In this document: piece after piece, positions 1 through 47,529 of the stretch
Position numbering within the stretch: the first letter of the stretch is position 1
How the letters are laid out: every line of letters starts with the position of its first letter
Origin: Actinomycetota bacterium
Lineage (GTDB): Bacteria; Actinomycetota; Acidimicrobiia; Acidimicrobiales; MedAcidi-G1
Assembly (NCBI GenBank): GCA_014381945.1
Contig: JACNKQ010000046.1
Location: 1-47,529 of the forward strand
Reading direction: 5' to 3'
DNA: 47,529 nt
Made by a program: the position numbers and the translations under genes
Notes under the pieces: model-generated
What the model was told of the DNA's origin: nothing
Seen by the model: the letters and a program-made list of their open reading frames with translations, nothing else
Database searches by the model: none

Positions 1-579
1 GGTTCGGGTATGCCGGATATGGGCGGTTCGGGTTCGGGTATGCCGGACATGGGTGGCATGTACGACCCGTCGATGTATGACCCGTCGGACACGGGTGGTG
101 TGACGACGACGACGATGTACGACCCGTCGATGTATGACCCGTCGGACACGGGTGGTGTGACGACGACGACGATGTACGACCCGTCGATGTATGACCCGTC
201 GGACACGGGTGGTGTGACGACGACGACGATGTACGACCCGTCGATGTATGACCCGTCGGACACGGGTGGTGTGACGACGACGACGATGTACGACCCGTCG
301 ATGTATGACCCGTCGGACACGGGTGGTGTGACGACGACGACGATGTACGACCCGTCGGAGGCGACGACGACGATGGCACCCGTGGAGACGCCCGTGGAGA
401 CGACCGTGCCGCCCGAGACGACGATGGCGCCCACGACGACCGTGCCGCCCATGACGACGATGGCGCCCGAGACGACGATGGCGCCCGAGACGACGATGGC
501 GCCCACGACTACGTACATGGACTACACGACGACCACGATGATGGCGCCTGTGACCACGACCATGTACCAGTTGCCCTAG
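1..579 (+). CDS. C-terminal part of a low-complexity repeat protein
   Basis: The frame is open from the first base, so this is the 3' part of a longer gene; the first ATG at 10 is probably internal. The visible product begins with Gly/Ser/Met-rich GSGMPDMGG units, continues with five copies of a 19-residue repeat (MYDPSMYDPSDTGGVTTTT), and ends in Thr/Pro-rich ETTMAP-type repeats and a short Tyr-containing tail. There is no recognisable domain, membrane segment or sorting motif in the visible part. Such Thr/Pro/Gly-rich tails are common in secreted or wall-associated actinobacterial proteins, and a Thr-rich lipoprotein follows 7 nt downstream, so an extracellular location is plausible but inferred. 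No function can be assigned. Confidence 0.6.
   Translation, partial: GSGMPDMGGSGSGMPDMGGMYDPSMYDPSDTGGVTTTTMYDPSMYDPSDTGGVTTTTMYDPSMYDPSDTGGVTTTTMYDPSMYDPSDTGGVTTTTMYDPSMYDPSDTGGVTTTTMYDPSEATTTMAPVETPVETTVPPETTMAPTTTVPPMTTMAPETTMAPETTMAPTTTYMDYTTTTMMAPVTTTMYQLP
58..342 (+). repeat. Five tandem 57-bp coding repeats
   Basis: Five copies of a 57-bp unit begin at 58, 115, 172, 229 and 286, and the first 15 nt of a sixth follow. The copies appear identical at the DNA level, including codon choice. The unit length is a multiple of three, so copy-number change keeps the reading frame. Identity at synonymous positions suggests recent expansion or continuing homogenisation. Confidence 0.95.
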
Positions 580-586
580 GCGGCCC

Positions 587-1063
587 GTGATGCCATGTCT
601 GAGAATTACCTTCACGGTGGTCGTCGTAGCCCTATTCGCCGCTGCCTGCGGCGGGGGTGGTGGCGGTGACGAGACCCCTGCACCGACCAGCAGCACGACG
701 ACGGTTGCCACGACCACCACCGGAGCGCCGACGGCGACATCCACGACGACCGAGGCTCCTGAGACGCCCACGACAACCGAGGTTCCTGAGGCGCCCACGA
801 CGACGTCCACGGCGGTGCCAACGACGACCGTCCCCAAGGACGAGTACGTCCCCACCGACTACGCCACCGAAGGCGTGCTCGATGTCTCCGAGCTGGCCGA
901 GGACGTGACACCGGTCGGTGTCATCGCTGCGGCGGTACTGCTCGCCACCGGCGACATCGAAGCGGCCCTGGCGGACGGGCTCGTCACCCCGGCCGAGGTC
1001 GAGGTGGCCGCCGACGCCATCGATAACGGCACGCTAGACGATTGGATGGAGCAGGCCGGCTGA
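587..1063 (+). CDS. Thr-rich predicted lipoprotein
   Basis: A 158-residue protein with an N-terminal export signal: a short charged start, a hydrophobic stretch (TVVVVALFAAA, about residues 10-20), then Cys21 followed by a Gly run. This looks like a type II (lipoprotein) signal with a non-canonical lipobox (AAA-C). Residues 28-85 are a Thr/Pro/Ala/Glu linker with TTTEAPETP-type repeats. The last 70 residues are acidic and probably folded. They contain an Ala/Val-rich helix followed by an acidic helical segment. Start is GTG 587 or the adjacent ATG 590. It shares Thr-rich character with the repeat protein upstream, so both may be surface components. No family is recognised. Confidence 0.7.
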   Translation: MMPCLRITFTVVVVALFAAACGGGGGGDETPAPTSSTTTVATTTTGAPTATSTTTEAPETPTTTEVPEAPTTTSTAVPTTTVPKDEYVPTDYATEGVLDVSELAEDVTPVGVIAAAVLLATGDIEAALADGLVTPAEVEVAADAIDNGTLDDWMEQAG

Positions 1064-1079
1064 GTGGGCCCGTTCCCGA

Positions 1080-1085
1080 TACCCT
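1080..1085 (+). promoter_or_regulatory. Putative -10 box (TACCCT), leaderless start
   Basis: TACCCT fits TANNNT and lies 7 nt before ATG 1093, so transcription would begin at or next to the start codon. No Shine-Dalgarno sequence precedes this ATG. The same layout recurs at 1851, 1887, 5560, 7413, 11181 and 39034. Confidence 0.45.
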
Positions 1086-1092
1086 CGGCGCC

Positions 1093-1332
1093 ATGAGTGA
1101 ACTGACGCCGGAGGCCCCTCAGGACGATCCCGAACTCGATGCGCTCGAGGCCGACGTGGCGGTCATCGAGGCCGCCATGGAGAAGGTCGACGACGGCGAC
1201 CTGGCCGGATACGAGGAACTCGTCGCCGGGCTCGGCGATGGTCCCACCGAACCGACTCCGTCAGAGCAGGTCGGGGATGGTGCCGTCGGGCACGAGCTCG
1301 ACACGGGGCCCGAGGGCCAGCGCGCCGTCTGA
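1093..1332 (+). CDS. Small acidic protein of unknown function
   Basis: A 79-residue, strongly acidic protein. Residues 13-45 (DALEADVAVIEAAMEKVDDGDLAGYEEL region) form a predicted amphipathic helix and resemble the coiled-coil 'lexdlaxieaAlxrlddG' stretch that precedes the zinc finger in short DksA/TraR-type proteins, but no cysteines follow, so any zinc finger is absent. The TACCCT box 7 nt upstream supports expression as a leaderless message. The last 24 codons overlap the 3' end of the convergent histidine phosphatase gene (72 nt), which is unusual; that C-terminus may be under little constraint. The DksA resemblance is weak and rests on pattern only. Confidence 0.5.
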   Translation: MSELTPEAPQDDPELDALEADVAVIEAAMEKVDDGDLAGYEELVAGLGDGPTEPTPSEQVGDGAVGHELDTGPEGQRAV

Positions 1333-1842
1333 CCACTCGATCCACCGGCCCGCCAGGTTTGCGACCCGGCTCCACGGCTCCCCGCACGCCTTCTCCAGCG
1401 CATAGATCACGCCGCCGTGGGTGATTACCAGGGCCTCGTCGACCGTCCGGGCCACGATCCTTCCCAAACCTGCACCCACCCTGTCCATCAGCGCCACATC
1501 TGACTCGTAGCCCTCCGGCCGAGTCCCCGAGTCGAGGTGACCGGGCCAGCCCGCCTCGATCTCCTCACGGGTCAGGCCCTGCCACGGGCCGGCGTTGCGT
1601 TCCATGAGGTCGGGATCCGTCGGCACCGGACCGAGTCCGAGCTCGGCGGCGATGACAACGGCGGTGTCTGCGGCCCGTCGCAGCGGCGAGGCGGTCACCG
1701 ACTCGAAGGCCCCGAGAACCCGGGCAGCCGTCTCCGCCTGACGCAGGCCCCGCTCGCTCAGCGGCGGGTCCTCCTGACCCTGCCACCGGCCGACGGCGTT
1801 CCATTCGGACTCCCCGTGGCGGATCAGCAGCAGGCGTGGCAC
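1261..1842 (-). CDS. Histidine phosphatase (phosphoglycerate mutase-like)
   Basis: A 193-residue protein that begins VPRLLLIRHGESEWN from GTG 1842. LIRHGESEWN is the catalytic RHG motif of the histidine phosphatase superfamily, with the His phosphorylated during turnover. The second catalytic His appears in ALVITHGGVIYAL, and the conserved SPLRRAADTA and ERNAGPWQG segments lie between. The length is close to the compact acid-phosphatase/CobC-type members and shorter than cofactor-dependent mutases (about 230-250 residues), so a broad-specificity phosphatase is more likely than a glycolytic mutase. A longer open frame reaches 2175, but homology starts at 1842, where TACGGT sits 8 nt upstream. 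A histidine phosphatase/mutase near mshA and a YbjN-like gene also occurs in mycobacteria. Confidence 0.88.
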   Translation of the reverse strand: MPRLLLIRHGESEWNAVGRWQGQEDPPLSERGLRQAETAARVLGAFESVTASPLRRAADTAVVIAAELGLGPVPTDPDLMERNAGPWQGLTREEIEAGWPGHLDSGTRPEGYESDVALMDRVGAGLGRIVARTVDEALVITHGGVIYALEKACGEPWSRVANLAGRWIEWSDGALALGPRVELVPDGTIPDLL

Positions 1843-1850
1843 GGACGCCG

Positions 1851-1856
1851 ACCGTA
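1851..1856 (-). promoter_or_regulatory. Putative -10 box (TACGGT), minus strand
   Basis: On the minus strand TACGGT lies 8 nt upstream of GTG 1842 of the histidine phosphatase. It is back to back with the -10 box of the moaD-like gene, so the 57-bp divergent gap would hold two promoters giving leaderless or nearly leaderless messages. Confidence 0.4.
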
Positions 1857-1886
1857 CCGGCCTTGGGAGAGGAGGGGGCGCCTCCC

Positions 1887-1892
1887 TACACT
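1887..1892 (+). promoter_or_regulatory. Putative -10 box (TACACT), leaderless start
   Basis: TACACT (TANNNT) lies 7 nt before ATG 1900. There is no purine-rich ribosome-binding site at normal spacing, which fits a leaderless message for the moaD-like/mshA transcript. Confidence 0.45.
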
Positions 1893-1899
1893 TGCGGGC

Positions 1900-2139
1900 A
1901 TGGCCGTACTTCGTCTCTTCGCCTCCGTGCGCGTCGCCGCCGGAACAGGCGAGGCCGACGTCCCCGGATCCACCGTCGGCCAGGTCGTGGGAGCCGCCTG
2001 CGATCGCTTCGGTACCGAGTTCGCCGACCTCGTCCAGAACTGTCGTGTGTGGCTCAACGGCGACCCGGCAGCCGGCGACGACCCGGTCGCCGCCACCGAC
2101 GAGGTGGCGATACTGCCACCGGTGTCCGGAGGCTGCTGA
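1900..2139 (+). CDS. MoaD/ThiS family sulfur-carrier-like protein
   Basis: A 79-residue beta-grasp protein. It has a MoaD-like N-terminus (MAVLRLFASVRVAAG), a central VWLNGDPA turn and the family C-terminus DEVAILPPVSGG. MoaD/ThiS proteins carry sulfur as a thiocarboxylate on the terminal Gly, after adenylation, for molybdopterin, thiamine or cysteine synthesis. Here one Cys follows the Gly-Gly, so the GG end is not exposed and would need trimming if the usual chemistry applies. No moaE, moeB or thi genes lie nearby. The gene overlaps mshA by one base (TGATG), so the two are probably co-transcribed. The physiological pathway cannot be told from this window. Confidence 0.85.
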   Translation: MAVLRLFASVRVAAGTGEADVPGSTVGQVVGAACDRFGTEFADLVQNCRVWLNGDPAAGDDPVAATDEVAILPPVSGGC

Positions 2140-3347
2140 TGCGCCACCTGGCCGTGCTGTCGATGCACACCTCACCGCTGGTCCAGCCCGGCTCCGGGGA
2201 CGGGGGCGGTATGACCGTCTACGTCCGTGAGGTCGTGTGCTCCCTCGCCAGGGCGGGCGTGCAGGCCACCGTGTTCACCCGCCGGACCGACGACACGACC
2301 CCCGAGGTCGTCGAGGTCGAACCGGGCTTCCGGGTCGTGCAGGTCGAGGCCGGCCGCCACGATCTACCCAAGGAGCAACTCCCGGAGGTCGTCGACGTGT
2401 TCGCCGACCGGGTCTCCGAGCATCTCGTCGACGGCGGGTACGACGGCCTGCTCGCCAACTACTGGTTGAGCGGACAGGCGGGGCACCGGCTCAAGCACGA
2501 ACTCGACCTGCCCCTCATAACGGTCTTCCACACCCTTGCCCGGGTCAAGGCCGAGACCGGCGACTTCGAGCCGCAGCGGCGCATGGACGCCGAATCCGAG
2601 GTCATCCGCTGTTCCGACGTGATCCTCGCCAACAGCGTCGAGGAGGTTCGCCAACTCGTCCACCACTACGGCGCCGTCGAGTCCCGGATCGAGATCGTGC
2701 CGCCCGGTGTCGACCACTCCCTGTTCTCGCCGGGCTTCCAGGACGACGCCCGCGACGCCCTAGGAATCGGACCCGGCGAGCTGCTGCTCTTCGTGGGCCG
2801 GATCCAGCCGCTGAAGGGGGTCGACGTGGCGGTTCGCACCCTCGCCGAGCTCGACCGGCCCGGTGCCAGGCTCGCCGTTGTGGGTGGGGCCAGCGGCGTC
2901 GACGGCCCAGCCGAGGAACTCCGGGTCCGTCGGCTCGTCGACGAGCTTGATCTCACCGAGCGGGTGCTCTTCGTTCCGCCGCAGCCGCACGGGCAGTTGG
3001 CGACCTGGTACCGGGCGTCCGACGTGGTCGTCATGCCCAGCCGTTCCGAGTCGTTCGGGCTGGTCGCACTCGAGGCCGCGGCCTGTGGCGTTCCGGTCGT
3101 CGCCGCCTCGGTCGGAGGCCTTCGCACCCTTGTGCGCCACGGCCGTACCGGCTACCTCGTCGAAGGACGCGATCCGGCCGACTATGCGGCCCACGTAGCC
3201 ACCCTGCTCGACGACACGTCAGCCGCCGCCGAGATGGCCATGTGCGCAGCCGAGCACGCCTGGTCCTACACGTGGGCAGCCACCGCCGCACGCCTGCACC
3301 GCGTCTGCGACGACCTCTCGCTGCGGGCCCTGGTCGACTGCTCCTGA
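2139..3347 (+). CDS. mshA: D-inositol-3-phosphate glycosyltransferase (mycothiol)
   Basis: A 402-residue GT4/GT-B glycosyltransferase. MshA transfers GlcNAc from UDP-GlcNAc to inositol 3-phosphate, the first committed step of mycothiol synthesis. The N-terminal signature HTSPLVQPGSGDGGGMTVYV closely resembles the mycobacterial MshA segment ([20 protein letters not shown]), and NYWLSGQAG, FHTLARVK, PPGVD and FVGRIQPLKG follow in family order. The C-terminal ESFGLVALEAAACG holds the nucleotide-sugar EX7E motif. ATG 2139 overlaps the preceding stop codon by one base, and the homologous region begins within eight residues of it. Mycothiol is restricted to Actinobacteria, making this the strongest taxonomic marker here. 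Confidence 0.93.
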   Translation: MRHLAVLSMHTSPLVQPGSGDGGGMTVYVREVVCSLARAGVQATVFTRRTDDTTPEVVEVEPGFRVVQVEAGRHDLPKEQLPEVVDVFADRVSEHLVDGGYDGLLANYWLSGQAGHRLKHELDLPLITVFHTLARVKAETGDFEPQRRMDAESEVIRCSDVILANSVEEVRQLVHHYGAVESRIEIVPPGVDHSLFSPGFQDDARDALGIGPGELLLFVGRIQPLKGVDVAVRTLAELDRPGARLAVVGGASGVDGPAEELRVRRLVDELDLTERVLFVPPQPHGQLATWYRASDVVVMPSRSESFGLVALEAAACGVPVVAASVGGLRTLVRHGRTGYLVEGRDPADYAAHVATLLDDTSAAAEMAMCAAEHAWSYTWAATAARLHRVCDDLSLRALVDCS

Positions 3348-3349
3348 TC

Positions 3350-3380
3350 TTCGGGCCCGGCTGACCGGCAGGGCCCCGAA
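3350..3380 (+). terminator. GC-rich hairpin after mshA
   Basis: TTCGGGCCC (3350-3358) pairs with GGGCCCCGAA (3371-3380) with a single bulged C, enclosing about 12 nt. There is no U-tract, and the right arm abuts the start of the YbjN-like gene. It could be an intrinsic terminator of the U-less kind, or a structure that modulates the next gene. Confidence 0.4.
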
Positions 3381-3385
3381 CCAGG

Positions 3386-3871
3386 ATGCCCCCGATGGAC
3401 GAGTCGCCACCGCTCTCCGCAGACGAGCAGGATCGGCTGGTAGTGCTGATCGACGCCTGGCTCGGACACCAGTTGGCGGAGAACCCGGTGCTCGCCGCCG
3501 TCGACCGGGATCCCGAAGTCGGCCCGTCGGAGCAGCGTTGGCACATGCGGGTACTGGGCGACGAGAAGGACACCTTCACCCTGCGGTTCACGTTGCGCCA
3601 GCGGATGCTCCACTACGAGACCTACGTGATGCCGGCGCCCGAGGAGAACCACGGCGCCTTCTTCGAACACCTGCTGAGCCGGAACCGGAAGCTGGTCGGG
3701 GCCGCCTTCTGCATCGGCGAGGAGGACGCCGTGTTCCTGGTGGGTGCCGTGCCGGCCCGGTCGGTCGACGAGGCCGAGCTCGACCGGCTGCTGGGGACCC
3801 TGTGGACGGCGGTCGAGCAGTGCTTCGGTTCGGCGGTGCGGATCGGGTTCACCTCCCGGTTCAACGGCTGA
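3386..3871 (+). CDS. YbjN domain-containing protein
   Basis: A 161-residue protein (158 if ATG 3395 is used, which has AGG 9 nt upstream and is slightly better placed). It has the YbjN/type III secretion chaperone-like fold pattern: an N-terminal helix (EQDRLVVLIDAWL), then WHMRVLGDEKDTFTLRFTLRQRMLHYETYVMPAP, then LLSRNRKLVGAAFCIGEEDAVFLVGAVPARSVDEAELDRLLGTLW. YbjN-like genes sit directly after mshA in mycobacteria (the Rv0486-Rv0487 arrangement), which supports both calls. The biochemical role is unknown; E. coli YbjN has been linked to motility and stress responses. It is soluble, with no signal peptide. Confidence 0.82.
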   Translation: MPPMDESPPLSADEQDRLVVLIDAWLGHQLAENPVLAAVDRDPEVGPSEQRWHMRVLGDEKDTFTLRFTLRQRMLHYETYVMPAPEENHGAFFEHLLSRNRKLVGAAFCIGEEDAVFLVGAVPARSVDEAELDRLLGTLWTAVEQCFGSAVRIGFTSRFNG

Positions 3872-3877
3872 AGTTCT

Positions 3878-3907
3878 TTGTTGTCTTTCATGCTATTTCG
3901 ATCTAAT
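3878..3907 (+). promoter_or_regulatory. Sigma70-like promoter ahead of the repeat array
   Basis: TTGTTG (3878-3883), an 18-nt spacer and TCTAAT (3902-3907) sit in a short AT-rich island (3871-3911) that stands out from its GC-rich surroundings. It faces the 114-bp repeats and the MFS gene, so transcripts would carry the whole array as a long 5' leader. Confidence 0.45.
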
Positions 3908-3920
3908 CTGGTCCCCAGGC

Positions 3921-4377
3921 CCGGTGGCCGGTCTGTCGGGGATCGATCGGGGAAGTGCGATCCCGGGTGTACCGACCACCGGGCCGACACGCGGGTCGGG
4001 ACATCGAGGCCACCGGGCCTCGGACAGGCAACGTCCGGTGGCCGGTCTGTCGGGGATCGATCGGGGAAGTGCGATCCCGGGTGTACCGACCACCGGGCCG
4101 ACACGCGGGTCGGGACATCGAGGCCACCGGGCCTCGGACAGGCAACGTCCGGTGGCCGGTCTGTCGGGGATCGATCGGGGAAGTGCGATCCCGGGTGTAC
4201 CGACCACCGGGCCGACACGCGGGTCGGGACATCGAGGCCACCGGGCCTCGGACAGGCAACGTCCGGTGGCCGGTCTGTCGGGGATCGATCGGGGAAGTGC
4301 GATCCCGGGTGTACCGACCACCGGGCCGACACGTACTCCCCCCACCGGGCCGACACGCGGGTCGGGACATCGAGGCT
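3921..4377 (+). repeat. Four tandem 114-bp repeats with hairpins
   Basis: Units begin at 3921, 4035, 4149 and 4263. The first three appear identical. The fourth has a 24-bp extra segment (about 4334-4357) that re-duplicates CCACCGGGCCGACACG, and it breaks off at GAGGC. Each unit contains GGGATCG...CGATCCC (7-bp stem, 12-nt loop; 3939-3964 in copy 1) and outer CCGGTGGCC/GGCCACCGG arms. The unit is a multiple of three and nearly stop-free, so all frames look open, but no translation signals support a protein. The GAGG at the end of the last copy serves as ribosome-binding site of the MFS gene. Together with 3872-3920 this fills the 512-bp gap between the YbjN-like and MFS genes. Confidence 0.93.
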
Positions 4378-4383
4378 CATTTC

Positions 4384-5562
4384 GTGACGGTGCAGCGTCC
4401 GGCCCGTTCGCTGATCTTCGCGGTCACGGCGATGGGCCTGCTCAACAACTCGCTGCTGATGAGCTCGACCCCGGAGATCCTCGAGACCTTCGGGGCACCC
4501 ACCTCGCGGGCCGGCCTCCTTATCGCCTGCGGCACCGTGACCGGCATCGTGGCGGCCCCTGCCATGGGGTTCCTGGCCGACCGGTTCGGCCGCAAGCGGG
4601 TGCTCATCCCCTGCCTGGTCGTGTTCGGCGTCTTCGGGGCACTCGGCGGACTGGCTCCGACGCTGGGCTGGTTGCTGGCCGCCCGTGTCTTCCAGGGCGT
4701 CGGCTCGGCCGGCCTCATCAACCTCGCCGTCGTCATCCTCTCCGACCACTGGCGGGGCCTCGACCGGGCACGCCTCATCGGTCAGAACTCGGCGGTCATC
4801 ACCGCCTGCCTCGCCGTGTTCCCGTTCCTCGGTGGTCTCACGACCGACCTGGTGGGCTGGCGCTGGATGTTCGGCTTCTACTCGATGGCCCTCGTCGTCG
4901 CCGCCGTCCTAGCGGTCCGCCTGGTCGATGCCTGGGAGCCACGCCCCGTCACCGTCGGTGCCCAACTGAGCGGCGCCTGGTCACAACTCCGCCGTCCGGC
5001 CATGGCGACCGTCGTCTGCCTGGACGGCATCATCTTCCTCGTCATGTTCGGCCTGTTCCTGACCGTGATGCCGATCTACCTCGACGAGGCGTTCGGCCTC
5101 GGACCGACCCAGAGGGGACTCGTCGCCGCAGCGCCCGCCATCACCTCCACGATCTCGGCGCTGGTTGTGGCCCGTGCCCGCAGCCGCCTCCCTGCGGCCC
5201 GACTGATACAGGTCGGCCTCGCCGTGTTCGGCCTCACCTTCCTCCTCATGGGGATCGGACCACTGTGGCTCCTGGTGGTCGGCGCCGCCATCTACGGGCT
5301 CGCCGAGGGCCTCACGATCCCGACGCTGCAGGACCTCGTCGCCGAATGGGCACCCGAACAGGTCCGCGGAGCGGTCATGGCGATGTCGATCGGCGTGCTG
5401 CGCCTGGGCCAGACCTCCGGCCCGCTCGCCTTCGGGCTCGCCCTGGGGCTCTGGTCGGGCCAGGTCGTGTTCGTCCTCGCCGGACTCGGGGTGTTCGCCC
5501 TCGCCGGGATCGTCGGCGCCAGCCGGGTGATCGAGACCGGTGGCCCGCCGGCCACCCGGTAG
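4384..5562 (+). CDS. MFS transporter
   Basis: A 392-residue, 12-helix major facilitator protein. The MFS loop 2-3 motif appears as MGFLADRFGRKRVLI, and RVFQGVGSAGLINLAVVI, GWRWMFGF and a second half beginning near QLRRPAMATVV follow. This resembles drug:H+ antiporters (DHA-type), but the substrate is unknown. The frame is open far upstream because of the stop-free repeats; GTG 4384 is chosen because GAGG lies 8 nt upstream and the family N-terminus (LIFAVTAMGLLNNSLLM) starts just after. Expression may be influenced by the repeat array preceding it. Confidence 0.88.
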   Translation: MTVQRPARSLIFAVTAMGLLNNSLLMSSTPEILETFGAPTSRAGLLIACGTVTGIVAAPAMGFLADRFGRKRVLIPCLVVFGVFGALGGLAPTLGWLLAARVFQGVGSAGLINLAVVILSDHWRGLDRARLIGQNSAVITACLAVFPFLGGLTTDLVGWRWMFGFYSMALVVAAVLAVRLVDAWEPRPVTVGAQLSGAWSQLRRPAMATVVCLDGIIFLVMFGLFLTVMPIYLDEAFGLGPTQRGLVAAAPAITSTISALVVARARSRLPAARLIQVGLAVFGLTFLLMGIGPLWLLVVGAAIYGLAEGLTIPTLQDLVAEWAPEQVRGAVMAMSIGVLRLGQTSGPLAFGLALGLWSGQVVFVLAGLGVFALAGIVGASRVIETGGPPATR

Positions 5563-5565
5563 GTT
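5560..5565 (+). promoter_or_regulatory. Putative -10 box (TAGGTT) of proC
   Basis: TAGGTT lies 6 nt before GTG 5572 and includes the TAG stop of the MFS gene. No ribosome-binding site is visible, which fits a leaderless proC message independent of the MFS transcript. Confidence 0.45.
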
Positions 5566-5571
5566 CGCGGC

Positions 5572-6366
5572 GTGACGACGAAACTCCAGGTGGTCGGCGG
5601 CGGGAAGATGGGCGAGGCCCTCCTCGGTGGCCTCGTGGCCGACGGTTGGGCGGCGGCCGGCGAACTCCATGTGGCAGAACCCGACGACTCGCGCCGCGAC
5701 GCCCTGGTCGCCGCCATCCCCGGTCTCTCCGTCGGTCCCGATCCGGTCGCCGGCGCCGACACCCTCGTCGCCGTCAAGCCCGACGTGGTTCCCGTAGTGT
5801 GCGAGGTGCTTGCCGGTCTCGGCGTCACCCGGGTGCTCTCCATCGCCGCCGGCGTGCGCCTCGCCACCTTCGAGTCGGTCCTCGGCGAGGGTGTCCCTGT
5901 CGTACGGGCGATGCCCAACACGCCGTCGCTGGTCGGCGTCGGCGCCGCCGCCATCGCCGCCGGAACCGCCGCCGGTCCCGACGACCTCGAATGGGCGGCC
6001 GGCATCCTCTCGGCTGTGGGCACGGTCGTCGTCGTCGACGAACCGCTGCTCGACGCCGTCACCGGCCTGTCCGGTTCCGGTCCGGCCTACGTCTTCCTGC
6101 TCGCCGAGGCCCTCATCGACGCCGGAGAGGCGGCCGGCCTTCCACGGGAGACCGCCGCTGCGCTCACCGGGCAGACGCTCCTCGGTGCAGCGACCCTGCT
6201 GCACCGGGGCGACGACCCGCCGGCGACCCTGCGCCAGAACGTCACCTCGAAGGGCGGCACCACCGCCGCCGGCCTCGCCGTGTTCGAGGAATCGGGCTTT
6301 CGCGACCTCGTGCGCGAGGTCGTCGCCGCCGCCACCGAACGGTCCCGCGAACTCGGGGACTCCTGA
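5572..6366 (+). CDS. proC: Pyrroline-5-carboxylate reductase
   Basis: A 264-residue NAD(P)H-dependent reductase that converts 1-pyrroline-5-carboxylate to L-proline. The N-terminal Rossmann motif is VGGGKMGEALLGGL; VKPDVV and RAMPNTPSLVGVGA follow, and the C-terminal dimerisation/active-site domain carries TGLSGSGPAYVFLLAEALIDAGEAAGL and NVTSKGGTTAAGL. The length is normal for the family (about 260-280). GTG 5572 is preceded by a -10 box rather than a ribosome-binding site. The SAM hydrolase-like gene begins one nucleotide after its stop, so the two are likely co-transcribed. Confidence 0.95.
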   Translation: MTTKLQVVGGGKMGEALLGGLVADGWAAAGELHVAEPDDSRRDALVAAIPGLSVGPDPVAGADTLVAVKPDVVPVVCEVLAGLGVTRVLSIAAGVRLATFESVLGEGVPVVRAMPNTPSLVGVGAAAIAAGTAAGPDDLEWAAGILSAVGTVVVVDEPLLDAVTGLSGSGPAYVFLLAEALIDAGEAAGLPRETAAALTGQTLLGAATLLHRGDDPPATLRQNVTSKGGTTAAGLAVFEESGFRDLVREVVAAATERSRELGDS

Positions 6367-6367
6367 C

Positions 6368-7237
6368 ATGCCCCCCAACGACGGCACCCTGCGCCACGAC
6401 ACCGTCTCGTTCCTCTCCGACTACGGCCTCGACGACGAGTTCGTCGGCGTCGTGCACTCGGTGCTCGGGAGCCACGCCCCCGGGGTCACCGTCATCGACG
6501 TCACCCACGGCATCCCCGCCCACGACGTACGGGCCGGATCACTGGCCCTGGCCCGCAGCGCCCCCTACCTGTGCCCCGGCGTGGTCCTCGCCATCGTCGA
6601 TCCCGGCGTCGGCGGCGAACGACGGGGCGTGGCCGTCGAGGTCGGTGGCGGACAGTCCGTTCTGGTAGGCCCCGACAACGGCCTTCTGGCGCCCGCCGTG
6701 GCGATGGTCGGAGGCGCCGACCGGGCTGTGTCCCTGACGAACGCCGACCTGCACCTCGACAGCCCCGGCACCACCTTCGACGGACGCGACGTGTTCGCCC
6801 CCGTCGCCGCCCACCTCTGCAACGGGATCGACCTGGCCGAACTGGGCGAGGCCATCGACCCGGGGCTGCTGGTGCCCGGGGTCGTACCGGTCTCCGTGCA
6901 GGAGCCCGACGGGCTGCACGCAGAGGTGCTCTGGATCGACCGGTTCGGCAACGTGCAGCTCAACGTCGATCCGGCTGACCTGCCCGGCGACCGGGTGCAG
7001 GTCCGCATCGGCGATCAGGTCCGCACCGCCCAACTCGTCACCGCCTTCGACCAGGTGCCTCCCGGTGGACTCGGCCTGCTCGTCGACTCGGCGGGACTCG
7101 TGTCGCTGGTCGTCGCCCGGGCGTCGGCGGCCTCCGAACTCGACATCTCCGACGGCACCGCCGTGGTGATCGCCGACCTCGACGGCACAGATGCCGGGGT
7201 CTCGATACCCGTCACGCTGGGCCGGGTCAACGGCTGA
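6368..7237 (+). CDS. SAM hydrolase (S-adenosyl-L-methionine hydroxide adenosyltransferase)
   Basis: A 289-residue member of the DUF62/fluorinase-like family, which in most bacteria hydrolyses SAM to adenosine and methionine. FLSDYGLDDEFVGVVH and VTVIDVTHGIPAHDVRAGSLAL are the family N-terminal motifs. DPGVGGERR supplies the Asp and Arg (7 residues apart) and FAPVAAHL the His of the water-activating triad. DRFGNVQLNV starts the C-terminal domain. The 20+ residue loop of true fluorinases is not evident, so halogenation is unlikely. ATG 6368 follows the proC stop by one base, and the gene ends in a TGATG overlap with a tiny membrane peptide ORF. Confidence 0.9.
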   Translation: MPPNDGTLRHDTVSFLSDYGLDDEFVGVVHSVLGSHAPGVTVIDVTHGIPAHDVRAGSLALARSAPYLCPGVVLAIVDPGVGGERRGVAVEVGGGQSVLVGPDNGLLAPAVAMVGGADRAVSLTNADLHLDSPGTTFDGRDVFAPVAAHLCNGIDLAELGEAIDPGLLVPGVVPVSVQEPDGLHAEVLWIDRFGNVQLNVDPADLPGDRVQVRIGDQVRTAQLVTAFDQVPPGGLGLLVDSAGLVSLVVARASAASELDISDGTAVVIADLDGTDAGVSIPVTLGRVNG

Positions 7238-7326
7238 TGCGGTTCGGAACCACCATCGCCGTGGCGATCCTGCTGCTCGCCCTGCTGGGCGCCGCCGTCA
7301 TCCAGTTCGCCGTGATCGGCGGCTGA
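7237..7326 (+). CDS. 29-residue single-helix membrane peptide
   Basis: A short ORF beginning at ATG 7237, which overlaps the upstream stop codon (TGATG). The product has the pattern M-R-F then a continuous hydrophobic helix (about residues 6-27) and a Gly-Gly end. Translational coupling and clean one-helix topology suggest a real small membrane protein, but there is no recognised family and no function can be given. Confidence 0.45.
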   Translation: MRFGTTIAVAILLLALLGAAVIQFAVIGG

Positions 7327-7389
7327 CCGGTTCCGATCGGGCGACAGGCAGGAACAGCGACACCGAGACGAAACCGACCTCGGAATGCC

Positions 7390-7407
7390 ATGTGAACGGC
7401 TTCACGA
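7390..7407 (+). promoter_or_regulatory. Rex operator upstream of rex
   Basis: ATGTGAACGGCTTCACGA matches the Rex consensus TTGTGAA-N4-TTCACAA at 12 of 14 fixed positions. It covers the expected -35 region of the rex promoter (TAGGTT at 7413), ideal for autorepression that is relieved when NADH rises. Confidence 0.85.
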
Positions 7408-7412
7408 GCGCG

Positions 7413-7418
7413 TAGGTT
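7413..7418 (+). promoter_or_regulatory. Putative -10 box (TAGGTT) of rex
   Basis: TAGGTT lies 6 nt before ATG 7425, so rex is probably translated from a leaderless message. The Rex operator ends 5 nt upstream. Confidence 0.55.
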
Positions 7419-7424
7419 GGAGAC

Positions 7425-8102
7425 ATGGCAGCCCCGCTCGACGGCGTCCCCGATGGAGAAGCAGGCTCACTCCCCGAGGCCACCGTCGTTCGCCTGCCCG
7501 TCTACTTCAGGGGGCTGGTCGAACTCGCCGAGGACGGTACCACCACCGTCTCATCCCAGCAGCTCGCCGAACTGGCGGGCGTCAACGCCGCCAAGGTCCG
7601 CAAGGACCTCTCCTACCTCGGCTCCTACGGCACCCGCGGCGTCGGCTACGACGTCGGCTTCCTCATGCAGCAGATCGGACGCATCCTGGGCGGCAACGAG
7701 CCCGCACCCGTCGTCATCGTCGGTGCCGGCAATCTCGGCAAGGCCCTCAGCCGCTACGACGGATTCGGGGCCAGCGGCTTCCCGGTGGTGGCCATCGTCG
7801 ACGCCGACCCGGCGGTCGTCGGACGCAAGTCCGCCGGCGTCGTCGTCCACCACGTCGACGAACTCCCCAAGGTCGTCAAGAAGGCGGGCTGCCTCGTCGG
7901 CATCGTTGCCACCCCGGCGGCCGCAGCCCAGGAAGCGGTCGACCGCCTCGTTGCCGCCGGCGTCCGGTCGATCCTCAACTTCGCCCCCGTCGTGGTGACA
8001 GTTCCCGAAGGCATCGGCCTGCGCAAGGTCGACCTCGCCACCGAACTCCACATCCTCGGCTACTACGAACACCGCCGGGGTGCGAGCCGGGCCACAGGGT
8101 GA
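7425..8102 (+). CDS. rex: Redox-sensing transcriptional repressor Rex
   Basis: A 225-residue Rex protein. Residues about 23-75 form the winged-helix DNA-binding domain, with VSSQQLAELAGVNAAKVRKDLSYLGSYG and GTRGVGYDV typical of the family. Residues 90-205 are a Rossmann NAD(H)-binding domain (VVIVGAGNLGKALSRYDGF). The C-terminal helix that swaps between subunits follows. Rex represses at low NADH/NAD+ and leaves DNA when NADH binds. Beside it are hemA and four other haem genes, the classical Rex target neighbourhood in Streptomyces. A Rex operator lies in its own promoter and another before the respiratory operon at 17494. Confidence 0.96.
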   Translation: MAAPLDGVPDGEAGSLPEATVVRLPVYFRGLVELAEDGTTTVSSQQLAELAGVNAAKVRKDLSYLGSYGTRGVGYDVGFLMQQIGRILGGNEPAPVVIVGAGNLGKALSRYDGFGASGFPVVAIVDADPAVVGRKSAGVVVHHVDELPKVVKKAGCLVGIVATPAAAAQEAVDRLVAAGVRSILNFAPVVVTVPEGIGLRKVDLATELHILGYYEHRRGASRATG

Positions 8103-8230
8103 CCCGACCGATAGTCGCCCCAGGGTTGTCAATCCACCACCCGGTCGGGAATGCTGGTTCCCCGACGGAACGCTTCGGCGCGCTGTCGCCCAACCCACCC
8201 AACCCGCCCACCCGCAGGAGAACCTGACCC

Positions 8231-9490
8231 GTGTCGGTCGTCGTCGTCGGCCTGAACCACCGCACCGTTCCCCTCGACCTGCTCGAGCGCATGACGGTCG
8301 CCGAGTCGCTCCTTCCCAAGGCGCTCGCCGACCTGACCTCCCGCGAGCACATCACAGAGGCGGTGGTGCTCTCGACCTGCAACCGGATCGAGGTCTACGC
8401 CTTCGCCGAGAAGTTCCACGGCGGCTACCAGGACATCCGGCAGTTCTTCGAGGACACCTCCCACGTGCCCCCCGAGGAGTTCAGCGACCACCTCACCTGC
8501 CTCTACGACAACGATGCCGCCCGCCACCTCTTCGCCGTCGCCTCCAGCCTCGACTCGGCCGTCATCGGCGAACACGAGATTCTCGGCCAGGTCCGCAAGT
8601 CGTGGGAGACCGCCGCCGCTGATGGCGCCGTCGGCCCTGTCCTCAACCCGCTGTTCCGCCACGCCCTCGAGGTCGGCAAGCGGGTCCGTACCGAGACCGC
8701 CATCTCCCGCAACATCACCTCCGTCTCCCAGGCAGCCGTCGCCATGGCCACCGAACGCCTCGGCGGCCTCGACGGACGGCGTGTGCTGGTAGTCGGAGCC
8801 GGCGAGATGGGGGAGGGCCTCGCCCGGGCGCTCCACGGTGGCGGCGTGTCCGAGATCCTCGTTGCCAACCGCACCTGGGAACGGGCCGTCGAGGTGGCGG
8901 CCCGACTCGGCGGTGTCGCAGTCCGCCTCGATGAACTGCCCATGCACCTGGCCGAGGTCGACGTGCTGCTCACCTCCACCGGCGCCTCTTCGGTGATACT
9001 CGAGCACGGTGACCTGGACGCCGTCGTCGGCCGGCGTGGCGGACGCGACATCCTGATCGTCGACATCGCCGTGCCACGCGATGTCGATCCGGCTGCCGCC
9101 GAACTCGATGGCGTCACCCTGCTCGACATGGACGACCTCCGGGCGTTCGCCGAGATCGGCCTTGCCGAACGCCGACGTGAGATCACCGCAGTACAGGCCA
9201 TCGTCGATGCCGAACTCGACCGCTACGTCGACGAATCCACCGCCCGTTCGGTGGCGCCGATAGTCGCCGCACTCCGTGCCCGCGGCAACGATGTGCGCTC
9301 CGGTGAACTCGAGCGCCTGGTGGGTCGCCTCGGCGATCTCGAAGACCGGCAACGAGAGGTCGTCGAGGCCCTTGCGGCCGGTATCGTCGGCAAGCTCCTC
9401 CACGAGCCGACCATCCGGCTCAAAGACGCTGCCGGCACCGCCCGCGGCGAACGCCTCGCCGAGGCCCTGCGCGACCTCTTCGACCTCTAG
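8231..9490 (+). CDS. hemA: Glutamyl-tRNA reductase
   Basis: A 419-residue enzyme that reduces glutamyl-tRNA(Glu) to glutamate-1-semialdehyde with NADPH, the first step of C5-pathway tetrapyrrole synthesis. It begins SVVVVGLNHRTVPLDLLER; VLSTCNRIEVYA contains the catalytic Cys50, SSLDSAVIGEHEILGQV is the family signature, VLVVGAGEMGEGLA is the NADPH Rossmann motif, and the C-terminal dimerisation helices close with LHEPTIRLKDAAG. GTG 8231 has AGGAG 10 nt upstream. The 128-bp gap after rex contains CCCGACCG/CGGTCGGG inverted arms and a weak TTGTCA-N18-AATGCT promoter candidate (8126-8155), so hemA may be transcribed both from the rex promoter and on its own. Confidence 0.96.
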   Translation: MSVVVVGLNHRTVPLDLLERMTVAESLLPKALADLTSREHITEAVVLSTCNRIEVYAFAEKFHGGYQDIRQFFEDTSHVPPEEFSDHLTCLYDNDAARHLFAVASSLDSAVIGEHEILGQVRKSWETAAADGAVGPVLNPLFRHALEVGKRVRTETAISRNITSVSQAAVAMATERLGGLDGRRVLVVGAGEMGEGLARALHGGGVSEILVANRTWERAVEVAARLGGVAVRLDELPMHLAEVDVLLTSTGASSVILEHGDLDAVVGRRGGRDILIVDIAVPRDVDPAAAELDGVTLLDMDDLRAFAEIGLAERRREITAVQAIVDAELDRYVDESTARSVAPIVAALRARGNDVRSGELERLVGRLGDLEDRQREVVEALAAGIVGKLLHEPTIRLKDAAGTARGERLAEALRDLFDL

Positions 9491-9503
9491 GCCACAGGGC
9501 CCG

Positions 9504-10418
9504 ATGGCCGAGGGGACCGGTGTGCGAATCCTGGTCGCAACCCGGGGCAGCCCACTCGCCCTCTGGCAGGCCGATCGCGTCGCAGGCCTGTTGCGCAGCG
9601 CAGATCCCGGCATCGACATCGGGATCGTCGTCGTTGCAACCACCGGCGACCTCGATCGCACCACGCCGCTCGAGCAGATGGGCGGCCAGGGCGTGTTCGT
9701 GAAGGAAGTGCAGGCGGCGGTGCTGGACGGTCGTGCCGACATCGCCGTCCATTCGGCCAAGGACCTCCCCGCCCACACCCCGGACGGACTCCTACTCGCC
9801 GCCATCCCCGAAAGGGGCGACCCGCGCGACGCACTCGTGGGTTGCCGCTTCGCCGACCTGCCCGAGGGCGCCAGGGTCGCCACCGGTTCCATCCGACGCC
9901 GGGCGCATCTTGCCCACCGGCGCCCAGACCTGCGATTCGAGCCGTTGCGCGGCAACATCGCCACCCGCCTGGCCCGGGCGCCCGATTTCGATGCAATCGT
10001 CATCGCCCAGGCCGCCCTCGACCGGCTGGGCCTCGTCCCCGCCGTCGTCGACCCGCTCGACCCCGGGATCCTGCTGCCCCAGGTCGCCCAGGCCGCCCTC
10101 GGCGTCGAATGCCGTGCCGACGACGCCACAACCGCCGCCCTCCTCACAGGGATCGAGGATCCGGCCGTTCGACCGGCCGTCGATGCCGAGCGTGGGTTCC
10201 TCGATGAACTGGGAGCCGGCTGCGACCTGCCGATCGCCGCACACGCCCGGGTGCTCGACGACGGTTCTGTCGAGTTGACCGGTGCACTGTCCTCGTTCGA
10301 CGGCAGCACGCTGCTCCTCGAGACCCGCCGGGGAACCGACCCGGAGGTGCTCGGCCGGGCCGTGGCACGCCACCTCCTCGACGAACGGGGCGGCGCCGCC
10401 CTGCTGGGTCGATCATGA
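9504..10418 (+). CDS. hemC: Porphobilinogen deaminase (hydroxymethylbilane synthase)
   Basis: A 304-residue enzyme that polymerises four porphobilinogen units to hydroxymethylbilane. RILVATRGSPLALWQADRV, VHSAKDLPAHTPDGLLLAAIPERGDPRDAL, TGSIRRRAHLAHRRPDL and RGNIATRLAR are family motifs. The dipyrromethane-anchoring Cys lies in LGAGCDLPIAAHA. ATG 9504 gives seven extra residues; GTG 9522, with AGGGGA 5 nt upstream, is an equally good start and matches where homologous proteins usually begin. The gene ends in a 4-nt ATGA overlap with hemD. Confidence 0.95.
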   Translation: MAEGTGVRILVATRGSPLALWQADRVAGLLRSADPGIDIGIVVVATTGDLDRTTPLEQMGGQGVFVKEVQAAVLDGRADIAVHSAKDLPAHTPDGLLLAAIPERGDPRDALVGCRFADLPEGARVATGSIRRRAHLAHRRPDLRFEPLRGNIATRLARAPDFDAIVIAQAALDRLGLVPAVVDPLDPGILLPQVAQAALGVECRADDATTAALLTGIEDPAVRPAVDAERGFLDELGAGCDLPIAAHARVLDDGSVELTGALSSFDGSTLLLETRRGTDPEVLGRAVARHLLDERGGAALLGRS

Positions 10419-11158
10419 ACACCGACCAGCCGCTGTCCGACCGGACACTCGTCGTAACCCGGGCCACCGACCAGGCCGGGACCCTGTCTGCCGCCCTCGC
10501 AGAACGTGGCGCCCGGGTCGTCGAACTCCCCGTCATCGCCATAGCCGACCCGGCCGACGATGGAGCCGCACTCGCTGCGGCCGCCACCGACGTGGATTCC
10601 TACGACTGGGTGGTCGTGACCTCACCCAACGGTGCCCGCCGTGTCGCCGACCGGCTCGACGGGACGATCCCGCCCGGCACGCGCTTCGCTGCGATCGGGC
10701 CCAGGACCGCCGTGCCGCTGCTCGCCGCCGGCCTCACGGTCGACCTCATCCCCGGCCGGGCCGTCGCCGAAGGACTCCTCGAGGAGTTCCCTCCGCAACC
10801 GGAGCAGGGGGGACGGATCCTGCTGGCCCGTGCAGAGGTCGCCCGCGACGTCCTCCCCGACGGCCTCAGGGCAGCCGGCTGGGACGTCGATGTCGTCGTC
10901 GCCTACCGCAGCGTCGAGCCCGACACGGACCCCGACGTGCTGGCGGTCGCCCGGGGGGCCGATGCCGTCGTGTTCACCGCCGAGTCCACCGTCCGCCGCT
11001 ACACGGATCTGGCGGGCGGGCCCACGCCGGCCTGTGCGATCTGCATCGGACCCATCAGCGCCGCTGCCGCACGTGAACTCGGGTACACGGTTGTCGCCGC
11101 CGAACCCCATTCCGTAGAAGGCCTCGTGGACGCCGCCTGTGCCTGGGCCGCTCGCTGA
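10415..11158 (+). CDS. hemD: Uroporphyrinogen-III synthase
   Basis: A 247-residue HemD that closes hydroxymethylbilane with D-ring inversion to uroporphyrinogen III. The family is poorly conserved, but LVVTRATDQAGTLSAALAERGARVVELPVI, DWVVVTSPNGARRVADRL, FAAIGPRTAVPLLAAGL, ILLARAEVARDVLPDGL and AVVFTAESTVRRY are typical, and its position between hemC and hemB is decisive. Actinobacteria often fuse hemD to a methyltransferase (cobA/sumT-like); here it stands alone at single-domain length. ATG 10415 overlaps the hemC stop. Confidence 0.92.
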   Translation: MNTDQPLSDRTLVVTRATDQAGTLSAALAERGARVVELPVIAIADPADDGAALAAAATDVDSYDWVVVTSPNGARRVADRLDGTIPPGTRFAAIGPRTAVPLLAAGLTVDLIPGRAVAEGLLEEFPPQPEQGGRILLARAEVARDVLPDGLRAAGWDVDVVVAYRSVEPDTDPDVLAVARGADAVVFTAESTVRRYTDLAGGPTPACAICIGPISAAAARELGYTVVAAEPHSVEGLVDAACAWAAR

Positions 11159-11180
11159 GGGACCGCCCCACGGCGCTCCG

Positions 11181-11186
11181 TAGGCT
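11181..11186 (+). promoter_or_regulatory. Putative -10 box (TAGGCT) of hemB
   Basis: TAGGCT lies 6 nt before GTG 11193 and 9 nt before ATG 11196. It would give hemB-hemL an internal leaderless promoter inside the haem cluster. Confidence 0.45.
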
Positions 11187-11192
11187 TTCCAT

Positions 11193-12176
11193 GTGATGTT
11201 CCCCGAGCGTCGGCTGCGCCGCCTGCGCCGCACAGAGCCCCTCCGCCGACTCGTCGCCGAGACGCGCCTCAGCGTCGACGACCTCGTGGCGCCCCTGTTC
11301 GTCCGCGAAGGCATCGACGAACCGCAGCCCGTGGCTTCCCTGCCCGGCGTCGTCCAGCACACCCGTGCCAGCCTCCGGACCGAGGTGGCCGCACTGCGCG
11401 ACCTCGGAGTGCCGGCCGTGATCCTGTTCGGCATCCCCGCAACCAGGGACCCCGAGGGCTCCGAGTCCTGGAACCCCGACGGCATCGTCCAGGTGGCGCT
11501 GCGCGACCTGCGCGACGAGGTCGGTGACGAGGTTGTCCTCATGGCAGACCTGTGCGTCGACGAATACACCGACCACGGCCACTGCGGAATCCTCGACGGC
11601 CACGGCAGCGTCGACAACGACGCCACCCTCGACCTCTACCAGCGGGCCGCCGTCGCCCAGGCGGACGCCGGCGCCGACGTGTGCGCCCCCTCCGGGATGA
11701 TGGACGGACAGGTCGCCGCCATCCGGGCCGCCCTCGACGGATCCGGCCACGCCGACACGGCGATCCTCGCCTACTCCGCCAAGTACGCATCGGCGCTCTA
11801 CGGGCCGTTCCGCGATGCCGTCGACGTGCAGATCGTCGGCGGGGGAGACCGCAGGGGCTACCAGCAGGACCCGCCCAACGCCCGCGAGGCGCTCGAGGAG
11901 ATCCGCACCGACATCGCCGAGGGCGCCGACATGGTCATGGTCAAGCCGGCCCTCGCCTACCTCGACGTGATCGCCCGCGTCCGGGACGATGTCGACGTGC
12001 CGTTGGCCGCCTACCACGTGAGCGGCGAGTACGCGATGGTCGAGGCTGCAGCCGCCAACGGCTGGATCGACGGCGACGCCGTCGCCATGGAACACCTGCT
12101 CGCCATCAGGCGCGCCGGCGCCGACTTCATCCTCACCTACCTGACCCGACGGGCGGCCGAGGCGCTCAACGGGTGA
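11193..12176 (+). CDS. hemB: Delta-aminolevulinic acid dehydratase (porphobilinogen synthase)
   Basis: A 327-residue enzyme (GTG 11193; ATG 11196 possible) that condenses two 5-aminolevulinates to porphobilinogen. RLRRLRRTEPLRRLVAET, PLFVREG, LPGVVQHT and LFGIP start the family pattern; the active-site lysines lie in LAYSAKYAS and MVMVKPALAYLD. The metal loop reads DLCVDEYTDHGHCG, with Cys121 and Cys131 kept but Asp123 where classical zinc enzymes have the middle Cys, a mixed site I recall from other Actinobacteria. It ends in a GTGA overlap with hemL. Confidence 0.96.
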   Translation: MMFPERRLRRLRRTEPLRRLVAETRLSVDDLVAPLFVREGIDEPQPVASLPGVVQHTRASLRTEVAALRDLGVPAVILFGIPATRDPEGSESWNPDGIVQVALRDLRDEVGDEVVLMADLCVDEYTDHGHCGILDGHGSVDNDATLDLYQRAAVAQADAGADVCAPSGMMDGQVAAIRAALDGSGHADTAILAYSAKYASALYGPFRDAVDVQIVGGGDRRGYQQDPPNAREALEEIRTDIAEGADMVMVKPALAYLDVIARVRDDVDVPLAAYHVSGEYAMVEAAAANGWIDGDAVAMEHLLAIRRAGADFILTYLTRRAAEALNG

Positions 12177-13435
12177 GCAGCGCAGAACTCTTCGACAGGG
12201 CCCAGCGGGTCATCCCGGGTGGCGTGAACTCGCCGGTCCGGTCGTTCCGATCCGTCGGTGGTACCCCCTACTTCGTCGAACGGGCCGAGGGCCCCTACGT
12301 CTACGACGCCGACGGCCGCCGCTACATCGACTACGTCCAGTCGTACGGGCCCGGCATCCTCGGCCACGCACACCCGAAGGTCGTCGAGGCCGTCACCCGT
12401 GCCGCCGCTGCCGGCACCTCCTACGGTGCCCCCACCGAGGCCGAGGTCGTGCTTGCCGAGATGGTCGTCGACCGGGTCGCCGGACTCGAGTCGGTCCGCT
12501 TCGTCTCGAGCGGCACCGAGGCCACCATGTCCGCCATCCGCCTGGCCCGGGGCGCCACCGGCCGCGACCGCATCGTCAAGTTCGCCGGTTGCTACCACGG
12601 CCACGCCGACGCCCTCCTCGCCGCCGGCGGCAGCGGCGTAGCCAGCCAGGGGCTCTCCGGCTGCGACGGCGTCACCGACGGGGCGGTCGCCGACACCGTC
12701 GTCGCCCCCTACAACCGGGTGCCCGAACTCGACCACACGGTGGCCGCCGTCATCGTCGAACCGGTGGCAGCCAACATGGGCCTCGTCGCCCCGGCGCCCG
12801 GCTTCCTCGAGGGGCTGCGGTCGGCATGCGACGCCTCCGGTGCGCTGCTGGTCTTCGACGAGGTCATCACCGGCTTCCGCCTGGCCGTCGGCGGCGCCGC
12901 CGAGTACTTCGGCGTCACCCCCGACCTGTGGTGCTTCGGCAAGGTCATCGGCGGCGGGCTCCCGGTCGGCGCCTTCGGCGGACGCTGGGACGTCATGGAG
13001 CACCTCGCACCACTGGGTGGCGTCTACCAGGCCGGCACCCTGTCCGGTAACCCGTTGGCCATGGCCGCAGGACGCGCCACCCTCGAACTGCTCGACGCCG
13101 ACGCCCACGCCCGCCTGGCCTCGACGGCCACCCGCCTGGCGGACGGCCTCGCCGACGCCTTAGCCGGTGCCGGGCTGACGGCGGTCCTGCCACGGGTCGG
13201 CCCGCTGCTCGGCCTGTTCTTCGGCGAAGTTGCACCGACCGACTTCGACGGGGCACAGGCACTGGCCGACAACGGCGTCTACCCGGAGGTCTTCCATGCC
13301 CTCCTCGAACGGGGGGTGGCCCTGGCCCCGGGCGCCTACGAGGCGCTGTTCCCGAGCCTGGCCCACGACGACGATGTCATCGATGCCACCGTCTCGGCCG
13401 CTGCCGAGGCTGCGGCCTCAGTCCGGGCCGAGTAG
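12173..13435 (+). CDS. hemL: Glutamate-1-semialdehyde 2,1-aminomutase
   Basis: A 420-residue PLP-dependent class III aminotransferase-fold enzyme that converts glutamate-1-semialdehyde to 5-aminolevulinate. ELFDRAQRVIPGGVNSPVRSF is the family N-terminus; VRFVSSGTEATMSAIRLAR, FAGCYHGHADALLA, LLVFDEVITGFR and the PLP-lysine motif CFGKVIGGGLPVGAFGG follow in order. GTG 12173 overlaps the hemB stop. With hemA it completes the C5 route to aminolevulinate. The 3' end overlaps the convergent pgi gene by 18 nt. Confidence 0.96.
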   Translation: MSSAELFDRAQRVIPGGVNSPVRSFRSVGGTPYFVERAEGPYVYDADGRRYIDYVQSYGPGILGHAHPKVVEAVTRAAAAGTSYGAPTEAEVVLAEMVVDRVAGLESVRFVSSGTEATMSAIRLARGATGRDRIVKFAGCYHGHADALLAAGGSGVASQGLSGCDGVTDGAVADTVVAPYNRVPELDHTVAAVIVEPVAANMGLVAPAPGFLEGLRSACDASGALLVFDEVITGFRLAVGGAAEYFGVTPDLWCFGKVIGGGLPVGAFGGRWDVMEHLAPLGGVYQAGTLSGNPLAMAAGRATLELLDADAHARLASTATRLADGLADALAGAGLTAVLPRVGPLLGLFFGEVAPTDFDGAQALADNGVYPEVFHALLERGVALAPGAYEALFPSLAHDDDVIDATVSAAAEAAASVRAE

Positions 13436-15007
13436 TTCCCGATAGCGGCGGATCAGGCCCGACGACGGCTCCTGTCGGTCGCTGCCGCCCGCCAGCAGGT
13501 CACCGAAACGGGTCGCCAGGTCCTTGCCCAACTCGACCCCCCACTGGTCGAACGGGTTGATGCCCCACACCGCCGCCTGTGCGACCGTTCGGTGCTCGTA
13601 GAGGGCCACCAGTTGGCCGAGCGTCGACGCCGACAGCTCGGGGAGCAGGATCACGGTCGAGGGCCGGTTGCCGGGGAAAGCCTGGTGGGCGACCAGGTCG
13701 GGAGCGACGCCGAGGGCCGCTGTCTCCGCTTCGTTGCGGCCGAAAGCCAGGGCCTCGGCCTGGGCCAGGAGGTTGGCCATCAGGGCCTCGTGGTGTGCGC
13801 CCCGCGGATCGACCACCGGCCGGGCCACGCCGATTAGGTCCACAGGCACCACGTCGGTGCCCTGGTGCAGCAGCTGGAAGAACGCATGCTGGCCGCCGGT
13901 GCCGCCGGCGCCCCACACCACCGGCCCGGTCGGCCCACCGGTCGGGGAACCGTCGGCCGTGACCCGCTTGCCGAGGCTCTCCATCATCACCTGCTGGAGG
14001 TGGCCGGGGAGGCGCCGCAACCCGTGGCTGTAGGGGACCACGGCGAGGCTCGTCGCACCCAGGAACGAGCGGTGCCACACGTCGAGCAGGCCGAGCAGCA
14101 CCGGAACATTCGTAGCGACCGGTGTCTCGTCCAGGTGCCTGTCTACGACATGCATTCCGGACAGCATCCGGCGGAACTCCTCAGGGCCGATGGCGACCAT
14201 TAGGGCCAGCCCGACCGCCGACGGCAGCGAGAAGCGGCCACCAACCGACTCGGGGAGGGGGAACACGAGGCCGGGGTCGATCCCCCGGGCAGCGGCTCTC
14301 CCCGGTGCGGCGGTCGCAGCGGCGACATGGCGTGAGAGGTCGTCGCCGACGCCCTCCCGCAACCAGGCCGTTGCAGTGTCGGCGGCGACCATCGTCTCGG
14401 GCGTCGTGAACGACTTCGAGCAGATGACCACGAGCGTCGTCGCCGGATCGAGGCCGTCGAGCGCGGCGGTCAGGTCGGCACCGTCGAGGCTCGACGAGAA
14501 GCGCACCGTCACATCGGGGTGGGCCAGGTGGGCGAGCGCCTCGTGGGCCATGGCGGGGCCCAGGTACGACCCGCCGATGCCCAGGCTCACGACGGCCCCG
14601 ACCGGCTCACCCGATGCACCGGTGTACGAGCCGTCGCGGATGCCGGCGGCCAGGTCGGCCATCCGCCCCAGGGTCTCGTCGCCGTCCGACGCACGTAGCG
14701 CCGTGTGGGTGGCGGACCGTCCCTCCGTCGTGTTGACCGTCTCTCCTGCCAGCATCCGTGCACAGAACCCGGACACGTCGCGTTGTACGGACAGGTCGCA
14801 CAGCAGGCCCATGACCTCTTCATCGACCGGGTGACGGGACCAGTCGACCCAGAGGTCGCCGACCCTTCCGGCGAAGTGTTCCGACCGGGAGGGGTCGAGT
14901 GCGAAACGCTCCCGGAGCGAGACGGCGCCCGCCCGCCCGGCGAGGTCGGCCAGCGCAGCCCACGCAGGGGCACCGCTCGGAGAGGATCCTGAGGTCACGG
15001 CAGCCAT
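13418..15007 (-). CDS. pgi: Glucose-6-phosphate isomerase
   Basis: A 529-residue sugar isomerase that interconverts glucose 6-phosphate and fructose 6-phosphate. VVSLGIGGSYLGP, FSSSLDGADL, VVICSKSFTTPETM and PLPESVGGRFSLPSAVGL are phosphate-binding SIS-domain motifs; VVWGAGGTGGQHAFFQLLHQG carries the conserved active-site His/Gln region, and NPFDQWGVELGK is the C-terminal signature. The frame is open to 15118, but ATG 15007 fits the family N-terminus; GTG 14998 with GGGGAG about 10 nt upstream is an alternative. It lies 55 nt after the MenJ-like gene on the same strand. Confidence 0.95.
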   Translation of the reverse strand: MAAVTSGSSPSGAPAWAALADLAGRAGAVSLRERFALDPSRSEHFAGRVGDLWVDWSRHPVDEEVMGLLCDLSVQRDVSGFCARMLAGETVNTTEGRSATHTALRASDGDETLGRMADLAAGIRDGSYTGASGEPVGAVVSLGIGGSYLGPAMAHEALAHLAHPDVTVRFSSSLDGADLTAALDGLDPATTLVVICSKSFTTPETMVAADTATAWLREGVGDDLSRHVAAATAAPGRAAARGIDPGLVFPLPESVGGRFSLPSAVGLALMVAIGPEEFRRMLSGMHVVDRHLDETPVATNVPVLLGLLDVWHRSFLGATSLAVVPYSHGLRRLPGHLQQVMMESLGKRVTADGSPTGGPTGPVVWGAGGTGGQHAFFQLLHQGTDVVPVDLIGVARPVVDPRGAHHEALMANLLAQAEALAFGRNEAETAALGVAPDLVAHQAFPGNRPSTVILLPELSASTLGQLVALYEHRTVAQAAVWGINPFDQWGVELGKDLATRFGDLLAGGSDRQEPSSGLIRRYRELLGPD

Positions 15008-15062
15008 TCTCCCCGCAGATGGGGGCCGAGCGGCGCCAATCCGGCCGAAGTGCCCAAACGGC

Positions 15063-16346
15063 CTATGCCGCCCCGACCCTGGTGAAGCGGTCGGGCACCA
15101 GGCGCACGACCGCTGCAATGGCCCCGTAGGCCGCTTCGGCGGTGCCCCGCTCCTCGTCGCGCAGCAGGTTCGCCATGACCCGGAGCGCCCATTCCATGAG
15201 CGGCTTCGAACGCATCCCCACCCGGGTGAGTTCCCGGATGAGGACCGGATTGCCGATCACCCTGGCGAACAGGCTGGCCACCTTGAAATACAGGCCGTAC
15301 TCCTCATCGAGCATCCCCGGGTAGCGGGCGAGTACTGCGTCGTCGCTGCGGACTGCGGCCTCGGCGATGAGCCCGGCGGCCAGCCGACCGGTCTCGTAGG
15401 CGTAGTCGATGCCCTCCCCGTTGAACGGGTTGACGGCGCCGGCGGCATCACCGACGACCAGCCAGTTGGGGCCGGCCTTGGGACCGACCGATCCGGCCAT
15501 CGGCAGGCGTCCACCGGTGGGGGGCTGGACAGGCTTCGTAGGGTCGATGCCCCAGTGCTCCGGTAGGGAATGGGCGAACTCCTCCATCAGGAAGGAGGTG
15601 TTCACCTCCCTGTAGTCGCGGAAGGTCGAAAGCAGCCCCACCCCGACGTTGATCGTCCCGTTGCCGACCGGGAAGATCCAGCCGTAGCCGGGCATGGCGT
15701 TGCCCCTTCGGTCGCGAACGTCGAGTGCGCTCTCGATCCAGGGATCGTCGTGGGCCGGGCTCTCGTAGTAGGTGCGGATCGCCATGCCCATCGGGTAGCC
15801 GCGGTCGCGCACGGTGCCGAGCGCACGACCGAACCGGGAGTTGGCGCCGTCGGCAACGACCACGTAGCGGGCGAGGATCGTCGACTCGGTTCCCTCGGTC
15901 GATCCGTCCCTGACAACGACCACAGCACCGTCGATCCGACCACCTTCGCCCTCGACCGGTCGCAGCGCCTCGGTCGACAGGAGCAGCGTCGCTCCGGCGG
16001 CGACGGCGTTCTCGGCGACGAACTGGTCGAGGTCGCACCGGCGTACCACGTAGCCGTAGTCCGGGTAGACGGGGTGCTCGGGCCAGGACATCTCGATGGT
16101 GCGACCGTGGGCGATCGTGCGCAGGCCACCGAACCGGTGGAACGGCGCCAGCGCGTCGGCCAGCCCCATCTCCTCGACCTGGTGGACGCCCCGCGGTGTC
16201 AGGCCGTCGCCGCAGGTCTTTTCGCGGGGGAACGACTTCTTTTCGACGAAGACGACGTCGAGCCCGGCGCTGGCCGCCCAGTATGCGGTGGCGGCACCGG
16301 CCGGGCCGCCGCCGACGATGAGGAGGTCGTGGACGTGGGCGGTCAT
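15063..16346 (-). CDS. Geranylgeranyl reductase family FAD-dependent oxidoreductase (MenJ-like)
   Basis: A 427-residue flavoprotein. HDLLIVGGGPAGAATAYWAASAGLDVVFVEKK is the FAD Rossmann fold with a Glu at the end of strand 2; PREKTCGDGLTPRGV is the GGR-family cysteine motif, and LVVGDAAGAVNPFNGEGIDYAYETGRLAAGLIAE is the second FAD motif. Members saturate isoprenoid chains; in actinobacteria the MenJ type reduces one double bond of the menaquinone tail. A neighbourhood of menaquinol-oxidising and complex I genes makes quinone-tail reduction the likeliest role, but phospholipid or other isoprenoid substrates are possible. No ribosome-binding site is obvious before ATG 16346. Confidence 0.85.
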   Translation of the reverse strand: MTAHVHDLLIVGGGPAGAATAYWAASAGLDVVFVEKKSFPREKTCGDGLTPRGVHQVEEMGLADALAPFHRFGGLRTIAHGRTIEMSWPEHPVYPDYGYVVRRCDLDQFVAENAVAAGATLLLSTEALRPVEGEGGRIDGAVVVVRDGSTEGTESTILARYVVVADGANSRFGRALGTVRDRGYPMGMAIRTYYESPAHDDPWIESALDVRDRRGNAMPGYGWIFPVGNGTINVGVGLLSTFRDYREVNTSFLMEEFAHSLPEHWGIDPTKPVQPPTGGRLPMAGSVGPKAGPNWLVVGDAAGAVNPFNGEGIDYAYETGRLAAGLIAEAAVRSDDAVLARYPGMLDEEYGLYFKVASLFARVIGNPVLIRELTRVGMRSKPLMEWALRVMANLLRDEERGTAEAAYGAIAAVVRLVPDRFTRVGAA

Positions 16347-16390
16347 AGACGGTGCGGGGAGCGCCCGGTCAGGGTGCCCGACACGGCTTC

Positions 16391-17146
16391 CTAGTGGCCG
16401 TCGCCGTCGCCCGAGGCTGACGCCAGCAGGTCGTCGACCTCCTGTGTCGTGATGGTCACCGGGTCGAAGTGGCCGCCGAGGTCGAGCGTGCCACCGTGGA
16501 CCGCATCGTCGATCGCCTCGGCGAGTGCGGCATCGTCTTCGGAACCGCTCAGGCGGGCCCGCTCGTGGAGCACGACCCCGAGGAGTTCCTCCCTGGTGAG
16601 GACGTCGCCCCAGCCCGGCATGCCGCCGATGACCGTCCGGTTGCGAGCCGGGTCACCGTAGGAGTTGCCGAGCCCGACGGCGTCAGACCCCTGCACCACC
16701 CAGACGACGTGGTCGGCGATCGAAGGGAAGGTGGTGAGGACCTCACCGTCGGCGAGGGGGTATCCGCTGCCGCCGCTGCCTGTCGCGCCGTGGCAGCTGG
16801 CGCAGCGGGCGGCGTAGACATGGTCGCCCTCGGCGAGGACGCCGGTGGCCTCCTGGGGCGGACGCTCGAGGGTGCCGACGTATGTGAAGGCCCAGAGGGG
16901 GAGCAGCAGCAGTGCCGAAACTGCCCACCAGGGGATCTTCCTACGGGCGTTGTGGGCGACGATGTAGGGCGCCAGGGGCTCGGGTTCGGCCTCGGCAGGC
17001 ACCTCAGAGGGCGGGGCCGGTGCGGCCGCGGCGGGTGTATCGGCAACCGGTGACCCGGCCGGGGTGTCTGCTGGAGGGTCCTCGCCCGACGTGGCGGCGC
17101 GGGCCGCTGCGGCTCGTTTGAGGAGGTGCTCGGGGATCTCGGTCAA
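16391..17146 (-). CDS. Membrane-anchored monohaem cytochrome c
   Basis: A 251-residue protein with four parts: an N-terminal MTEIPEHLLKRAAAARA tag, a Pro/Ala/Glu-rich linker (about 20-60), one transmembrane helix (about 71-90, IPWWAVSALLLLPLWAFTYVG) and a periplasm-facing cytochrome c domain. The haem site is C115-ASC-H119, with GGMPGWGDVLT providing a likely Met ligand. The start is TTG 17146, supported by GGAGG 5 nt upstream and by the near-identical N-terminus of the cytochrome b subunit IV-like protein at 19282. It is divergent from, and probably an electron acceptor for, the Rieske/cytochrome b complex. It leads a minus-strand group with the MenJ-like gene and pgi. Confidence 0.85.
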   Translation of the reverse strand: MTEIPEHLLKRAAAARAATSGEDPPADTPAGSPVADTPAAAAPAPPSEVPAEAEPEPLAPYIVAHNARRKIPWWAVSALLLLPLWAFTYVGTLERPPQEATGVLAEGDHVYAARCASCHGATGSGGSGYPLADGEVLTTFPSIADHVVWVVQGSDAVGLGNSYGDPARNRTVIGGMPGWGDVLTREELLGVVLHERARLSGSEDDAALAEAIDDAVHGGTLDLGGHFDPVTITTQEVDDLLASASGDGDGH

Positions 17147-17472
17147 CGCGGCCTCCGGGGCGGCGACTTCGTGGCGATGTCGTGGCGATGTCGTGGACGG
17201 ATTCCGGCGGCGACGGACGACCTTGTCCCGGAACGCCGCCCGGTCTGGCGGGCAGGCTAGCGGTCACTGTAGGCGGTCCGGTGCGGCGAAGCCGACCTGG
17301 TCGGGCCGAAGGGTCGTAACCGATCGCGGGTCGGGTCGGGCGGGGTACGGCTCTGTGGGGGGGCACATGTCGCTTCTCGTCCCAGGGAACGGTTTTGGCC
17401 CGGCCACATGATAGAAACCGACACCAGAAAGGGGCTGGCAACCTGCAGGCGCCGGGACCGACGACGGTCGGT

Positions 17473-17478
17473 TACGAT
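17473..17478 (+). promoter_or_regulatory. Putative -10 box (TACGAT) of the respiratory operon
   Basis: TACGAT matches TATAAT at four of six positions, including the key TA and final T. A start near 17485 would place the Rex operator at about +10 to +27. No good -35 is visible, so confidence is moderate. Confidence 0.45.
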
Positions 17479-17493
17479 GGTGCCCGCAGGCGC

Positions 17494-17511
17494 TTGTGCA
17501 GAATTTCACGA
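17494..17511 (+). promoter_or_regulatory. Rex operator upstream of the respiratory operon
   Basis: TTGTGCAGAATTTCACGA matches TTGTGAA-N4-TTCACAA at 12 of 14 fixed positions. It lies 60 nt before the first gene of the 21-gene operon and just downstream of a TACGAT -10 box, where bound Rex would block initiation or escape. Confidence 0.78.
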
Positions 17512-17571
17512 AGTCGCACTGTGGCCCCCTAACCACCCGCCCAACAGCCCGACGAGGAGTCACCGCACGAC

Positions 17572-18027
17572 ATGGTCGCGTTCGTCGCATCGATCATCGC
17601 CACCGTCGTGTTCATCTGGTGCATCCGCTGGTACCAGGGCCGCACACCCGTCGACCACGACTTCACCTGGGGCGAGGCCATGCTGTTCGCCACCTTCGTC
17701 TTCTTCATCTTCTTCTGGGTCTACGGCGTCGTCCCGCACCAGTGGTTGCAGTGGGCCGACAGCGAGCTCAACTGGCGTCCCGACCGCTTCATGGTCGGAC
17801 CACGGCTGGCCTGGACCGGCGACCGGGGAATCGTCGAATGGGTGCTCCCCTTCACGCTCGACTACCGCGTTCTGCGCGACTTCATCGCAGTCGGTATCTA
17901 CGTAGTCGCCCTGGGCGGCAACATCGTCATGTGGCGGCAGTGGCAGGAACGCGACCAGAAGACGACTGCACCGGTGCCGACCTCCGAGTACGGACGTCCG
18001 CTCTTCAAGGAGGGTGTCGGCGCATGA
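17572..18027 (+). CDS. Unknown three-helix membrane protein of the Rieske/cytochrome b cluster
   Basis: A 151-residue protein with hydrophobic helices at about residues 2-17, 36-54 and 109-128, and a charged cytoplasmic-looking tail (QWQERDQKTTAPVPTSEYGRP). The middle region is Trp-rich (PHQWLQWADSELNWRPDRF). There are no haem or iron-sulfur motifs. It is the first gene of the operon and overlaps the ferredoxin start by 4 nt (ATGA), so it is likely a structural or assembly subunit of the complex. GAGGAG lies about 12 nt before ATG 17572. No family is recognised. Confidence 0.8.
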   Translation: MVAFVASIIATVVFIWCIRWYQGRTPVDHDFTWGEAMLFATFVFFIFFWVYGVVPHQWLQWADSELNWRPDRFMVGPRLAWTGDRGIVEWVLPFTLDYRVLRDFIAVGIYVVALGGNIVMWRQWQERDQKTTAPVPTSEYGRPLFKEGVGA

Positions 18028-18440
18028 GCATCACCGACGCCAACCCCCCGCACCCCACGTTCATCGACGACTACGTCCTCCGGGAGGTCGACCTCGACTG
18101 GATGGCCAAGGCCGTCAAGCTCAAGCAGTTCATCCACATCGACCAGGCCGAATGCATCATGTGCGAAGGCTGCGTCGACATCTGTCCGTGGAAGTGCATC
18201 CACATGGTGCGACCCGACGCCATCGCCGAGGCGGTCGGGACCGGACAGCCGGGCATCGACCCGAGCGACCACGTGATCTTCACGATCGACGACGACGTGT
18301 GCACACGGTGCGCACTCTGCGTGGACCGCTGCCCCACCGGTGTCATCATCCTCGGCAAGATGGTTGAGGCACCTGCAGACGGCGACACCCACCAGCGCAC
18401 GACCAGCCACGGCTACGGCTACGGCATGCGTCTCGCGTAG
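18024..18440 (+). CDS. 2x[4Fe-4S] ferredoxin-type protein
   Basis: A 138-residue soluble protein with two complete cluster motifs: CIMCEGCVDICP (residues about 47-58) and CTRCALCVDRCP (about 91-102), both CxxCxxCxxxCP. The spacer between them is long and an N-terminal extension of about 40 residues (DDYVLREVDLDWMAKAVKLKQFIHID) precedes the first. It ends in a His/Gly/Tyr tail. Its place between an unknown membrane protein and cytochrome b suggests a peripheral electron-transfer subunit on the cytoplasmic face, or a ferredoxin shuttling to or from the second, NADH-module-less complex I. The partner is inferred. Confidence 0.92.
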   Translation: MSITDANPPHPTFIDDYVLREVDLDWMAKAVKLKQFIHIDQAECIMCEGCVDICPWKCIHMVRPDAIAEAVGTGQPGIDPSDHVIFTIDDDVCTRCALCVDRCPTGVIILGKMVEAPADGDTHQRTTSHGYGYGMRLA

Positions 18441-18490
18441 GCGCGGGCAACGACAGACACGACGAACGACAGGGCTAGGGAGAGACGACG

Positions 18491-19267
18491 GTGGCAGACA
18501 ACGGCAACAAGCCGGCGTTGCAGGAGCGCATGGGCCAGATCGGCGACCAGATGAAGGACTCGCAGGCCTGGGCGTCGATCTTCCGACCCGGTTCGATCTT
18601 CCGCAAGGGCTACAGCGACAGCCCGCGGAACCGCTCCTACGTGATCATGAACAGCGTGCTGTACCACCTCCACCCGGTGAAGGTGAAGCGGCACGCAGTG
18701 AAGGTCAGCTACACCCTCTGCCTCGGTGGCCTGAGCTTCTTCCTCTTCATCCTGCTCACGGTCACGGGCATCTTCCTGATGTTCTTCTACCGGCCCACTG
18801 CCGCCCAGGCCTGGGACGACATGCAGGCGCTCCAGACCGCCGTCGGCTTCGGCCTCATCGTGCGAAACATGCACCGGTGGGCGGCGCACCTCATGGTTCT
18901 GTCCGTGTTCCTGCACATGGCCCGAGTCTTCTACCACGGGGCCTACAAGCCGCCACGCGAGTTCAACTGGGTGATCGGCGTCATGCTCCTGCAGCTCACC
19001 CTGCTGCTGTCGTTCACCGGCTACCTGCTGCCATGGGACCAGCTGTCGCTATGGGCGGTCACGGTTGGCACCAACATGATGGGCTTCACGCCCGTATTCG
19101 GCGACCAGGTCCGCTTCGTCCTGCTGGGCGGCGTCGAGATCGGCACCGACACCCTGCTGCGCTGGTACGTACTCCATGTCCTGATGCTGCCGTTCGTGAT
19201 CGTCATCTTCATGGCGATCCACTTCTGGCGGGTCCGCAAGGACGGCGGCATCTCCGGACCGTTGTAG
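18491..19267 (+). CDS. b6-type cytochrome b (N-terminal four-helix subunit)
   Basis: A 258-residue protein colinear with chloroplast/cyanobacterial cytochrome b6: RNMHRWAAHLMVLSVFLHMARVF, PREFNWVIGVML, GYLLPWDQLSLWAV and the C-terminal RKDGGISGPL all match b6 segments. Haem ligands are His128/His142 (14 apart) and His229/His244 (15 apart), the b6 rather than bc1 spacing for the second pair. Cys77 in YTLCLGG aligns with b6 Cys35, and its distance to the first haem His (51 residues) is the same as in b6, implying covalent haem c-i at the quinone-reducing site. A cytoplasmic extension of about 40 residues precedes. GTG 18491 has a GGGAGAGACGACG leader. Confidence 0.94.
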   Translation: MADNGNKPALQERMGQIGDQMKDSQAWASIFRPGSIFRKGYSDSPRNRSYVIMNSVLYHLHPVKVKRHAVKVSYTLCLGGLSFFLFILLTVTGIFLMFFYRPTAAQAWDDMQALQTAVGFGLIVRNMHRWAAHLMVLSVFLHMARVFYHGAYKPPREFNWVIGVMLLQLTLLLSFTGYLLPWDQLSLWAVTVGTNMMGFTPVFGDQVRFVLLGGVEIGTDTLLRWYVLHVLMLPFVIVIFMAIHFWRVRKDGGISGPL

Positions 19268-19281
19268 GCCGAGGAAACACC

Positions 19282-19989
19282 ATGACCGAGATTCCGGAAC
19301 ATCTGCGCAAACGGGCCGAGGAGGCCCGCGCCAAGGCTGCCGCCGCAAAGGGAGGCGACGCCCCCGCTGCCACCTCCGAAGGCTCCGGCGAAAAAGTCCC
19401 CGCCGAACTCCTCGACCGCGGCACCCCGGCCGCCACCCCACCCGAGGGTGCAGCCCCCGCACAGGCCGGCCCGGCCCAGGGATCCGGCCCCGACGGCCAC
19501 AACCAGCGGCTGCTGACCGTCGTCAAGTCGGGGTCCATCCAGGACACCAAGTCCACGCCGATCGACAAGGTCCACGTCTGGCCCCACCTGCTGGTCGCCG
19601 AGTTCCTGTCGGCGATCATCATCACCCTGTTCACCACTCTCTTTTCGATCTTCGTGAACGCCCCGCTCCTCGAGTTGGCCGACTTCAACAAGACCCCGAA
19701 CCCCTCCAAGGCCCCCTGGTACTTCCTGGGGCTCCAGGAGCTCCTCACCATGTTCCACCCGATGGTGGCCGGCGTGACCATTCCCGGCATCGGCCTCTTC
19801 CTCCTGGTCCTGGCCCCCTACATCGACAAGAACCCGTCCCGGAAGCCCGAGGACCGCAAGTTCGCCGTGTCGCTGATGACCGTGCACCTCATGTTCTGGG
19901 CGGTGCTCGTCATGATCGGCTCGTTCTTCCGGGGCCCCGGCTTCAACTTCGTCTTCCCGTGGAACAGCGGCCTGTTCTTCGAGCTGTGA
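19282..19989 (+). CDS. Cytochrome b subunit IV-like protein (C-terminal three-helix half)
   Basis: A 235-residue protein. Residues 1-20 (MTEIPEHLRKRAEEARAKAA) form a charged helix shared with the cytochrome c at 16391; an Ala/Pro-rich linker runs to about 80. The membrane part has three helices (about 108-128, 155-175, 200-220) and the quinol-site signature NPSKAPWYFLGLQELL, equivalent to PEWY of bc1/b6f with Ala in place of Pro-Glu, as in many bacterial split cytochromes b. With the b6-type protein upstream it forms the cytochrome b core. ATG 19282 has GAGGAAA 6 nt upstream. Confidence 0.92.
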   Translation: MTEIPEHLRKRAEEARAKAAAAKGGDAPAATSEGSGEKVPAELLDRGTPAATPPEGAAPAQAGPAQGSGPDGHNQRLLTVVKSGSIQDTKSTPIDKVHVWPHLLVAEFLSAIIITLFTTLFSIFVNAPLLELADFNKTPNPSKAPWYFLGLQELLTMFHPMVAGVTIPGIGLFLLVLAPYIDKNPSRKPEDRKFAVSLMTVHLMFWAVLVMIGSFFRGPGFNFVFPWNSGLFFEL

Positions 19990-20051
19990 TCGCCATGACC
20001 CGCACACCGCCAACCGCAAACCGCCTCCCGGCGGACCCCGGGAGCTGAGCC

Positions 20052-20924
20052 GTGGCAGTCGTCATCGCAGTCATCGTGCTCGTCGTACTGGCCGGCGTCG
20101 TGCTGGTCGGTGCCTCACGCCGACGCGACAGCGGCGCAGCCGGGCTGTCCCGCGAGGCACGCAGGCGCGATCGTTCCAATCCGGTGCTCGCCACCGGGGT
20201 CGACGAATCCCTGTCGGGCCGCGAGTTCGAGACCGCAGAGGCGGCAGCCCGCACGGGCAACGATGTGGCGGTCGTCGAGTCTGCGCCGCCGGTGCCTTTC
20301 GTCGCCCCCGACCCGGTCGCCCTCGGCGTCACCCGCCGCCAGTTCTTCAACCGCAGCATCGTCGGGATGATGGGATTCGGCCTTTCCGGCTTCGGCGGTG
20401 CCTGCCTGGCGTTCCTGTGGCCCCAGGGTGTCAGCGGCTTCGGCTCCAAGATCAGGGTCGGCAACCTGGTCGAGGTCCTCGCCGACATCGAGACAAACAA
20501 CGGCTTCCTCTACAAGCCCGAGGGCCGCATGTGGATCACCGCCTATCCCAACGGGGCAGTCGAAAAGGCCCGGGCCGCCTACTCGCCGGTCGAGCTGGCC
20601 GGCATGACCGCCGGCACCGAACAGGGTTTCGACGCCGGCATCGTGGCGTTGTACCAGAAGTGCCCACACCTCGGCTGCCGCGTCCCGAACTGCGTGTCGT
20701 CGCAGTGGTTCGAGTGTCCCTGCCACGGTTCGCAGTACAACCAGGTCGGCGAGAAGCGGGGCGGTCCCGCCCCCCGCGGCATGGACCGCTTCGCCGTCGC
20801 AGTCGACGGCGGTGTCGTCGTCGTCGACACCGGCACCATCGTCCAGGGCCCGCCCATCGGCACCAACACAACCGGCCAGGAGGCCGAGGGCCCGCACTGT
20901 ATCGGCGAGGCGGGCGGGCACTAG
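20052..20924 (+). CDS. Rieske iron-sulfur protein
   Basis: A 290-residue protein, longer than typical Rieske proteins (about 180-200) because it has two membrane-targeting segments: an N-terminal helix (residues 2-20, VVIAVIVLVVLAGVVLVGA), a polar linker, and a second helix (about 105-125) behind a Tat-like TRRQFF motif. The 2Fe-2S ligands are in CPHLGC and CPCHGSQY. It passes electrons from menaquinol to the cytochrome c subunits. GTG 20052. The extra helix recalls the multi-helix Rieske proteins of actinobacterial QcrA but is arranged differently. Confidence 0.95.
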   Translation: MAVVIAVIVLVVLAGVVLVGASRRRDSGAAGLSREARRRDRSNPVLATGVDESLSGREFETAEAAARTGNDVAVVESAPPVPFVAPDPVALGVTRRQFFNRSIVGMMGFGLSGFGGACLAFLWPQGVSGFGSKIRVGNLVEVLADIETNNGFLYKPEGRMWITAYPNGAVEKARAAYSPVELAGMTAGTEQGFDAGIVALYQKCPHLGCRVPNCVSSQWFECPCHGSQYNQVGEKRGGPAPRGMDRFAVAVDGGVVVVDTGTIVQGPPIGTNTTGQEAEGPHCIGEAGGH

Positions 20925-20951
20925 CCCCCCGGTAGGAGACCCGAGACCGAG

Positions 20952-22163
20952 ATGAACCCGATGATCCTCGCAGCGAGCACGCAGCGCACGATCGGCCTGC
21001 TCCTAGCCATCGTCGTGATGGTCGGGTTCCTCGTGTACCTGCTGTTCAGCTTCCGCATCGGCAAGCGGGAACTGGGTTCCGAGGTCGAACTGGCCGCCAA
21101 CCGCAAGCCCTACCTCGACGACGACGACCTCGAGACCTTCCGCCTCGACAGGGCGCTGGTCTGGTCCCTCGTGACCCTCACCGCCGTCTCGATGATCCTG
21201 CCCGTCTACTGGCTGATGGAGCCGGCACGCCAGGAGAACGCAATCGTCGACTGGGTGAACCGATTCGAAAAGCGCGGCGCCCGCAACTTCGAGGAGGCGT
21301 GTTCCTCCTGCCACGGCCCCGGTGGCGTCGGTGGTGTCGCCGCCTTCACGCTGGTCGACGCCGAAGGCGCCTTCGTCGCACAGGTCGAGTGGAAGGCACC
21401 TGCCCTCACCACCGTGTTGTCACGATTCGACGAGGCCGAGGTCCGGCACATCCTCGACTACGGCCGGCCCGGCACGCCGATGCCCGCATGGGGCCTGCCC
21501 GGCGGCGGTCCGATGACCACCCAGCAGGTCGAACAGCTGATCGTCTACCTGCGGTCCGTCCAACTCGACCAGGATGATGCCACGGCCCAGATCGACGCCG
21601 GCATCGTCGCAGGTGCCAGGGCCGTCGTCACCGCAGCCGACGCCGAACTCATCGAAGCCGCCGACGTCGAAGCCGCCGCCGAAGCCTGGCTGGCGCGGGC
21701 TTCCGACCCGACCAGCGCCGACTACCTCCGCTACGGCGAGTTGATCTTCAACAACCCGGCAGCCCAGGGCGCCAACTCGTGCGCCCGCTGCCACACGCCC
21801 GGCTTCTCGTTCGGCGCCGCCGACGAGGACTCGACCGCGGCGCTGCTCGAGACCTGGCCCCGCCTGGCCGATTCCGGGATCCTCACCGGCTGGCAGCCGG
21901 CCCAGGGCCACGTGGGCCCGAGCCTCGAAGGCGTCGAGACACACTTCCCGACGGCGGCCCGCCAGGAGGAGTTCGTCCGTATCGGCTCGGAGGTAGGCGT
22001 CGGCTTCGGCAACGCCCGCAGCGGCACCGGCATGATGCCCGGCTTCGGCGGACGCGTGGATCCCGACGTCGTCGACTACGACACGGGAGGCGACGCCACC
22101 TACAGCCGCATCCTGACACCCGACCAGATCGCTGCAGTCGTGGCCTACGAGAGGAGCCGGTGA
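20952..22163 (+). CDS. Dihaem cytochrome c, membrane anchored
   Basis: A 403-residue protein with two N-terminal transmembrane helices (about 14-33 and 68-86, the latter after an acidic DDDDLETFRLDR stretch) and two cytochrome c domains. Haem sites are C117-SSC-H121 and C277-ARC-H281, with MPAWG and MMPGFGG as likely Met ligands. An Ala/Glu-rich helical segment (about 205-250) links the domains. It probably plays the cytochrome c1/QcrC role of accepting electrons from the Rieske centre. GGAGA precedes ATG 20952; the stop overlaps the next gene (TGATG). Confidence 0.93.
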   Translation: MNPMILAASTQRTIGLLLAIVVMVGFLVYLLFSFRIGKRELGSEVELAANRKPYLDDDDLETFRLDRALVWSLVTLTAVSMILPVYWLMEPARQENAIVDWVNRFEKRGARNFEEACSSCHGPGGVGGVAAFTLVDAEGAFVAQVEWKAPALTTVLSRFDEAEVRHILDYGRPGTPMPAWGLPGGGPMTTQQVEQLIVYLRSVQLDQDDATAQIDAGIVAGARAVVTAADAELIEAADVEAAAEAWLARASDPTSADYLRYGELIFNNPAAQGANSCARCHTPGFSFGAADEDSTAALLETWPRLADSGILTGWQPAQGHVGPSLEGVETHFPTAARQEEFVRIGSEVGVGFGNARSGTGMMPGFGGRVDPDVVDYDTGGDATYSRILTPDQIAAVVAYERSR

Positions 22164-23173
22164 TGTACCTGGCAGCCACCCTCGCCGGCATCGCCTGGGA
22201 CCCGAACATCGCAGGCACGCTGGCCGTGCTCACCGGCGTCGTCGTCCTCATGGGCTCAGTCTGGTTCATCCTCACCACCAACTCCGGCATCCGCGTCGGC
22301 ACCCTGCTCGCATTCGCCGCCTTCTTCGGGTGGATGTTCATCATGAGCACCACCTGGTGGATGTACGGCAAGGGATGGCAGGGAGACAGCCCCTCATGGC
22401 AGACGGTCGACATCAACGTCGGCGACCTGGGCGTCAGCGGCCTTGCCAGGGCACGCGATCTGCCCAACCCCGACGAGCTGAACACCGGCTACGAGTTGGT
22501 GGTCCATTCGGGCAACGCCCGGGCGACAGCCGAGTTCGGCACGCTTCCCACGGCCGCCGACAATCCCGACCTCAGCACCGACGAACTGGCTGCCCTGCAG
22601 GCCGACCGCCAGGTCCGCAACGAAACGGTGACCCGGTCGGAACTGGCCGCCGTGTCCCCCGACATAACCGAAGCCGCCGGCTGGCACGACCTCAACGGAT
22701 GGCGACTGCTGCCCACCACCGAGGCCGGTGACGCCCAGGCCCAGGCGGTCGCCGACATCCTGGCGCATCCCGACATCGGGTTCGTCAGCAACGCAGACTT
22801 CAAACTGCTCGATGCCTACTCCACGGGCGGCAAGCCCCGCCTCACCGAGGATCCGAGCCGGATCGACCGCATCACCCACTGGATCGCCAACTCGGCTCGT
22901 ATCACGCACCCGACCCGATACTCGGTCGTGCAACTCCAGCGGGTACTCGACCAGCCGACGATCCCCGGCGAGGCTCCGCCCCGTCCCATCGTCGACGAGG
23001 CCGAGCCCGTCGTGTCGGTCATCATGGTTCGCGACCTCGGGTCCGTCCGACTGCGGCCGGCACTCGTGATGGTCGGCTCCCTGATGGTCTTCCTCGCCCT
23101 GTGCTACTGGCTGCACGTCCGGGACAGGGAAGACATGGCACGCCGCAAGGAGTTCGAAGCAGCAAGGGCCTGA
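22163..23173 (+). CDS. Unknown membrane protein, large extracytoplasmic domain
   Basis: A 336-residue protein with two N-terminal helices (about 20-38 and 46-65, ending in a Trp-rich TTWWMYGKGWQG), an extracytoplasmic region of about 220 residues rich in Asp/Ala/Thr without cysteine motifs, and a C-terminal helix (about 295-315) with a charged cytoplasmic tail. There is no haem or Fe-S signature and no recognised family. It is coupled to the dihaem cytochrome c by a one-base overlap and precedes nuoA, so it is likely a structural subunit of the Rieske/cytochrome b complex, or a bridge to cytochrome c or to complex I. Confidence 0.8.
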   Translation: MYLAATLAGIAWDPNIAGTLAVLTGVVVLMGSVWFILTTNSGIRVGTLLAFAAFFGWMFIMSTTWWMYGKGWQGDSPSWQTVDINVGDLGVSGLARARDLPNPDELNTGYELVVHSGNARATAEFGTLPTAADNPDLSTDELAALQADRQVRNETVTRSELAAVSPDITEAAGWHDLNGWRLLPTTEAGDAQAQAVADILAHPDIGFVSNADFKLLDAYSTGGKPRLTEDPSRIDRITHWIANSARITHPTRYSVVQLQRVLDQPTIPGEAPPRPIVDEAEPVVSVIMVRDLGSVRLRPALVMVGSLMVFLALCYWLHVRDREDMARRKEFEAARA

Positions 23174-23241
23174 GCCGGTGACAGCAGCGGCCACCGTCAC
23201 CAACGTCGGCTCCAACGCCGAGACAAGGACAGGTATCTGAC

Positions 23242-23721
23242 ATGTTGGGCCAGTACCTGCCTGTGGTGGCACTGCTCGTCCTCGCCGCCCTCTTCGCTGC
23301 GCTGAGCTTTGTGGCGTCGAGGCTCCTGGCGCCGCGACGGCCCCACGACAGGAAACTCGCACCATACGAGTGCGGGATCATCCCATCGCGCGAGACCCCC
23401 GAGCGGTTCCCGGTGCGCTTCTACCTCGTGGCGATGATCTTCATCGTGTTCGACATCGAGATCATCTTCTTCTACCCGTGGGCCGTGGCCCACCGGGGGA
23501 TAGGGCTCTTCGGCCTGGTGGCGGTGCTGATCTTCTCGGTCGCCGTGTTCGAGTCGTTCGTGTACCTCATCGGCAACGGGGCCCTCGAATGGGGCCCGAT
23601 CGCCGAGGTCCGCCAGGCGGTGTCGCGCAGGTTCGGCAGCGAGGTGGTCCGACCGGGCGTTCGCCAGGTCGGCCTCGAGGGGCGCGATGCCGGCAACCCG
23701 ACGATCGAAGGCGGGCCCTGA
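23242..23721 (+). CDS. nuoA: NADH-quinone oxidoreductase subunit A (complex I-1)
   Basis: A 159-residue membrane subunit with three helices. Family motifs: [12 protein letters not shown] (the quinone-side loop with the conserved Cys), [24 protein letters not shown] (with the acidic FDIE motif of helix 2). The C-terminus is extended by about 40 residues relative to the second-copy NuoA. It follows a 68-nt gap after the unknown membrane protein and starts the 14-gene complex I set; ATG 23242 overlaps nothing, whereas its stop overlaps nuoB (TGATG). Confidence 0.96.
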
Positions 23722-24311
23722 TGGCACGCGTACCGATCCTCGGCGATGTCTCCGGCGTCCTCGAGGAGGGCCTCGAGGGCCTCGAACACAACTTCGTCAC
23801 CGCCCGTATCGAGGACCTCGTCAAGTGGTCGCGGGCGCGTAGCTGCTGGCCGGCCACCTTCGGCCTGGCCTGCTGCGCCATCGAGATGATGGCCACAGGT
23901 GCCGCCCACTACGACCTGGCCCGCTACGGCATGGAGGTCTTCCGGGCATCGCCCCGCCAGGCCGACCTCATGATCGTCGCCGGGCGCGTCTCCCAGAAGA
24001 TGGCTCCGGTGCTGCGCCAGATCTACGACCAGATGATGGAGCCCAAGTGGGTCATCTCGATGGGCGTCTGCGCATCGAGCGGCGGCATGTTCAACAACTA
24101 CGCCATCGTGCAGGGGGTCGACCAGGTGGTGCCGGTCGACGTCTATGCCCCGGGCTGTCCCCCCGGCCCCGAGACCCTCATGCACGCCATCCTCACCCTG
24201 CACGACAAGATCCTCACCGGCGAGCTCACCATCCGCCGTGAGCAGACCGGCGCAGGTGCCGGAATCGACCTCGCCGAGGAACCGCCAGCCGAGTCGGTTG
24301 AGACACCGTGA
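23721..24311 (+). CDS. nuoB: NADH-quinone oxidoreductase subunit B (complex I-1)
   Basis: A 196-residue peripheral-arm subunit that binds terminal cluster N2. Ligands: the tandem Cys of [11 protein letters not shown], the Cys of MGVCASSGG and that of [29 protein letters not shown] is the family signature. An acidic C-terminal extension ([14 protein letters not shown]) follows the normal end. It overlaps nuoA by one base and nuoC by four. Confidence 0.97.
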
Positions 24312-24814
24312 GCGAAACCGACACCTTCGCCGATGAGCACGAGGCCGCACCGGTTGCCTCGACGGCCCTGTTCGGCCAGACCGTGCTGCACCCCGTCCGC
24401 GACGCATACGTAGCCACCGTCGAATCCCTGCGCGACGAGGGCTACTGCACCGCTACCTACCTCACCGTCGTCGACTACCTGACCCATCCCTGTCGTACCG
24501 GCCTTCCCGAGGGTGTCGAGCCCGAGCGCTTCGAGGTGGTGGTAGGCCTGTTCGACCATGCCCGTCGCCAACGGGTCCGACTCCGAATCCAGATACCCGC
24601 CGACGACCCGACCGTGCCGTCGCTGTTCGACCTGTTCCCCGGCACCGAGGCCATGGAGCGCGAGGCCTACGACCTGTTCGGCGTGTGCTTCGACGGCCAC
24701 CCCGACCACAGCCGGATCCTGCTCCCCGAGGACTGGACGGGCCATCCGCTGCGCAAGGACGAGGGAATCGGTGCCATCCCCGTCCAGTTCAAGGCCGCAT
24801 CGGAGCGACGGTGA
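24308..24814 (+). CDS. nuoC: NADH-quinone oxidoreductase subunit C (complex I-1)
   Basis: A 168-residue, 30-kDa-type subunit of the hydrophilic arm. [20 protein letters not shown]-like and [35 protein letters not shown] segments are characteristic. GTG 24308 overlaps the nuoB stop; the gene ends in a GTGA overlap with nuoD. NuoC and NuoD are separate, unlike the fused NuoCD of E. coli. Confidence 0.95.
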
Positions 24815-26127
24815 ACCCGGTGGACGAGGCGACCCCCGGCATCGACATGGGCTCCGACGAACGCGTCCGGCGCAGGGACGGCAGCGCCGTGCTCCGGATG
24901 ACCGAGGTCGAAGCGGCCGGGCTGGCCCTCGCCCCCAGCGATCCGGTCACCGGCGAACAGGCCGACGAGCGCATGATCCTCAACATGGGTCCTGCCCACC
25001 CGTCGACCCACGGGGTGCTCCGGCTGCTGCTCGAGATGGAGGGCGAGACCGTCCTGCGTTCGAAGCCGGTCATCGGATACCTGCACACCGGCATGGAGAA
25101 GACCGGCGAGAACCTCACCTTCCTCCAGGGCCCCACCAACGTCACCCGCATGGACTACGCCTCGCCGCTGTTTTCAGAGCTCGTGTTCTCCCTTGCCACC
25201 GAGCAGCTGCTCGGCATCGAGGTCCCGGTCCGTGCCACCTGGATCCGGATGCTCATGTGCGAGCTCAACCGGGCCGCATCCCACCTGCTCTTCCAGGCCA
25301 CCAACGGCATGGACCTGGGTGCCGTCTCGATGATGGTCTACGGCTGGCGCGAGCGCGAAGAGGTCCTGCGCTTTTTTGAAAAGGTCACAGGCCTGCGCAT
25401 GAACCACAACTACATCCGCCCCGGAGGCGTCGCCGCCGATCTCCCCGACGGCTGGCAGGAAGACCTCCGCCACCTGCTCGAAATCATCCCGCCCCGCCTC
25501 GACGAATACGAGGTGCTGCTCAACAACCAGCCCATCTTCCGTGCCCGCCTCCAGGGTGTGGGCGTCCTCGAACCCGCCGAGGCCCTCGCCCTCTCGGCGA
25601 CAGGACCGATCCTTCGGGCCACCGGCTACGACTGGGACCTGCGCCGCGACGAGCCCTACCTCGCCTACGACCAGGTCGAATTCGACGTCGTCGTCGGCAC
25701 CTGCGGCGATGCCTTCGACCGCTTCGCCGTCCGCCTCGAGGAGATTCGGCAGTCGCTGCACATCGTCGAACAGGTCCTCGACCTCATGCCGGACGGAGAC
25801 TTCCGGACACAGGACAAGAAGGTCACCCCGCCGCCGCGTGCCCGCATCGACGAGTCGATGGAGGCGCTGATCCACCACTTCAAGATCTTCACCGAGGGCT
25901 TCCACGTGCCCGAAGGCGAGGTGTACACCGCCGTCGAGTCTCCCCGGGGAGAGCTGGGCTGCTACCTCGTGTCCGACGGCGGACCCAAGCCCTACCGAAT
26001 GCACATCCGCGGCCCGAGCTTCGCCAACCTCCAGACGCTGCCCCACCTCATGCACGGCCGCCTCATTGCAGACGCCGTTGCCGTCATCTCGTCGGTCGAT
26101 CCGATCATGGGCGAGGTGGACCGCTGA
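24811..26127 (+). CDS. nuoD: NADH-quinone oxidoreductase subunit D (complex I-1)
   Basis: A 438-residue, 49-kDa-type subunit that forms the quinone pocket with NuoB. The quinone-site loop MGPAHPSTHGVLRL holds the conserved His, and Tyr116 in RMDYASP corresponds to Nqo4 Tyr87. Thus the pocket looks canonical, unlike the copy at 40642. An N-terminal extension of about 50 residues precedes the family start. No [NiFe]-hydrogenase CxxC motifs occur. GTG 24811. Confidence 0.96.
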   Translation: MNPVDEATPGIDMGSDERVRRRDGSAVLRMTEVEAAGLALAPSDPVTGEQADERMILNMGPAHPSTHGVLRLLLEMEGETVLRSKPVIGYLHTGMEKTGENLTFLQGPTNVTRMDYASPLFSELVFSLATEQLLGIEVPVRATWIRMLMCELNRAASHLLFQATNGMDLGAVSMMVYGWREREEVLRFFEKVTGLRMNHNYIRPGGVAADLPDGWQEDLRHLLEIIPPRLDEYEVLLNNQPIFRARLQGVGVLEPAEALALSATGPILRATGYDWDLRRDEPYLAYDQVEFDVVVGTCGDAFDRFAVRLEEIRQSLHIVEQVLDLMPDGDFRTQDKKVTPPPRARIDESMEALIHHFKIFTEGFHVPEGEVYTAVESPRGELGCYLVSDGGPKPYRMHIRGPSFANLQTLPHLMHGRLIADAVAVISSVDPIMGEVDR

Positions 26128-26786
26128 TGTCGTTCTTCACCGAAGCCAACGCCCGCACCGCTGCTGAGGTCATAGCCCGATATCCGAGGCCCAGGTCGGC
26201 CGTCATCCCGCTGCTGCACCTGGCGCAGGAGCAGGAGGGATGGGTCACCCGCGACGCCATGGTCGAGATCGCCGAGCTCACAGGCGCCACGCCCGCAGAG
26301 GTGCTCGGCACAGGATCGTTCTACGAGATGTTCAGGTTCCACCCGGTCGGCCGCTACGTGGTCAACGTGTGCACCAACATCTCCTGCCAACTGCTCGGCG
26401 GCGAGGAACTGCTCCACCACGTCGAGGAATCCCTGGAGGTCCACGCCGGGGGGACCACCGCCGACGGGATGTTCACCGTCGAAGAGGTGGAGTGCGTCGC
26501 CGCATGCACCGAGGCGCCGTGTTTCACCGTCAACTACCGCTACTTCCACCGGGCGGACCCCGACACGTTCGACGCCGTCGTCGACGACCTGCGTGCCGGC
26601 CGCAGCCCGCTGGCCCGTGGCGCACAGGGCGACGACGGGAACCTGCCAGCCCACGGCACCCTCGGACGCCTCCGCCAGCACATCCCAGACGACCGCAGGG
26701 CCGGCGTCGTGCCACCCGAACAGGCCGACCAGGAGCCAGTGTGGCTGCGGACGGCTCCCTCCACAACGAGCGCGGCCGATGCCTGA
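26127..26786 (+). CDS. nuoE: NADH-quinone oxidoreductase subunit E (complex I-1)
   Basis: A 219-residue, 24-kDa-type subunit of the NADH module with the 2Fe-2S cluster N1a. Ligands lie in NVCTNISCQLLGG and VECVAACTEAPCF. The core ends near residue 155; a polar, low-complexity tail of about 60 residues follows. ATG 26127 overlaps the nuoD stop. The gene overlaps nuoF by 8 nt. Confidence 0.95.
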   Translation: MSFFTEANARTAAEVIARYPRPRSAVIPLLHLAQEQEGWVTRDAMVEIAELTGATPAEVLGTGSFYEMFRFHPVGRYVVNVCTNISCQLLGGEELLHHVEESLEVHAGGTTADGMFTVEEVECVAACTEAPCFTVNYRYFHRADPDTFDAVVDDLRAGRSPLARGAQGDDGNLPAHGTLGRLRQHIPDDRRAGVVPPEQADQEPVWLRTAPSTTSAADA

Positions 26787-28221
26787 GCCGACGATCGTGC
26801 ACCCCGACGGCATGGGCTACATACCCCACGCCGCCGGCTTCGTCGCCAACGAGGGCCCAAAGCTGGTCAGCGGCCGCTTCCCCTACGAGGACTCCTACAC
26901 GCTCGAATGCGCCCTCGCCACCGGCGCCTACACAGGCCTGCGTGCCGCACTCGGCCGCACCCCCGCCGACGTGCACACCGAGGTCCGCGACGCCACCCTC
27001 CTCGGCCGCGGCGGCGCCGGCTTCCCCGCCGGCGTCAAGTGGGGCTTCTGCCCCGAGGACGTCTGGCCCCGCTACCTCGTCGTCAACGGCGACGAGAGCG
27101 AACCCGGCACCTACAAGGACCGCCTCCTCATGGAACGCGACCCGCACCAGCTCATCGAGGGCTGCCTCATAGCCTGCTACGCCCTCGGCCTGTCGCAGTG
27201 CTTCCTGTACGTGCGAGGCGAGATGGCCCTCGCCCAGGAGCGCCTGGCCGTCGCCCTCAACGACGCCTACGAAGCCGGCTACGTCGGACGCAACATCTGC
27301 GACACCGACTTCTCCGTCGACATCACCCTCCACTGGGGCGCAGGTGCCTACATCGTCGGCGAGGAGACTGCGCTCATAGAGAGCCTCGAGGGCAACCGGG
27401 GGATGCCCCGCCTCAAGCCGCCGTACTTCCCGGCGGCCATCGGCCTCTACGGCAGGCCTACGATCGTCAACAACGTCGAGACCCTCGCCAACCTGCCGTG
27501 GATCCTCGAACACGGCGCCATCGCCTACAGGGGTTACGGCTCCGAGGCATCGCCCGGCACCCGCCTGTTCGCCGTCTCCGGGCACGTCGTGCGGCCCGGC
27601 GTCTACGAGGTCGAACAGGGCGTCACCACCTACCGGGACCTCATCTACGGCCCCAACTTCTGCCGGGGCATCCGGGAAGGCAACGAGCTCAAGGCGTTCA
27701 TCCCCGGTGGAGCCTCGGCGCCGTGGTTCTTCGAGGAGCAGCTCGACCTGTCCCTCGAGGCCCGTGACATCGGCGCCGCCGGGTCGATGCTCGGCTCCGG
27801 AGCGATCGTCGTCATGGACCACACCACAGATGTCGTGAAGGCCTGCCTGCGGATCGTGAGGTTCTTCGCCCGCGAGTCGTGCGGCAAGTGCTCTCCGTGC
27901 CGGGAGGGCACCAGCTGGGAGGAGAAGATCCTCGAGCGCATCCTCGACGGCCACGGGCGGCCGTCCGACCTGGACCTGCTGCTCGACATCGGCGACAACA
28001 TCAGCCCCGGTCCCTACCCCGTAGCCGCCCACGGTGCCGCCGGCCTCGACGCCGTGCCGTTCCCGCCACTCCAGACCACCATCTGTCCACTCGGCCCGTC
28101 GTCCGTGGCACCCATCACCTCGGCTCTGCGTCGCTTCCGCTCCGAGTTCGAGGCCAGGATCACGCGCCATGAGGGCATCCCCGTCCGGTCGGCCCCGGTC
28201 GTCGACGGGGATCCGGCATGA
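26779..28221 (+). CDS. nuoF: NADH-quinone oxidoreductase subunit F (complex I-1)
   Basis: A 480-residue, 51-kDa-type flavoprotein that oxidises NADH. FMN/NADH motifs: LLGRGGAGFPAGVKWG, VNGDESEPGTYKDR and GAGAYIVGEETALIESLEG (Val where most have Cys). The N3 cluster ligands are ESCGKCSPCREG plus the Cys of TTICPLG. ATG 26779 lies inside the end of nuoE; the stop overlaps nuoG. Only this complex I set carries the NADH-binding subunit. Confidence 0.96.
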   Translation: MPEPTIVHPDGMGYIPHAAGFVANEGPKLVSGRFPYEDSYTLECALATGAYTGLRAALGRTPADVHTEVRDATLLGRGGAGFPAGVKWGFCPEDVWPRYLVVNGDESEPGTYKDRLLMERDPHQLIEGCLIACYALGLSQCFLYVRGEMALAQERLAVALNDAYEAGYVGRNICDTDFSVDITLHWGAGAYIVGEETALIESLEGNRGMPRLKPPYFPAAIGLYGRPTIVNNVETLANLPWILEHGAIAYRGYGSEASPGTRLFAVSGHVVRPGVYEVEQGVTTYRDLIYGPNFCRGIREGNELKAFIPGGASAPWFFEEQLDLSLEARDIGAAGSMLGSGAIVVMDHTTDVVKACLRIVRFFARESCGKCSPCREGTSWEEKILERILDGHGRPSDLDLLLDIGDNISPGPYPVAAHGAAGLDAVPFPPLQTTICPLGPSSVAPITSALRRFRSEFEARITRHEGIPVRSAPVVDGDPA

Positions 28222-30698
28222 ACGACGTGGGACAGTCCGTGGAGATCACCGTCGACGGCCGCACCGTCCTGGCGAACCCGGGCGAACTGCTGATCGACGC
28301 CTGCGAACGCACCGGCACCTACATCCCGAGGTTCTGCCACCATCCGCGGATGCGGCCGGTGGGCATGTGCCGGTCGTGCCTCGTCGAGGTCGACACCGGT
28401 CGGGGTCCGGCGCTGCAGGCCTCCTGCATGCTCGAGTGCAGTCCCGGCATGCAGGTCGACACCGAATCCGAGCGCACCCGCAAGGCCCAGGCCGGCGTGC
28501 TCGAGTTCCTGCTCGTCAACCACCCCCTCGACTGCCCCGTCTGCGACAAGGGCGGAGAGTGCCCGCTCCAGGACCAGACGATGGCATTCGGACCGGGCGA
28601 GAGCCGCTTCGTCGAAGAGAAGCGACATTTCGAAAAGCCCATCCCGGTCAACGACAACGTCTTCCTCGACCGGGAGCGCTGCATCCTCTGCGACCGTTGC
28701 ACCCGCTTCGCCGACGAGGTGGCCGGCGACGCCCTGATCCACTTCCAGGGTCGGGGCTCGGACACCGAGGTCAACACCTTCCCCGACGAGCCCTTCAGCT
28801 CCTACTTCAGCGGCAACACCGTTCAGGTCTGCCCGGTCGGCGCACTGACCGCAGCGCCCTACCGCTTCAAGGCCCGCCCCTGGGACCTCGAGGAGGTCGA
28901 ATCCACCAGCGTCGTCGACAGCGTCGGCAGCCGCATCGCAGTGCAGTCGTCACGCGACTGTGTGCTGCGCTTCCAGGGGGTCGACGCCGACGCCGTCAAC
29001 TGGGGCTGGCTCTGCGACAAGGAGCGCTTCATATTCGAGGCGTACGACCACGAGGACCGCCTCGGGACGCCGCTGCTGCGCGGCGACGACGGCGACCTGG
29101 CACCGACCGGATGGGGCGAAGCGCTCGCCGCTGCAGCTGCCGCACTCACCGACGTCGACCCCGACCGGATCGCGGTCCTGGGCGGAGCCCGCCTCACCAA
29201 CGAGTCGCAGTACGCCTGGACCAAGTTCGCCAAGGGTGTGCTGGGCACCGACCATGTCGACGCCCAGTTGGGAGACGGACTGCCCGCAGACTTCGTCCTC
29301 GGCCTGCCAAGGGCGACCATCGACGAGGCCTGCACCCCGGGTGGCATCATCGTGCTGCTCGGCCCCGACCCCAAGGAGGAACTGGGGTCGTTGTATCTGC
29401 GCCTGCGCCATGCGGTCGTCCACGACGGTGCCACGCTGATCGAACTGACACCCCGGGCGACGGGCCTCACGCCGTTCGCCGACCATTCGCTGCGGGTGCG
29501 CCCCGGAGAGGCGGTAGATGTCGTCCGCGCCATGTTCGGAGAGGGGGGCACCGCACCAATCGGCGGGGTGACCGTCGAAGAGGCCCAGGCGGTCGGTGCG
29601 ATCGTTTCCGGGGCGGCAGTCGGTCAGAACCGTCCGGTCACCGTGCTGTTGGGACGGCAGTCGTTGGCTGAGGCACCCGGGACGGTCGTCGATGCGGCCC
29701 TCGTCCTGCACGACTGGATCGCCGATGTCCGCTTCCTGTCGATGCTGCGCCGTGGCAACGTCCACGGTGCCCTCGACCTCGGGCTGGCCCCTGGCCTGCT
29801 TCCCGGGCGGGTCGGCCTCGACGAGGGCCGGCCCAGGTTCGCCGCCGCCTGGCCGACCACCCCTGCCACGAAGGGCCGAGATGCGCTCGAATCCCTACGG
29901 GCAGCCGCCGACGGTGAGGTCGATGTCCTGGTGCTGCTCGGCGCCGATGTCCTGACCGACGTCCCCGACCACGACCTGGCGCGCCGCGGGCTCGAAGGGG
30001 CCGGGACGGTCATCGCCCTGGACCTGTTCGCCACCCCGACCGTGGCCGCCGCCGACGTGGTCCTGCCTGCCACCGCCCCGACAGAGACCGACGGCACCGT
30101 CACCAACCTCGAGGGTCGGGTGAGCATCGTGGCCCGGAAGGTGACCCCACCGGGGACCGCCCGCCCCGACTGGATGATCGCCGTCGAACTGGCCCGCCGG
30201 CTGGGGGCCGACCTCGGAATCTCCTCGCCCGATGACGTGTGGGCCGAACTCTCGGTCGTCTCACCGATCCACGCCCACATCGACCCGGAGGCGCTCGCCG
30301 TGCAGGCCCGGGAGGGCATCCTCGTCAGCGGCGGCCCGGCCCTGGTCCGCCCGGCGCCCCTCGAGGTGCCCAGCCACGACAAGAACTCCTACCGCCTGGT
30401 CGTCACGCGCTCGATGTACGACTGCGGCGTGCTCACCGCCCACAGTCGATCGCTGGCGGGACTGGCCCCCGTGACCCGGCTCGCGTTCGAGCCCACCGAC
30501 TTCGCCGCCCTCGGGGTGGCCGAGGGCGGCAGAATCGAGGTCCGGGGACCGAGGGGCAACATCGATGTCGTCGTCGGCCCCGATTCCCGGGTCACCAAGG
30601 GCACCGCCCACCTCCTGTTCAACCAGCGGGGCGTTTCGGCCGGCGACCTGATCGAGGCCACCGCTGCGGTGATCGACCTGACTGTGGTGCCGGTCTGA
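28218..30698 (+). CDS. nuoG: NADH-quinone oxidoreductase subunit G (complex I-1)
   Basis: An 826-residue, 75-kDa-type subunit. The N-terminal 2Fe-2S domain has PRFCHHPRMRPVGMCRSCLVEV and ASCMLEC; the His-Cys-rich cluster is HPLDCPVCDKGGECPLQD; further 4Fe-4S ligands are in RCILCDRCTRF and VQVCPVGAL. The C-terminal 600 residues are a molybdopterin-oxidoreductase-like domain without cofactor ligands, including VLPATAPTETDGTVTNLEGR. It carries electrons from NuoF/E to NuoI. ATG 28218 overlaps the nuoF stop. Confidence 0.96.
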   Translation: MNDVGQSVEITVDGRTVLANPGELLIDACERTGTYIPRFCHHPRMRPVGMCRSCLVEVDTGRGPALQASCMLECSPGMQVDTESERTRKAQAGVLEFLLVNHPLDCPVCDKGGECPLQDQTMAFGPGESRFVEEKRHFEKPIPVNDNVFLDRERCILCDRCTRFADEVAGDALIHFQGRGSDTEVNTFPDEPFSSYFSGNTVQVCPVGALTAAPYRFKARPWDLEEVESTSVVDSVGSRIAVQSSRDCVLRFQGVDADAVNWGWLCDKERFIFEAYDHEDRLGTPLLRGDDGDLAPTGWGEALAAAAAALTDVDPDRIAVLGGARLTNESQYAWTKFAKGVLGTDHVDAQLGDGLPADFVLGLPRATIDEACTPGGIIVLLGPDPKEELGSLYLRLRHAVVHDGATLIELTPRATGLTPFADHSLRVRPGEAVDVVRAMFGEGGTAPIGGVTVEEAQAVGAIVSGAAVGQNRPVTVLLGRQSLAEAPGTVVDAALVLHDWIADVRFLSMLRRGNVHGALDLGLAPGLLPGRVGLDEGRPRFAAAWPTTPATKGRDALESLRAAADGEVDVLVLLGADVLTDVPDHDLARRGLEGAGTVIALDLFATPTVAAADVVLPATAPTETDGTVTNLEGRVSIVARKVTPPGTARPDWMIAVELARRLGADLGISSPDDVWAELSVVSPIHAHIDPEALAVQAREGILVSGGPALVRPAPLEVPSHDKNSYRLVVTRSMYDCGVLTAHSRSLAGLAPVTRLAFEPTDFAALGVAEGGRIEVRGPRGNIDVVVGPDSRVTKGTAHLLFNQRGVSAGDLIEATAAVIDLTVVPV

Positions 30699-31921
30699 TG
30701 GTCATCGCCGCCGATCCTCTCCTGCTCGGGCCCATCGGCCTCGAGGTGTTCCTGATCATCCTGATCAAGGTGGTCGCCTCGTTCGTCCTGCTGATGGTGT
30801 CGGTGATGCTCATGGTCTGGTTCGAGCGCAAGCTCATCAGCGACATGCAGAACCGAATCGGACCGGACGTGGCCGGCCCCTGGGGCATCCTCCAGACCCT
30901 GGCCGACGGCATCAAGTTGTTCTTCAAAGAGGATCTGATCCCGGAAAACGCCGACCGGCCGGTGTTCAAGCTGGCGCCCTACCTGTCGCTGGTGCCGGCC
31001 TTCCTCGTCTTTGCCATCGTCCCGATCGGCGGCGACTTCCGCACCGGCGACGGCACCGTGGGCTGGTTCGGCCACCGCACCTTCCTGCAGGTGGCCGATC
31101 CGCCGATGGGCATCCTGCTGTTCCTCGCCCTCTCCTCGGTAGCCGTCTACGGCGTGATGCTGGCCGGCTGGTCATCGGGCTCCAAGTACCCGCTGCTCGG
31201 CTCGGTCCGTGCGTCCGCCCAGATGATCAGCTACGAGGCGGCGCTGGGCCTCGCCATCGCCACGGTCTTCCTGACCGGCGGCTCCCTGTCCACCCATGAG
31301 ATCGTGTCCAGCCAGTCGAACTGGAACTGGAATGTGGCCACCACCGGCGTCGTACCGTTTCTCATCTTCCTGGTGGCCGGCACCGCCGAGCTGAACCGCC
31401 CGCCGTTCGACCTGGTCGAGGCCGAACAGGAACTGGTGGGCGGGTTCCACACCGAGTACAGCTCGATCCGATTCGCCCTGTTCTTCCTCGCCGAGTTCAT
31501 GAACGTGATCACCATGTCAGCGATCGCCGTAACGCTCTTCCTCGGCGGACCCGACGGACCGATCCTTGTGGAGCAGGTCGCCTGGATCTGGCCGATCCTG
31601 TGGTTCTCCCTGAAGCTCCTGGCGTTCCTGTTCAGCTTCGTCTGGCTCCGGGCGACCCTGCCGAGAATCCGGTACGACCAGCTCATGGACCTGGGCTGGA
31701 AGGTCCTGATCCCGCTGGCACTCGGCTGGTTCCTCCTGATAGCAGCGCTCAACGTGGGCCGCGACAGGGGCTGGTCGCCGGTGCCCGTCGTGCTCGTCAG
31801 CGTGGCCGTGCTGTGGGCGGGCGCCGCCATGCTGGGTGGCGCCGTGCGCAAGGCCCGTGCCGAGCGGCGGGCGATCGAGCTCGGCTCCGACGAGGTGCTC
31901 GACGCCGGGGACGGTGCCTGA
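30698..31921 (+). CDS. nuoH: NADH-quinone oxidoreductase subunit H (complex I-1)
   Basis: A 407-residue, eight-helix subunit linking the quinone pocket to the proton channels. Canonical residues are present: the ERK motif (Glu43-Arg44-Lys45 in VWFERKLISDMQNRIGP) and Arg234 in AELNRPPFDLVEAEQELV. A C-terminal extension with an extra helix and charged tail is visible. One-base overlaps couple it to nuoG and nuoI. Confidence 0.96.
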   Translation: MVIAADPLLLGPIGLEVFLIILIKVVASFVLLMVSVMLMVWFERKLISDMQNRIGPDVAGPWGILQTLADGIKLFFKEDLIPENADRPVFKLAPYLSLVPAFLVFAIVPIGGDFRTGDGTVGWFGHRTFLQVADPPMGILLFLALSSVAVYGVMLAGWSSGSKYPLLGSVRASAQMISYEAALGLAIATVFLTGGSLSTHEIVSSQSNWNWNVATTGVVPFLIFLVAGTAELNRPPFDLVEAEQELVGGFHTEYSSIRFALFFLAEFMNVITMSAIAVTLFLGGPDGPILVEQVAWIWPILWFSLKLLAFLFSFVWLRATLPRIRYDQLMDLGWKVLIPLALGWFLLIAALNVGRDRGWSPVPVVLVSVAVLWAGAAMLGGAVRKARAERRAIELGSDEVLDAGDGA

Positions 31922-32547
31922 TGGGCTACTTCCGCGGCTTCGCCGTCACGTTCCGCAAGCTCTGGGAGAAGCGGGTCACCATCCCGTACCCCGAGCAGAA
32001 GCGAGACAAACCCGAGCGCCTCCACGGCCGCCACGTCCTCAACCGGTACGAGGACGGCATGGAGAAGTGCATCGGCTGCGAGCTCTGCGCCGGCGTGTGT
32101 CCCGCCAACTGCATCTACGTGCGCGGCGCCGACAATCCGCCCGACGACCCGGTGTCACCGGGCGAGCGCTTCGGATTCGTCTACGAGATCAACTACCTGC
32201 GGTGCATCCACTGTGACCTCTGCGTCGAGGCCTGTCCGACCGAGGCCATCACCGAGTCGAAGCTGTTCGAGTTCTCGTTCACCAACCGTTCCGACGCCGT
32301 GTACACCAAGGACGAACTGATGGTCGACGGCGAAACCGGTCGGCCGCAGCAGTTGCCCTGGGAGGACTGGCGCGACGGCGAGGACACCCACACCTCGGGT
32401 TGGATGCGTGCAACGTCCCCGTCGGGATCCGCCGCCTACGTCGGGAAGGTCTCCTGGTCGGGAGAACTCGGCTACGGCATCCGCGCCCCGGAACAGGGTC
32501 GGTCGGGCGGGGAAGCCAACGGGGACGACGAGGAGGAAGGCTCCTGA
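31921..32547 (+). CDS. nuoI: NADH-quinone oxidoreductase subunit I (complex I-1)
   Basis: A 208-residue, 23-kDa-type subunit with clusters N6a/N6b: CIGCELCAGVCPANC and CIHCDLCVEACPTEA. It relays electrons from NuoG to N2 on NuoB. The C-terminal 60 residues form an acidic, Gly/Ser-rich tail (ending GDDEEEGS). ATG 31921 overlaps the nuoH stop by one base, and its own stop overlaps nuoJ. Confidence 0.96.
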   Translation: MGYFRGFAVTFRKLWEKRVTIPYPEQKRDKPERLHGRHVLNRYEDGMEKCIGCELCAGVCPANCIYVRGADNPPDDPVSPGERFGFVYEINYLRCIHCDLCVEACPTEAITESKLFEFSFTNRSDAVYTKDELMVDGETGRPQQLPWEDWRDGEDTHTSGWMRATSPSGSAAYVGKVSWSGELGYGIRAPEQGRSGGEANGDDEEEGS

Positions 32548-33146
32548 TGGATGCCGCCGTGTTCATCGTCAGCGCCGTGATCGTGCTGTCGGGCGCCTTC
32601 GGGGTGCTCCTGGCCCGCAACCCGGTCCACGCCGCCCTCTTCCTCGTCCAGTCCGTTTTCGGCGTGGCCGTGCTGTTCCTGCTACTGGATGCCACGTTCC
32701 TCGCCGCCGTCCAGGTGATCGTCTACGCCGGCGCCATCGTCATCCTGTTCCTCTTCGTGATCATGCTGCTCGGCGTAGACCGGGCCGAGGACCTGGATGT
32801 AGAGCCCATAGCCGGACAGCGGCCGCTCGCAGTCGTCATAGGTGCCGGAATCCTGGGGACCACGCTCTCCGCCCTGCTGGTGGCGGTAGGTGGGCCGACC
32901 GGTGCCCCGGCGACCAATGCCCCTCTGGGCGACGCCGGCGACAACGCCCAACGCCTGGGTGAGGCGCTGTTCACCGACCACGTCTTCGCAGTCGAGTTGA
33001 CCGCCCTGCTGCTCACCGTCGCCGTCGTCGGCGCCGTCGTGCTGGTCCGCCGCCTCGCCGGACCGCTCCAGCCCCTTCCGGTAGCGGCGGCTGCCCCGGA
33101 AACCCAAGGCGAAGCGGATACCCCGGACGAAGGAGAAGGCGCCTGA
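32547..33146 (+). CDS. nuoJ: NADH-quinone oxidoreductase subunit J (complex I-1)
   Basis: A 199-residue, five-helix membrane subunit. [54 protein letters not shown] spans helices 2-3, including the pi-bulge helix with conserved Tyr. A charged, Pro-rich cytoplasmic tail ends the protein. It overlaps both neighbours by one base. Confidence 0.95.
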
Positions 33147-33451
33147 TGGACGTCACCGTCGCCTGGTACCTGACGCTCGGTGCCGTCCTGTTCACGCTGG
33201 GCGCCGTCGGCCTCCTGGTGCGTCGCAACCCGCTCGTGATGTTCATGTGCGTCGAGTTGATGCTCAACGCCGTCAACCTCACCTTCGTCAGCCTGGGCGA
33301 CGCCCTGGGTGACCTGGGCGGGCAGGTATCGGTGTTCTTCGTGCTGGTGGTGGCAGCCGCCGAGGTCGTGGTGGGCCTCGGGATCATCGTTGCGATCATG
33401 CGCCGACGCTCCGGGGCGACCGTCGACGACCTCTCTGTGCTGAGGGGTTAG
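33146..33451 (+). CDS. nuoK: NADH-quinone oxidoreductase subunit K (complex I-1)
   Basis: A 101-residue, three-helix subunit. Conserved membrane Glu residues lie in [14 protein letters not shown] and [18 protein letters not shown], both needed for proton translocation. Normal family length. ATG 33146 overlaps the nuoJ stop. Confidence 0.96.
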
Positions 33452-33454
33452 GGC

Positions 33455-35794
33455 ATGCTCGACCTCGTATGGCTCATCCCGGCGTTCCCTCTGGCCGGCT
33501 TCGCCCTGTTGCTGGTGGCCGGTAGACGCCTCGGCGAGCCGCGCTCCGGTTGGGTGGCGACCCTCGCCATGTTCGGGTCGTTCGCCGCCACGCTCGCCGT
33601 GGTCCTCGAACTGCTTTCGCGCGACGAACAGCACCGGCGTTCGGTCACCACGCTGTTCAGCTGGGTGCCGGCCGGCGACCTGTCCGTCGACATCGGCTTC
33701 CTCGCCGACCCGCTGTCGCTGACCATGTGCCTGTTCATCACCGGCGTCGGCGCCCTCATCCACCTGTACTCGATCGGGTACATGCACGGCGACGCAGACT
33801 TCAGCCGCTTCTTCGCCTACCTGAACCTGTTCGCCTTCTCGATGCTCGTCCTCGTCCTGGGCGACAACATGCTGCTGACGTTCCTCGGCTGGGAGGGAGT
33901 CGGGGCGTGCTCGTACCTGCTCATCTCCTTCTGGTTCACCGACCCCGCCAACGCCTCCGCCGGGAAGAAGGCCTTCGTCACGAACCGCATCGGCGACTGG
34001 GGCGTGCTCGTCGCCATGTGCCTCACGTTCTTCACGTTCGGGTCGCTTTCCTACGTAGAGGTGCTCGACGCTGCCGACGCCGGCCAGGTCGCCGAGTCGA
34101 CGGCAACCTTCATCGCCGTGATGCTGTTCGTCGGTGCAATCGGCAAGTCGGCCCAGTTCCCGCTGTACCTGTGGCTGCCAGATGCCATGGCCGGCCCCAC
34201 GCCCGTCTCTGCGCTGATCCACGCCGCCACGATGGTCACCTCGGGCATCTACCTGCTGACCCGGGTCAACCCGATCATCGCCGACGCCGCCGACTGGGTC
34301 CCCTCGCTGATCGCCTGGGTCGGGGTTGGCACCGCACTGTTCGCTGCGACCATCGCCGTCGCCCAGACCGACATCAAGAAGGTCCTGGCGTATTCGACGA
34401 TCAGCCAACTCGGCTACATGTTCCTGGCCGTCGGCTGCGGCGCCTACGTGCCGGCCATCTTCCACATGGTCACCCACGCCTTCTTCAAGGCGCTGCTGTT
34501 CCTCGGCTCGGGTTCGGTCATCCACGGGATGGACGGGGACCAGGACATGCGCCACTACGGGGGCCTGCGGAAATGGATGCCGGTCACCGCATCCACGTTC
34601 ATCATCGGCTGGCTGGCCATCGCCGGCGTGCCGCCGTTCGCCGGGTTCTGGTCGAAGGACGAGATCCTGGCGTACGCCTGGAACGAGAGCCCCGCCCTGT
34701 GGTTCGTCGGCCTCGTCACCGCCGTGCTGACCGCCTTCTACATGACCCGCCAGGTGGTGCTCACCTTCTTCGGCCGACACCGTTACGCCGACGCCCGACC
34801 CGACGAGGTGGCCGCTGCATGGAACGCCCGCCTCGCAGGCGCAGCGGACCAACTCGAAACGGCGGCGACGGCCCGCACCGCAGCGCTCGCCGGCCTCGAG
34901 GACTCGACCGCCGCCCTTTCCGAGGCGGAAGCGGCCCATGTGGCTGCGATCGAGGAGGCCCGTGCGGCGACCTCCGGGGAGGTGGCGGACGAAACCTCCG
35001 ATCCCGAGGCGCTGGCCCAGGCGGTGCTCGCCACCGAGGACGCCCTGGCTGCTGCAATGGCAGCGATTGCCGCTGCCGAGGAGGCTCTGGCTGCAGCAGA
35101 ATCGGAACACGACAAGGCCGCCGGCGACCACGCCGCCGTCATCGCCGCTGACGACGAACGCGGCGAGGTTCCCTCACTGTCACTCGACACCGCCCCGGAA
35201 GTAGCCGATGTCGCCGACCACCTGCCCGAAGCCGTGGCCGCACGCTCCGACCACGTCCCGCACGAGTCCCCGTGGACGATGACCCTGCCGCTTGTGGTCC
35301 TGGCGGCCCTGTCGGTCGGCGGTGGGCTCATGCAGCTCCCGTTCACGCCGTCGCTTCGGTTCCTCGAACAGTGGCTCGAACCCTCGCTGTTCGGCAACGA
35401 GGTCCACCTCGGCATCGGCGGAGGCGTGCTCTGGGTGCTGGCGGCCGTCGCCGTGGTCGGCGGGCTCGTCGGCATCGCCCTCGCCGTCGCCGCCTACGAA
35501 CGTCGCAGAATCGACCACCGGGTCTTCGAGCAGCCGCTGCTCGCCGATGCCTGGGCGTTCGACAGGAAGGTGGGCGACTTCATGGGTGGTCCCGGCCGGG
35601 TCGGCTTCGAGGCCACCACCACCTTCGACGAGCGCATCGTGGACGGCGCCGTCAACGGGGTCGGCGCAATGGTCCGCCGCCTGGCCGGCGTGCTGCGCCG
35701 CTTCCACAACGGGCTGGTCCGCACCTACGCCGCCGGCGCCGCACTCGGAGCGGTCGCCCTGCTGCTGTGGTTCCTCACGAGGGCCAGCTGGTGA
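33455..35794 (+). CDS. nuoL: NADH-quinone oxidoreductase subunit L with long coiled-coil-like insertion (complex I-1)
   Basis: A 779-residue antiporter-like pump subunit (E. coli NuoL has 613). The core is normal: LGWEGVGACSYLLISFW, KSAQFPLYLWLPDAMAGPTPVSALIHAATMV, QTDIKKVLAYSTISQLGYM and PPFAGFWSKDEIL. Between FFGRHR (residue 443) and HESPWTMTLPL (603) lies a 160-residue Ala/Glu-rich segment absent from the second NuoL, where only about ten residues separate the same motifs. The C-terminal lateral-helix region is present. GAGGGG precedes ATG 33455. Confidence 0.95.
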   Translation: MLDLVWLIPAFPLAGFALLLVAGRRLGEPRSGWVATLAMFGSFAATLAVVLELLSRDEQHRRSVTTLFSWVPAGDLSVDIGFLADPLSLTMCLFITGVGALIHLYSIGYMHGDADFSRFFAYLNLFAFSMLVLVLGDNMLLTFLGWEGVGACSYLLISFWFTDPANASAGKKAFVTNRIGDWGVLVAMCLTFFTFGSLSYVEVLDAADAGQVAESTATFIAVMLFVGAIGKSAQFPLYLWLPDAMAGPTPVSALIHAATMVTSGIYLLTRVNPIIADAADWVPSLIAWVGVGTALFAATIAVAQTDIKKVLAYSTISQLGYMFLAVGCGAYVPAIFHMVTHAFFKALLFLGSGSVIHGMDGDQDMRHYGGLRKWMPVTASTFIIGWLAIAGVPPFAGFWSKDEILAYAWNESPALWFVGLVTAVLTAFYMTRQVVLTFFGRHRYADARPDEVAAAWNARLAGAADQLETAATARTAALAGLEDSTAALSEAEAAHVAAIEEARAATSGEVADETSDPEALAQAVLATEDALAAAMAAIAAAEEALAAAESEHDKAAGDHAAVIAADDERGEVPSLSLDTAPEVADVADHLPEAVAARSDHVPHESPWTMTLPLVVLAALSVGGGLMQLPFTPSLRFLEQWLEPSLFGNEVHLGIGGGVLWVLAAVAVVGGLVGIALAVAAYERRRIDHRVFEQPLLADAWAFDRKVGDFMGGPGRVGFEATTTFDERIVDGAVNGVGAMVRRLAGVLRRFHNGLVRTYAAGAALGAVALLLWFLTRASW
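34778..35254 (+). other. Ala/Glu-rich helical insertion within NuoL-1
   Basis: Residues about 442-600 of NuoL. Two heptad-like stretches (about 450-505 and 517-565) are dominated by Ala, Glu and Asp with Leu at intervals, suggesting a helical hairpin, followed by an acidic linker (DTAPEVADVADHLPEAV). By E. coli NuoL topology the loop after the SKDEI helix and the next one would face the cytoplasm. Confidence 0.8.
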
Positions 35795-37392
35795 TGTCCG
35801 TGCTCGCCTCCGCCTCGCCCACGTTCCCGGTGCTGCCGGCACTGATACTCACGCCCCTGTTCGGCGCCCTGCTGGTGGTCCTCGGGCCCCGCCGGCGGCC
35901 CGAACTGCTCAAGCTCACGGCTGTCCTGGCGACGGTGGCAACCGGAGCGTTGTCGTTGTGGGTCCTTCTCGCCTTCGACGCCGGTGGCGAGGGGTTCCAG
36001 TTCGCCAGCCGCCACGCATGGATCGGGGAACTCGGCATCTCCTGGCTGTTCGGCGTCGACGGGATCTCGCTGTTCCTCATCGTCCTGACGGGGATCCTGT
36101 TTCCGATCGCCATCCTGGCCACCGACCCCGGGCACGACAGCCGCGCCTACTACGCCTGGATGCTTGTGCTGGAGGGCGGGGTGATGGGGGTGTTTGCCAG
36201 CCTGGACCTGGTCATGTTCTTCCTGTGCTTCGAGATCGTGCTCGTGCCGATGTACTTCCTCATCGGCCGGTGGGGACACGGCAACCGCACCTACGCGGCC
36301 ACCAAGTTCTTCCTCTACACGATGGCCGGCTCGGCGCTGATGCTCGTCGGCATCGTGTCGCTGGCGTTCCTGCACGCAGATGCCACGGGCGGAGCGCTCA
36401 CGTTCGACCTCGTCGCCATCGCCGAGGCACAGAGCATCGCCACCGAGACCGCCCGTTGGCTGTTCCTGGCATTCGCCCTGGCCTTCGCCGTCAAGGTGCC
36501 GATATTCCCGCTCCACACCTGGCTCCCCGACGCCCACACCGAAGCGCCCACGGCAGGTTCCGTGATCCTCGCCGGTGTGCTCCTCAAGTTGGGCACCTAC
36601 GGGTTCCTGCGCTTCGGCCTGTACCTGTTCCCGGAGGCCACCCACCACTTCGCCCCGGTATTTCTCGTGCTCGGCGTGGTCGGCATCGTGTACGGGGCGG
36701 TTGTCGCCACCATGCAGAAGGACCTCAAGCGACTGGTCGCCTACTCGTCGGTGGCGCACCTCGGGTTCATCATCCTGGGCACGTTCGCCCTCAACACAGA
36801 GGGCATCGAGGGCGGCCTGCTCCAGATGGTCAACCACGGCATCTCCACCGGCGCCCTGTTCCTGCTGGTCGGCATGATCTACGAGCGCCGCCGCACACGC
36901 CAGATCGACGAGCTGGGCGGCCTCCAGAAGTCGGCACCGCTGCTGGCGGGCGTCTTCATGGTCGTGATGCTGTCGTCGATCGGACTGCCCGGCCTGAACG
37001 GCTTCGTCGGCGAGTTCCTCGTGCTGGTCGGCACCTTCAACGCCCACCGCTGGTATGCCGTGGTGGCCGCCGGCGGCGTGGTGCTGGCAGCCCTCTACCT
37101 GCTGTGGGCCTACCAACGGGTGTTCCACGGTCCCGCAGAGGGAGACAACGCCGACATGCCCGACCTGTGCCTGCGCGAGGGCCTGGTCCTGGCGCCGCTG
37201 CTGGCGCTGATCGTGGTGCTGGGCGTCTACCCGAAGCCGGTCATCGAGCGCATGGAGCCGGCGGTCGACGCTCTTGTCGAACACATCGAACGCCACGTCG
37301 ACGGCTTCGAGGAGCCGACCAGCCGCATGGGCATCGACATATCCCCAGATGGCCCCCTTGATGGCCCCGCTGACTCGGAAGAGGGCCACTGA
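35794..37392 (+). CDS. nuoM: NADH-quinone oxidoreductase subunit M (complex I-1)
   Basis: A 532-residue, 14-helix pump subunit. The key acidic and basic residues are present: Glu in FFLCFEIVLVPMYFLIG, Lys in FAVKVPIFPLHTWLPDAHTEAPT and Lys in MQKDLKRLVAYSSVAHLGF. A cytoplasmic tail of about 40 acidic residues follows the last helix. ATG 35794 overlaps the nuoL stop. Confidence 0.96.
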   Translation: MSVLASASPTFPVLPALILTPLFGALLVVLGPRRRPELLKLTAVLATVATGALSLWVLLAFDAGGEGFQFASRHAWIGELGISWLFGVDGISLFLIVLTGILFPIAILATDPGHDSRAYYAWMLVLEGGVMGVFASLDLVMFFLCFEIVLVPMYFLIGRWGHGNRTYAATKFFLYTMAGSALMLVGIVSLAFLHADATGGALTFDLVAIAEAQSIATETARWLFLAFALAFAVKVPIFPLHTWLPDAHTEAPTAGSVILAGVLLKLGTYGFLRFGLYLFPEATHHFAPVFLVLGVVGIVYGAVVATMQKDLKRLVAYSSVAHLGFIILGTFALNTEGIEGGLLQMVNHGISTGALFLLVGMIYERRRTRQIDELGGLQKSAPLLAGVFMVVMLSSIGLPGLNGFVGEFLVLVGTFNAHRWYAVVAAGGVVLAALYLLWAYQRVFHGPAEGDNADMPDLCLREGLVLAPLLALIVVLGVYPKPVIERMEPAVDALVEHIERHVDGFEEPTSRMGIDISPDGPLDGPADSEEGH

Positions 37393-38903
37393 TGTTCGCC
37401 CAGGCCGAAACCGTCGCCACGCCCGAGGTGCTCTGGTGGGCACTCGTCCCGCTGCTGGTCCTCGCCGGCGCTGCGGTGCTGCTGCTGACCGTCGCCTCGC
37501 TGGTGCGGCGGTTGCCCGAGTGGCTGCCTGCCGCCTGGACGATCGTGGCCGGCCTTGCCGTGCTCGTGTCGGTCGTCCCGCTCTGGAACGAGGTGCAGGA
37601 CGACGGTGCCCGCTCGTTCCTGGCCGGCGCAGTCGGGATCGACGGTTCGACGCTGTTCGTGACCGCCCTGCTCGCCGTCGCCGTGGTAGCCACGGCGCTG
37701 CTCTCCCGGGCATACCTCACCCGCGAGGACCTGCCGGGCGTCGAACTCTACGTGCTGCTGCTCCTCTCGGCCGCCGGCGGCGTGGTCATGGCGTCGGCCA
37801 ACGACCTGATCGTGCTGTTCCTCGGACTCGAGTTGCTGTCCATCGCCGTCTACGTCATGGCGGCCCTGCACCTGCGTCGCATCCAGTCGCAGGAGGCCGC
37901 CCTCAAGTACTTCGTGCTGGGGGCGTTCGCCTCGGCGTTCCTGCTCTACGGGATCGCACTCGTCTACGGCGCCACCGGCGCCACCGGCCTGGCACGCATC
38001 GCCGGCTACCTGTCCACCACCATCCTGCTCGAGGACGGGATGCTGATGGCCGGCTTCGGCCTGCTGCTGGTCGGCCTGGGCTTCAAGGTTGCCGCCGTGC
38101 CGTTCCATGCGTGGGCGCCAGACGTCTATCAGGGTGCCCCGACGCCGGTGGTCGCCTGGATGGCTGCCGGCGTCAAGGCCGCCGGGTTCGCCGCCCTGCT
38201 GCGGGTCTTCGTGCTGACGTTCGGCTCGTGGTCGGGGGAGTGGCAGCCCGCCGTGTGGGGTCTCGCCATCCTCACGGTGCTGGGAGGGTCCGTCGTGGCC
38301 GTCGTCCAGACCGACGTCAAGCGGATGCTGGCGTACTCGTCGATCGCCCACGCCGGGTTCCTCCTGGTGGGAGTGCAGGCCGCATCCGATCGGGGCACGG
38401 CCGCCGTGCTCACCTATCTCGGGGTCTACACGCTGCTGGCCTGCGGCAGCTTCGCCGTGGTCACGGTCGTCGGTGGCGCCGGCGACGACCGCCACGGCAT
38501 CGACGCCTACCGGGGCCTCGGCGCCCGACGCCCATGGCTGGCCGGTGCGTTCGCCGTGCTGCTGCTGGGCCAGGCGGGCGTGCCGTTCACGGCCGGCTTC
38601 GTGGCCAAGTTCGGCGTGATCGCCGCCGCTACAGAGGGTCACTCGTATGCCCTCGCCGGGATCGCCATGGTGTCCGCAGCCGTGGCTGCCTTCGTCTACC
38701 TGCGGATCCTCGTGGCCCTCTATATGGAGGACAGGCACCTGGAGGACGACGACGAGGCCGGGGCCGTCGAGGTCGATCCCGCCCCGTGGGGACCCCGCAT
38801 CGTCATCACCGTGTCGGTCGCCCTGGTGCTGGTCCTGGGCGTCGTCCCCGGCCCGCTCGTCGACCTGGCCAAAGACGCCGTCCCCGTACTGGTGGGGGGC
38901 TGA
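37392..38903 (+). CDS. nuoN: NADH-quinone oxidoreductase subunit N (complex I-1)
   Basis: A 503-residue pump subunit. FLGLELLSIAVYVMAAL carries the conserved Glu, GLGFKVAAVPFHAWAPDVYQGAPTPVVAWMAAG the Lys and family signature, and VQTDVKRMLAYSSIAHAGFLLVG the second Lys. It closes the first complex I set and the 21-gene operon. No strong terminator is visible in the 144-bp gap that follows. Confidence 0.96.
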   Translation: MFAQAETVATPEVLWWALVPLLVLAGAAVLLLTVASLVRRLPEWLPAAWTIVAGLAVLVSVVPLWNEVQDDGARSFLAGAVGIDGSTLFVTALLAVAVVATALLSRAYLTREDLPGVELYVLLLLSAAGGVVMASANDLIVLFLGLELLSIAVYVMAALHLRRIQSQEAALKYFVLGAFASAFLLYGIALVYGATGATGLARIAGYLSTTILLEDGMLMAGFGLLLVGLGFKVAAVPFHAWAPDVYQGAPTPVVAWMAAGVKAAGFAALLRVFVLTFGSWSGEWQPAVWGLAILTVLGGSVVAVVQTDVKRMLAYSSIAHAGFLLVGVQAASDRGTAAVLTYLGVYTLLACGSFAVVTVVGGAGDDRHGIDAYRGLGARRPWLAGAFAVLLLGQAGVPFTAGFVAKFGVIAAATEGHSYALAGIAMVSAAVAAFVYLRILVALYMEDRHLEDDDEAGAVEVDPAPWGPRIVITVSVALVLVLGVVPGPLVDLAKDAVPVLVGG

Positions 38904-39033
38904 CATGAACCCTGAACCTGCTGGTTCGCGGCCGTTTCCCACAGCGAAGGCGAGACTGCCCGCTAACCTCCCCGGAGCGCTGCGACGGCGTCGTCCGGCA
39001 CTCTTCACGCCCGCCCACCTTCCCGCAATCCGT

Positions 39034-39039
39034 TAGGTT
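39034..39039 (+). promoter_or_regulatory. Putative -10 box (TAGGTT) of the second nuo operon
   Basis: TAGGTT lies 8 nt before GTG 39048, the same layout as at rex and proC. It sits in the only sizeable gap (38904-39047) between the two nuo sets, so the second complex I can be transcribed separately. No Rex operator was seen in this gap. Confidence 0.5.
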
Positions 39040-39047
39040 CACCCTTC

Positions 39048-39413
39048 GTGTCCGAGTTCCTCCGCAGCTGGCTGGTCCTGGTGGTCTTCGGTGGCCTGGC
39101 CGTGGCCGTGGTCGGCACCTTCCTCGGTCTCGGCAGCCTGCTGCGCCCGCAACGCGCCACCGAGCAGAAGGTCATGAACTACGAAAGCGGCGTCGACCCG
39201 CAGGGCGACCGCTGGAGCCAGTCGAACATCCGCTACTACGTGTTCGCCCTCATGTTCGTGCTCTTCGACGTGGAAGTCGTGTTCATCTTCCCGTGGGCCG
39301 CCCGCCTCGAGGCCTACGGCATGTTCGGCCTCGTCGAGATGGCCATCTTCATCTTCATCCTCGCCCTGGGCCTGTTCTACGCCTGGCGCAAGCGACTGCT
39401 GCGTTGGATATGA
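39048..39413 (+). CDS. nuoA: Complex I-2 subunit A
   Basis: A 121-residue, three-helix NuoA of usual length. [44 protein letters not shown] contains the helix-2 acidic motif, but the loop Cys of the common YECG motif is replaced by Ser (YESG). It differs strongly from NuoA-1, so the two sets are not a recent duplication. GTG 39048 appears leaderless. A 22-nt gap precedes nuoB. Confidence 0.94.
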
Positions 39414-39435
39414 GGAGCAGGGCAACGACCTGAAC

Positions 39436-39936
39436 ATGGGACTCGTCGAGAACGGCAAGCTGCCGAAGCCACTCACAGCGCTGCTCAACGTCAGCCGCAA
39501 GTACTCCCTCTGGGTGTACCAGTGGGGCCTCGCCTGCTGTGCCATCGAGATGGGTGCCGCCTTCGCCTCGCCCCGCTACGACGTGATGCGCCTCGGCGTG
39601 ATCCCGTTCCCGGCCTCGCCCCGTCAGGCCGACCTCGTCGTCGTCTCGGGCACCGTCACCGACAAGATGGCGCCGGCGGTAAAGCGCCTCTATGAACAGA
39701 TGCCCGACCCCAAGTACGTGATTTCGATGGGCTCCTGCGCCAACTGCGGCGGCCCCTACTGGGACTCCTACTCGGTAACCAAGGGCGTCGACCAGATCAT
39801 TCCCGTCGACGTGTACGTGCCCGGCTGCCCGCCACGTCCAGAGGCGCTGCTCGAGGGCATCGTGCTGCTCCAGGAGCGCATCCGGTCCGAGGACATGGGC
39901 GAACGCTGGAACGGAGACCCCATTGTCGTCTCCTGA
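39436..39936 (+). CDS. nuoB: Complex I-2 subunit B
   Basis: A 166-residue N2-cluster subunit with all four ligands: [19 protein letters not shown] and [29 protein letters not shown] is the family signature. It lacks the acidic tail of NuoB-1. ATG 39436. The second Cys in CANCGG is extra and common in other NuoB proteins. Confidence 0.96.
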
Positions 39937-40645
39937 GGACACCGTGGACACGGTCGATAACGCCGACGAGACCGACGTCGAGGCGCCCGCCGTCGATTCT
40001 GGACGTGACGCCCTCGTGGCGACCCTCGCCGCCACCCTCGGCGATGGGTTCGTCGCCGGCGAGGTGGATCCCGGCGTCGATGTCTGCGTGCGGGTGACCG
40101 CCGACTCGTGGCTGGCCGCCGGCATCGCCCTGCGCGACCACTGCGGCATGTCGTACTTCGGCTTCCTGTCCGCCATCGACTGGCTGCCCTCGCCCTACGG
40201 GCGCGACATGGACGCCCAGGTCGACGGCCCCGAGGCCAGCGATCCTGAACCGATGGAGTGGGGGACCACCGGCGGCGAGACCCGCTTCCAGTTGCTGGCC
40301 CGGGTCCACGACCCCATGTCCGGCCTCGGCATCACTGTCAAGGCCGACGTGCCGGGCGACCGGCCCGAGGTCGATTCGTGGATCCCCGCCTACGCCGGCG
40401 CCGACTGGCACGAGCGGGAGGCCTGGGAGATGTTCGGCATCTCCTTCCGCGGCCACCCGAACCAGGTGCACCTCTACCTTCCGGGCGCCTTCGAGGGAAA
40501 CCCGTTGCGCAAGGACTACCCGCTGCTGGCCCGGCGGATCAAGCCGTGGCCGGGCATCGTCGACGTCGAACTCATGCCGGGCAGCGACGACGAGGCGGGC
40601 GACGACGAGGCACCGGAAGAATCGGAAGCAGGTGCCGACGCATGA
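39923..40645 (+). CDS. nuoC: Complex I-2 subunit C
   Basis: A 240-residue 30-kDa-type subunit. The family core is at the C-terminal side ([45 protein letters not shown]), preceded by [26 protein letters not shown], and followed by an acidic tail. TTG 39923 has GGAG 6 nt upstream but overlaps nuoB by 14 nt; GTG 39944 with GAGG 5 nt upstream is an equally good start. Both ends are more acidic than in NuoC-1. Confidence 0.93.
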
Positions 40646-41805
40646 CCGACACCCGGCAACTCGCCTACATCGCCGCCCAGGCCGCCGACGCCCGCGTGAA
40701 CGTCGAACTCGAGACCGAGGGCATGACCCTCAACATCGGACCGCAGCACCCGGCCACCCACGGCACCCTGCGCATCATCGTGCGCCTCGACGGCGAGCGG
40801 GTCGTCGCCGCCGAACCGGTCATGGGCTACATGCACCGCGGCTACGAAAAGCTCGCCGAGGTCCGCACCTATCCGCAGGTCACCACGCTGGTGAACCGCA
40901 TCGACTGGTTGGGCAGCTTCGCCAACGAGGTCCCGTTCATCCTCGCCGCCGAGCGGCTCATGGAGGTCGAGGCCCCGCCCCGGGCCAGGTGGATCCGTAC
41001 CGCCCTGTTCGAACTGTCCCGCATCGCCAACGTGGTCCTGTTCCTCGGCGACATGGGCGTACAACTGGGGGCCGTCACCCCGGTCTTCTTCGCCTTCCGC
41101 GACCGCGAGTTCGTGCTCAACCAGATCGAGGCGGTCACCGGCGGCCGCTTCCACCCCAACTTCGACCGAATCGGCGGCCTCAAGGACGACCTCCCCAAGG
41201 GCTGGATCGAGGAGACCCGAAGCGTCCTCGGGCGCATCCGGACCTTCTGCGACGAGATGGAGGACCTGGTCGCCGGCAACGAGATCTTCGAGGCCCGGAC
41301 CCGCAACATCGGGGTGATCCCGGCCGACGTCGGCCTCGCCTACGGCCTTTCCGGCGCCAACATCCGTGCCAGCGGGGTCGACTGGGACCTGCGCCGCGAC
41401 GGCGACATGGGACTCGCCCACGGTGAGCTCGACTGGAAGGTCTGGACCCACCCCGACGGCGACTCGTTTGCCCGCTACTGGGTGCGCCTCCAGGAGGTCC
41501 GCGAGGCCTGCACCATCGTCGAGCAGTGCCTCGACGGCCTGCCCTCCGGGCCGGTCATGGCCAAGGTGCCCCGCATCATCAAGGTGCCCGCCGGCGAGGC
41601 CTACGTCGAGACCGAGAACCCGCTCGGCGTCATGGGCTACTACATCGTCTCCAAGGGCGACCTGGTGCCGTACCGCGTCAAGATCCGCTCGGCGTCGTTC
41701 AACAACGTCTCGATCACCCCGTGGCTGCTCGAGGGCGTCTACGTCCCCGACGTCATCTCGATCCTCGCCAGCCTCTACTTCATCCTCGGGGACATCGATC
41801 GATGA
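40642..41805 (+). CDS. nuoD: Complex I-2 subunit D with altered quinone site
   Basis: A 387-residue 49-kDa-type subunit. NIGPQHPATHGTLRIIVRL keeps the quinone-site His, but the segment NRIDWLGSFANE has Trp89 where Nqo4 Tyr87 and NuoD-1 Tyr116 stand. Other family motifs (YMHRGYEKLAEVRTY, LFELSRIANVVLFLGDMGVQLGAVTP, GDLVPYRVKIRSASFNNV) are intact. No hydrogenase CxxC pairs are present, so it is not a [NiFe] large subunit. ATG 40642 overlaps the nuoC stop. Confidence 0.95.
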   Translation: MTDTRQLAYIAAQAADARVNVELETEGMTLNIGPQHPATHGTLRIIVRLDGERVVAAEPVMGYMHRGYEKLAEVRTYPQVTTLVNRIDWLGSFANEVPFILAAERLMEVEAPPRARWIRTALFELSRIANVVLFLGDMGVQLGAVTPVFFAFRDREFVLNQIEAVTGGRFHPNFDRIGGLKDDLPKGWIEETRSVLGRIRTFCDEMEDLVAGNEIFEARTRNIGVIPADVGLAYGLSGANIRASGVDWDLRRDGDMGLAHGELDWKVWTHPDGDSFARYWVRLQEVREACTIVEQCLDGLPSGPVMAKVPRIIKVPAGEAYVETENPLGVMGYYIVSKGDLVPYRVKIRSASFNNVSITPWLLEGVYVPDVISILASLYFILGDIDR

Positions 41806-41815
41806 GGTGGGACCG

Positions 41816-42853
41816 GTGAACACCCTCACCCTCGCCGTCGAGCTGGCCTACTGGCAGCAGACCACCATCCGGGCCGTCGTAGGCCTCGTGGCCGTGCTGC
41901 TCCCCGCCGGCACGCTCGTCTACCTGTTCCTGTTCAAGATGATGAGCTTCATGCAGAGCCGCCTCGGCCCCATGGAGGCCGGCCCCTACGGATCGCTGCA
42001 GCTCCTCGCCGAGGTCGGCAAGTTCCTCCAGAAGGAGGACATCGTCCCGGCCAACGCCGACCGGGTCGTGTTCAAGGCGGCGCCGTTCGTGGTGCTGGTC
42101 TCGACGTTCCTGCTGGTCCTGGTCATCCCCGGCGGACCGGACCTGATGTTCATCGATGTCGACACAGGCATCTTCCTGGCCCTGGCGGTCTCGTCGATCT
42201 CCGTGATCGGCATCCTCATGGCCGGCTGGGCGTCGGCCTCCAAGTACTCGCTGCTGGGTGCCCTGCGGGCCACCGGCCAGCTCATCGCCTACGAGCTGCC
42301 GTTGGTCCTGGCGGTCATGGGCGTCGTCATCCAGGCCGGCACCCTCAACATGCAGGGCATCGTGATGGCGCAGGCCGAGGGCGAGATATTCGGCTTCGGC
42401 GGCATCGGCAGCCCCTTCATCATCACGCAGTTCCTCGGATTCGCCATTTTCCTGATCGCCGTCCAGGCCGAGCTCACCCAGCCGCCGTTCGACATGCCCG
42501 TCGCCGAGTCCGAGCTCGTCACCGGCTACCTCACCGAGTACTCCGGCATGCGGTTCCTGATGTTCTTCATCGGCGAGTTCGCCACCGCCGGCATCTTCTC
42601 GGCACTGGCCGCCACCCTGTTCCTGGGAGGCTGGTACGTGCCGGGCCTGGACCCGACAGACAACCTGTTCAACGTCATCGGACCGATGGTCCTGCTGGGC
42701 AAGATCATCCTCGTCGCCTTCCTGATCTTCTGGTTCCGGTTCACCTACCCCCGCTTCCGCGAAGACCAGCTCCAGACCCTGGCCTGGAAGGTGCTCATCC
42801 CGCTGTCGCTAGTAAACATCGTCGCAACCGGCGTGCTCAAGGTGGTGTTCTGA
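41816..42853 (+). CDS. nuoH: Complex I-2 subunit H with altered quinone-entry residues
   Basis: A 345-residue, eight-helix subunit. [23 protein letters not shown] aligns with the ERK segment but reads Leu39-Phe40-Lys41, so the conserved Glu-Arg pair is lost; [26 protein letters not shown] has Gln222 in place of the NRPPFD Arg. The other E-channel glutamates (VAESELV, GQLIAYE) remain. GTG 41816 with GAGGTGG 5 nt upstream. It overlaps nuoI by one base. Confidence 0.95.
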
Positions 42854-43359
42854 TGCCAGCTCCCAGGCTCCCCGGCCTCATCAAGGGCCTCGGCGTCACG
42901 ATGCGCACCATGGTCCGCACCCTCACCAAGGGCTCCCACACCGTCCAGTACCCGAGGGTCAAGGAGGCGCCCGTGACCCGGGCGCGTGGCGTCATCGCCC
43001 TCCACGTGGAGAACTGCACGTCGTGCATGCTGTGCGTCCGCGAATGCCCGGACTGGTGCATCTACATCGAGGGCCACAAGTACCTGGCACCACCACGGCG
43101 CCCCGGCGGCAAGCCCCGCAAGAAAAATGCCCTCGACCGCTTCGACATCGACTATGCGCTCTGCATGTACTGCGGCATCTGCGTCGAGGTCTGCCCGTTC
43201 GAGGCCCTGTTCTGGACGCCGGAGTTCGAGTACTCCGAGCCGAAGATCGCCGACCTGCTCCACGACAAGGACCTCCTGTCCCAGTGGATGGAGACGGTCC
43301 CCGACTTCACGGACTACGAGGCCGGTAGCGAGGCCAAGAAGCCGCAGGTGCCCCGATGA
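42853..43359 (+). CDS. nuoI: Complex I-2 subunit I
   Basis: A 168-residue 2x[4Fe-4S] subunit: [15 protein letters not shown] and [15 protein letters not shown]. The segment between the clusters contains a basic [11 protein letters not shown] loop absent from NuoI-1, possibly marking the docking face. In this set there is no NuoG, so NuoI would receive electrons from an unknown donor. ATG 42853 overlaps the nuoH stop. Confidence 0.95.
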
Positions 43360-43901
43360 TCGCCATGGCAGCCCTTCAGGGCTTCGATTCGCTGATGAGC
43401 GGCGACACCGTCGTCGCCCAGAACATCGCGTTCGGGATCCTGGCCGTCGTGATGATCGTGGCTGCGCTGCGCATGGTCACAACCGGCAACGTCGTCCATG
43501 CGGCGCTCTACCTCGTGATCGTGCTGGCCGGCGTGGCCGGGATCTTCATCCTGCTGGGCGCCGAGTTCGTCGGCGTCACGCAGGTGCTCGTCTACATCGG
43601 GGCGATCGTGGTCCTGTTCCTGTTCGGCATCATGCTCACCCGGGGCGCCCTGGGCGAGGACGAGGAAGCCGACACCGAGAAGCGTCGCATGGCCGTTCTC
43701 GTGGGCGTGCTGGTGCTCGTCGTCACCGGAGGCGCCGTGCTCGACTCGTTCGGCGACGCCGCCGTGAACCGTGCCGCCCCGAGCCTCACCGCTGAGATCG
43801 GCGACACCATCTTCAGCCAGTACATAGTCCCGTTCGAAGCCGTGTCTGTCCTGCTGCTCGCCGCCCTCATCGGTGCGATCGTCGTGGCGAGGAAGGACTG
43901 A
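43356..43901 (+). CDS. nuoJ: Complex I-2 subunit J
   Basis: A 181-residue, five-helix subunit. [52 protein letters not shown] is the helix 2-3 signature, with the conserved Tyr. It lacks the long tail of NuoJ-1. ATG 43356 overlaps the nuoI stop by four bases. Confidence 0.95.
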
Positions 43902-43903
43902 CG

Positions 43904-44203
43904 ATGCTGCTCAACCAGTTCCTGCTGCTTGCGGCCGCCCTGTTCGCCATCGGCGTCTACGGCGTGCTGGCCCGCCGCAACGGCGTGCTCGTGCTCATGT
44001 CGATCGAATTGATCCTCAACTCCGTCAACATCAACCTGGTGGCCTTCTCGGCGGTCAGCGCGACCGTCGGTGGCGAGATATTCGCCCTGTTCATCATCGC
44101 CGTGGCCGCCGCCGAGGTCGGTGTGGGCCTTGCCATGGTGCTGCTGCTGTACCGCAACCGCCGCAGCATCGACCTCACCGAGATCGACCAGTTGAGGGGC
44201 TGA
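43904..44203 (+). CDS. nuoK: Complex I-2 subunit K
   Basis: A 99-residue, three-helix subunit with the two conserved membrane glutamates in [14 protein letters not shown] and [18 protein letters not shown]. Length is normal. It starts two bases after the nuoJ stop and ends one base before nuoL. Confidence 0.96.
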
Positions 44204-44204
44204 C

Positions 44205-46469
44205 GTGACCGACCTGCTCACCCTCGCCGCAACGACGGCAACCGGACTGCCCCTCGGGATCACCGAGGGTGGCGCCTGGCTGCTGCGCAACGCCTGGCTG
44301 ATCCCGGCGTTGCCGGCGCTGTCATTCGTCGGGATCCTGTTCTTCGGCAAGCGGATGCCGAGGGGCGGATCCGAACTCGGCATCGCACTGGTGGGCATCG
44401 CCTTCGTGCTGTCGCTGCTGACCGCCGCCGCCTGGATCGACCACCGCGACAACTTCGAGGGCGAGGAGGTCCACCGGGCCGTCGCCGTCGCCGAGGGCCA
44501 TGGGGATGCATCCGGTGAACACGCCGATGAAGGGCATGCCCCCGGCCATCCCTCCCTTGCCGTGCACAACACCATCACCTGGTTCGAGCTCAACGACGTC
44601 ACGTTCACCGTCGGCACCCTCGTCGATGGTCCCGCCGTGATGATGCTGGTGGTCGTCACCCTCGTCTCGCTGCTGGTGCACGTGTACTCCACGGAATACG
44701 TCGCCGGCGACCGGCGCTACACGCACTTCTTCGCCTTCCTGTCGCTGTTCAGCGCCTCGATGCTTCTGCTCGTCGTGTCCGAGAACACGCTGCAGCTGCT
44801 GGTCTCATGGGAGCTGGTGGGCGTCTGTTCCTTCGTGCTGATCGGCCACTGGTGGGAGGAGAAGCCCAACAGCGACGCAGCGCTCAAGGCGTTCCTCACC
44901 AACCGGGTCGGTGACATGGGCCTCATCGTCGGCGTGACGATCCTGTTCTTCACCGTCGGCTCGGCGCTGCCCGGCCAGTTCGGTTCGTTCTCGATCGCCG
45001 AGACGAACGCACTCGCCGGCGCCGGCCGTCTCTCACACACGGCGCTGCTGGTGGCGTCGTGCTGCCTGATGGCCGCCGTCATGTCGAAGTCGGGCCAGTT
45101 CCTCCTGCACACCTGGCTACCCGATGCCATGGCCGGACCCACCCCGGTCTCGGCGCTGATCCATGCCGCCACCATGGTCGTCGCCGGCGTGTTCATGATC
45201 GCCCGCATGTACGGCGTGTTCTTCGAGGGCTTCTCGATCGGTGGCAGTTCGATCAACCTCATGGCGCTCATCGGCGGGATCACGACCCTGATCGGCGCCT
45301 GCCTGGCCTTCGTGCAGCGCGACATCAAGAAGGTGCTGGCCTACTCGACCATCTCGCAACTGGGCTACATGGTCATGGCCCTCGGCGTCGGCGCCTGGAC
45401 GGCGGCGCTGTTCCACCTGTTCACCCACGCCTTCTTCAAGGCCTGCCTGTTCCTCGGCTCGGGATCGGCCGCACACGCCGTGCACTCGTTCGACATGAAG
45501 TCCGACATGGGTGGCCTCCGGAAGGCCATGCCGCACACCTACCGGACGTTCGTCATCGGGTCGATCGCCCTGGCCGGACTGCCGCCGCTGGCCGGCTTCT
45601 GGTCAAAGGACGAGATCCTGGTCGGCACCGGCGGCTGGGGCCTGTTCGGCGGCACGGGCGGAAACGGCGCCTACACGTTCATGCTGATCATGGGAGTCAT
45701 TACCGCAGCGTTGACCGCCGCCTACATGACCCGCTGCATCTACCTCACCTTCTTCGGCGAGTTCCGCGGCCACGGCAACCCCCACGAGTCGGGCCCACGC
45801 ATCATCGTGCCGCTCTGGATCCTCGCCGGGCTCGCCATCGTGGCCGGGCTCCTGAACCTCCCGAAGGGCTTCCCGCTGGTACCCGAGTCGCTCCAGGAAC
45901 GGTTCGGCCACTTCGTCGAGCCGGTCGCCGCCTACTTCCCGGGCATCTCGCACGGCACGCCCAGCTGGTCGTTGGCGATCGCCTCGACCCTGGTCGTCCT
46001 GTCCGGCATCGGTCTGGCCGGCTGGTACTACTTCATCAAGGTCGAGGCGGCCTCGAAGGCCGCCGGCAGGAGCCTCACCGAGTTGCCGGACGGCCTGACG
46101 ACGAGGTACCCGCTGGCGAAGATGGGCCACACATTCCTCGTCCAGAAGTACTACCTCGACCACCTCTACACCGACATCATCGCCGGCGGCACGAAGGGCC
46201 CTGTAGCCGCTGCCGCCTACAAGGTCGACCAGGACGTCATCGACGGCGCCGTCAATGCTGTCGGGGAGAATGCCGTCAAGGCCGGCAACCTCGTGTACCA
46301 CCGCTTCGACCAGCCGGTCGTCGATGGCCTCGTCAATGCCTCAGGTCGCGCCTCATCGGGTGCGGGCTGGGAACTTCGAAGAATCCAGACCGGCAAGGTC
46401 CAGGACTATGCGGCGATCCTTTTCGCCGCTGCCATGGTCCTCGCCGGGATACTCATCGTCATCGTCTAG
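44205..46469 (+). CDS. nuoL: Complex I-2 subunit L
   Basis: A 754-residue pump subunit. Core motifs: VSWELVGVCSFVLIGHWW, KSGQFLLHTWLPDAMAGPTPVSALIHAATMV, QRDIKKVLAYSTISQLGYM, PPLAGFWSKDEIL. An extracytoplasmic-looking loop of about 50 residues rich in His/Glu/Gly (EGEEVHRAVAVAEGHG...) lies between the first helices. The loop that is expanded in NuoL-1 is short here. The C-terminal lateral-helix region (DQDVIDGAVNAVGENAVKAGN) is complete. GTG 44205. Confidence 0.96.
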   Translation: MTDLLTLAATTATGLPLGITEGGAWLLRNAWLIPALPALSFVGILFFGKRMPRGGSELGIALVGIAFVLSLLTAAAWIDHRDNFEGEEVHRAVAVAEGHGDASGEHADEGHAPGHPSLAVHNTITWFELNDVTFTVGTLVDGPAVMMLVVVTLVSLLVHVYSTEYVAGDRRYTHFFAFLSLFSASMLLLVVSENTLQLLVSWELVGVCSFVLIGHWWEEKPNSDAALKAFLTNRVGDMGLIVGVTILFFTVGSALPGQFGSFSIAETNALAGAGRLSHTALLVASCCLMAAVMSKSGQFLLHTWLPDAMAGPTPVSALIHAATMVVAGVFMIARMYGVFFEGFSIGGSSINLMALIGGITTLIGACLAFVQRDIKKVLAYSTISQLGYMVMALGVGAWTAALFHLFTHAFFKACLFLGSGSAAHAVHSFDMKSDMGGLRKAMPHTYRTFVIGSIALAGLPPLAGFWSKDEILVGTGGWGLFGGTGGNGAYTFMLIMGVITAALTAAYMTRCIYLTFFGEFRGHGNPHESGPRIIVPLWILAGLAIVAGLLNLPKGFPLVPESLQERFGHFVEPVAAYFPGISHGTPSWSLAIASTLVVLSGIGLAGWYYFIKVEAASKAAGRSLTELPDGLTTRYPLAKMGHTFLVQKYYLDHLYTDIIAGGTKGPVAAAAYKVDQDVIDGAVNAVGENAVKAGNLVYHRFDQPVVDGLVNASGRASSGAGWELRRIQTGKVQDYAAILFAAAMVLAGILIVIV

Positions 46470-46481
46470 GAGACGGCCGAT

Positions 46482-47529
46482 ATGGAAAATCTGCTCGACG
46501 GTTGGGGCCTGACGGTCGCAACATTTTCACCGCTGGTGGGCGTGGCGGTCATGCTGCTCATCCCCAGGGACCAGGAGGACCGGCACAAGCTGGTCGCCCT
46601 CGTCACCTCGTTGTGGGTGGCGCTGGTCGCCGTGCTGCTCCTCATCGAATTCGACATCGGCCACACCGGCAGACTGCAGTTCGCCGTCGACAGGGTCTGG
46701 ATCGATGTCATCTCGAGCCACTACTCGATGGGGATCGACGGCATGTCGCTGCCGCTCATCCTGCTGACAGTGCTGATCGTGCCGCTGTGCATCATCTACA
46801 GCTGGAACCACTTCCCCGAGCCCCACAACCCCAAGGCGTTCCTGATCCTGATCCTGGTCCTCGAGACCGGGATGGTCGGCACGTTCGCCGCCCAGGACCT
46901 GGTGCTGTTCTTCGTGTTCTTCGAGCTGGTGCTGCTCCCGATGTTCTTCATGATCGCCGTCTGGGGTGGCCCGAACCGGCGCTACGCCTCGCTCAAGTTC
47001 TTCCTGTTCACGCTGTTCGGCTCTGCGCTGATGCTGGTGAGCTTCCTGGCCCTGTTCTTCCTGACGGGCGCCGAATCGTTCGTGTTCACCGACCTCGCCG
47101 ACGCCGTTGCATCCCATGGGGTGTCGCGTACGGCGCAACTCTGGATCTTCGGCGGCATGTTCCTCGGCTTCGGCATCAAGGTGCCGATGTTCCCGTTCCA
47201 CACCTGGCTGCCCGACGCCCACACCGAGGCTCCGACGGTCGGCTCGGTGATCCTGGCCGCTGTGCTGTTGAAGCTCGGCACCTACGGGTTCATCCGCATC
47301 GCCATTCCGATACTCCCGGAAGCCGCCGTCGAATGGGCCCCCTGGATCGGCCTGCTGGCGGTCATCGGCATCATCTACGGTGCGCTCGGCTGCCTCGCCC
47401 AGACCGACATGAAGCGCCTCATCGCGTTTTCGTCGGTGGCGCACATGGGTTTCGTGATGCTCGGCATCGCCACGCTCACCGACTTCGGCATCAACGCCGC
47501 CATCATGGGAATGGTCGCCCACGGCCTGA
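46482..47529 (+). CDS. nuoM: Complex I-2 subunit M (truncated by window end)
   Basis: The first 349 residues of a NuoM-type pump subunit; the frame is still open at the last base, the apparent TGA at 47527 being out of frame. Glu in FFVFFELVLLPMFFMIAVW, Lys in FGIKVPMFPFHTWLPDAHTEAPT and Lys in AQTDMKRLIAFSSVAHMGF are present, so proton pumping residues are kept. GGAGACGGCCGAT precedes ATG 46482. A nuoN is expected just beyond the window. Confidence 0.95.
   Translation, partial: MENLLDGWGLTVATFSPLVGVAVMLLIPRDQEDRHKLVALVTSLWVALVAVLLLIEFDIGHTGRLQFAVDRVWIDVISSHYSMGIDGMSLPLILLTVLIVPLCIIYSWNHFPEPHNPKAFLILILVLETGMVGTFAAQDLVLFFVFFELVLLPMFFMIAVWGGPNRRYASLKFFLFTLFGSALMLVSFLALFFLTGAESFVFTDLADAVASHGVSRTAQLWIFGGMFLGFGIKVPMFPFHTWLPDAHTEAPTVGSVILAAVLLKLGTYGFIRIAIPILPEAAVEWAPWIGLLAVIGIIYGALGCLAQTDMKRLIAFSSVAHMGFVMLGIATLTDFGINAAIMGMVAHGL

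Follow-up and report, generated by a model that had tools for sequence, protein, structure and literature searches.

Rex bound to NAD+ binds its operators and represses, and NADH releases it from DNA (PMC8836258, PMC5355995). Control of rex-hem, nuo, atp, and cyd by Rex is already known in Streptomyces. Streptomyces avermitilis Rex has been footprinted on TTGTGCACGCGTTCACAA (rex), TTGTGACCTGCTTCACAT (nuo), and TTGTGATACGGTTCACGA (atp), and at the cydA operator the protected region extends from −3 to +25 (PMC5355995). As far as the open-access literature that we searched goes, Rex has not been reported in Acidimicrobiales. Here, we analyze a candidate Rex operator within a 47,529-nt stretch of DNA from an uncultured member of this order; this whole stretch is referred to below as the window.

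The arrangement found resembles the Rex regulon of S. avermitilis and S. coelicolor in several respects. In both cases, there is a rex-hem operon with an operator of its own (PMC5355995), operators are located near the promoter before nuo and atp, and the 18-bp motif is the same, including the C at position 6 of the S. avermitilis rex operator. Unlike in Streptomyces, complex I genes in the window are preceded by cytochrome b, Rieske, and cytochrome c genes in what appears to be one unit, so that one operator would serve both. The operator before this unit is located just after the putative −10 element, as in Streptomyces cydA, whereas the Streptomyces nuo operator lies between −35 and −10.

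The rex gene and the respiratory operon

The relevant features of the window are as follows:

7390–7407, + strand: predicted Rex operator of rex itself, ATGTGAACGGCTTCACGA, 17 nt before the rex ATG and just upstream of a −10-like TAGGTT
7425–8102, + strand: rex, redox-sensing repressor (ATG at 7425), first gene of rex-hemA-hemC-hemD-hemB
17473–17478, + strand: putative −10 element TACGAT, 15 nt upstream of the operator
17494–17511, + strand: predicted Rex operator of the cytochrome b/complex I operon, TTGTGCAGAATTTCACGA, 61–78 bases upstream of the first gene
17512–17514, + strand: AGT directly 3′ of the operator, forming AAGT (17511–17514) together with the last A of the operator
17572–18027, + strand: ORF1, first gene of the operon, a 151-aa membrane protein of no family
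18024–18440, + strand: 2x[4Fe-4S] ferredoxin-like protein
18340–19989, + strand: cytochrome b, given as an open frame whose actual start is probably close to 18437; has a C-terminal cytochrome b domain
20052–20924, + strand: Rieske protein
20952–22163, + strand: c-type cytochrome
22163–23173, + strand: conserved 336-aa membrane protein of no known family
23242–38903, + strand: nuoABCDEFGHIJKLMN, a complete 14-subunit complex I
39048–47529: second complex I set, nuoABCDHIJKL followed by the beginning of another gene; no nuoEFG

The rex product contains an N-terminal winged helix (PF06971, 5e-18) and a Rossmann NAD(H) domain (PF02629, 4e-20) and scores 304 bits against the NCBIfam Rex equivalog NF003992 (cut-off of 226). 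It shares both domains, the recognition helix VRKDLSY, the wing RGVGY, and the GxGxxG and FAPV motifs with Rex proteins of Thermus, Thermotoga, and Bacillus (3IKT/3IKV, 7WB3, and 2VT2/2VT3). The DNA-reading residues Arg48, Lys49, Arg60, and Gly61 of T. maritima Rex align to R59, K60, R71, and G72 here, and its NAD(H) residues Tyr100 and Asp191 align to the Tyr of SRYDGF and the Asp of RKVDL. The genes targeted by Rex in Thermus, Thermotoga, and Bacillus differ from those considered here.

The operon downstream of TTGTGCAGAATTTCACGA, described in the initial annotation as a 21-gene unit, is made up of 20 closely packed genes (ORF1, ferredoxin, cytochrome b, Rieske, cytochrome c, one membrane protein, and nuoA-N) that overlap or are separated by about 70 nt or less; a single transcript probably spans all of them. 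The cytochrome b complex at 17572–23173 is unusual. ORF1 and the 336-aa membrane protein have no family, a ferredoxin-like protein (about 80 to 90% identical across the family) is included, and cytochrome b, which is weakly ExtQ-like, can be recognized in its C-terminal half only. A gene for a further c-type cytochrome (PF13442; 16391–17146, − strand) is oriented divergently, with 425 nt of intergenic DNA between it and the operon.

The second complex I set lacks nuoEFG and therefore the NADH-oxidizing part. The 144-nt gap before it carries a promoter-like TTAGGTT, and the set may form a separate transcript. In the genome of the window, this gap contains no Rex-type site; control of the second set by Rex is unsupported there. 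A Rex-type site, TCGTGAACCCGTTCACAT, is present in the corresponding gap of a relative (G036, C10:30539–30556, locus L281), and similar matches were found in G035, G038, and G046.

The predicted operator and its conservation

A Rex operator controlling the cytochrome b/complex I operon had been proposed at 17494–17511 in the initial annotation, and both the coordinates and the sequence TTGTGCAGAATTTCACGA are exact. The site matches the Rex operator pattern TTGTGAANNNNTTCACAA with two mismatches and, as is expected of a Rex operator, lies in a promoter. The annotation had further estimated that 0.15 such sites would occur in the window by chance at equal base use; we obtained 0.153. Since the window is 69% GC, this estimate is conservative, and the expectation falls to 0.011 when composition is taken into account and to 0.02 in dinucleotide shuffles. 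The partner site said to precede rex is real (ATGTGAACGGCTTCACGA at 7390–7407). Two sites were therefore found against 0.02 expected, and two sites occurred in 0 of 100 shuffles, which bears out the earlier view that the pair is unlikely to be a coincidence.

Genome-wide scans, conducted as pattern searches, revealed three sites with up to two mismatches in 2.49 Mb (0.55 expected from composition). Each precedes an operon: rex-hem, the cytochrome b/complex I genes, or the ATP synthase genes. With the loose core pattern TTGTGN8CACAA, 3 matches were found against 7.5 expected, and this pattern was dropped as uninformative; the inner A and T are what makes the operator pattern specific.

The third site (G000:C37:6497–6514; L003, L288) is located ~90 nt upstream of the first gene of the ATP synthase operon, where, as read from translations, atpI-type genes are followed by subunits a, c, b, delta, alpha, gamma, and beta. 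The site appears to contain the likely −10 element (TAGATT), with a −35-like TTG(T/C)CC 17 nt upstream. Of the 28 evaluable family loci, 20 have kept it, with TNGNGAWTAGATTCACAA as the commonest form; the site is absent from genus g3 and from part of g4, where some of the smaller genomes are found.

Perfect half-sites on both sides (GTGAA/TTCAC), which are typical of Rex operators but not required, are not present in TTGTGCAGAATTTCACGA, whose left half is GTGCA. In 29 of 30 relatives, the base at position 6 is C and not the A that Rex contacts, which makes the left half-site suboptimal. The footprinted S. avermitilis rex operator deviates in the same way; an imperfect left half-site is therefore not disqualifying. 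More generally, the three footprinted S. avermitilis operators span a range within which the site falls.

The operator had also been described as lying just after a −10 box. A −10-like TACGAT is indeed present upstream, with counterparts TAGCAT, TAAGAT, or TACGAT in relatives; a full −35/−10 consensus was not found by our scan. Transcription would be expected to start near 17485; the operator would then span about +10 to +27, where a bound repressor blocks polymerase.

Conservation of the site in relatives, suggested earlier as a check, was assessed in the family and in the wider order. The site was present in 41 of 41 evaluable family genomes, i.e., those with the ferredoxin gene and an assembled site region, and in most of the order. 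Presence was scored by pattern; G004, in which the site differs by one base, was counted from the locus search, and G017 was left out because its contig ends before the site. In each of 30 family loci, exactly one site (≤3 mismatches, up to 3.4 kb searched) was found, always at the same position. Mean pairwise identity was 83% over the 18 site positions and 33 to 37% in the flanks, which consist of diverged DNA. Because the motif served as the anchor of the alignment, the difference between site and flanks carries more weight than the invariance itself. Of 48 family genomes, 44 contain between one and three matches to the operator pattern, chiefly located at this operon or at rex, while a backward control pattern has 7 matches across all 48. 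In the wider order, the site takes the form TTGTG(A/C)N6TTCAC(G/A/T)A and often directly follows a TACAC −10 element.

The rex promoters of the family contain ATGTGAAN4TGCACAA, which is the reverse of the asymmetric word found at the operon (GTGCA-N4-TTCAC). Those of the wider order mostly contain TTGTGAAN4NGCAC.

The AAGT that begins with the last base of the operator is invariant in 30 of 30 aligned family loci, and its three bases past the operator are unexplained by the Rex palindrome. AAGT and C6 could mark the site of a second protein that reads the promoter together with Rex, or a weak Rex half-site tuned in its affinity. Besides their near-invariance in the family, this idea draws on an extra inverted half-site, TTCACGAAGTTCGTGAA, directly after the site in some relatives; it has to be set against the fact that much of the order has not kept AAGT and that the footprinted S. 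avermitilis rex operator also has C6. We regard such a second reader or tuned half-site as an unlikely addition to binding by Rex; it is not an alternative to it. In L159, L163, L173, and L176, the right half-site is directly followed by the inverted half-site, perhaps a second Rex contact.

Joint presence and loss of the site and rex

In a sample of genomes of the order having the operon, the site was present in 34 of 39 genomes with rex and in 3 of 21 genomes without it, with 0.5 to 2% expected by chance (Fisher P = 3e-8, uncorrected for kinship). The absence of rex was confirmed with a Pfam model (HMM). In family f27, genus g32 lacks both rex and the site, while G213 has both; in family f18, G209 lacks both, while three other genomes have both. 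Both are absent throughout f36 and f59; the only site in f52, that of G171, is doubtful. These groups (f27/g32, f36, f52, f59, and G209 of f18) were treated as lineages rather than as 18 independent events; we assume, without a tree, at least three independent co-losses of rex and the site.

Two of the three genomes with the site but without rex (G048 and G174) are 83 to 84% complete, and rex may be missing from the assembly. Conversely, in five genomes with rex (G053, G110, and G228 of f7, G066, and G071), no site could be recognized up to 1.2 kb from the ferredoxin gene; these genomes may have a differently organized operon.

This distribution also bears on whether a different regulator reads the site. 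CRP and GlxR control respiratory genes in Corynebacterium and Mycobacterium, and the CRP consensus, TGTGA-N6-TCACA, has the same spacing as the site. A CRP/FNR-family protein of this kind, controlling respiration in response to cAMP or another ligand, could in principle recognize half-sites and spacing that overlap its consensus, and a CRP-like protein is encoded in the genome (at C9). However, in contrast to the Corynebacterium and Mycobacterium systems, the site follows rex and not crp: CRP is kept at 59 to 65% identity in seven genomes that lack both rex and the site (G073, G122, G157, G188, G237, G209, and G176). In addition, there are only one to three copies of the motif per genome, and it is found again at rex itself, a pattern unlike that of a global CRP regulon. 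The inner A7 and T12, which are invariant in the family, are part of the Rex but not of the CRP consensus. We therefore set aside a CRP/FNR-type site as very improbable.

Even less credible is a similarity that arose by chance or from core-promoter sequence, with no regulator involved. The site is close to the likely transcription start, and nothing else speaks specifically for this origin. It is at odds with the conservation in all 41 evaluable family genomes, the specificity seen genome-wide, the 0.02 sites expected in the shuffled window, and the loss of the site together with rex, and was rejected. In contrast, conservation, co-occurrence with rex, and the word shared with rex promoters all support the original reading of the site as a Rex operator preceding the cytochrome b/complex I operon. 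By these sequence comparisons, TTGTGCAGAATTTCACGA is very probably a docking site of Rex, which is much the best candidate for its reader.

A proposed redox circuit

We consider it highly likely that TTGTGCAGAATTTCACGA is the operator of the Rex encoded 10 kb upstream and jointly switches the cytochrome b complex and complex I according to NADH/NAD+. The binding, NAD+/NADH switching, repression, and transcript extent in this scheme are inferred from characterized Rex proteins. A Rex dimer carrying NAD+ would occupy the TTGTGCA-N4-TTCACGA half-site pair just downstream of the transcription start and block RNA polymerase. As the proportion of NADH to NAD+ goes up, NADH would free Rex from DNA, and cytochrome b, Rieske, and cytochrome c genes would be transcribed together with those of complex I. 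The rex-hem and ATP synthase operons would be under Rex control as well, and the NADH/NAD+ ratio would thereby govern haem supply along with complex I, the cytochrome b complex, and ATP synthase as one set.

The circuit is not of a new kind; the scheme extends the one known from Streptomyces to an entire bacterial order. What is new is the joint cytochrome b/complex I target, the depth of conservation, and the repeated co-loss with rex across an uncultured order. A broader and more tentative possibility, on which we would not rely at present, is that Rex acts in Acidimicrobiales as a compact switch governing the entire oxidative phosphorylation set, in which one operator serves two complexes, the weak half-site and AAGT set the affinity or admit a partner, and several lineages have discarded the regulator and its operators together.

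The analysis yields a testable redox circuit, derived from sequence alone, for uncultured and largely marine bacteria. In these organisms, a single NADH/NAD+ sensor would coordinate haem and ATP synthase with complex I and the cytochrome b complex, and the recurrent disappearance of rex together with the operator represents a natural experiment on the worth of such control.
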